From NCBI RefSeq assembly GCF_000378245.1, contig NZ_KB899518.1, positions 1 through 34,955 on the forward strand: a DNA stretch of 34,955 nucleotides. The letters are read 5' to 3'. Source of the stretch: Aromatoleum toluclasticum ATCC 700605. GTDB taxonomy: Bacteria > Pseudomonadota > Gammaproteobacteria > Burkholderiales > Rhodocyclaceae. The position numbers and the translations under genes are program-made. Shown in pieces: positions 1 through 34,955 of this stretch (position 1 is the stretch's first letter; the number at the start of each line of letters is the position of its first letter). Below the pieces are notes generated by a model, which saw only the letters and a list, made by a program, of their open reading frames with translations, was not told the DNA's origin and did no database searches.

Positions 1-183
1 CTGTTCGAAGGCGGGATGGGGATCGACGCGACGGTGCCGTACGGCTACGAGAGCGACTTCCACCGTCCGGTGTACGGGGTCGATCTGGTCAAGCCGGAAA
101 ACTTCTTTGGCGCCAAGGACATCGAGAAGATGCGTTCGCGCATGGCCGGCTGGGTGCTGTCGCTCGCACGCACCGGGCGCTGA
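1..183 (+). CDS. UbiD-family decarboxylase, C-terminal end only
   Basis: The window opens inside this gene; the last 60 codons are present in frame 1 and end in TGA. The residues GIDATVPYGYESDFHRP resemble the C-terminal strand of UbiD-type decarboxylases, where a G-I-D-A-T motif is followed by a variable tail. UbiD enzymes carry out reversible decarboxylation of aromatic or alpha,beta-unsaturated acids using prenylated FMN in the cytoplasm. The catalytic Glu-Arg-Glu residues would lie upstream of the window, so activity cannot be judged. A second, complete UbiD gene lies 3 kb downstream, beyond an ABC importer, so this looks like one end of a decarboxylase/importer cluster. Family assignment from so short a piece is fairly good but not certain. 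Confidence 0.6.
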   Translation: MFEGGMGIDATVPYGYESDFHRPVYGVDLVKPENFFGAKDIEKMRSRMAGWVLSLARTGR

Positions 184-210
184 GCGCCGCCACCCCATCA
201 TCAGGAGGAA

Positions 211-252
211 CCCCCGCCCGCCGGCCATGTGACCGGATCGACGGAGCGGGGG
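211..252. terminator. GC stem-loop after the first gene
   Basis: CCCCCGC at 211-217 pairs with GCGGGGG at 246-252, and an inner CCGG/CCGG pair (221-224, 233-236) shortens the loop. No T-run follows. It sits 28 bp after the stop of the partial UbiD gene and 217 bp before the next gene. It may end or attenuate transcription of the upstream gene. The rest of 184-468 holds no convincing gene. Confidence 0.3.
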
Positions 253-468
253 TGCCGAAGGGACCAGCAAGAAGGAAGGACGACAAGAAGAAATTTCGGC
301 ATTTCACGCGGTGACGCTGAAACGCGGATACCAATCGGGCGATTGCCGGACGTGAGTCCGCGCCGATTCGGGTTCGCCCGCGTGCAGAGACGCAGAAAAA
401 AGACGTCGCGATCGCGACGCCGCCCGCGCGGCACTCGCCGCGTCAGCGACACAAAGGAGGAGCAATCG

Positions 469-1509
469 ATGAAATCGGCATGCTTCAGGCTTTTCTCGGC
501 AACCTGTCTCGCGCTGGCGTCGCTCGCCTGTGCCGCCGCTCCGACGGCGGTGCGGGTGGGGCTCGTCAATTCCAGCAGCGACGTCGGTTTTCTGATCGCG
601 GACAAGAAGGGGTATTTCCGCGATGAAGGGCTCGACGTCGCATTCACCCCGTTCGACTCGGCGGCGAAGATGGTCGCGCCGCTCGGGGCGGGGCACCTCG
701 ACGTCGGCGGCGGCTCGCCGTCGGCGGGGCTGTACAACGCGATCGCGCGCGGCATCAGTATCAAGATCGTCGCGGACAAGGGCTCGACGCCGACCGGATA
801 TGGCTACCAACCGCTGCTCGTGCGCAAGGACCTCGTCGATGGCGGCCGGTTCAAGACGCTGAAGGATCTGAAGGGCATGAAGATCGCCGGGAGCGCGCCC
901 GGCAGTGCCTCGACCTCGACGATGAACGAGATGCTGAAGAAGGCGGGGCTGAAGACCGCCGACGTCGAGCGCGTCTATATGGGCTTTCCGCAGCACGTGC
1001 TCGCGCTGCAGAACGGCGCGGTCGACGCCGCCTTGACGACCGAACCGTCCGCCACGCGCGCGATCCAGAGCGGCGCCGCGGTGAAGGTGCTCGGCGACGA
1101 CGAGGCCTATCCGGACCATCAGCTCGCGGTCGTGCTGTATTCCGGGCCGTTCGCGCGCGAAAAGCCGGAGGTGGCGCGGAAGTTCATGCGCGCGTACCTC
1201 CGCGGCGTGCGCGACTACAACGACGCGCTGAAGGACGGCCGGCTCGTCGGGCCGGGCAGCGACGAGATCATCGGCATCCTCACCGCCGCCACGCCGTTGA
1301 AGGACGCGGCGACCTACCGCGTCATCAGCGCCAACGGCTGCAATCCGAACGGCAGCGTGCATGAGGCGAGCCTGAGGAACGACCTGCAGTTCTTCAAGGA
1401 CGAGGGCTTGATCCAGGGCGAGGTCAGCGTCGAGCAGGCGGTCGACAACAGTTTCGTCGAGGCGGCGGTGAAGGAACTCGGCCCGTACGCGAGAAGGAGC
1501 GGGCAATGA
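469..1509 (+). CDS. NitT/TauT-type ABC transporter substrate-binding protein
   Basis: Periplasmic binding protein of the NMT1/SsuA-like family (346 aa) that would deliver an organic ligand to the ABC permease encoded two genes downstream. ATG 469 is chosen because AAAGGAGGAG lies just upstream and the product then begins with a typical signal peptide (MKSACFRLF followed by a hydrophobic stretch and an Ala-rich cleavage region near residue 24). A longer in-frame reading from 229 is Arg-rich and lacks a signal. The family pattern is visible: an N-terminal beta strand (VRVGLVNSSSDVGFLIADKK), a GHLDVGGGSP segment in the first lobe, and a TTEPSATRA segment in the second. Family members bind sulfonates, nitrate, pyrimidine precursors or aromatic acids. 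Its place next to ubiD favours an aromatic or unsaturated acid, but that is inference. Confidence 0.85.
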   Translation: MKSACFRLFSATCLALASLACAAAPTAVRVGLVNSSSDVGFLIADKKGYFRDEGLDVAFTPFDSAAKMVAPLGAGHLDVGGGSPSAGLYNAIARGISIKIVADKGSTPTGYGYQPLLVRKDLVDGGRFKTLKDLKGMKIAGSAPGSASTSTMNEMLKKAGLKTADVERVYMGFPQHVLALQNGAVDAALTTEPSATRAIQSGAAVKVLGDDEAYPDHQLAVVLYSGPFAREKPEVARKFMRAYLRGVRDYNDALKDGRLVGPGSDEIIGILTAATPLKDAATYRVISANGCNPNGSVHEASLRNDLQFFKDEGLIQGEVSVEQAVDNSFVEAAVKELGPYARRSGQ

Positions 1510-2360
1510 GCGACTACTCGATCCAGCACAACCTCGCGCAGGCGGCCGCGGCGGGTGAGGCGGCGGCGCCGAAGATCCGTATCCACAACCTCGCGAAGAT
1601 CTTCGAGACGCGGCGCGGACGCTTTGCCGCGCTCGACGACGTGTCGCTCGACATCCCGGTGGGATGTTTCTTCATGATCGTCGGCCCGAGCGGCTGCGGC
1701 AAGACGACGCTGCTGCGGATTCTCGGCGGCCTCGAGTTCGAGACGCACGGCAGCGTCGAGGTCGCGCATTCGGGCAGCGCCCGGCCGCTGAACTCGATGG
1801 TGTTCCAGGGCGATTCGCTGTTTCCGTGGATGACGGTGTGGCAGAACGCCGCGTACGGGCTGACGATGCGCGGCCGGCCGCGCGCCGAGATCGAGGAGGT
1901 CGTCGGCCACTACCTGTCGCGGATCGGCCTGACGCGTTTCAAGGACGCCTACCCACATCAGCTCTCCGGCGGCATGCGCCAGCGCGTATCGATCGCCCGC
2001 GCGTTCGCGAACGACCCGGAGATCCTGCTGATGGACGAGCCGTTCTCGGCGCTCGACGAGCAGAACAAGCTGCTGCTGCAGGGCGAGCTGCTGCGCATCT
2101 GGGATGAGACGCGCAAGACGGTGCTGTTCATCACGCACAGCGTCGACGAGGCGGTCACGCTCGGCGACCGCATCCTCGTCATGAGCGCGCATCCGGGCAA
2201 GGTCAAGACAGTCATCGACGTGCCGTTCGAGCGACCGCGACAGGTGCTCGAGCTGCGCGCGCGGCCCGAATACGGCGCGCTCGTCTACAACATCTGGGAC
2301 GAACTGCGCGACGAGGTGCGCCGGGCGCGCGCCCAGGACGAGGAGGGGGTACGGTCATGA
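1506..2360 (+). CDS. NitT/TauT-type ABC transporter ATP-binding protein
   Basis: Cytoplasmic ATPase (284 aa) that powers the importer formed with the neighbouring permease. Walker A (GPSGCGKTT, about residues 60-68), the ABC signature (LSGGMRQR, 153-160), Walker B (LLMDEP, with Asp177 and Glu178) and the H-loop (ITHSVDEA) are all present, so it should be active. The N-terminal ~25 residues are an extra tail typical of SsuB/TauB-like members. The start overlaps the stop of the binding-protein gene by four bases (ATGA), and the 3' end overlaps the permease gene in the same way. The three genes are therefore translationally coupled. Substrate cannot be read from the ATPase. Confidence 0.92.
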   Translation: MSDYSIQHNLAQAAAAGEAAAPKIRIHNLAKIFETRRGRFAALDDVSLDIPVGCFFMIVGPSGCGKTTLLRILGGLEFETHGSVEVAHSGSARPLNSMVFQGDSLFPWMTVWQNAAYGLTMRGRPRAEIEEVVGHYLSRIGLTRFKDAYPHQLSGGMRQRVSIARAFANDPEILLMDEPFSALDEQNKLLLQGELLRIWDETRKTVLFITHSVDEAVTLGDRILVMSAHPGKVKTVIDVPFERPRQVLELRARPEYGALVYNIWDELRDEVRRARAQDEEGVRS

Positions 2361-3166
2361 GCGTCGCGAAGAAGGCCCGTGCCGCCCAATCGCGCACGAA
2401 AATGCGCGTAGCGAAGAACCGCGATCTCGTGATCGGCATCGCATCGCCGCTCGCGCTGCTGCTCGTGTGGGAGCTGTGCGCGCGCCTCGGTGCGATCGAC
2501 ACGCGCTTCTTTCCCGCGCCGTCGCAGGTCGGCGCGAGGCTCGCCGCGCTCGTCGCATCCGGCGCGCTGTGGAGCGACACCGCGGCAAGCCTGACACGCC
2601 TCTTCTGGGGGACGCTGCTCGGCGGCATTCCGGCGCTCGCGCTCGGCATCGTCATGGGCTTGTCCCGGCCGATCCGCGCGGTGTTCGACCCGCTCGTCGC
2701 CGCGACCTACCCGATCCCGAAGAGCGCGATCCTGCCGTTAATCCTGCTGATCTTCGGTCTCGGCGAAGCGTCGAAGATCGTCATGGTCGCCACCGGCGTG
2801 TTCTATCCGGTGCTGATCAACGCGATGGCGGGCGTCATGGAGATCAACAAGATCTATCTCGACGTCGGCCACAACTTCAAGGCGAGCCGCTGGCAGGTGT
2901 TCACGACGATCGCGCTGCCCGGCGCGATGCCGCTGATCATGACCGGCGTGAAGCTCGGCGTCGGCATGGGGCTGATCCTGATCACGATCGCCGAGATGGT
3001 CGGCGCCGAAAGCGGCCTCGGCCACATGATCTGGAACGCCTGGGAAATCCTCTCGGTGGAAACCATGTACGTCGGCCTGATCGTCGTCGCGCTGCTCGGT
3101 TTCCTGTTCTCGCTCGCGCTGACCGAGCTCGAGCGCTGGCTCGTGCCGTGGAAGGCGGCCCGCTAG
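2357..3166 (+). CDS. NitT/TauT-type ABC transporter permease
   Basis: Inner-membrane permease (269 aa) of the SsuC/TauC type, with about six hydrophobic segments. The cytoplasmic EAA-type loop appears as DVGHNFKASRWQVFTTIALPGAMP, shown here only by its key features: a Gly-rich turn and the terminal I-x-LPGAMP. The start ATG overlaps the ATPase stop by four bases. Together with the two genes before it this completes a three-component importer. The UbiD gene starts 59 bases downstream with its own ribosome-binding site, and no terminator separates them, so the decarboxylase is probably in the same operon. That suggests the importer feeds the decarboxylase. Confidence 0.9.
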   Translation: MSVAKKARAAQSRTKMRVAKNRDLVIGIASPLALLLVWELCARLGAIDTRFFPAPSQVGARLAALVASGALWSDTAASLTRLFWGTLLGGIPALALGIVMGLSRPIRAVFDPLVAATYPIPKSAILPLILLIFGLGEASKIVMVATGVFYPVLINAMAGVMEINKIYLDVGHNFKASRWQVFTTIALPGAMPLIMTGVKLGVGMGLILITIAEMVGAESGLGHMIWNAWEILSVETMYVGLIVVALLGFLFSLALTELERWLVPWKAAR

Positions 3167-3225
3167 CGAATCCTTTCGAACGGCCGGCCGGTACGCGGCG
3201 CGGCCTCAACGCAGGAGAAGACCAA

Positions 3226-4725
3226 GTGAATGATAACGTGTTGAACAAGGTGGTCGGCGGCAACCAGGCGGGGCAGGCGGAGGGCTGCCGGATCGATTAC
3301 GAGGATCTGCGCGGATGGATCGCCGAGGCGGAGAAGCTCGGCGAAGTGCAGGTGATCAAGGGCGCGACCTGGCAGAAGGAGATCGGCATGGCCGCCGACC
3401 TCGCGATGCATTCGGACGCCGCCCCGTGCGTGATCTTCGACGACGTGCCCGGCTGCGAGAAGGGCCATCGCGTGCTCGTCAATTTCTTCGGCGGGCGCCG
3501 CAAGAACATGACGTTGGGCTTTCCGACGGATCTTTCGCGGCTCGAGCTGTCGCAGGCCTTCCTCAAGAACAGCCTGCGCGACATGGAGCCGATCCCGCAC
3601 GAGATCGTCGAGGACGGACCGATCTTCGAGAACGTGCTGATGGGCGACGATATCGACATCACGAAGTTCCCGACGCCGCAGTGGCACGAGCACGACGGCG
3701 GCCGCTACATCGGCACCGGCAGCTACGACATCACGATGGACCCGGACGAGAAATGGCTCAATGCCGGCACCTATCGCGTGATGATCCACGACAAGAAGAC
3801 GGTCGGCTACTACATCTCGCCGGGCAAGCACGGCCGCATCCACCGTGACAAGTACGAGGCGCGCGGCGAGCCGATGCCCACCGCGATCGTCGTCGGCGGC
3901 GATCCGCTGACCTTCCTGATGGCGTGCAGCGAGGTGCCGTACGGCGTGTGCGAGTTCGACATGGTCGGTGCGCTGCGCGGCAAGGCGACGAAGATGGTGC
4001 GCGGCAAGGTCACCGGCATCCCGATCCCGGCCAACGCCGAGCTCGTCATCGAAGGCTACGTGCATCCGACGAAGCGCAAGAAGGAGGGCCCGTTCGGCGA
4101 ATGGACCGGTTATTACGCGAGCGACGTGCGCGAGGAGCCGGTGCTCGAGATCAAGGCCATCTACCATCGCAACAATCCGATCATTCTCGGCTGCCCGCCG
4201 CTGTGTCCGCCCGACGAGATGGCGCGCTACCGCGCGGTCACGCGTTCGGCGCTGCTCAAGCAGGAGATCGAGAAGGCCGGCGTGCCCGACATCACCGCGG
4301 CGTGGGCGCACGAATGCGGCGGCGCGCGCATGCTGCTCGCGGTGTCGATCAAGCAGCGCTATCCCGGCCACGTGAAGCAGGTCGGCCACATCGCGAGCCA
4401 GTGCCACGTCGGCGCCTACGCCGGCAAGTACGTCGTCGTCGTCGATGACGACATCGATGCGTCGAACCTCGAGGAGGTCATGTGGGCGATGGTCACGCGC
4501 TCGGACCCGGCGACGTCGATCGACATCATCACGAACACGTGGAGCACGCCGCTCGATCCGAGGCTCACGCCCGAGGACCGCGAGAAGGGCAACTACACGA
4601 ACTCGCGCGCGATCATCGACGCATGCCGGCCGTTCCACTGGCGCGACCGCTTCCCGCTGGTCAACAAGCTGAGTCCGGCGGACTTGCAGGTCGCACGCGA
4701 GAAGTTCGGTTACCTGCTCGGCTGA
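3226..4725 (+). CDS. UbiD-family prenyl-FMN-dependent decarboxylase
   Basis: Full-length UbiD-family (de)carboxylase (499 aa; family usually 450-520). The start is GTG 3226, preceded by GCAGGAGA; a longer in-frame reading runs through the permease gene in another frame and is not credible. The active-site set known from Fdc1/UbiD is intact: Asn179 and Arg184 in NAGTYR, and Glu287 and Glu292 in EGPFGEWTGYY. The Lys/His-rich stretch GKHGRIHRDKYEARGE after the Arg motif is also typical. It should convert an aromatic or conjugated acid to its decarboxylated product using prenyl-FMN. No ubiX (flavin prenyltransferase) gene is in the window, although idi at the far end could supply the dimethylallyl precursor. 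Exact substrate unknown; phenolic-acid or (hetero)aromatic acid decarboxylases are the closest in style. Confidence 0.88.
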   Translation: MNDNVLNKVVGGNQAGQAEGCRIDYEDLRGWIAEAEKLGEVQVIKGATWQKEIGMAADLAMHSDAAPCVIFDDVPGCEKGHRVLVNFFGGRRKNMTLGFPTDLSRLELSQAFLKNSLRDMEPIPHEIVEDGPIFENVLMGDDIDITKFPTPQWHEHDGGRYIGTGSYDITMDPDEKWLNAGTYRVMIHDKKTVGYYISPGKHGRIHRDKYEARGEPMPTAIVVGGDPLTFLMACSEVPYGVCEFDMVGALRGKATKMVRGKVTGIPIPANAELVIEGYVHPTKRKKEGPFGEWTGYYASDVREEPVLEIKAIYHRNNPIILGCPPLCPPDEMARYRAVTRSALLKQEIEKAGVPDITAAWAHECGGARMLLAVSIKQRYPGHVKQVGHIASQCHVGAYAGKYVVVVDDDIDASNLEEVMWAMVTRSDPATSIDIITNTWSTPLDPRLTPEDREKGNYTNSRAIIDACRPFHWRDRFPLVNKLSPADLQVAREKFGYLLG

Positions 4726-4738
4726 GCCGGGCCCCGCT

Positions 4739-4798
4739 GCCGGGCGACAAGCCCGGCCGTTCCGCGCGCGCTGCCGACTCCCTCCCGGCAGCGCGCGG
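4739..4798 (+). terminator. Tandem GC-rich hairpins after ubiD
   Basis: Two adjacent stem-loops follow the ubiD stop. The first is a perfect 7-bp stem GCCGGGC/GCCCGGC with loop GACAA (4739-4757). The second has a ~13-bp stem, CCGCGCGCGCTGCCG against CGGCAGCGCGCGG, with an 8-9 base loop (4762-4798). No clear T-run follows, as is common in GC-rich genomes. They probably end the ABC/ubiD operon. Confidence 0.55.
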
Positions 4799-4848
4799 CC
4801 GGACGCGGGCAGCCGATCCATACACTTCGGACGGATTTCGTATCGCAT

Positions 4849-5514
4849 ATGAGATCGCAGACGACGTTGATTGTGAGTGAGGCGCAGCGGGCCGAGCTGG
4901 AGGCCTGGATCCGGCGCGGCTGCACGCCGCAGAAGCAGGCGCTGCGTGCGCGCATGATCCTGATGAGCGCCGACGGGGTGCCGACCGGCGAGATCGTGCG
5001 GCGGCTCGGCACGACCGTGCCGACGCTGAGCCGCTGGCGCCGGCGCTACGCCGAGGCCGGTATCGACGGCTTGAAGAAGGACAAGCCGCGCAAGCCCGGC
5101 AAGCCGCCGGTGCCGCAGGCGAAGGTCCGGCAGGTGCTTGCGATGACGACGCAGCCGCCGCCGGACGGCGCCGATCACTGGACCTGCCGCGGCATGGCGC
5201 GCGCGACCGGGCTGTCGACGTCTACGATCCACGGCATCTGGAAGGCGGCCGGGATCGCGCCGAATCGTCCGGTGCGCATGGCGCCGCCTGTCGCCGCGCC
5301 CGGCGCGTCGGCCGACGACAACGCGTTTCTCGAATTCCTGGAACGGCTGGACCGGGAGAACGCGCGCGGCGTCGATCTGCATCTGATCGTCGATGACAAG
5401 GGCGCCTGCGGCCACCCGGCGGTCGGCGACTGGCTCGAGCGGCATCCGCGCATCCACGTCCATGTCGCGTTCGCTACCGAGGCGGACCCGGAGCCAGTCA
5501 AGCCGGCAAGCTGA
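4849..5514 (+). pseudogene. IS630-type transposase remnant with the DDE core deleted (or domesticated HTH protein)
   Basis: The 221-aa product begins like an IS630-family transposase: a helix-turn-helix/homeodomain-like region (about residues 10-85, with GEIVRRLGTTVPTLSRWRRR) followed by a Pro/Lys-rich linker and a second winged-helix region (WTCRGMARATGLSTSTIHGIW). The text then jumps straight to the late part of the catalytic domain (DLHLIVDDKGACGHPAVGDWL, HPRIHVHV). The segment that normally carries the first catalytic Asp is missing. The final SWLN..E motif with the catalytic Glu is replaced by a short unrelated tail. No terminal inverted repeats were found. It cannot be an active transposase. 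Because the reading frame is intact and DNA-binding regions are kept, a co-opted regulator is possible. It lies between the ubiD operon and an MFS gene 58 bases downstream. Confidence 0.7.
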
Positions 5515-5572
5515 AACGGCTTGCGCGGCGACGCGGCCGGCGCGTCGCCCTCGGGCAGCTACGAGGAGTCGC

Positions 5573-6742
5573 ATGGGTATCCGGATCGTCGTCGCGCTCG
5601 CGCTGCTGAACCAGATCGCGTTCAAGGGCAGCAAGATGCTCGTCGCATTGCATGCGATCGAGCTCGGCGCCCGCCCGTTTTCGCTCGGGCTGCTGATTTC
5701 GGCGTACGCGTGCGTGCCGCTGCTGCTGTCGGTTCACGCGGGGCGCGTGTCGGACCGGTTCGGCGCGTGTCGGCCGATGATCGCCGGTTCGTTCGGCACC
5801 TCCGCGGGCCTGCTGCTGCCGGTCGCGATGCCCACGCTGCCGGCGCTGTATGCGTCGGCGACGCTGATCGGCATCGCGAACGTGTACTTCCACGTGGCCG
5901 CGCACAAGCTCGTCGGCTCGCTTGGCGACGGCGCGAAGCGCACGCACAACTTCGGCCTGTTCAGCCTCGGCGCCGCGGTGTCCGCGTTCGTCGCGCCGCT
6001 CGTCGTCGGCGGCGCGATCGACGCGCGCGGCCACATCGCGGCTTATCTGCTGCTCGCGGCCGTGTGCGTGCTGCCCGGCTTCCTTCTCCTCCGCCGCGAA
6101 CGCGGGCTCGCGACGCCGCCCGCGGCGCGCGAGGCTGTGGGTACGGGCGGCGTATTCGCGCTGCTCGCCGACGCGGATCTGCGCCGCACCTACGTCGTCA
6201 GCGGCCTGGTCCTCACCGGCGTCGAGCTCTTCGGCTTCTATGCGCCGGTCTATGGCAAGTCGCTCGGCTTTTCCGCGTCGGCGATCGGCGTGCTGCTCGC
6301 GACACAGGCGGCCGCGGCCTTCGTCGTCCGGCTGTGGATGCCGCAGCTCGCCGGGCGCTTCGGCGAGGAGCCGGTGCTCGCGGCGTCGCTGCTCGTCGCC
6401 GGCGCGACCTACCTGCTGTTCCCGCTGTTCGACGATCTCGCGATGCTCGTGGCGATCGCGTTCGTGCTCGGCCTCGGGCTCGGCTGCGGGCAGCCGCTGT
6501 CGGTCGTGCTCACCTACAACCGCTCGCCCGCAGGCCGCGCCGGCGAAGCGCTCGGCCTGCGCGTGACCGTCAACAAGGCGACGCAGATCGTCATTCCGGT
6601 CGCGTTCGGCTCGCTCGGCGCCGCGACCGGCGTCCTGCCGGTGTTCTGGGGCAGCGCCGCGCTGCTGCTGCTCGGCGGATGGCTGTGTGCACGCGGCGGC
6701 GGGGGCCGTGCGAACGAATGTAGAAAGAGTTCCGGTATATGA
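5573..6742 (+). CDS. MFS transporter
   Basis: Inner-membrane carrier of the major facilitator superfamily (389 aa, about 12 hydrophobic segments). ATG 5573 follows ACGAGGAG and opens on a hydrophobic first helix (MGIRIVVALALLNQIAF); in-frame sequence upstream is Arg/Ser-rich and overlaps the transposase remnant. The conserved loop between helices 2 and 3 appears as GRVSDRFGACRPM, the MFS signature G-x-x-x-D-R-x-G. Direction and substrate are unknown. It may carry the pathway substrate or export a product. The C-terminal end overlaps an operator-like palindrome (6729-6745), so control of the next operon begins within this gene's last codons. Confidence 0.85.
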   Translation: MGIRIVVALALLNQIAFKGSKMLVALHAIELGARPFSLGLLISAYACVPLLLSVHAGRVSDRFGACRPMIAGSFGTSAGLLLPVAMPTLPALYASATLIGIANVYFHVAAHKLVGSLGDGAKRTHNFGLFSLGAAVSAFVAPLVVGGAIDARGHIAAYLLLAAVCVLPGFLLLRRERGLATPPAAREAVGTGGVFALLADADLRRTYVVSGLVLTGVELFGFYAPVYGKSLGFSASAIGVLLATQAAAAFVVRLWMPQLAGRFGEEPVLAASLLVAGATYLLFPLFDDLAMLVAIAFVLGLGLGCGQPLSVVLTYNRSPAGRAGEALGLRVTVNKATQIVIPVAFGSLGAATGVLPVFWGSAALLLLGGWLCARGGGGRANECRKSSGI

Positions 6743-6745
6743 AAC
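6729..6745. promoter_or_regulatory. IclR-type operator-like palindrome (site I)
   Basis: GTTCCG-GTATA-TGAAAC matches the recurring window motif TYCR-N5-TGRA with imperfect arms. It is centred about 99 bp before the bicupin start at 6836, the right place to control the bicupin/eutA-like/hydrolase operon. Inferred from motif recurrence only. Confidence 0.5.
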
Positions 6746-6835
6746 ATCGGTCCATTTTCGTTGAATTGGCGAAATGCGCGATGTTAGAGTCGGCTGGAAT
6801 ATTTCGATCAGCGACGCAGCGCCCGGGAGAACGAC

Positions 6836-8050
6836 ATGCCGCATGACAAGAACCTCGCCCATTGGCACGAGCCCGCCGGCAACCGCAAGGCCGGCTTCGG
6901 CAAGTTCAGGAAGCAGCCGACGCCGTACGACTCGTTCATGGAGTCGGAGGGGATTCCGGTGTTTCGCGACATCGGCATCAGCAAGGTGCAGAACCTGCCG
7001 CTCGTGCCGTGGAAGCGCACCGGCGGCCGCGGTCACTTCATCCAGCTGTACGGCACCGAGACGAAGTGGGGCTGCTACGTCGTAGAGGTGCCGCCGGGCG
7101 ACGCGCTGAACCCCGAAAAGCACATGTACGAGGAAATCTTCCTCGTCGTCGAAGGGCGCGGCACGACCGAGGTCTGGCTCGAAGGCGACGGCCGCAAGCA
7201 CGTCTTCGAATGGCAGCAGGGCTCGATGTTCTCGATCCCGATGAACGCCTGGCACCGCATCGTCAACGCGACCTCGGGCGGCGCGCTGCTGCTCGCCGGC
7301 ACGACGGCGCCGAACGTGCTGAACCAGCTCAACAACGTCGCGGCGGTGTTCGACAACCCGTTCGTGTTCCGCGACCGCTTCAGCGGCGCCGACGACTTCT
7401 ACAAGCCGAACGACGACATCGAGACGGATCCGGTCCGCGGGCTCGCGATGCGCCGCACGAACTTCATTCCCGACATCGCGCGCTGCGATCTGCCGCTCGA
7501 CAACCGCCGCTCGCCGGGTTATCGGCGGGTCGAGCCGTTCATGACGAACAACTGTTTCTACTACTGGATCGGCGAGCACGAGAACGGCCGCTACTCGAAG
7601 GCGCATGCGCACACGTCGGCCGCGGTGCTGATCTGCGTGACGGGCAAGGGCTACACCTACACCTGGCCCGAGCAGCTCGGCGTCAATCCGTGGCAGGACG
7701 GCAAGGCCGACGAAGTGCGCCGCCTCGACTACGAGCCGGTCGGTCTGGTCACTGCGGCGCCGGGCGGCGCGCGCTGGTACCACCAGCATTTCGGCGTTGG
7801 CGAGGAAGGGTTCCGGCTCACCGCGTGGTTCGGCCCGCACAACCCGGGGCGCGACCCCGGCGCGCCCGGCGCCGAGCATACGGACTACACGGCGATCGAC
7901 GTCAATGAGGGCGGCACCGCGATTCCGTACTGGCTCGAGGATCCGTACATCCGCGACGAGTACGAGCGCACGCTGAAGAACGCCGGCATCGCGAGCCGCA
8001 TGGACCCGGCGTGGTACGTGCGGCCGGCCGACGCGGTCGGCGGGAAGTAG
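6836..8050 (+). CDS. Bicupin protein (bicupin A)
   Basis: A 404-aa cytoplasmic protein with two cupin barrels. The N-terminal barrel has EKHMYEEIF then a Gly-rich turn and WHRIVN: His96 and His140 are present, but the first His of the classic HxH is Glu, so its metal site looks degenerate. The C-terminal barrel has His257 and His259 in AHAHTS and His316/His318 in HQHF, the better metal-binding candidate. The layout resembles gentisate dioxygenase or oxalate-decarboxylase-type bicupins, but key features of neither are clear. I do not assign a reaction. ATG 6836 follows GGGAGAACG. The eutA-like gene starts 37 bases later, and an operator-like palindrome lies upstream. Bicupins of this kind recur at 15547 and 24361. 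Confidence 0.82.
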   Translation: MPHDKNLAHWHEPAGNRKAGFGKFRKQPTPYDSFMESEGIPVFRDIGISKVQNLPLVPWKRTGGRGHFIQLYGTETKWGCYVVEVPPGDALNPEKHMYEEIFLVVEGRGTTEVWLEGDGRKHVFEWQQGSMFSIPMNAWHRIVNATSGGALLLAGTTAPNVLNQLNNVAAVFDNPFVFRDRFSGADDFYKPNDDIETDPVRGLAMRRTNFIPDIARCDLPLDNRRSPGYRRVEPFMTNNCFYYWIGEHENGRYSKAHAHTSAAVLICVTGKGYTYTWPEQLGVNPWQDGKADEVRRLDYEPVGLVTAAPGGARWYHQHFGVGEEGFRLTAWFGPHNPGRDPGAPGAEHTDYTAIDVNEGGTAIPYWLEDPYIRDEYERTLKNAGIASRMDPAWYVRPADAVGGK

Positions 8051-8087
8051 GCGAGCCCGGTCGGCATCCCCAGGGGAGGCGTTCAGC

Positions 8088-9641
8088 ATGCGCGATCCGG
8101 CGGGCGGCAGGGTGTTCTTCAGCAGCGTCAGGCGCAGCCTCGAAGTCGAGGATGAGATCCGGCTGCTCAGCGTCGGCGTCGACATCGGCTCGTCGACGTC
8201 GCACCTGGCGTTCTCGCGTCTCGTGCTCGAACGGCTCGACAACCGCTACGTCGTCGCAGAGCGCTCGATCGTCTACGAGTCGGCGGTGCTGCTGACGCCC
8301 TACGCCGACGACATGACGATCGACGCACTCGAGCTCGGCTGCTTCATCCGGCGCCAATATGCGCTCGCGGGCATCGAGCCGTCGGCGATCGACACCGGCG
8401 CGCTGATCCTGACCGGCGTCGCGGTGCGGCGGCACAACGCGCGTGCGATCGGCGAGCTCTTCGCCTCGCAGGCGGGCAAGTTCGTGTCGGTCAGCGCCGG
8501 CGATGCGCTCGAGACGACGCTCGCGGCATACGGCTCCGGCGCAGTCGCGCGCTCGATCCGCGACGGCGTGCGGGTCATGAACGTCGATATCGGCGGCGGG
8601 ACGTCGAAGATCGCGGTCTGCGAGGCCGGTGCGGTCGTCGACCTGACGGCGATCGACGTCGGCGCGCGCATCGTTGCGTTCGACGACGAAGGGCGCGTGC
8701 GGCGCATCGAGGAGGCCGGCCGGCGCTTCGCGAGCGAGGCGGGCCTCGTGCTCGAGCTCGGCGAGCGGGTCGATCCTGCGGGGCTGCAGCGGATGGTCGA
8801 GATCATGGCCGACCGGCTCTTCGAGGCGATGAACGGCGCCGCGGCGAGCGCCGGAACCTCGCGCCTGCTGCGCCTCGCGCCGCTCGCGCCCGGGCGCGGA
8901 CCGGACGTCGTGACGTTTTCCGGCGGCGTGTCCGAATACGTCTACCGGCGCGAGAGCAGCTCGTATGGCGACCTCGGCGCAGCGCTCGCGGAGGCGGTGT
9001 TGCGGCGGGTCGATGCGTGGGGGCCGCGCATCGCGAGCCCCGACGAAGGCATCCGCGCGACCGTCGTCGGCGCCTCGCAATACACCGTCCAGGTCAGCGG
9101 CGGCACGATCTTCGTCGCGCCCGCCGACACGCTGCCACTGAGGAACGTGCCGGTCGTCGTGCCGGGCCTGCCGCTCGACGACGAGGTGCTCGATGCCGAT
9201 TCGATCGCCGACGCGACGCGGCGCTCGCTGTGCCGGCTCGAGCTCGACGACGGCAGCCGCGCTGTCGCGATCTGCTATCGCTGGCGCGGCTCGGCGACCT
9301 TCGGCCGGCTCGATGCGTTCTGTCGCGGCCTGCTCGCCGGGCTCGCGCCGCTCATCGACGGCGGCCTGCCGCTGATCCTGGTCGGCGACGGGGACGTCGG
9401 CGGCCTCGTCGGCATCCATTGCTGCGAGGAATTGCGCGTGCCGAACCCGGTCGTCTCGATCGACGGGATCTCCGTCGCCGAGTTCGATTTCATCGACATC
9501 GGCGCGCTGCTCGAAACTTCGGGCGCGGTGCCGGTGGTGGTGAAATCGCTGGTGTTTCCGGCGTCGAGCGCGCTCGGTCGTCCGCCGGAGGCCGGCGCGC
9601 ATGCCGAACGGTCCGCTACGTTGGGGACGGCGCCGGCATGA
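8088..9641 (+). CDS. eutA: EutA-like ASKHA ATPase (copy 1)
   Basis: The 517-aa product aligns by eye along its whole length with E. coli EutA, the ATPase that reactivates adenosylcobalamin-dependent ethanolamine ammonia-lyase. The actin-fold signatures are intact: phosphate-1 loop VGVDIGSSTS (Asp32 to Thr37), phosphate-2 NVDIGGGTSK (from Asn165), and the adenosine motif FSGGVSEYVY (from Phe277). The late ATVVGASQYTVQVSG and FIDIG...VPVVVKSLVFP segments also match EutA. No eutB, eutC or microcompartment gene is nearby, so the client is unlikely to be ethanolamine ammonia-lyase. It lies between a bicupin and a hydrolase whose start overlaps its stop (ATGA). The symbol marks family, not proven function. 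Confidence 0.85.
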   Translation: MRDPAGGRVFFSSVRRSLEVEDEIRLLSVGVDIGSSTSHLAFSRLVLERLDNRYVVAERSIVYESAVLLTPYADDMTIDALELGCFIRRQYALAGIEPSAIDTGALILTGVAVRRHNARAIGELFASQAGKFVSVSAGDALETTLAAYGSGAVARSIRDGVRVMNVDIGGGTSKIAVCEAGAVVDLTAIDVGARIVAFDDEGRVRRIEEAGRRFASEAGLVLELGERVDPAGLQRMVEIMADRLFEAMNGAAASAGTSRLLRLAPLAPGRGPDVVTFSGGVSEYVYRRESSSYGDLGAALAEAVLRRVDAWGPRIASPDEGIRATVVGASQYTVQVSGGTIFVAPADTLPLRNVPVVVPGLPLDDEVLDADSIADATRRSLCRLELDDGSRAVAICYRWRGSATFGRLDAFCRGLLAGLAPLIDGGLPLILVGDGDVGGLVGIHCCEELRVPNPVVSIDGISVAEFDFIDIGALLETSGAVPVVVKSLVFPASSALGRPPEAGAHAERSATLGTAPA

Positions 9642-10642
9642 GCTGGGACAGCGTGCCCGCATCGCCGGCCGTCGCGCTGTATCCGCCGGTCGCGTCGCAC
9701 GACGCGGGCTTCCTGGATGTCGGCGACGGCCATCGGATCCACTGGGAGGTCGGCGGCAACCCGCTCGGGCGGCCGGCCCTGTACCTGCATGGCGGACCGG
9801 GCGGCGCGGTGACGGCCGACGCGCGGCGCTTCTTCGACCCGGCGCGCTATCGCATCGTGCTGTTCGATCAGCGCGGCTGCGGGCGCTCCGAGCCGCGCGA
9901 CCGGCTCGAGGCGAACACGACCGCGCACCTGATCGGCGACATCGAAAAACTACGCGAGGCGCTGGCGATCGACCGGTGGCTGGTGTTCGGCGGCTCGTGG
10001 GGCGCGACGCTCGCGCTCGCGTACGCGCAGCGCTATCCGGCGAGGGTCGCCGCGCTGGTGCTGCGCGCGGTGTTCCTCGGCCTGCAGCGCGAGCTCGACT
10101 GGCTGTATGCGCACGGCGCGTCGCAGCGCTTTCCCGACGCCTGGGAACGATTCGTCGCGCCGATTCCCGCGCACGAACGCGACGAGCTCGTCGGCGCCTA
10201 CCACCGTCGCGTCGTGAGCGCCGATCCCGCGGTCGCACTGCCGGCGGCGCGTGCATGGTGCGCCTGGGAGGATGTGCTGATCGCCGGTGGGCCTGCCGAC
10301 GCCGCCGACGCCGCCGACGCCGCCGACGACGCCGGTGACGCTGCGCTGCTGACGCGCGCGCGGATCGAGACCCACTATCTCGTCCATCGCGCCTTCCTCG
10401 AAGAAGGCGAGCTGCTTGCGGGCGCCCATCGCCTCGCGGGCATTCCCGGTGTCGTCGTGCAGGGCAGCGCCGACGCCGTGACACCGCCGGCCTCCGCGTG
10501 GGCGCTGTGCCGCACGTGGCTCGCCGCGACGCTCGTTGTCGTCCCCGGCGAAGGCCATTCGTCGAGCGAGCCCGGCATCCAGCGTTCGCTCGTCGCTGCG
10601 ACCGACCGGTTTTGCAGTGCCGACGGCAGGAACCACATATGA
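9638..10642 (+). CDS. Proline iminopeptidase-like alpha/beta hydrolase (S33)
   Basis: A 334-aa cytoplasmic alpha/beta hydrolase. The oxyanion-hole motif LHGGPGG, the nucleophile elbow GGSWG (Ser120), Asp279 in QGSADAV and His307 in GEGHSS form a complete catalytic triad in the order expected for peptidase family S33 (prolyl aminopeptidase). Such enzymes remove N-terminal proline, but relatives hydrolyse other amides and esters. The start overlaps the eutA-like stop by four bases, so the two are translated together. A low-complexity insertion coded by 9-bp repeats (10295-10330, Ala-Ala-Asp units) sits in the cap-domain region and may vary in length. A role in processing an amide or ester intermediate is possible but not shown. 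Confidence 0.85.
   Translation: MSWDSVPASPAVALYPPVASHDAGFLDVGDGHRIHWEVGGNPLGRPALYLHGGPGGAVTADARRFFDPARYRIVLFDQRGCGRSEPRDRLEANTTAHLIGDIEKLREALAIDRWLVFGGSWGATLALAYAQRYPARVAALVLRAVFLGLQRELDWLYAHGASQRFPDAWERFVAPIPAHERDELVGAYHRRVVSADPAVALPAARAWCAWEDVLIAGGPADAADAADAADDAGDAALLTRARIETHYLVHRAFLEEGELLAGAHRLAGIPGVVVQGSADAVTPPASAWALCRTWLAATLVVVPGEGHSSSEPGIQRSLVAATDRFCSADGRNHI
10295..10330 (+). repeat. In-frame 9-bp tandem repeat inside the S33 hydrolase gene
   Basis: Three copies of GCCGCCGAC plus partial units code Ala-Ala-Asp repeats. The 9-bp unit keeps frame, so slippage would change only the length of an acidic linker. Confidence 0.8.
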
Positions 10643-10661
10643 AAGCGCCGATTAATAACAA

Positions 10662-10723
10662 CCGTTCGCCCTGAGCCTGTCGAAGGGCGGGTGGCAGAGC
10701 TTCGACAGGCTCAGCCCGAACGG
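10662..10723. repeat. Inverted repeat, REP-like dispersed element
   Basis: A 24-base arm (10662-10685) is matched in inverted orientation at 10700-10723 with two mismatches and a 14-base loop. The core CTTCGACAGGCTCAG is a well-known small dispersed repeat of many proteobacterial genomes. It lies between the hydrolase and the next binding-protein gene and may act as a transcription stop or mRNA stabiliser. Confidence 0.8.
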
Positions 10724-10766
10724 CAGTTGGTTGCCGGGTTAATTGGCATTACCGGAGGAGCAAAAG

Positions 10767-11822
10767 ATGAGCTGGCTTGGAGAATGCAAAATCTGGTCGC
10801 GCGTCGCGGTGATGGCCGCGCTCGCGTGGGCGACGGCCGCCGGCGCGCAGTCGGGCGCGCCGAACGAAGCGATCTACATGTACCGCGGTGACGATCGCGT
10901 GGCGCGCCTCGTCGACAAGGCGAAGGAGGAAGGCAAGCTCGTGCTGTATACGTCGCTCGCGACGACCGAGTCGATCCCGCTGACGCAGGCGTTCGAGAAG
11001 AAATACGGCATCAAGGTCGAAATGTGGCGTGCGGTCAGCGAGAAAGTCGTGCAGCGGACCGTGGCCGAGGCGCAAGGCAAGCGCTTCGCGGTCGACGTCA
11101 TCGAGACGAACGGCCCCGAGCTCGAGATGCTGACGCGCGAAAAGCTGCTGTCGGAGTTCTACAGCCCGTATCTCGCCGATCTGCCGGCGTCCGCGTTGCC
11201 GGCGCATCGGCAGTGGGTGTCGGACCGCGTGAATTTCTTCGTCGTCGCGTACAACACGACGAAAGTGCGACGCGACGAGCTGCCGCGCACCTACGAAGGT
11301 TTCGCCGATCCGAAATGGAAGGGGCGGATCGGCATCGAAGCCACCGACCATGAGTGGCTCGCGACCGTCGTCAAGCATTGGGGCAAGGACAAGGGCATGG
11401 CGTTCTTCCGCCGGCTGGCGGACCTGAAGCCGGACGTGCGCAAGGGGCACACGCTGTTGTCCGAGCTCGTCGCCGCGGGCGAGGTGCCGGTCGGGCTGAC
11501 CGTCTACAACACCTACGCGGAATCGATGAAGCGTCGCGGCGGGCCGGTCGACTGGGTGCCGGTCGAGCCGGTCGTCGGGCGTCCGCAAGGGGTCGCGGTC
11601 GCGCGTAACGCGCCGCACCCGCACGCGGCGCTGCTGTTCGCCGACTTCCTGCTGTCGCCCGAAGGGCAGGAGCTGTTCAGCTCGATGGGGCGCGTGCCGG
11701 TGAGCCGCAAGGTCAAGACCGAGCTCAACGACTTCACCTACACGATGGTCGATCCCGCGACCGTGCTCGACGAGGCGCAGGTGTGGGAAAAAACGTGGAA
11801 CGAGCTGTTCCTGGGGCAATGA
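10767..11822 (+). CDS. COG1840-type ABC substrate-binding protein (copy 1)
   Basis: Periplasmic binding protein (351 aa) of the ferric-type extracellular solute-binding family. ATG 10767 follows CCGGAGGAG and gives a signal peptide ending near GAQS; an in-frame TTG eight codons earlier would sit upstream of the ribosome-binding site. Family segments include GKLVLYTSLATTES, FEKKYGIKVEMWR and DPKWKGRIGIE. In FbpA-type iron binders two adjacent tyrosines hold Fe3+; the aligned place here reads VYNTYAES (around Asn248), so the Tyr pair is not kept. An organic ligand is therefore more likely than iron. There is no permease or ATPase beside it; the only matching pair in the window is at 20120-23025. 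Confidence 0.82.
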   Translation: MSWLGECKIWSRVAVMAALAWATAAGAQSGAPNEAIYMYRGDDRVARLVDKAKEEGKLVLYTSLATTESIPLTQAFEKKYGIKVEMWRAVSEKVVQRTVAEAQGKRFAVDVIETNGPELEMLTREKLLSEFYSPYLADLPASALPAHRQWVSDRVNFFVVAYNTTKVRRDELPRTYEGFADPKWKGRIGIEATDHEWLATVVKHWGKDKGMAFFRRLADLKPDVRKGHTLLSELVAAGEVPVGLTVYNTYAESMKRRGGPVDWVPVEPVVGRPQGVAVARNAPHPHAALLFADFLLSPEGQELFSSMGRVPVSRKVKTELNDFTYTMVDPATVLDEAQVWEKTWNELFLGQ

Positions 11823-11873
11823 GACCGGCGTGCCGATCGCTTCGGCGCGCAATTCTGGAAAGGGTGCAATCAA

Positions 11874-12674
11874 ATGGACACATTGCCGCATGAAATGCTC
11901 GGGCTGACCGTCGTGGTTTTTCTGCTCGGGTTGAAGCACGGCATGGACCCCGATCATCTGGCGACGATCGATGGGCTGACGCGATTCAACCTGCGAACGA
12001 AGCCGCGCCTGTCACGCTGGTCCGGGTTCCTGTTCTCGCTCGGTCACGGCGTCGTCGTGACCGCGGTCGCGGCGGCCGTCGCGGTCGCGGCACAGCAGTG
12101 GTCGGCGCCCGATTGGCTCGAGGACGTCGGCGCGTGGATCTCGATCCTGTTCCTGCTCGGTCTCGGCAGCGCGAACCTGTGGGCGGTGTTCCAGGCGCCG
12201 TGCGGCGAGGTCGTGCGCCCGGTCGGGCTCAAGGGGCGCCTACTCGGGCGCCTCGGCGAGGCGAGCCACCCGGTCGTCATCGCCTTCGTCGGCGCCGCGT
12301 TCGCGCTGTCGTTCGACACGCTGAGCCAGGCGGCGCTGTTCTCGCTGACGGCGTCGTCGCTCGCCGGCTGGCTCTATTCGGCGGCGCTCGGCGTCGTGTT
12401 CATGTTCGGCATGATGGTCACCGACGGCGTCAACGGCTTGTGGATCGCACGGCTCCTGCTGGCCGCGGACCGGCGCGCGCTGATCGTCTCGCGCGTCATG
12501 GGGCTCGTCATCGCGTTCCTGAGCCTCGGCATCGCCTTGCTGGGCATCGCCAGATATTTCGTACCGACGGTGGCCACCCTCGTCGAGGGCGCCGGCATTG
12601 CGATCACCGCGGCCTTGCTGGCGATGCTGTTCGTGAGCTTCAGGCTCGCGATCCGGCTGTCGAAGCCGGCCTAG
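11874..12674 (+). CDS. Nickel/cobalt permease, NiCoT (HoxN/NixA) family
   Basis: A 266-aa inner-membrane protein with 6-8 hydrophobic segments. The second-helix signature of NiCoT transporters is recognisable as LKHGMDPDHLATID (His22, Asp25, Asp27 and His28). Further family segments are FSLGHGVVV, LSFDTLSQAALF (usually LGFDTATE) and FGMMVTDGVNGLW. It should import Ni2+ or Co2+ at low concentration. It is 51 bases after a binding-protein gene and upstream of an IclR regulator and a His-rich EutA-like protein. Cobalt supply for a B12 enzyme, or nickel/cobalt for the cupins, are both reasonable inferences. The departures from the family consensus make the metal uncertain. Confidence 0.8.
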   Translation: MDTLPHEMLGLTVVVFLLGLKHGMDPDHLATIDGLTRFNLRTKPRLSRWSGFLFSLGHGVVVTAVAAAVAVAAQQWSAPDWLEDVGAWISILFLLGLGSANLWAVFQAPCGEVVRPVGLKGRLLGRLGEASHPVVIAFVGAAFALSFDTLSQAALFSLTASSLAGWLYSAALGVVFMFGMMVTDGVNGLWIARLLLAADRRALIVSRVMGLVIAFLSLGIALLGIARYFVPTVATLVEGAGIAITAALLAMLFVSFRLAIRLSKPA

Positions 12675-12720
12675 GAGGCGGGCCGGTTATTACGCTGCGT
12701 CCGGCGACTGGTAGGATGTG

Positions 12721-12756
12721 TTCCGTATATGAGGATGGAGTTCTGATACATGGAAC
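12721..12756. promoter_or_regulatory. IclR-type operator-like sites at the iclR start (site J)
   Basis: GTTCTG-ATACA-TGGAAC at 12740-12756 fits the recurring palindrome and covers the ATG of the IclR gene (12750). A half-site TTCCGTATATG lies about 20 bp upstream (12721-12731), two helical turns away. The arrangement suggests autorepression. Confidence 0.5.
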
Positions 12757-13547
12757 ACAACACGAAACGTGCGCGGAAGGACGATTCCGACAAGCGGCTG
12801 TCGTCGGTCGCCAATGCGATACGCCTGCTGAAGGCGTTTTCGGACGACGACTACGAGATCGGCATCACGCAGCTCGCGCGGCAGCTGCAGCTCGCGAAAA
12901 GCACGGTGCACCGGCTCGCGTCGACGCTGATCGAGGCGGGCATGCTCGAACAGAACACCGAGAGCGGCAGGTACCGGCTGGGGCTCGCCGTCTTCGAGCT
13001 CGGCGCGCTCGTGCGGCGCCGCATGGACTATTCGACCGAGGCGCGGCCGTATTTGATGAAACTGCGCGAGCAGAGCGGCGAGACGGTGCACCTGGCGATC
13101 CGCGACGAGGCGGCGATCGTCTACATCAACTATCTGGAAAGCCGCCAGGCGATCCGCATGAGCACCGAACTCGGCATGCGCAAGCCGGCGCACTGCACGG
13201 CGGAGGGCAAGGCGCTGCTGGCCTTCCAGCCGGAAGAGGTGGTCGGGCGTCTGATCGACGGAGGGCTCGTCGCGCGCACGCCGAAGACGACGACCACGCC
13301 CGCCGCGCTGCGCAAGGAGCTGGCGGCGGTGCGCTCGCGCGGCTACGCGACCGACAACGAGGAGTGCGAGCTCGGCATGCGCTGCATCGCCGCGCCTGTG
13401 CGTGACCATGGTGGGGCGGTGATCGCGGCCGTGGGGGTCGCCGGTCCGACGCAGCGATTGACGAAGAAGAAGCTTGCCGCGCTCGCGCCTGAGGTGATCG
13501 GCGCCGCGGCAGCGGTTTCGCAGCGGCTCGGCTACGTGCCGCGCTGA
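12750..13547 (+). CDS. IclR-family transcriptional regulator (1)
   Basis: A 265-aa regulator with the two IclR domains. The N-terminal winged helix-turn-helix is about residues 18-80 (VANAIRLLKAF, then ITQLARQLQLAKSTVHRLAS). The C-terminal ligand-binding domain begins about residue 95 and contains HLAIRDEAAIVYI and the ECELGMRCIAAPV signature. IclR proteins bind short palindromes and respond to small aromatic or organic acids. An operator-like palindrome overlaps its own start codon, so it probably controls itself. It may be one of the proteins that read the shared TCCR-N5-YGGA sites; a second IclR gene is at 33159-33953. Confidence 0.9.
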   Translation: MEHNTKRARKDDSDKRLSSVANAIRLLKAFSDDDYEIGITQLARQLQLAKSTVHRLASTLIEAGMLEQNTESGRYRLGLAVFELGALVRRRMDYSTEARPYLMKLREQSGETVHLAIRDEAAIVYINYLESRQAIRMSTELGMRKPAHCTAEGKALLAFQPEEVVGRLIDGGLVARTPKTTTTPAALRKELAAVRSRGYATDNEECELGMRCIAAPVRDHGGAVIAAVGVAGPTQRLTKKKLAALAPEVIGAAAAVSQRLGYVPR

Positions 13548-13621
13548 GGCCGCATCGATCGCGTCGTCGGTCCGTGCAGTTCCGGCGCCCAATGTCGGCG
13601 GGCGTGGATACCTTCCCATGC

Positions 13622-13654
13622 GGCGGAATGCGCCTACGGCTTTCTCGCCCTACG
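13622..13654. repeat. Dispersed 33-bp repeat, copy 1
   Basis: This 33-base element ends in CGCCCTACG. Its reverse complement recurs at 15426-15458 with about four mismatches, so the two copies face each other across the second eutA-like gene. The flanking interval 13548-13742 holds no convincing gene. Confidence 0.65.
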
Positions 13655-13742
13655 GCGCCGCTCAATCCATGGTGCATGGCGCTTGAACTCGGATAACAGT
13701 ATCTACGGTCTGCACAGTTTTCAACGAACGGAGGGTAGTCCA

Positions 13743-15401
13743 GTGAGCGACGAAGAGCGCGACGCACGATGGACCCATCGGCTCGCCGATCACCTGTACG
13801 GCGAGGATTTCGACCACCATCACGACGAAGGCGGGGACCACGACCACGATCACGACCACCTCGGCGCGGACGGGCTCGACGCGCACGACGCGATGTGGCA
13901 GCAGGATCACGTCGCGCTCGTCAGCGTCGGCATCGACATCGGCTCGTCGGGCACGCAGGTGATCTTTTCGCGGATCGCGCTGCGCCGGCTTGCCGAGGAG
14001 CTGTCGAGCCGCTACGTCGTCGTGGCGCGCGACGCGCTCTATCAGTCGCCGATCACGCTGACGCCGTACCAGAGCGCCGAGCGCATCGACGAGGCGGCGC
14101 TCGGCGCGATCATCGACGAAGCCTATGCGGCGGCGCGGCTGCATCCCGACGACGTCGATACCGGCGTCGTGATCCTGACCGGCGAGGCGCTGCGGCGCGA
14201 CAACGCCGAAGCAATCGCCGGCGTGCTCGCCGAGACCGGCGGCGAGTTCGTCTGCGCGACCGCCGGCCACCACATGGAGGCGAAGCTTGCCGCGTACGGG
14301 TCGGGCGCGGTCGCCGCGTCACGCGACGGCGCAAGGCGCATCCTCAACGTCGACATCGGCGGCGGCACGACGAAGCTCGCGCTCGTCGACAGTGGCCGGA
14401 TCCTCGCGACGGCGGCGCTGCACATCGGCGGGCGGCTGCAGGTCGTCGACGAGGCGCAGCGCATCCTGCGGCTCGATCCGGCCGGCGAGCGGCTCGCCGT
14501 CGAGGCGGGCTACGCGTGGCAGCTCGGCGCGCGCGCGGAGCGCTCCGACATGTCGCGGGTCGCCGAATCCATGGCGTGCATCGTCCTCGACTCGATTGTC
14601 GGACCGCCGTCGCCGGGCTACGTCGAACGCTTCTATCTGACCGAGCGGCTGCCGGACCTCGGCGCGCTCGACGGCGTGATGTTCTCCGGCGGCGTCGGCG
14701 AGTACGTGTATCGACGCGAGCGGCGCGATTTCGGCGACATGGGGCTGCTGCTCGGCGCCGCGCTGCGGCATCGGCTCGACACCGGCGCGGTGCCGTGGCC
14801 GCTGCTGCCGCCGGGCGAATGCATCCGCGCGACCGCGCTGGGCGCGTCCGAATACACCGTGCAGCTGAGCGGCAACACCCTCTACATCTCCGATCCGCGC
14901 GAGCTGCTGCCGCGCCGGAACCTGCAGGTTCTGCAGCCCGCGTGCGATTTCGGCGACGCGATCGATCCGGAGCGCGTCGCGCGTGAAATCCGCGCGCATT
15001 TCGCGGCCTTCGATCTCGAAGAGGGCGAACGCGAAGTCGCGCTCGCGCTGCGCTGGCGCGGCGCACCGTCGTATGCGCGCGTGTCGGCGCTCGCCGCGGG
15101 GATCGTGCGCGGCCTCGCGAACACGGTCGCGCGGCGGCTGCCGATCTACCTGATCCTCGACGGCGACGTCGCGCAGACGCTCGGGGCCCTGCTGCGCGAT
15201 GAGCTCAGCGTCGCGAGCGAGGTGCTCGCGATCGACGGCGTCGTGCTGTGGGATTTCGACTACATCGACCTCGGCCGCATCCGGATGCCGTCGCAGACGG
15301 TGCCGGTGACGATCAAGTCGTTGGTATTCAACGAGGCGCCGCAGGCGGCGACGCGACCGCACCGCCATCCGCATCGTCACCCCTATCGACCGAGGGGCTG
15401 A
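13743..15401 (+). CDS. eutA: EutA-like ASKHA ATPase with His-rich termini (copy 2)
   Basis: The 552-aa product starts at GTG 13743, seven bases after GGAGGG; an in-frame TTG at 13683 lacks such a site. The EutA core is complete: VGIDIGSSGTQVIFSR (from Asp65), NVDIGGGTTKLAL (from Asn202), FSGGVGEYVYRRE and VPVTIKSLVFN. Compared with E. coli EutA it carries an added N-terminal region with HHHDEGGDHDHDHDH (residues 25-39) and a C-terminal HRHPHRHPYR tail. Both look like metal-binding or metal-storage tracts, similar to those on nickel and cobalt chaperones. It follows a NiCoT permease and an IclR gene, but unlike the other two copies it has no bicupin in its own operon; the nearest one (15547-16629) converges on it. 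Function as an ATP-driven reactivase or metal-loading factor is inference. Confidence 0.85.
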   Translation: MSDEERDARWTHRLADHLYGEDFDHHHDEGGDHDHDHDHLGADGLDAHDAMWQQDHVALVSVGIDIGSSGTQVIFSRIALRRLAEELSSRYVVVARDALYQSPITLTPYQSAERIDEAALGAIIDEAYAAARLHPDDVDTGVVILTGEALRRDNAEAIAGVLAETGGEFVCATAGHHMEAKLAAYGSGAVAASRDGARRILNVDIGGGTTKLALVDSGRILATAALHIGGRLQVVDEAQRILRLDPAGERLAVEAGYAWQLGARAERSDMSRVAESMACIVLDSIVGPPSPGYVERFYLTERLPDLGALDGVMFSGGVGEYVYRRERRDFGDMGLLLGAALRHRLDTGAVPWPLLPPGECIRATALGASEYTVQLSGNTLYISDPRELLPRRNLQVLQPACDFGDAIDPERVAREIRAHFAAFDLEEGEREVALALRWRGAPSYARVSALAAGIVRGLANTVARRLPIYLILDGDVAQTLGALLRDELSVASEVLAIDGVVLWDFDYIDLGRIRMPSQTVPVTIKSLVFNEAPQAATRPHRHPHRHPYRPRG

Positions 15402-15425
15402 GCCGGTCAAGGCAAAGGCACGAAC

Positions 15426-15522
15426 CGTAGGGCGGGAAAGCCGAAGGCGCATCCTGCCAACCCACGGTGGAGCGGAGCCCGGCCGCCGCGTGGCGGGAGG
15501 CGCTTCGCTTTCCAGCCCTACG
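15426..15522. repeat. Dispersed repeat copies 2 and 3 forming an inverted repeat
   Basis: CGTAGGGCGGGAAAGC (15426-15441) is matched inversely by GCTTTCCAGCCCTACG (15507-15522) with one mismatch, and similarity extends inward through GCGC-rich bases. The left unit (15426-15458) is the reverse complement of the 13622-13654 element. It fills the gap between two converging genes and could terminate transcription from both sides. Confidence 0.7.
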
Positions 15523-15546
15523 AATGCCGGTCCAGCCCCTGGAGTG

Positions 15547-16629
15547 CTACAAGAACGCCGACATCCGCACCGTGACGCCCGCTTTGCGTGTCGCTTCCTC
15601 GTACATCTGTTGGACGCGCGGATTCTGGTCGGCATATTCGATCTGGTCGCCGCCGTTCTTGAGGCTCGTCGACACGCCGCCGAACAGCGACTTGCGTTTG
15701 CTTTCGGTGAAGGGGTAGCGCAGGCTGCCGTACGCGGTTGCGAGGTAGCGCGCCGGCTCCGGGCACGCGTTGAAATGCTGGTGGAACATCTGGTCCGGCG
15801 GCGCGAAGACCGTGCCGTGCTGCCAGTCGACGCGGTGGAAGTCGGGCTCGCCGTCGTACCACAGCAGCGAGTAGCCGGTGCCGGTCACGCACATCACGTG
15901 GAAGTCGGCGCCGTGGCGGTGCGCCTTCTTGTAGGTGCCGACCGGCATCTCGGAGATGTGCGCGTGCATCGTGCCGTCGGCGAGGATGAACATGATGTTC
16001 GTGCCGCCGGCGCCGCGGTCGCCCCAGGGCTTGAGCTCGATCGACGCGAGGTCGGGCACGAAGTTCGTTTCCCACATGTGGTTGCCGGGACGCACCGGAA
16101 TGAAGTCGCCTTCGCCGTCGAAATATTTCGCGCTGCCGATGCGCTCGTCGAAGTTGAAGTTGTTCTCGAAGATGAACGCCTCGTTGTGGAACATGTTCAT
16201 GACGGCCGGCAGGCTCGTCGTCGACACCAGCCGCGCGGGCTCCGAGCCGCTGCCGTTGAAGTGGCGGTATTTCGCGTTCAGCGGGATCGCGAACATGCTG
16301 CGCGGCCCCCATTCGAACATGTGCTTGCGGCCGTCGGGCGTCTCGATCGTCGTGCTGCCGCGCCCCGACAGCACATAGACGACTTCCTCGTACAGGTGGC
16401 GCTGCGGCGCGGTCGCTTTCGACGGCGCGATCTCGAGCACGAACATGCTGATGAAGTCGCCGCGCCCCTTCAGGTGCACCGCAGCGCCCTGCGCGTCGAA
16501 GCGTGCCCAGGGCCGAGTCTCGACCTGGAAGAGATCGACCCCGAAATCCTCGGTGATCGGCAGACCCTCCTTCTTCACCCAATCGAGGTAAGAGTCGACC
16601 ATAACCTTCGGTGTAGCGGTGCTGTCCAT
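15547..16629 (-). CDS. Bicupin protein (bicupin B)
   Basis: A 360-aa two-barrel cupin, last gene of the minus-strand operon. The start at 16629 (MDSTATPK) is preceded by AAAAGGAAG. The first barrel has PQRHLYEEVVYVLSG with His78 but no first His of HxH, and YRHFN (His123). The second barrel has His237/His239 in KAHRHG and His283/His285 in MFHQHFN, a plausible metal site. The pattern HQHF in the second barrel is shared with bicupins A and E and with both single cupins, which marks a common family. It lies 26 bases after the eutA-like gene. Dioxygenase, isomerase or decarboxylase activity would all fit the fold; no specific reaction can be named. Confidence 0.82.
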   Translation of the reverse strand: MDSTATPKVMVDSYLDWVKKEGLPITEDFGVDLFQVETRPWARFDAQGAAVHLKGRGDFISMFVLEIAPSKATAPQRHLYEEVVYVLSGRGSTTIETPDGRKHMFEWGPRSMFAIPLNAKYRHFNGSGSEPARLVSTTSLPAVMNMFHNEAFIFENNFNFDERIGSAKYFDGEGDFIPVRPGNHMWETNFVPDLASIELKPWGDRGAGGTNIMFILADGTMHAHISEMPVGTYKKAHRHGADFHVMCVTGTGYSLLWYDGEPDFHRVDWQHGTVFAPPDQMFHQHFNACPEPARYLATAYGSLRYPFTESKRKSLFGGVSTSLKNGGDQIEYADQNPRVQQMYEEATRKAGVTVRMSAFL

Positions 16630-16655
16630 GTTGTCTTCCTTTTCGCTCAGTGAAA

Positions 16656-18281
16656 TCAGTGAATCGAATAACGGGCGCCGGTGTTCGGGCGATCCGCGGG
16701 ATGCGCGCCGTTGCCGCCCGCGAACAGCAACGACTTGATCATGATCGGCACGACGTGGCTCGGCTCGATCACCTCGCCGATGTCGACGAAGTCGAGCTCG
16801 CGCAGTTGGATGCCGTCGATCGACACGATGGGGCGGGCGAGGGCGAGTTCGTGCTCGAGGATGTGGCCGAGCGTCTTGCCGATGTCGCCGTCGCTGATCA
16901 GGATCAGCGGCGCTTCGCATCCGGACGCGCTGCCGATCGCCGCCGCGATGCCTTCGGCGAGATGGCGCAGCCGTATGTAATGCGGATCGCCGCGCCATTT
17001 CAGCGCCACCGCCACCGGTGCGTCCGGCTCGACGTGTGCGCGGGCGAGCGCGGCGGCCACCGCGCTCGTGACCGCCCGGGCGGGCAACGCCCCGTCGGCC
17101 GGCAGCGCGGGGAACAGCACCGGCACGTTGTGGACCGGCAACGCCGCCACCTCAGACAGATGGATCGTCTTGCCGCTGACCTGCATCGAGAACTGCGACG
17201 CGCCGATCACGGTGGCGCGGATGCCCTGCCCCGTGTCGCGCAGCGGCGGCAGGATGCGGTCGGCGCCGAACGCATCGCCGATCCGCTCGGCGAGCGGCCG
17301 GGCGATGTCGCCGAACTGCGCGGTCTCGCGGCCGTAGAGGTATTCCGACACGCCGCCCGAGAACGTGATCATGTCGGGCGCGACCGCACCGGGCAGCGCT
17401 TCGGTCAGCAACAGCCCGCGGGCGAGCCCGGCAGGCGGGCGCTGCCGCAGCATCGAAACCGCGACGTCGGCGAGCGCGGCGACGACGCGATCGAGATCCT
17501 GCAGCGCCGGACACTGCCCCAGACGAAGCTCGATGCCGAGCGCATGCGCGACGATGCGCGCGGCCTCGTCGATGCGCGTGAGCCGGCCCTGCGTATCGAA
17601 CGCGATCAGCCGGCCGCCGACCGCGAACGCGCAGGTGCTCAGGATTTCGCCGTTGCGGATCAGCGCGAGCTTTGTCGTCCCGCCGCCGATATCGACGTTG
17701 AGCACCGTCGCGCCGGCTTCGCGCGAGAGCGCGACCGCGCCGGAGCCGTGGGCGGCGAGCACGCATTCGAGATGGTGCCCGGCCGAGGCGCAGACGAACT
17801 TGCCGGAATCGGCGGCGAAGAGCTCCGCGATCGCCTGCGCGTTGCGTTTCTTGATCGCTTCGCCAGTGAGGATCACCGCGCCGCTGTCGATGTCGGCACG
17901 CGAGACGCCCGCCTGCTGGTAGCAGTCGTCGATGAAGGCGCCGAGCGCCGCCGCGTCGATCGTCTCGTCGGCGAGGAACGGCGTCAGCAGGATCGGCGAG
18001 CGCCACAGCATCTTGCGGTCGACGACGACGAACTGGCTCGACAACAGCTGCGTCTTCCGCTGCAGCCGCACGCGCGAGAACATCAGGTGCGACGTCGAGC
18101 TGCCGATGTCGATGCCGACCGTCGTCAGCTCGACGTTGTCGACTTTCCAGATGAACTCGGTGATCGCGCCGCGCTCGCCGATCGACAGCTCGTGGATGTG
18201 CTCCCCGTCGCCGTCGTGCAGCCTCAGCGCCGGAGCCCCGGCGCTGTCGTGAAGGCGATCCAGGTTGAATGCCCCCGTCAC
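16656..18281 (-). CDS. eutA: EutA-like ASKHA ATPase (copy 3)
   Basis: A 541-aa EutA-family protein. It begins with GTG at 18281, which overlaps the TGA of the upstream binding-protein gene (GTGA), and no good ribosome-binding site is seen, so it relies on translational coupling. An N-terminal extension of about 50 residues (containing HDGDGEHIHE) precedes the actin-fold core: VGIDIGSSTSHLMFSR (from Asp58), NVDIGGGTTKLALI, and FSGGVSEYLYGRE. The late segments ATVIGASQFSMQVSG and FVDIGEV...VPIMIKSLLF also match EutA. Sandwiched between a periplasmic binding protein and a bicupin, it gives the most compact version of the repeated module in this window. Its client enzyme is unknown. Confidence 0.85.
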   Translation of the reverse strand: MTGAFNLDRLHDSAGAPALRLHDGDGEHIHELSIGERGAITEFIWKVDNVELTTVGIDIGSSTSHLMFSRVRLQRKTQLLSSQFVVVDRKMLWRSPILLTPFLADETIDAAALGAFIDDCYQQAGVSRADIDSGAVILTGEAIKKRNAQAIAELFAADSGKFVCASAGHHLECVLAAHGSGAVALSREAGATVLNVDIGGGTTKLALIRNGEILSTCAFAVGGRLIAFDTQGRLTRIDEAARIVAHALGIELRLGQCPALQDLDRVVAALADVAVSMLRQRPPAGLARGLLLTEALPGAVAPDMITFSGGVSEYLYGRETAQFGDIARPLAERIGDAFGADRILPPLRDTGQGIRATVIGASQFSMQVSGKTIHLSEVAALPVHNVPVLFPALPADGALPARAVTSAVAAALARAHVEPDAPVAVALKWRGDPHYIRLRHLAEGIAAAIGSASGCEAPLILISDGDIGKTLGHILEHELALARPIVSIDGIQLRELDFVDIGEVIEPSHVVPIMIKSLLFAGGNGAHPADRPNTGARYSIH

Positions 18282-19345
18282 GGCGCGGCCCGCTTCGTGA
18301 CGACGTCTTCGTAGGTCTTCAGCCATTTCTCGTTCATGTCGAGCGCGAGCGCCGGATCGATGAACTTCAGCGGCTGGCGCGCGAGCGGCGCGTCGATCTT
18401 GCGGCTCGTCGGCACGTAGTTGCGGCTGAACGAGATCTGCTGCGCTTCGCCCAGCATGTAGTCGTAGAAGAGCAGCGCCGCGTGCGGGTGCGGCGAGGTC
18501 TTCAGCACGCCGACGCTGCGCAGCTGCGCGACGATCGGCTGCATGACGAACCAGTCGATCGCCGCCCCTTTCTGCTTCAGCTGCTCGGGCTTGTTGTTGT
18601 AGATCGTCAGGCCCAGCGGCACTTCGCCGGCCGCGACGAGGTTCGTCAGCAGCGTGTGGCCCTTGCGCACCGACAGGCCGTTGGTCGCGACGAGCTCCTT
18701 GAACAGCTTGTGCGTGGCCTCCTCGCCGAGCTCCTGCGCGAGCGCCGCGAACCACGCCTGGTCGTCGGACTCGATGCCGAGCCGGCCCTTCCATTTCGGG
18801 TCGAGCAGGTCGTGGAACGTCTTCGGCAGATCCTCCTTGCGGATCTTCTCGGTGTTGTAGGCCTGCACGAAGACGTCGAGCGTGTGGCCGGCCCACTCGC
18901 CGTGCGCCGGCACCGCCTGCGGCATCAGGTCGGCGAACTGGGGCGAGCGCACGCGCTGCAGCAGTTTTTCGCGGTGCAGCGCTTCCATCTCGGGCGCATT
19001 GTTCTCGACGACGTCGGCTTCGAAGCGCCCGGCGCGGGTTTCGCTGACGACGCGCCGCAGCACGTTCTCGGAGCTCGAACGCCACAGCTTCACCTTGATG
19101 CCGTACTTCCTGCTGAACGCATCGACGATCGGCGCGATGTCCTCGCCGGTCATCGATTCGTAGACGACGAGCTCGCCTTCCTTCTTCGCGCCGTCGACGA
19201 GCCGCTGCTGCCGGCTCGGACCTTCGAGCTGCGCGATTTCGGCGATCGCGCCGTCGGACGGCGCCGGCTGCGCGAACGCGGCTTGCGACATGGGTAACGC
19301 GAGCAGCGACCAAACGAGATACGAGCTGCGGAATAGGCGGTTCAT
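18278..19345 (-). CDS. COG1840-type ABC substrate-binding protein (copy 2)
   Basis: A 355-aa secreted binding protein, first gene of the minus-strand operon. It has a clear signal peptide (MNRLFRSSYLVWSLLALPMS, cleavage near AFAQ) and GAGGAG upstream of the ATG. Family segments include GELVVYESMTGED, FSRKYGIKVKLWR and DPKWKGRLGIE. At the position of the FbpA iron-binding tyrosine pair it reads IYNNKPEQ, so ferric iron is unlikely to be the ligand. It is transcribed away from the permease/ATPase pair at 20120-23025 across a shared control region, and probably delivers to that pair. Confidence 0.83.
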   Translation of the reverse strand: MNRLFRSSYLVWSLLALPMSQAAFAQPAPSDGAIAEIAQLEGPSRQQRLVDGAKKEGELVVYESMTGEDIAPIVDAFSRKYGIKVKLWRSSSENVLRRVVSETRAGRFEADVVENNAPEMEALHREKLLQRVRSPQFADLMPQAVPAHGEWAGHTLDVFVQAYNTEKIRKEDLPKTFHDLLDPKWKGRLGIESDDQAWFAALAQELGEEATHKLFKELVATNGLSVRKGHTLLTNLVAAGEVPLGLTIYNNKPEQLKQKGAAIDWFVMQPIVAQLRSVGVLKTSPHPHAALLFYDYMLGEAQQISFSRNYVPTSRKIDAPLARQPLKFIDPALALDMNEKWLKTYEDVVTKRAAP

Positions 19346-19448
19346 GCGTACTCCTCGATCATCAGGACAGGGCGGTTGAAATCGGTGGAAAGCCGCAGCG
19401 CGAAAGCCGAATCGGTGCTGCGCACGACGGTTCGCTTGCGGACAATGA

Positions 19449-19465
19449 AGTCCAAAAAGTGGACT
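19449..19465. promoter_or_regulatory. IclR-type operator-like palindrome (site A)
   Basis: AGTCCA-AAAAG-TGGACT has perfect 6-bp arms. It lies 104 bp before the start of the minus-strand binding-protein/eutA/bicupin operon. Confidence 0.65.
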
Positions 19466-19533
19466 ACAGTCTGCCGGCGTTAATCGAGTATAGGCTTGTG
19501 CATGATGTGCATAGCGTCATGGATGAAAAATCG

Positions 19534-19550
19534 CGACCATAATATGGACT
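19534..19550. promoter_or_regulatory. IclR-type operator-like palindrome (site B)
   Basis: CGACCA-TAATA-TGGACT differs from the perfect form in the outer bases of its left arm. It is 85 bp from site A, about eight helical turns, so paired binding with DNA looping is possible. Confidence 0.5.
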
Positions 19551-19870
19551 ATTGTCGACCTGCCGCGGACGCAGGCGCTGCAGGGCCAGTACGCAGCGCA
19601 CTCCGCCGAATCCGCGGCGGGTGCATTCGAGCGGTGTCGATGCGCGTGACGCGTTCGGCTCATTCTCCGTGCAGTCGGTTTGCGAACGGGCGTTCGCCGG
19701 CGCAAACGCGTTCGGAAGAGCCATTACCACGAAAGACATCGCCGGCGCGGTGTGCGGCTGCGGCTGCGGGGCGTGTGTTTGCGATGTTGTGCCGCACCGA
19801 ACGTCGAGATTCGCCGCAATGGCGCGGTTTCTCCGGTCCCGGCGCCGAGTCGCACCAAGTGCGAATTAAA

Positions 19871-19887
19871 AGTCCAACAAATGGACT
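19871..19887. promoter_or_regulatory. IclR-type operator-like palindrome (site C)
   Basis: AGTCCA-ACAAA-TGGACT has perfect 6-bp arms. It lies about 90-105 bp upstream of the candidate -35 box at 19976, a position suited to activation or looping. Confidence 0.65.
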
Positions 19888-19975
19888 CTGGATCGATCGC
19901 TAATGATTCGTCAAAAACGCCCGGAAGATACGCTAATTATCTGATTAAAAAGTAAAAAAATCGATGTCGTCTCTA

Positions 19976-20005
19976 TTGACACCGCATCAGTCGCTGGAAT
20001 AGTTT
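19976..20005 (+). promoter_or_regulatory. Candidate sigma-70 promoter for the permease/ATPase/cupin operon
   Basis: TTGACA at 19976-19981 is a perfect -35 box. A weak -10 (TAGTTT, 20000-20005) follows after 18 bases. An A/T-rich run at 19943-19963 just upstream could act as an UP element. Site D lies downstream of the -10, where a bound regulator would block transcription. Confidence 0.45.
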
Positions 20006-20031
20006 TCGGTCCAGACGCAGCGAATAGCGCA

Positions 20032-20048
20032 AGTCCATAAAGTGGAAT
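20032..20048. promoter_or_regulatory. IclR-type operator-like palindrome (site D)
   Basis: AGTCCA-TAAAG-TGGAAT lies about 72 bp before the permease start. Its first 15 bases are identical to site E at 34748, 14.7 kb away. Confidence 0.62.
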
Positions 20049-20119
20049 AAGAACGAAGCGCGCGAAGGGCGCGGTGGCCGGGAGACCGGTCCCGTCGCTC
20101 TCAACAAGGAGGAGTCGTG

Positions 20120-21868
20120 ATGGAGATCGTCGATCAACGGTCCGTTGTGCTCAGCGAAAAGCCGCCGCTGCCCTGGCAACGGATCGACCTGAAATGGATC
20201 ATCATCGGCTTGTCGGTCGTGGTGGTCGCGTACCTCGGGCTGGTGCCGTTGGGCTTCCTGATCTGGCAGAGCTTCTTCACGCCGCAGACCGCGGCGAAGG
20301 CGGCGCAGTTCACGCTGGGAAACTACGGCACCGCCTACACGAGCGTCGAGACGCTGCGGTTGTTCCTGACGTCGCTGAAGTTCTCGCTCGGCACGGCGGT
20401 GTTCGCGTTCATTACCGGCACGACCTTGGCATGGATGAACGAGCGGACGAACACGCCGTTCAAGAACCTGTTCTTCGCGCTGTCGATCATTCCGCTGATC
20501 ATTCCCGGCATTCTCTTCACGGTCGCCTGGATCCTGCTCGCGAGCCCCAAGATCGGCCTCTTGAATCTCGCGCTGCAAAGCTGGTTCCAGACCGATTACG
20601 TGTTCTTCAACGTCTATTCGATCTGGGGAATGATCTGGGTCGAAGGCCTGCACTACTCGCCGATGGCGTTCCTGATCATGACGGCGGCGTTCCGGTCGAT
20701 GGACCCGTCGCTCGAGGAGTCGGCGCTGATGAGCGGCGCGAGCGTGTTCCAGGTCGCCTGGCATGTGACCTTGAAACTCGCATGGCCGGCGATCTTCGCG
20801 ACGCTGCTGATCCTGTTCATCCGCGCGATCGAATCGTTCGAGGTGCCCGCGCTGATCGGGCTTCCCGTCGGCATCCACGTCTTCACGTCGTCGATCTATC
20901 AGGCGATCCACCAGTATCCGAGCAACGTCGGGCTTGCGTCCGCGTATGCGGTGACGCTGCTGCTGATCACGACGGTCGCGGTGTATTTCCAGTCGCGCCT
21001 GTCGGGCAAGGGCAGCAAGTACTCGACGATGACCGGCAAGGGCTTCCGTCCGCGGCCGATGGATCTGGGCAAGTGGCGATATCTGACGGCCGGCATGTTC
21101 ATCCTGTATTTCGCGATGATCGTCGCGCTGCCGTTCCTGGTGCTGCTGTGGTCGTCGTTCCAGAAGTTCTACAGCGTGCCGTCGGTCGACGCGCTCAAGA
21201 CGCTGACGTTCGACGCGTATCGCTTCGTGCTCGGCTATCCGACGCTCATCGATTCGGTGTGGAACAGCGTCGTGCTGGCGTTCGCGTCGGCGACCTTGAT
21301 CATGCTGCTGACTTCGGTGATCTGCTGGATCGTCGTCAAGACCAAGATCCCCGGGCGCTGGCTGCTCGACAACCTCGCGTCGCTGCCGATGGTCTTCCCG
21401 GGCCTGGTGCTGGGCCTCGCGGTGATGGTGTTCTACCTCAACGCCGACATCGGTATCTACGGCACGCTGTGGATCATGCTGCTCGCGTACGTCACGCGCT
21501 TCATGCCGTACGGCCTGCGCTACTGCACGACCTCGATGATGCAGATCCACAAGGAGCTCGAGGAATCGGCGTCGATGAGCGGCGCGTCATGGGCGACGAA
21601 CTTCCGCCGCATCATCCTGCCGCTGTTGAAGCCCGGCCTCCTCGCCGGCTGGATCTACATCGTCATCGTGTCGATCCGCGAGCTGTCGACCTCGATCCTG
21701 CTCTACAGCCCGGGCACCGAAGTCGTCTCGATCGTCGTCTGGGAGCTGTGGGAGAACGGGCAGTACGTCGAGCTCTCGGCGCTCGGCGTGATGTTCATCG
21801 TCGCGCTGTTCGCGCTGGTCCTGTTCGCGCAGTGGCTGGGCAGGCGGTTCGGCGTCAAGGAGATGTGA
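20120..21868 (+). CDS. Ferric-type ABC transporter permease, fused two-domain
   Basis: A 582-aa inner-membrane protein with about 12 hydrophobic segments, the fused FbpB/AfuB-type architecture. Each half has its EAA-type loop for docking the ATPase: EESALMSGASVFQVAWHV near the middle of the first half and EESASMSGASWATNFRRI in the second. ATG 20120 is chosen over the adjacent in-frame GTG 20117 because it is better spaced from AAGGAGG. It is the only permease of this class in the window, while four binding proteins of the matching class are present. It heads an operon with the ATPase and three cupin genes. The cargo is probably an organic acid rather than iron. Confidence 0.9.
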   Translation: MEIVDQRSVVLSEKPPLPWQRIDLKWIIIGLSVVVVAYLGLVPLGFLIWQSFFTPQTAAKAAQFTLGNYGTAYTSVETLRLFLTSLKFSLGTAVFAFITGTTLAWMNERTNTPFKNLFFALSIIPLIIPGILFTVAWILLASPKIGLLNLALQSWFQTDYVFFNVYSIWGMIWVEGLHYSPMAFLIMTAAFRSMDPSLEESALMSGASVFQVAWHVTLKLAWPAIFATLLILFIRAIESFEVPALIGLPVGIHVFTSSIYQAIHQYPSNVGLASAYAVTLLLITTVAVYFQSRLSGKGSKYSTMTGKGFRPRPMDLGKWRYLTAGMFILYFAMIVALPFLVLLWSSFQKFYSVPSVDALKTLTFDAYRFVLGYPTLIDSVWNSVVLAFASATLIMLLTSVICWIVVKTKIPGRWLLDNLASLPMVFPGLVLGLAVMVFYLNADIGIYGTLWIMLLAYVTRFMPYGLRYCTTSMMQIHKELEESASMSGASWATNFRRIILPLLKPGLLAGWIYIVIVSIRELSTSILLYSPGTEVVSIVVWELWENGQYVELSALGVMFIVALFALVLFAQWLGRRFGVKEM

Positions 21869-21909
21869 CAGGAAGGAAGCCCTGCAATAGAAACGGCCAG
21901 GAGAAAAGG

Positions 21910-23025
21910 ATGCTGAGCGTCAATGCATTGAATACGTCGTATCCGAACGAGCGCGGCGAGATCGTGAAAGCCGTGCAGAACGTGAGTTTCGAAGTGCCCG
22001 ACGGAAAGCTCTTCACCTTGCTGGGCCCCAGCGGCTGCGGCAAGACGACGACGCTGCGCTCGATCGCCGGGCTCGAAAAACCGACGTCGGGGCAGATCTC
22101 GGTCAATTCGCGCATCGTCTATTCGTCTGCGACGAACACTTTCGTCGCGCCGAACAAGCGCGGCTTCGGCATGGTGTTCCAGTCGTACGCAATCTGGCCG
22201 CACATGAACGTTTTCCAGAACGCGGCGTTCCCGCTGGAAGTCGGCGGCAAGCGCCCCCCGCGCAAGGAAATCCAGGACAAGGTGATGCGGGTGCTGGCTG
22301 CGGTGCGGCTCGACCACCTCGCCGAGCGCGAGGCGACGAAGCTCTCGGGCGGTCAGCAGCAGCGGCTCGCGCTCGCCCGCGCGCTCGTCATGGAGCCCGC
22401 GCTGCTGCTGCTCGACGAGCCGTTGTCGAACCTCGACGCGAAGCTGCGCGACCGCATGCGTTTCGAAGTGAAGCGCATGCAGCGCGAGCTCGGGCTGACG
22501 ACGATCTACGTGACGCACGACCAGAGCGAGGCGCTCGCGCTGTCGCACGAGATCGCGGTCATGAGCGAAGGGCAGATCATGCAGATCGGCACGCCGCAGG
22601 ACATCTACGAGCGGCCGGCGAACAAGTTCGTCGCCGATTTCGTCGGCGTGACCAACTTCATCGAAGGCAGCGTGCTCGGCGCCCACGAGGACGGCGGCTA
22701 CGTCGTCGACACGCCGATCGGCGCGCTCGGCGTCGTCTCGGCCGACCTGCTGCGCGTGGGCGACGACGTCATGGTGTCCGTCCGGCCCGAGGACGTCGTG
22801 CTGTCGGAGCAGCGCCCGGAAGGACGCAACGTTTTCGAGAGCGTCGTCGATGTACGCGTGTTTCTCGGCGAATACCGCGACTTCCAGGTCAAGGTCGGCG
22901 AACGCCTGCTGCTCGCCCGTGCGCATCCGTCGATCGGAACCGCGGTCGGCGAGAAGACCTACATCCAGCTGAACCCCGAAAAGTGCGTGGCGATTTTCGG
23001 CGAACGAAAGAAGAAGGCGGCGTAA
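21910..23025 (+). CDS. Ferric/polyamine-type ABC transporter ATP-binding protein
   Basis: A 371-aa PotA/FbpC-type ATPase. It has Walker A (GPSGCGKTT, residues 39-47), the signature LSGGQQQR (from 145), Walker B LLLDEP (Asp169, Glu170) and the switch His in YVTHDQSEA. A C-terminal TOBE-type regulatory domain (about residues 240-365, with VSVRPEDVVL) is present. AGGAGAAAAGG precedes ATG 21910. It pairs with the fused permease 41 bases upstream and likely serves several binding proteins encoded in the window. Confidence 0.92.
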   Translation: MLSVNALNTSYPNERGEIVKAVQNVSFEVPDGKLFTLLGPSGCGKTTTLRSIAGLEKPTSGQISVNSRIVYSSATNTFVAPNKRGFGMVFQSYAIWPHMNVFQNAAFPLEVGGKRPPRKEIQDKVMRVLAAVRLDHLAEREATKLSGGQQQRLALARALVMEPALLLLDEPLSNLDAKLRDRMRFEVKRMQRELGLTTIYVTHDQSEALALSHEIAVMSEGQIMQIGTPQDIYERPANKFVADFVGVTNFIEGSVLGAHEDGGYVVDTPIGALGVVSADLLRVGDDVMVSVRPEDVVLSEQRPEGRNVFESVVDVRVFLGEYRDFQVKVGERLLLARAHPSIGTAVGEKTYIQLNPEKCVAIFGERKKKAA

Positions 23026-23061
23026 GCGCCCCCCGACCCCTGCAGCACTGAAGGAGGAACC

Positions 23062-23643
23062 ATGAACGAACCGAGAACGGGCGGTGACGGAGCGGCGTCG
23101 CCCGACGCCACCGAGTCCCACTATCACAGCAAGAAGGACCGGGTGTTCGTGCGCGCGATCGCCGGCCCGTACAACCTCAACGACGAACTCACGCGGCTGC
23201 GCGCGCAGCCGCGCGTGCGCAAGGGCTCCGAGATCAAGTTCCGCGACGGCCCGCAGACCTTCAGCCGCCACTACATGGAGCCGAAGGACGGCCTCACCCA
23301 GACCTTCCACATCCATCTCGAGGAATACGCGCCGGGCGGCAAGTCGCAGAAGCACGGGCATGTGAACGAGGCGGCGTTCTACATCCTCGACGGCCGCGGC
23401 TACGAGATCCACGACGGCGTGCGCTACGACTGGCAGGCGGGCGACATCGCGATCGTGCACAACAACTGCGTGCATCAGCACTTCAACGCCGATCCCGAGA
23501 AGCCGGCGCGCGCGCTCGTGATCAAGACCAAGCCGATGTACATGTTCATGAACATGCTGTTCCAGAAGATGGTCGAGCCGCGGCCGACGACGCCGGCGCC
23601 CGGGGCCGAGGGCTACCGCGTGCGCGAGCGGGAAGAGGACTGA
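23062..23643 (+). CDS. Single-domain cupin protein (cupin C)
   Basis: A 193-aa protein with one cupin barrel. The canonical metal ligands are complete: His98 and His100 in KHGH, Glu103 in NEAAFYILDGRG, and His138 (VHQHFN). A strong AAGGAGGAACC precedes the ATG. It follows the ABC ATPase by 36 bases in the same operon. The intact 3-His-1-Glu set supports a real metalloenzyme (Fe, Mn, Ni or Co), for example a dioxygenase or isomerase. The exact reaction is unknown. It shares the HQHFN signature with its neighbours. Confidence 0.85.
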   Translation: MNEPRTGGDGAASPDATESHYHSKKDRVFVRAIAGPYNLNDELTRLRAQPRVRKGSEIKFRDGPQTFSRHYMEPKDGLTQTFHIHLEEYAPGGKSQKHGHVNEAAFYILDGRGYEIHDGVRYDWQAGDIAIVHNNCVHQHFNADPEKPARALVIKTKPMYMFMNMLFQKMVEPRPTTPAPGAEGYRVREREED

Positions 23644-23691
23644 AGCCCCGACGCGGGGTGTGCGGATCGAAACCGGGAGGAGGCGGGAATC

Positions 23692-24291
23692 GTGGCTTGG
23701 GGTGAATCGAAAGTGTGGTTGAAGGGCGGCGCCAACGAGGCGCTGTATCAGAACTTGCTCGACGACGCGGCGCAGGCGCCCGAGCGCAACCGGCAGCGCC
23801 GGAAAGTGATCCGGCCGGAAGACATGCCGTGGGAGCTCGCGCGCCAGGGCGTACTGAAGCATCTGCTCAACTCGCAGATGAACACGCGCATGGAGACCGT
23901 CGACGCGTACATGCAGATCATTCCGCCGGGCAGCCGCTCGGGCAAGCACCGGCACCTCGCCGAGGAATGCCTGTACGTGCTCGAAGGGCGCGGTTACGAC
24001 CTGCACCAGGATTGCGACGTCGAAATCACCGACACGTACCACTGGAAGGTGCAGGACGAGGTCAAGCGCTTCGAATGGGAGGCGGGCGACGTGATCTACG
24101 TGCCGCCCAATACCGTGCACCAGCACTTCAACGCGAGCCCTGACCGGCCGGTGCGGCTGATCTCGGCGGTGAACCGCATCTACAAGCAGTGCGGGCTGAA
24201 CGATCTCGAACAGTTCGAGGATGCGCCGGAATACCAGCCCGGCATGCGCCTCACGGAAGCGCTCGTGCGGCAGTACCTCACAGGGAAGTGA
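23692..24291 (+). CDS. Single-domain cupin protein (cupin D)
   Basis: A 199-aa single cupin that starts at GTG 23692 after GGGAGGAGGCGGG. Metal ligands are His86 and His88 in GKHRHLAEE, Glu91 or Glu92, and His143 in VHQHFN, so the site is complete. An inserted loop between the two motifs (DCDVEITDTYHWKVQDEVKR) distinguishes it from cupin C. The two single cupins are adjacent and similar in size and may form a heteromer, or act on successive intermediates. Both are inference. Confidence 0.84.
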   Translation: MAWGESKVWLKGGANEALYQNLLDDAAQAPERNRQRRKVIRPEDMPWELARQGVLKHLLNSQMNTRMETVDAYMQIIPPGSRSGKHRHLAEECLYVLEGRGYDLHQDCDVEITDTYHWKVQDEVKRFEWEAGDVIYVPPNTVHQHFNASPDRPVRLISAVNRIYKQCGLNDLEQFEDAPEYQPGMRLTEALVRQYLTGK

Positions 24292-24360
24292 GCAGGGAAA
24301 GCAACCGGCCGGACCGCGCCGACGCGGTCCGGATGACTTGTCATTGAGGAGCGATCGGGG

Positions 24361-25503
24361 ATGGCCAAGGATGCAATCGTCTCGGACGAGCTCGCGAAGA
24401 AATTCGCGACCGAGAAGGACTCGCCCTACACGCGCTGGGTGCGCGACGAAGGGCTCGACATCATCAGCGCGCACTACATACCGAGCCTGAACACGGTGGA
24501 GCTGAAACCGTGGCCGCGGCGCGGCGGGCGCGGCGTGTATATCAATCACGAGGCCTCGCGTACGTCGAACGACTGCTATGTCTGCGAGATTCCCGCGGGC
24601 AAGGAGCTCGCGCCGCAGCGCCAGCTGTTCGAGGAGATGATCTACGTGCTCGAGGGCCAGGGTTCGACGACGGTGTGGAACGACGCCGGCCGGCGCGCGA
24701 GCTTCGAGTGGAAGGCGGGCGCGCTGTTCGCGGTCCCGCTGAACGCCTGGCATCAGCATTTCAACGGCTCGGGCAGCCGTCCCGCGCGCTTCGTTTCGGT
24801 GACGAACGCGCCGGTCGTCATCAACCTCTACGAGGACAGCGAGTTCGTCTTCAACACGCAGTACGACTTCCTCAACCGTTTCTCGGGCGAGCCGGATTTC
24901 TTCGCCGGCAAGGGCGAGCAGAAAGGGCTGCTGCTCGACGTGAACTTCGTCGCCGACGCGGTGAACCTGCCGCTGATCAGCGCGGCCGAGCGCGGCGCCG
25001 GCGGCGGGCACATCCGCTTCAACATGGCGAAGGGCTCGATGAACAGCCACATCTCGCAGTTTCCTGTCGGCACCTACAAGAAGGCGCACTGCCATGGTCC
25101 CGGCGCGCACGTGATCATCCTCGGCGGCGAGGGCTATAGCCTGATGTGGCCCGAAGGCGAGGCGCCGCGGCGCTACGACTGGCAGGTCGGCACCATGATT
25201 GTGCCGCCGAACCGCTGGTTCCATCAGCATTTCAACACCGGCACGACCCCGGCGCGCTACCTCGCGTTCAAGCACGAGGTCGTGTCGATGCGCAACGCGC
25301 AGGGCGTGCCGAAGGCCTGGATCAGCCGCCGTCTCGGAGGCGACCAGATCGACTACGCCGACGAGACGCCGGTCGTGCGCACGATGTTCGCCGAGGCGCT
25401 CGCGAAGTCCGGGCTAGCGCCGCGCATGGAGCGCGTGTACGAAGCCGAGCTCGCCGACCTGCCGCCGAATCCGGGGGCAGCATCGGCCGCGCAACCGGGC
25501 TGA
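24361..25503 (+). CDS. Bicupin protein (bicupin E)
   Basis: A 380-aa two-barrel cupin, last gene of the plus-strand operon, with GAGGAGCGATCGGGG before its ATG. The first barrel has PQRQLFEEMIYVLEG with Gln88 where bicupin B has His, and WHQHFN (His131, His133). The second barrel has His243/His245 in KAHCHG and His288/His290 in FHQHFN. The first site is therefore degraded and the second intact, the same trend as in bicupins A and B. Overall text is closest to bicupin B (shared VGTYKKAH, GSTT and PARY segments), so the two are likely recent duplicates placed in the two divergent operons. Confidence 0.83.
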   Translation: MAKDAIVSDELAKKFATEKDSPYTRWVRDEGLDIISAHYIPSLNTVELKPWPRRGGRGVYINHEASRTSNDCYVCEIPAGKELAPQRQLFEEMIYVLEGQGSTTVWNDAGRRASFEWKAGALFAVPLNAWHQHFNGSGSRPARFVSVTNAPVVINLYEDSEFVFNTQYDFLNRFSGEPDFFAGKGEQKGLLLDVNFVADAVNLPLISAAERGAGGGHIRFNMAKGSMNSHISQFPVGTYKKAHCHGPGAHVIILGGEGYSLMWPEGEAPRRYDWQVGTMIVPPNRWFHQHFNTGTTPARYLAFKHEVVSMRNAQGVPKAWISRRLGGDQIDYADETPVVRTMFAEALAKSGLAPRMERVYEAELADLPPNPGAASAAQPG

Positions 25504-25632
25504 GCACATGAATTGAAGCCGGCACGAGGCCGATCTCCGGCCCGCGATCGTCCGAGCCGATTCGAGAACTGACGCGAACAGGCCCGCCTGTTCCGGGAGG
25601 GGGAATTTTCGTCCGAATTCTAAAAGAACGGC

Positions 25633-25649
25633 GTTCCGCATAAAGGAAT
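25633..25649. promoter_or_regulatory. IclR-type operator-like palindrome (site K)
   Basis: GTTCCG-CATAA-AGGAAT lies 48 bp before the porin start and differs from the motif at one core base. The rest of 25504-25697 contains no gene. Confidence 0.4.
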
Positions 25650-25697
25650 GCATGTGCAGTTGGAGGAGTGGCGTCTCAAATCAAGGGAGGAATCACC

Positions 25698-26891
25698 GTG
25701 GGCAACAGAGCAATCTATGCAGCGCTTGCGACCGTCGGAATCGCGGCACCGTTCGTGGCTCAGGCGGAGTCGGCAAACGTCGTGATCTACGGCAAGCTCT
25801 ATCCGCAGATCGTCCAAGTACGCACGAGCGGCGCGACCGACGCGGGCGGCCGCGTGAGCACGCTCAGTAACGCCGCGAAAGGCGACGAGATCCGCAGCCA
25901 TACGGAAATCAACGCCTCGAATTCGCGTCTCGGTTTTCGGGGCACCGAAGACCTCGGCAACGGCTACAAGGCGCATTTCCAGATCGAGCAGAAAGTCGCG
26001 ATCGACACCGGCGAGGGCGAGCTCGGCACGCGCAACACTTTCGTCGGTCTGTCGGGCGGTTTCGGCTTCGTAAAGCTCGGCAATTACGACACCGTCTACA
26101 AATCGATCGGCGATACGCTGAGCTTCCTCGGCATCAGCGGCGGCAACTTCGTCTCGAATAGCAGCATCCTGTCGAAGTCGGCGCTCGGCAGCGGCAAGGC
26201 GGGCAGCTTCCATCTGCGGGCGGCGAATACCGTGCGGTACGAATCGCCCGAGTTCGGCGGCCTGCAGTTCCTCGCGCAATACGCGACGGATGAAGCGAAG
26301 ACCGACGAGCGCGATCCCGACCTGCAGTCCTACGGCGTCAAATACAGGAACGGCCCGTTGTATCTCGCGCTCGCGCACGAAATCCACACCGACTTTTTCG
26401 GCGGCTCGCGCAATGCGCGCTCGTCGGCGTCGAACTTCACTGCGGCACCGGGTGCGAACTCGCGCGATACCGGCACGCGCGCGACCGTCCAGTACAAGTT
26501 CGGCAACAGCCGCGTCGAGGTCGATTACGCCGTGCTGAAATACAAGGAATCGGGCGGAGTGGCGACCGGCTTCAAGGAGTACGAGCAGAGAGCTTATTCG
26601 ATCTCCGCGGACCACAAGATCGGTAACTGGACGATCGCGGCCAGCTACGCGCATGCGTCGCCGGAGGACTGCTCGCTCGTCGGCGGCGGCGCCTGTTCGA
26701 CCAGCGGGCTCGACGGCGAGCAGCTGAACCTGGGCGCGAGCTACAGCCTGTCGAAGCGCACATCGCTGTTTGCGCTGTTCTCACGGCTCAACAACGACCG
26801 CTCGGCCCGCTTCAGCAATCTCGCGATCGGCAAGCCCGACGCCGGCGCCGACATCACGCAGGCGGCGCTCGGCATCAGCCACAGCTTCTGA
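25698..26891 (+). CDS. Gram-negative general porin (OmpC/Omp32 type)
   Basis: Outer-membrane beta-barrel (397 aa). GTG 25698 is seven bases after AAGGGAGG and gives a signal peptide ending in VAQAES. The mature protein opens with VVIYGKLYPQI, the standard first strand of betaproteobacterial porins. NSRLGFRGTEDLGNGYKA and RNTFVGLSGGFGFVKLGNYDTVY are further family hallmarks. The last residue is Phe (GISHSF), the barrel-assembly signal. It would admit small anionic solutes into the periplasm for the binding proteins encoded downstream. An operator-like site precedes it. Confidence 0.92.
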   Translation: MGNRAIYAALATVGIAAPFVAQAESANVVIYGKLYPQIVQVRTSGATDAGGRVSTLSNAAKGDEIRSHTEINASNSRLGFRGTEDLGNGYKAHFQIEQKVAIDTGEGELGTRNTFVGLSGGFGFVKLGNYDTVYKSIGDTLSFLGISGGNFVSNSSILSKSALGSGKAGSFHLRAANTVRYESPEFGGLQFLAQYATDEAKTDERDPDLQSYGVKYRNGPLYLALAHEIHTDFFGGSRNARSSASNFTAAPGANSRDTGTRATVQYKFGNSRVEVDYAVLKYKESGGVATGFKEYEQRAYSISADHKIGNWTIAASYAHASPEDCSLVGGGACSTSGLDGEQLNLGASYSLSKRTSLFALFSRLNNDRSARFSNLAIGKPDAGADITQAALGISHSF

Positions 26892-26921
26892 GCAGGCGCG
26901 CGGCTGCGCCGAACCAGGGCA

Positions 26922-26955
26922 GCCGTGACGGCGGCGCGCGCCGGCGTCACGGCTC
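26922..26955. terminator. Strong hairpin after the porin gene
   Basis: Perfect arms AGCCGTGACG and CGTCACGGCT enclose a self-complementary CGGCGCGCGCCG core, giving a near-continuous 16-bp stem. No T-run follows. It lies 30 bases after the porin stop and 37 bases before the next gene, so it likely ends or reduces porin transcription. Confidence 0.65.
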
Positions 26956-26992
26956 GATCGATCCCGTATCACACTGAAATGAGGTCGTCATC

Positions 26993-28069
26993 ATGATGAG
27001 CATTCCTCCGAAGCGGTCGTGTCTGGCGCGGTGCTTCGCCGCGGTCGTGAGCGTCGCACTGTCGGCGCTGCTTGCGCAGTCCACGTCCGCGTCGGCGGCC
27101 ACCGCAGCCGAAGTCGCCGCCTACGCCGGCGCCGACCGCACGCAGCGGCTGATCGCGGCCGCGAAGAAGGAGGGCGAGCTGACGCTCTATACGTCGATGC
27201 CGCTCGACGACATGACCGTGCTGACGACCGCCTTCGAGAACAAGTACGGCATCAAGGTGAAGATGTGGCGCGCCGGCTCCGAGAAGGTGCTGCAGCGCGC
27301 GGTCACCGAAGCGCGCGGCAGCCGCTTCGACATGGACGTGGTCGAGACGAACGGCCCCGAGCTCGAAGCGTTGCACCGCGAGAAGCTGCTGCAGGAAGTG
27401 AAGTCGCCGTTCATCGCCGACCTGATCCCGCAGGCGATCCCGCCGCACCGCGAGTGGATCGCGACGCGGTTGAACATCTTCACGCAGGCCTACAACACGC
27501 AGCTCGTGAAGAAGGAGGACCTGCCGAAGACCTACCAGGACCTGATGAGCCCGAAGTGGAAAGGCAAGCTCGGTATCGAGGCCGACGACCTCGACTGGTT
27601 CGCGATGATCGTCGGCGAGCTCGGCGAACAGCCGGGGCTGAAGCTCTTCCGCGACGTCGTCGCGACCAACGACCTGTCGGTGCGCAAGGGCCACACGCTG
27701 CTGACGAATCTCGTCGCGGCCGGCGAAGTGCCGCTCGCGCTGACCGTATACAACTACAAGGCCGAGCAGCTGAAGAACAAGGGCGCGCCGGTCGAATGGT
27801 TCGTCATTCCGCCGGCGGTCGCGCGGCCGAACGGCGTCGGCGTCGCGAAGGGCGCGCCGCATCCGCACGCGGCGGTGCTGTTCTACGACTTCATGCTGAA
27901 CGAAGCGCAGTCGCTGATCCTGACGCGCGACTACGCGCCGACGAGCACGAAAGTCGAGACCTCGCTGAACAAGATGCCGCTGAAGTTCGTCGATCCGCGC
28001 GTGATCCTCGACGAGGGCGGGAAATGGGAAAAGCTCTACGCCGAGATCATCACGCGGCAGGCGCAATAG
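26993..28069 (+). CDS. COG1840-type ABC substrate-binding protein (copy 3)
   Basis: A 358-aa secreted binding protein with a long signal peptide (about residues 1-35, ending SASAA). Family segments GELTLYTSMPLDD, FENKYGIKVKMWR, VVETNGPELEALHREKLL and SPKWKGKLGIE are clear. The residues at the iron-ligand position are VYNYKAEQ, with only one of the FbpA tyrosines kept. It is very similar in text to copies 2 and 4, which indicates recent duplication. It starts a cluster with copy 4 and two secondary transporters. There is no adjacent permease/ATPase; the pair at 20120-23025 is the likely partner. Confidence 0.84.
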   Translation: MMSIPPKRSCLARCFAAVVSVALSALLAQSTSASAATAAEVAAYAGADRTQRLIAAAKKEGELTLYTSMPLDDMTVLTTAFENKYGIKVKMWRAGSEKVLQRAVTEARGSRFDMDVVETNGPELEALHREKLLQEVKSPFIADLIPQAIPPHREWIATRLNIFTQAYNTQLVKKEDLPKTYQDLMSPKWKGKLGIEADDLDWFAMIVGELGEQPGLKLFRDVVATNDLSVRKGHTLLTNLVAAGEVPLALTVYNYKAEQLKNKGAPVEWFVIPPAVARPNGVGVAKGAPHPHAAVLFYDFMLNEAQSLILTRDYAPTSTKVETSLNKMPLKFVDPRVILDEGGKWEKLYAEIITRQAQ

Positions 28070-28110
28070 CCGAAAAACGAAGCCGGACCGATGCGAAAGG
28101 AGGAAGACCG

Positions 28111-29157
28111 ATGCGCTGGTTGAACATGATCGGAGCGGCGACAGTCGGCGCCGCGATACTGCTGGCCCCGCCGCACGCCGCGGCGCAGGACATGTCGCTG
28201 CTGACTTACGACGGCCCCGACCGCCAGCCGAAGATCGAGGCGGCGGCCCGCAAGGAGGGCACGCTGACGCTCTACACGAGCATCAGCGAGCAGGATCTGG
28301 CGACGCTGGTCGCGCCGTTTGAGAAGAAATACGGCATCAGGGTCAAGACGTGGCGGGCCGGCACCGACAAGGTGCTGCAGCGCACGCTGACCGAGGCGGG
28401 GGCACGGCGGCACGAGGCCGACGTCGTCCACATCTCGGCGCCCGAGATGGAGGCGCTGCACCGCGAGAAGGTGCTGCAGCCGGTGAATTCGCCGCATTTC
28501 GACGAGCTCATCGACGGCGCACTGCCGGCGCACCGCGAGTGGGTCGCGACGCTGCTGTCGGTGTGGGTGCAGGCCTACAACACGAACCTCGTGAAGAAGG
28601 ACGAGCTGCCGAAGACCTATCGGGATCTGCTCGACCCGAAGTGGAACGGCAGGCTCGGCATCGAGTTCAAGAACCAGGAATGGTTCTCGACGGTTGTGCG
28701 CGGGATGGGCGAGGAGGCAGGTCTTAAGTTCTTCCGCGAACTGGTCGGCCGCAATGGCATCACGGTGCGGCAGGGGCATTCGCTGCTGACGAACATGGTG
28801 GTGTCGGGCGACGTGCCGCTCGCGCTGACGGTGTATAGCTACATGCCCGAGCGCGAGAAGGTCAAGAACGCGCCGATCGACTGGTTCGCGATCGAGCCGG
28901 CGGTCGCGCGCGCCAACGGCATCGGCATTACACGGGCTGCACCGCACCCCGCCGCGGCGCTGCTGTTCTACGACTACATGCTGACCGAGGCGCAGAAGCA
29001 CCTCATCGGCATCGACTACATCCCGACGAACAAGGCGGTGCCGTCGCCGCTGAAGGGCCTGCGCACGACGATGGTGGACCCCGCGGTGACGCTCGACGAG
29101 ATGGAGAAATGGACCCGGCTGTACCAGGACATCGTCGTCAAGCGCGGCATGCACTGA
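28111..29157 (+). CDS. COG1840-type ABC substrate-binding protein (copy 4)
   Basis: A 348-aa secreted binding protein with AAAGGAGGAAG before ATG 28111 and a signal peptide ending near AAAQD. Family segments GTLTLYTSISEQD, FEKKYGIRVKTWR and DPKWNGRLGIE are present. The iron-ligand position reads VYSYMPER, so the Tyr-Tyr pair is again absent. It directly follows copy 3 (41-base gap). The tandem pair suggests related but different ligands imported through one membrane complex. Confidence 0.84.
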   Translation: MRWLNMIGAATVGAAILLAPPHAAAQDMSLLTYDGPDRQPKIEAAARKEGTLTLYTSISEQDLATLVAPFEKKYGIRVKTWRAGTDKVLQRTLTEAGARRHEADVVHISAPEMEALHREKVLQPVNSPHFDELIDGALPAHREWVATLLSVWVQAYNTNLVKKDELPKTYRDLLDPKWNGRLGIEFKNQEWFSTVVRGMGEEAGLKFFRELVGRNGITVRQGHSLLTNMVVSGDVPLALTVYSYMPEREKVKNAPIDWFAIEPAVARANGIGITRAAPHPAAALLFYDYMLTEAQKHLIGIDYIPTNKAVPSPLKGLRTTMVDPAVTLDEMEKWTRLYQDIVVKRGMH

Positions 29158-29233
29158 CGATGTCGCCAATCGATACCGTTCCCGGCTGCAGAGCCGTTTT
29201 CGGCGCCGGGCGCGAAACAGGAGGAGCGTACGC

Positions 29234-30478
29234 GTGAAGGATTCGGAAGCGACGGCCCCGGAGCGGCCCTGGCGGGAGGTCTGGCTGATCACGATCGGCC
29301 ACGCCTTCACGCACTGGTACCCCGCGACCTTCTATCTGCTGCTGCCGCTGATCGGCCGCGAGCTCGGGCTGACGTACGGCGAGGTCGGGCTGATCATGAC
29401 GTGCCAGTACGCGGCCGGCGCGGCCGCGAACGTTCCCGGCGGCATGCTCGTCGACGCGGTCGGCCGGCGCGGACTGCTGATGGCGGTGTCGCTCGCGTGG
29501 GTCGGCTTGCCGTACCTCTTGATGGGCTTCGTCGCGGACTACCGGCTGCTGCTCGCCTGCGTCGTGCTCGTCGGCATCGGCAACAACCTGTGGCACCCGA
29601 GCGCGATCCCGACGCTCGCCGAGCGCTTTCCGCAGCGCAAGGGTCTCGTGCTGTCGCTGCACGGCATGGGTGGCAACGCCGGCGAAGCGCTCGCGCCGCT
29701 GGTCGTCGGCAGCCTGCTCGCGACGTTCACCTGGCGCGATATCGTCGTCATGAACGTCGTGCCGGGGCTCGCGCTCGCGGTCGCGATGGTGGCGATGCTC
29801 GGAACGCTGCGCGGCGGCCGGACGACCGCGACGCCGGCCGGCGCGGCGGGCCGTGGGCAGCCGCCCGGCGAGTTCCGGCGCGGGCTGCGCGCACTCCTCG
29901 GCAACCGCAGCCTGGTGCTGCTGTCGGCGAGCTCGGCGTTCCGCTCGATGACGCAGAACGCGCTGCTGACCTTCCTGCCGCTGTTCCTCGCCGATCGCAT
30001 GGGCTATTCGCCGATGCAGACCGGCGTGTGCCTGTTCGTGCTGCAGGCAGCGGGCTTCGCCGCGGCGCCGGTCGCGGGCCACCTGTCGGACCGGATGGGG
30101 CGGCGCCAGGTCGTCACGGCCAGCATGGCGGCGACGGCCGCGGTGCTGCTGTCGACGGCCGTCGCGGGCAGCAGCGCGATCTTCGTCGCCTTCGTCGCCG
30201 TGCTCGGGTTCTTCCTGTACGCGGTCCGTCCCGTGATGCAGGCGTGGCTGCTCGAAGTGACGCCGAAGACGGTCGGCGGCACGACGATCGGCATCCTGTT
30301 CGCGACGCAGGCGGCCGGATCCGCGCTCGGTCCGATGATCGGCGGCCTGCTCGCGGACCGCTACGGGCTCGACGCGGCATTCTACTTCCTCGCCGCGACG
30401 ATCATGTGCGCGAACCTGTTCGTCTTCGGCACGCCGACGCAGGTCGTCGAGCCGCAGCCGGCGGCCGCGCCGCGATGA
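29234..30478 (+). CDS. MFS transporter (Fsr-like)
   Basis: A 414-aa carrier with about 12 membrane segments that begins at GTG 29234 after AGGAGCG. It opens with GHAFTHWYPATFYLLLPLI and has GIGNNLWHPSAIPTLAERF, which resembles the GHxxxD/LFHPE pattern of fosmidomycin-resistance-type MFS proteins. The helix 2-3 loop is GGMLVDAVGRRGLL. Substrate and direction are unknown; export of an inhibitory intermediate or import of the pathway substrate are both possible. It follows two binding-protein genes and precedes an EamA transporter by 24 bases. Confidence 0.86.
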   Translation: MKDSEATAPERPWREVWLITIGHAFTHWYPATFYLLLPLIGRELGLTYGEVGLIMTCQYAAGAAANVPGGMLVDAVGRRGLLMAVSLAWVGLPYLLMGFVADYRLLLACVVLVGIGNNLWHPSAIPTLAERFPQRKGLVLSLHGMGGNAGEALAPLVVGSLLATFTWRDIVVMNVVPGLALAVAMVAMLGTLRGGRTTATPAGAAGRGQPPGEFRRGLRALLGNRSLVLLSASSAFRSMTQNALLTFLPLFLADRMGYSPMQTGVCLFVLQAAGFAAAPVAGHLSDRMGRRQVVTASMAATAAVLLSTAVAGSSAIFVAFVAVLGFFLYAVRPVMQAWLLEVTPKTVGGTTIGILFATQAAGSALGPMIGGLLADRYGLDAAFYFLAATIMCANLFVFGTPTQVVEPQPAAAPR

Positions 30479-30502
30479 CGACGGGGCGGGGAGCCGATCG
30501 CC

Positions 30503-31444
<942 letters not shown>

Positions 31445-31462
31445 CCACGCGTCGAGCGCAAG

Positions 31463-31482
31463 CCCCGGCATTCAAGCCGGGG
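31463..31482. terminator. Hairpin after the EamA gene
   Basis: CCCCGGC/GCCGGGG with loop ATTCAA is a perfect 7-bp stem 19 bases after the EamA stop. There is no T-run on the plus strand. It may end the transporter cluster. Confidence 0.5.
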
Positions 31483-31600
31483 TGAGTTTCGCTCCCGCAG
31501 CGATCGCCGTTTCGAGTTCTTCGCGGTTCTCCACTTCGATCTGGACCGGGAGATCCCCCGGCGCAAGCGCCTCGGCGACGCCGAGTTCAGTTCCCCCATT
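31472..31600 (-). pseudogene. nadC: Fragment of quinolinate phosphoribosyltransferase (nadC)
   Basis: Read on the minus strand, the frame ending with TGA at 31472 gives GVAEALAPGDLPVQIEVENR followed by EELETAIAAGAKL. This closely resembles the barrel strand of NadC, in which a V-E-V-E motif is followed by an L-x-x-A-L-x-A-G-A helix. The protein normally continues with a L-D-N motif, but here it stops after TPA. No start or remaining gene is present. It appears to be a relic left at a recombination junction. NadC is the best match I can offer; the piece is short. Confidence 0.45.
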
Positions 31601-31620
31601 GGGACCGACAATGGCTTGAG

Positions 31621-31804
31621 TGAGCGTCCATCATACGGATCTAATTTATACAGCGGCCAATGCTTACTGCTTGTTAAAGTCTGAGATGGCCGACAAAATG
31701 CGAAATTAACAATCCATGATCCTGAAATACTTTATCCATAAGATGGATGTCGTGACAAAAGCATTCGTGATGCGATCCAATCCTCTTACCTGACTCGTCA
31801 ACCC
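31621..31804. other. AT-rich upstream region of the metallo-hydrolase gene
   Basis: This stretch is clearly more A/T-rich than its surroundings and contains no gene. It carries operator-like site H. Together with 31445-31620 (hairpin and nadC relic) it accounts for the whole gap between 31444 and 31805. Confidence 0.6.
31733..31749. promoter_or_regulatory. IclR-type operator-like palindrome (site H)
   Basis: TATCCA-TAAGA-TGGATG contains the perfect 15-mer palindrome ATCCA-N5-TGGAT. It is centred 64 bp before the metallo-hydrolase start. Confidence 0.55.
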
Positions 31805-32752
31805 ATGGAATCAATCATCGACTATGGCCACGGCATTGTGGCAATCGACAGCGGGTTTGTCCGGCCGAGGCTGGCGGCGGTCCACTGCATCGTCGAGGAC
31901 GGCCGTGCGGCCCTAGTGGACACCGCAACCAATTCCAATACGACGACCGTCCTGGCAGCGCTCGCTGCACGCGGCATCCAGCCGGAGCAGGTCGACTGGA
32001 TCCTGCTCACCCACATACATCTCGACCATGCCGGCGCCGCGGGCGCACTGGCGCGCCTGCTGCCCAACGCGCGCCTGTCGGTACATCCACGGGGAGCGCG
32101 CCACATGACCGATCCGTCGCGACTGGTGGTTGGCACAGTCGCCGTGTACGGCGCAGAAGAGACGCGCGAAAAGTATGGCGACATCCTGCCGATCGCACCC
32201 GATCGCATTGTCGAGGTGAACGAAGACAGCGTGCTGAGGCTAGGCACGCGCACGATCCGCGTGCTCGACACCCCCGGTCATGCCCGGCACCACGTCTGTT
32301 ACGTCGACGAGGCGACCGGGCATATCTTCACCGGTGATACCTTCGGCCTGTCCTATCGCGAACTCGACAACGCCGGGCGTGCCTTTGTACTACCCGTAAC
32401 CACGCCGAATCAGTTCGAGCCCGAGGCCATGCACGAATCGGTCGAGCGCATCGCGGCGTTGCGGCCCGAGGCCGTGTATGTCACGCACTTCGGACAGGTA
32501 CGCGACGTGTCGCGGCTCGCGGCCGACCTGCATCGTTTGATCGACGCTTTCGTCGCCGCCGCGCGCTCCGCGAGCGGCGCCGGCACGATACGCCATGAGC
32601 GGCTCAAGGCCGCACTCTCCACGCTGCTGGAAGACGAAGCGCAGCGGCAGAACTGGCGGCTCAGTGGTGACGCGATGCGGGAACTTCTCGCGGCCGATAT
32701 CGAACTCAACGCCCAGGGGCTTGCCGACTGGCTGGACAAGCAGAATCCGTAG
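31805..32752 (+). CDS. Metallo-beta-lactamase-fold hydrolase
   Basis: A 315-aa cytoplasmic protein. The metal-binding signature is THIHLDH (His70, His72, Asp74, His75), followed by LDTPGHARHH and the bridging Asp in FTGDTFG, with a late THFG His. The set is complete for a binuclear (usually Zn or Fe) hydrolase. After about residue 220 an all-helical C-terminal extension follows. Family members cleave thioesters, lactones, glutathione thioesters and more, so the substrate is open. It lies in a patchwork segment between two gene fragments (nadC and livF). A window-wide operator-like site in front suggests it has been recruited to the same regulon. Confidence 0.85.
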   Translation: MESIIDYGHGIVAIDSGFVRPRLAAVHCIVEDGRAALVDTATNSNTTTVLAALAARGIQPEQVDWILLTHIHLDHAGAAGALARLLPNARLSVHPRGARHMTDPSRLVVGTVAVYGAEETREKYGDILPIAPDRIVEVNEDSVLRLGTRTIRVLDTPGHARHHVCYVDEATGHIFTGDTFGLSYRELDNAGRAFVLPVTTPNQFEPEAMHESVERIAALRPEAVYVTHFGQVRDVSRLAADLHRLIDAFVAAARSASGAGTIRHERLKAALSTLLEDEAQRQNWRLSGDAMRELLAADIELNAQGLADWLDKQNP

Positions 32753-32809
32753 CGACCGTTCGCGGGCGGACCGAGTCGGCCGGACCCCGCGAAAGAGGGT
32801 CAATTTTCA

Positions 32810-32998
32810 ATGCGTAGCAACAGCTATGTCATAGAAAACCGCCGCATCACCCTTTCGGGCCCCGCCGCCGATCTGCTCGCATCACCGGAAATCGCCGAGC
32901 GCTACCTCGGCGTCGGCACCGCCGTACGGTTCTCGCGCGACGAAAGCTCCCGTTTGGCCAAACGATTGCTCTCCGCCATCGATCTCCTGTCATGTTGA
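32810..32998 (+). pseudogene. livF: C-terminal fragment of a branched-chain amino acid ABC ATPase (livF)
   Basis: The 62-aa reading frame contains SYVIENRRITLSGPAADLL followed by ASPEIAERYLGVG. This matches the extreme C-terminus of LivF-type ATPases, which end with Y-V-L-E-x-G-R-I-x-L-x-G-P and a Y-L-G motif. None of the nucleotide-binding parts are present upstream. The tail after VG is unrelated. It is almost certainly a non-functional relic of a once complete gene, and another sign that this area has been rearranged. Confidence 0.6.
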
Positions 32999-33158
32999 GC
33001 GCGACACCGCGCCCCGCGCGACCACCCGGCGCATGTCGACCGGCAGGAACGGCCTCTCGATCATAGTTGCCGGGTTAATGGGAGACTGCGGAGCGGACTA
33101 CGGGGACGGGGACGGGGCCGCGGCGCCGCGCCGATCGACCGTCCGGCGGCGTTTCCGC

Positions 33159-33953
33159 TCAGGGATGCGCCCGGTCGTCGAGCGAGTTTTCGAGCAGTTC
33201 GATCTCGGAACGGATCAGCGAAACGAGCTCGCGCTGGCGCTCCCGGGTCATGCGGATCGAGATCGCGCCGATGCTGATCGCGAGCAGCGGCTCGCCGGAG
33301 CGCGAACGGATCGGAAGCCCCACCGACGTCGCCCCCGGCGTGACGTTCTCGTTCAGCGCGAAGCCGAACTCGCGGCACCGCTGCAGCAGCCCCTTGAGCT
33401 CGGGCATGTTGAGGTTGTTGTAGGCGCTCAGGCGCAGCGCGTTCGCCGTGATGATCTCCTCCTGGGTGTGCTCGGGCAATGTCATCAAGAGCGCGAGGCC
33501 CCCTGCGCCGACGCCGAGCGGGCGACGCGTGCCGACGTCGAGCGTCAGCGTCTTGATCGGGAACGACCCCTCGACGCGATCGATGCACACCGAGTCGGCA
33601 CCGCTGCGGATCGCGAGAAAGATCGTGTCGCCGGTCCTTTCCGCGAGGCGCACCAATGCCGGGTGGCAGATGTCGCGGAGGTTGAAATTCGACGATGCGG
33701 CCAGTCCCAGCTCGAAGATCAGCCGCCCGAGGAAATACCGCCGCGTCTCCGGGCTCTGCGTGATCAGCCCTTCGGCCATCAGGCACTTCAGGATGCGGTG
33801 CGCGGTCGGCCGCTCGAGCTTCGTCTGTTTCGAGATATCGACGAGGCGTAGCCCGGTGCTGTTGCGCGACGCGATGACCCGCATGATGTGCGTCGCCCGC
33901 TCGATGCTCTGGGTGCCGCCCGCGGATCGTTCGGTCATCGTGTCCGTCGTCAT
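33159..33953 (-). CDS. IclR-family transcriptional regulator (2)
   Basis: A 264-aa IclR protein. The winged helix-turn-helix is about residues 16-78 (IERATHIMRVIA, then DISKQTKLERPTAHRILKCL). The effector domain follows, with TIFLAIRSGADSVCIDRVEG and a GVGAGGLALL segment. An operator-like palindrome lies just upstream of its start (33967-33983), consistent with autoregulation. It is transcribed away from idi. With regulator 1 at 12750 it is the second candidate for control of the catabolic cluster. Confidence 0.9.
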   Translation of the reverse strand: MTTDTMTERSAGGTQSIERATHIMRVIASRNSTGLRLVDISKQTKLERPTAHRILKCLMAEGLITQSPETRRYFLGRLIFELGLAASSNFNLRDICHPALVRLAERTGDTIFLAIRSGADSVCIDRVEGSFPIKTLTLDVGTRRPLGVGAGGLALLMTLPEHTQEEIITANALRLSAYNNLNMPELKGLLQRCREFGFALNENVTPGATSVGLPIRSRSGEPLLAISIGAISIRMTRERQRELVSLIRSEIELLENSLDDRAHP

Positions 33954-33966
33954 GGTGCCTCCATTG

Positions 33967-33983
33967 TGTCCAATATACGGAAG
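33967..33983. promoter_or_regulatory. IclR-type operator-like palindrome (site G)
   Basis: TGTCCA-ATATA-CGGAAG is located 14 bp before the start of IclR regulator 2, in its probable promoter. Confidence 0.5.
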
Positions 33984-34079
33984 AATACTGTCGGCGAGTG
34001 CGTTGTCAATGGCTTTTGCTGGCTATAGATTGAGCCATAACGGGCGATTCGACGGAAATAGGGTTTGGAAAAATGGTCC

Positions 34080-34107
34080 GAAGTGTGGATCGCAGAAGTG
34101 TGGATCG
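34080..34107. repeat. 13-bp direct repeat upstream of idi
   Basis: GAAGTGTGGATCG occurs at 34080-34092 and again at 34095-34107, a 15-bp period. It lies 72-99 bp before the idi start in the region shared with the divergent IclR gene. Confidence 0.7.
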
Positions 34108-34178
34108 TACTGGCGGCGCCGGGCGACGAGCGGGTGTGCGCCGGTCTTTCGGGTGGGGTATGTGCGAGGAGGTTCGAC

Positions 34179-34724
34179 ATGGAAGAGTACGTGGTACTGG
34201 TCGACGAGAACGACAATCCGGTCGGCGTCGCGGAAAAACTCGCGGCGCACCGTAGTGGCAGCCTGCACCGTGCGATCTCGGTTTTCGTGTTCGATTCGCG
34301 CGGTCGCTTATTGCTGCAGCGCCGGGCGGCGGCGAAATATCACTCGGGCGGCCTGTGGAGCAACACCTGCTGCAGTCATCCGCGACCGTCCGAAGGCGTC
34401 GTCGCCGCGGCTCGCCGCCGCTTGCGCGAGGAGATGGGGTTCGAATGCGAGCTGGCGAAGGAGTTCGGCTTTGTCTATCGCGTCGCCTTTCCGAACGACC
34501 TCGTCGAGCACGAATACGACCACGTGCTGTTCGGGCGCTACGACGGCGATCCGGTGCCTTGTCCCGACGAGGCCGATGACTGGAAGTGGGTCGAGGTCGC
34601 CGAGCTTGCGGCCGACGTGAAGGCGAATCCGGGTCGCTACACCTTCTGGTTTGCCGCCTGTCTCGACCGGGTCGTGGCTTGTTTCGCGGCGCAGTCGCGA
34701 ACCGCCGAGCTCGTTTGCGCCTGA
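34179..34724 (+). CDS. idi: Isopentenyl-diphosphate delta-isomerase, type 1
   Basis: A 181-aa cytoplasmic enzyme that interconverts isopentenyl and dimethylallyl diphosphate. ATG 34179 follows GAGGAGG; an in-frame extension to 34065 has no such signal. The length equals E. coli Idi (182). Family marks: WSNTCCSHP with the catalytic Cys65, metal-site His24 and His30, a Nudix-like helix AARRRLREEMGFE, and the late acidic motif VEHEYDHV holding the catalytic Glu. Bacteria with the MEP pathway do not strictly need Idi. In this setting it may raise the dimethylallyl supply for the prenyl-FMN cofactor of the UbiD enzymes, which is inference. Confidence 0.93.
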   Translation: MEEYVVLVDENDNPVGVAEKLAAHRSGSLHRAISVFVFDSRGRLLLQRRAAAKYHSGGLWSNTCCSHPRPSEGVVAAARRRLREEMGFECELAKEFGFVYRVAFPNDLVEHEYDHVLFGRYDGDPVPCPDEADDWKWVEVAELAADVKANPGRYTFWFAACLDRVVACFAAQSRTAELVCA

Positions 34725-34747
34725 CGGTTGGAATTAGATTTTTTCAT

Positions 34748-34764
34748 AGTCCATAAAGTGGATT
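34748..34764. promoter_or_regulatory. IclR-type operator-like palindrome (site E)
   Basis: AGTCCA-TAAAG-TGGATT shares its first 15 bases with site D in the divergent control region. It lies 23 bases after the idi stop, in front of the last gene. Confidence 0.62.
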
Positions 34765-34868
34765 TTAAACTCATGCTGTACGGTTGCCGCAATGCCGCGG
34801 CATCGCTAGATTGTATCCCGTAAGCTGATGAATCACGGCAGTGAGCGCAGCGACAGAGTGTTATCGAT

Positions 34869-34885
34869 AGTCCGGAATATGGAAT
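34869..34885. promoter_or_regulatory. IclR-type operator-like palindrome (site F)
   Basis: AGTCCG-GAATA-TGGAAT is centred 121 bp from site E and about 50 bp before the start at 34927. Confidence 0.6.
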
Positions 34886-34926
34886 ATGTCGATGGCCGAA
34901 TGAACGAAACCCTGGAGACGAACGAG

Positions 34927-34955
34927 ATGAACGATCTGGCGAAGAAGGAAATCGA
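34927..34955 (+). CDS. Start of an unidentified gene, cut by the window end
   Basis: ATG 34927 follows GGAGA at a nine-base distance and begins MNDLAKKEI before the window ends. In-frame ATGs at 34900 and 34879 are possible but lack a ribosome-binding site, and the earliest overlaps operator-like site F. Nine residues are too few to name a product. Two operator-like sites in front make it a probable member of the same regulon. Confidence 0.5.

Follow-up and report, generated by a model that had tools for sequence, protein, structure and literature searches.

EutA-family ATPases paired with bicupin genes in Aromatoleum toluclasticum and other bacteria: a probable metalloenzyme client other than ethanolamine ammonia-lyase

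In our analysis of a 34,955-nucleotide stretch of the Aromatoleum toluclasticum ATCC 700605 genome (the window), three intact genes for EutA-family ATPases were found between positions 8088 and 18281. Two of them adjoin bicupin genes, and this pairing of ATPase and bicupin recurs in many other genomes. This suggests, with a probability that we put at roughly 0.6, that the client of these EutA-like ATPases is a bicupin metalloenzyme and not ethanolamine ammonia-lyase, and that they act in ATP-dependent metal loading or reactivation of this enzyme in aromatic-acid catabolism.

The three modules differ in layout. Bicupin A (6836-8050, plus strand; 404 aa; Pfam Cupin_2) is located 37 bp upstream of its partner EutA1 (8088-9641, plus), a 517-aa ATPase without a His-rich tail from a clade with 100/100 support. 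An alpha/beta hydrolase gene (9641-10642, plus, start codon not fixed; PF00561) follows 3' of EutA1, and then the gene for a COG1840-type solute-binding protein, SBP1 (10743-11822, plus; PF13416). EutA2 (13743-15401, plus; 552 aa from the chosen GTG) is found behind a NicO-family nickel/cobalt permease (11874-12674, plus; PF03824, 56.9 bits) and an IclR-family regulator (12750-13547, plus; PF01614 and PF09339). Within the window no co-directional cupin adjoins EutA2, and the bicupin B next to it (15547-16629, minus; 360 aa; Cupin_2) is convergent. Bicupin B is the partner of EutA3 (16656-18281, minus) and lies 26 bp downstream of it, and the GTG start of EutA3 overlaps the stop codon of a second COG1840-type binding protein, SBP2 (18278-19345, minus; PF13416), in the sequence GTGA. 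This overlap and the short gap indicate that SBP2, EutA3 and bicupin B form a tight operon, as had been stated in a preliminary description of this DNA. The same description placed two of the ATPases beside both a bicupin and a binding protein; the bicupins are indeed adjacent, but SBP1 is separated from EutA1 by the hydrolase gene, and neither the NicO-IclR setting of EutA2 nor its His-rich ends are brought up there. Further 3' of the ATPase genes, all on the plus strand, are an ABC permease with two BPD_transp_1 stretches (20117-21868; PF00528), which probably serves the binding proteins, an ABC ATPase with a TOBE domain (21868-23025, the frame being open from 21868 and the true start further in; PF00005 and PF08402), a single-domain cupin (23062-23643; PF07883) of the type found 3' of EutA2 in loci L086 and L167, a second small cupin (23692-24291; PF07883), bicupin C (24361-25503; PF07883), the cupin type that accompanies EutA2 elsewhere, and the COG1840-type binding proteins SBP3 (26993-28069) and SBP4 (28099-29157). 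A transposase-like HTH gene is also present in the window.

All three ATPases are complete, as first described: they match PF06277 over its full length and have no internal stops (8163-9557, plus, 371.7 bits; 13917-15332, plus, 398 bits; 16722-18131, minus, 394.2 bits; cut-off 27). The only other PF06277 match in the genome is a partial one of 28.7 bits on contig C1. The nucleotide-binding motif residues D65-S69, D204, G206-T209 and S315-V318 are invariant in 37 rows. The cut-offs of the NCBIfam EutA equivalog models are missed (248-326 bits with the two best models, against cut-offs of 598 and 769; top scores 316.8-325.9 against 598). In a phylogenetic analysis of 50 rows, which omits L127 and the divergent L089-L092 (the latter are included in a separate FastTree), 40 cupin-linked EutA sequences separate from 10 EutBC-linked EutA sequences at 100/100. 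EutA1 had no significant relative in a PDB sequence search, and EutA2 has a weak match to PF01869 (28.5 bits, below the cut-off of 31.5). The EutA2 model (pLDDT 81.6; values fall below 50 for residues 1-49 and 532-552) is actin-like in Foldseek, which matches it to PPX/GppA and other ASKHA proteins, none of them close (TM 0.25-0.34 over the query). EutA2 of the window is His-rich at both ends (DHHHDEGGDHDHDHDH at the N-terminus and HRHPHRHP at the C-terminus), and EutA3 has the N-terminal motif HDGDGEHIH. His-rich C-terminal tails were found in all EutA2 rows compared (18/18 in one set and 6/6 in another) and in none of the 25 EutA1 and 6 EutBC-linked rows compared. A His-rich stretch that could gather metal is thus present in EutA2 (tails) and EutA3 (short motif) and absent from EutA1; since EutA1 proteins do without it, the tail cannot be essential.

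Each ATPase subclade has its own preferred cupin: EutA1 bicupin A, EutA3 bicupin B, and EutA2 bicupin C or small cupins. The underlying survey retained the best 80 of at least 495 places and is tilted to EutA1, the confirmation query. The adjacency tally leaves out L139-L158 as well as L085-L092 and L117-L129, which are EutBC-type or come from genomes already counted under another locus; it includes one duplicate (L169, the genome of L050) and some near kin (L073, L075 and L077; L060 and L068). Bicupin A was found within 600 bp of 63 of the 89 EutA1 genes and at 0.6-6 kb from 10 more, while all nine EutA3 genes have a bicupin within 600 bp, bicupin B in eight cases. Some cupin occurs within 600 bp of 11 of the 23 EutA2 genes and within 6 kb of 8 more; four of these 11 cupins are the bicupin A of an adjoining EutA1 module and one is the convergent bicupin B of the window. 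Counted on locus maps, bicupin C is present within 6 kb of EutA2 in 15/23 cases. In nine EutA1 and four EutA2 loci of the tally there is no cupin within 6 kb. The bicupin B-EutA3 pair is kept despite a gene order in the window different from that in other loci.

It may be argued that the ATPase is instead a kinase or other ATP-dependent pathway enzyme, which would phosphorylate a pathway substrate or intermediate ahead of its conversion by the bicupin. The close linkage to catabolic genes is consistent with this, as are the Foldseek matches to PPX/GppA and other members of the ASKHA fold, which also includes small-molecule kinases. We nevertheless consider it unlikely, because the similarity to a reactivase family is full-length, because three subclades with different cupins and varied neighbours would require different substrates, and because it is hard to see what the His-rich tails would do in a kinase.

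The neighbourhoods also contain genes for Rieske oxygenases, ferredoxin reductases, class II aldolase-type proteins, amidohydrolases, RraA-type aldolases and carboxylate transporters, and because of these catabolic neighbours aromatic acids are the probable substrates of the bicupins, for cleavage or some other conversion. The ATPase might instead activate another enzyme of the cluster (a UbiD enzyme, Rieske oxygenase, molybdenum hydroxylase or hydrolase), with the cupin merely in the same pathway. Such enzymes do occur in the neighbourhoods, and the cluster of the alpha/beta hydrolase that follows EutA1 recurs in 35 loci, so that the cupin is not the sole recurrent neighbour. In the clustering of locus genes, however, the main bicupin cluster is represented in 70 loci (EutA in 85) versus 17 for the Rieske and 10 for the molybdenum hydroxylase cluster, and cupins are found near all three ATPase clades, which makes this explanation distinctly improbable. 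UbiD had been named at the outset beside the cupins as a possible client; among the named clients the survey singles out the cupins. UbiD is not favoured, the best 80 of at least 495 loci giving one match of 45% identity (L008) and two of 24-28%. COG1840 binding proteins had been regarded as a defining part of the module. The survey does not support this view, and a constant core role is rejected: matches to SBP1 or SBP3 of at least 45% identity occur in 17/80 loci (the best 80 of at least 495, many clipped by contig ends), so these proteins look accessory and optional, mostly in betaproteobacterial clusters.

Co-occurrence was also seen at the level of whole genomes. In a sample of the window's order, bicupins were found in 4/300 genomes and EutA-like proteins (367-407 bits) in the same four; in a second order-level sample, 5/249 genomes have a bicupin and the same five have an EutA-like protein. 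One genome of the second sample (G963) has an EutB-linked EutA and no bicupin. In 50 genomes from the best 80 of at least 495 places, a whole-genome search detected a bicupin A homologue in 50/50, even where the EutA1 locus shows none. The ATPases are not stray EutA homologues, as already surmised from their number, nor is the co-occurrence peculiar to this genome. In some genomes bicupin matches exceed EutA-like genes (37 in G716, for example), which indicates that a dedicated ATPase does not exist for each cupin. EutA-like modules are also present on rhizobial plasmids. These plasmids, the patchy distribution in the two samples and the transposase-like gene of the window would all suit a mobile catabolic island that carries both genes without any direct interaction. 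Such co-transfer is nonetheless improbable as the sole explanation, since the pairing survives a change of gene order, is clade-specific, and extends as co-occurrence to genes that are not adjacent.

No match to EutB or EutC was found in the 5.9-Mb genome, both searches being positive in an E. coli control; the absence of eutB and eutC noted in the preliminary description thus extends genome-wide, including the DNA just outside the window, and the natural conclusion is that the client is not ethanolamine ammonia-lyase. Among the fetched loci, all 15 with an EutBC-type EutA contain EutB, and none of the others does. Arguments from the absence of EutB alone are weakened, since EutB occurs mostly without an EutA match (94/397 genomes have EutB, and only five of those 94 an EutA match at E<=1e-30), and the two need not go together. 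Divergent EutA proteins from the window's order (G075, G118, G157 and G254; 150-221 bits) were considered as a second group without a client and rejected, as an EutB-EutC gene adjoins each. That the ATPases, like EutA, reactivate an unlinked cobalamin-dependent enzyme, with NicO, a type of carrier that can transport cobalt, importing it for B12, is very unlikely in spite of the homology, given the missing EutB and EutC, the perfect overlap with bicupin-bearing genomes in both samples and an empty search of the genome for diol dehydratase (PF02286), which is weak because its controls were silent too.

The preferred client, the bicupin, is a predicted metalloenzyme. The AlphaFold model of bicupin A (pLDDT 87.7) is matched by bicupins in Foldseek, more strongly than EutA2 is by its own matches, at an rmsd of 9-15 A and TM of 0.40-0.51, so that the barrels match and the whole arrangement does not. 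H257, H259, H316 and H318 in the C-terminal cupin domain are invariant in 49/49 rows, and in bicupins B and C a fourth His is present at the conserved site of this domain in 12/14 rows. Bicupin A is thus predicted to belong to the bicupin metalloenzyme superfamily, with two barrels and a conserved putative His metal site. The best PDB sequence match is 3bu7 (E 1.1e-05), in a single stretch that covers 65 profile positions.

EutA restores an inactivated enzyme by an ATP-driven process, and we infer by analogy that the ATPase would bind the bicupin and open it at the expense of ATP, allowing metal to be inserted or spent metal to be exchanged. The His-rich tails of EutA2 may gather the metal, as may the short N-terminal motif of EutA3 (HDLDFDHEH-type), and in some lineages the metal may be supplied by the NicO permease, with NikR alongside in some. 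The order NicO-IclR-EutA2 is shared by the window, L011, L032 and L165. L017 has NicO and NikR, with one good NikR-like operator (ATATGA-N15-TCATAC) just upstream of NicO; nothing convincing of this kind was found in L031, where NikR is divergent from bicupin A, or in L115. L040 has NicO, and in Phyllobacterium (L060, L068 and L115) NicO and NikR follow EutA1, with NicO convergent and so outside the EutA1 operon. NicO or NikR matches occur in only 7/80 loci (the best 80 of at least 495 places), a minority. Their presence beside some modules favours nickel, or cobalt. Fe(II) dioxygenases have a bare 3-His site more often than nickel cupins do; that of bicupin A counts against nickel, and an FTR1 iron permease is found near the module in L031 as well. 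Nickel in cupins is already in print, in a paper on nickel quercetinase (PMC4416304). We advance only tentatively, as a possibility with less than even odds, a new maturation system in which an ASKHA ATPase of EutA stock inserts or renews the metal of bicupins that act as oxygenases or lyases in aromatic catabolism, nickel or cobalt being the probable metal. Each ATPase clade would then be dedicated to a cupin family of its own, and in Chloroflexota (SAR202 and relatives) a single ATPase might serve many bicupin paralogues.

B12 enzymes and radical enzymes have known reactivating ATPases, and cupin enzymes are, to our knowledge, generally taken to acquire metal unaided; we know of no earlier ATP-driven activase for them, and this would be the first. 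At the level of titles and abstract openings, and other contexts aside, no paper tied EutA to cupins; by title, those naming both concern the Eut microcompartment, ectoine, genome re-annotation and salinity. If the proposal is true, a dedicated ATPase would alter the way in which bicupins are made and assayed, might account for recombinant bicupins that lack activity, and could extend the known nickel or cobalt enzymes by a further group. Annotations as 'ethanolamine ammonia-lyase reactivating factor EutA' in Phyllobacterium and similar cases would then be misnomers, and the many bicupins that accompany such ATPases in genomes labelled Chloroflexota may bear on the breakdown of recalcitrant organic matter.

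The proteins described here share with EutA the full-length PF06277 match, the invariant residues of the DIGSS, GGGT and SGGV motifs and the actin-like fold, and differ in the lack of EutBC in genome and locus, the separate clade, the sub-threshold NCBIfam scores, the His-rich tails of one clade and the bicupin partner. The ATPase fold, with Foldseek matches to 1hux and EutJ (3h1q), is shared with ASKHA activases such as the 2-hydroxyglutaryl-CoA dehydratase activator, BadF/BcrA and diol dehydratase reactivase. Activases and reactivases of that kind act on radical or B12 enzymes, and Pfam scans of the window detected none of their clients. The His-rich terminal tails, and the presence in some loci of a neighbouring nickel transporter or NikR gene, recall the nickel metallochaperones HypB, UreE, CooJ and SlyD, which differ in fold and whose clients are hydrogenase, urease or CO dehydrogenase. 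With gentisate/5-aminosalicylate-type bicupin dioxygenases, the bicupins have in common the fold and a putative metal site of His residues within a cupin domain, and 3bu7 is their best sequence match; they differ in scoring far below the NF049978 cut-off (gentisate/aminosalicylate 1,2-dioxygenase; 20-40 bits against 650), in the position of the conserved site in the C-terminal domain, in the fourth His of bicupins B and C, and in having an ATPase as partner.

Which cupin lies beside an EutA-like ATPase depends on the clade of the ATPase. We tallied adjacency over the 80 survey loci and their second copies, L114-L116, the window and one further locus set. Of 89 EutA1 cases, 63 have bicupin A within 600 bp and another 10 within 6 kb, the remainder being four with bicupin C within 6 kb, three cut off by contig ends and nine without a cupin. 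All nine EutA3 cases have a bicupin no more than 600 bp away (eight bicupin B, one with bicupin C nearer). Of 23 EutA2 cases, 11 have a cupin within 600 bp (five bicupin C, four bicupin A, one bicupin B and one small cupin), eight further ones have a cupin within 6 kb and four have none. The four bicupin A genes belong to neighbouring, divergently oriented EutA1 modules, and by a hand count from the locus maps 15 of the 23 EutA2 genes have a bicupin C no more than 6 kb away. By these counts the partner varies with the clade: bicupin A for EutA1, bicupin B for EutA3, and bicupin C or the small cupins for EutA2. Bicupin B is downstream of EutA3 in the window and upstream of it in the other loci, so this pair has survived rearrangement.

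In a maximum-likelihood tree of 50 trimmed proteins, the 40 cupin-linked and 10 EutBC-linked rows are split with support of 100/100, the tree tool flagging long branches among the latter. EutA1 (18 rows, 100/100), EutA2 (15 rows, 100/100) and EutA3 (6 rows, 100/95) each form a clade, and the Marinobacter protein of locus L047 is placed apart from the other rows. On sequence grounds, the cupin-linked proteins are a family separate from EutBC-linked EutA. In the Marinobacter algicola contig itself the EutA1 gene appears as two reading frames (L047:9977-11485), through either a sequencing error or a pseudogene. Among the best 80 of 495 places, many of them metagenome bins, the cupin-linked family spans Alpha-, Beta- and Gammaproteobacteria, with further members on contigs that bear Acidobacteriota or Chloroflexota labels. 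Environmental isolates carrying the module include Noviherbaspirillum humi (L031) and Pusillimonas noertemannii (L018). Some record labels are doubtful: Bordetella parapertussis (L036), Klebsiella pneumoniae (L064) and Microbacterium (L069), for instance, seem at odds with where the module otherwise occurs, and these are possibly mislabelled or contaminated bins.

The 5.9-Mb genome (46 contigs, the window being bases 1-34955 of contig C28) has no match to PF06751 (EutB) or PF05985 (EutC), the E. coli control being positive for both. Across 397 genomes sampled from the phylum, the EutA alignment picked out five others at E≤1e-30 (G434, G487, G496, G588 and G459), and EutB directly adjoins EutA in all five. 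As EutB is present in 94 of the 397, most genomes with EutB have no EutA at this threshold; the unusual case is EutA without EutB. The order sample holds a single further strong match (G297) and four divergent EutA, all of which adjoin EutB or an EutB-EutC fusion. By tblastn (E≤1e-8) over 171 fetched loci and the window, EutB is present in 15 of 15 loci with an EutBC-type EutA and absent from every other fetched locus, L144, L170 and L171, also positive, being second fetches of genomes already among the 15. In L170 (3501-6719) and L171 (3164-5350), from a family of the window's order, EutB-EutC is a single reading frame beside a divergent EutA, and L127/L144 hold a similar match.

ATPase and bicupin also co-occur across genomes. 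With bicupin A as query (E≤1e-15), four of the 300 genomes in the order sample gave a match (G000, G143, G180 and G293), and EutA-like proteins (367-407 bits) were found in precisely these four. A second order sample of 249 genomes has the Phyllobacterium genome G704 at its centre. Six of its genomes match the EutA alignment, and a bicupin (profile A2, E≤1e-20) was found in five of those six (G704, G783, G886, G897 and G908) and nowhere else; the sixth (G963) has an EutB-linked EutA and no bicupin. Both samples include their own centre genome, with few candidates scored per genome and kinship uncorrected. When 50 genomes of the survey loci were searched whole, all 50 had a bicupin A homologue (E≤1e-20), even those without one at the EutA1 locus; the number of bicupin matches per genome ranged from 1 to 37. 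The Chloroflexota-labelled G716 and G725 have 37 and 13 matches, with one EutA-like gene at each of their loci (L084 and L083), so that one ATPase may serve many cupins there.

The window looks like a catabolic island. Before bicupin A lie an NMT1-type binding protein, ABC ATPase and permease, a UbiD decarboxylase (2467-4725, UbiD domains at about 3163-4725) behind this transporter, a transposase-like HTH gene and an MFS carrier. Bicupin A, EutA1, an alpha/beta hydrolase, a COG1840 binding protein, a NicO permease, an IclR regulator and EutA2 follow in succession, and then, on the opposite strand, binding protein, EutA3 and bicupin B. Beyond these are an ABC permease, an ABC ATPase, two small cupins and bicupin C, and after them a porin, two further binding proteins and MFS and EamA carriers. 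The two further EutA-like proteins share 41 and 43% identity with EutA1, and the two further bicupins 33 and 32% with bicupin A, so these are old paralogues rather than recent copies. Judging by gene content, the neighbourhoods of the module are of the aromatic-acid catabolism type, with a LigXa-type Rieske oxygenase and ferredoxin, ferredoxin reductase, class II aldolase-type genes, amidohydrolase, RraA-like aldolase, TPP enzymes, molybdenum hydroxylases, and tripartite and ABC transporters. By number of loci, neighbourhood clustering gave 85 for EutA, 70 for the main bicupin cluster, 35 for the hydrolase, 17 for the Rieske oxygenase and 10 for the molybdenum hydroxylase. Among the 80 survey loci UbiD has a 45% identity match only in L008, and matches of 24-28% in two others.

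The predicted structure of bicupin A (pLDDT 87.7) has two cupin barrels, and Foldseek matches it best to oxalate decarboxylase, MncA, seed globulins, the gentisate dioxygenase 3bu7 and a quercetin dioxygenase (TM 0.40-0.51, rmsd 9-15 Å). All 49 bicupin rows have H257, H259, H316 and H318, and the N-terminal H140 is not conserved, so the metal site is likely to be in the C-terminal domain. At position 264 all 35 rows of bicupin A have V or I, and 12 of the 14 rows of bicupins B and C have His; the site is likely 3-His in bicupin A and perhaps 4-His in bicupins B and C, an assignment that we base on the cupin motifs.

EutA2 has a His-rich C-terminal tail in 18 of 18 rows of one alignment and 6 of 6 of another (two genomes common to both), mostly with 6-29 His and with 4 in the window's short tail. 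Its N-terminus has an HEHDG..DHDHDE-like stretch in every row with the N-terminus printed, and that of EutA3 is HDLDFDHEH-like; neither tail nor stretch occurs in the 25 EutA1 and 6 EutBC-linked rows printed. The window's EutA2 tails are predicted to be disordered. The order NicO, IclR, EutA2 is found in the window, L011, L032 and L165, and NicO adjoins EutA2 in L040. L017 has NicO and NikR with, between them and directly upstream of NicO, the palindrome ATATGA-N15-TCATAC (7498-7524), which resembles a NikR operator and is near the NikR consensus. NikR and bicupin A are divergent in L031, and in the Phyllobacterium loci L060, L068 and L115 NikR and a convergent NicO follow EutA1. NikR is single-copy in 28 of 50 genomes surveyed and lies inside the locus in four of these (L017, L031 and the near kin L060 and L068), where by our own arithmetic about 0.1 of 28 would be expected by chance (20-kb stretch, roughly 4-Mb genome). 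With NicO or NikR in only seven of the 80 survey loci (L011, L017, L031, L032, L040, L060 and L068), this link is a minority trait. We infer that the metal is nickel or cobalt and that the bicupin substrates are aromatic acids; since L031 also has an FTR1 permease, iron is possible too.

In our open-access literature search the listings did not link EutA with cupins outside other contexts, and the titles named no metallochaperone for cupins, although either may be in print elsewhere. EutA reactivates ethanolamine ammonia-lyase by exchanging its damaged cofactor in an ATP-dependent reaction. By analogy, the EutA-like ATPase may physically interact with its bicupin and would keep it open, in an ATP-dependent manner, during metal loading or renewal, and the His-rich EutA2 would contribute a metal store from which metal could be transferred.
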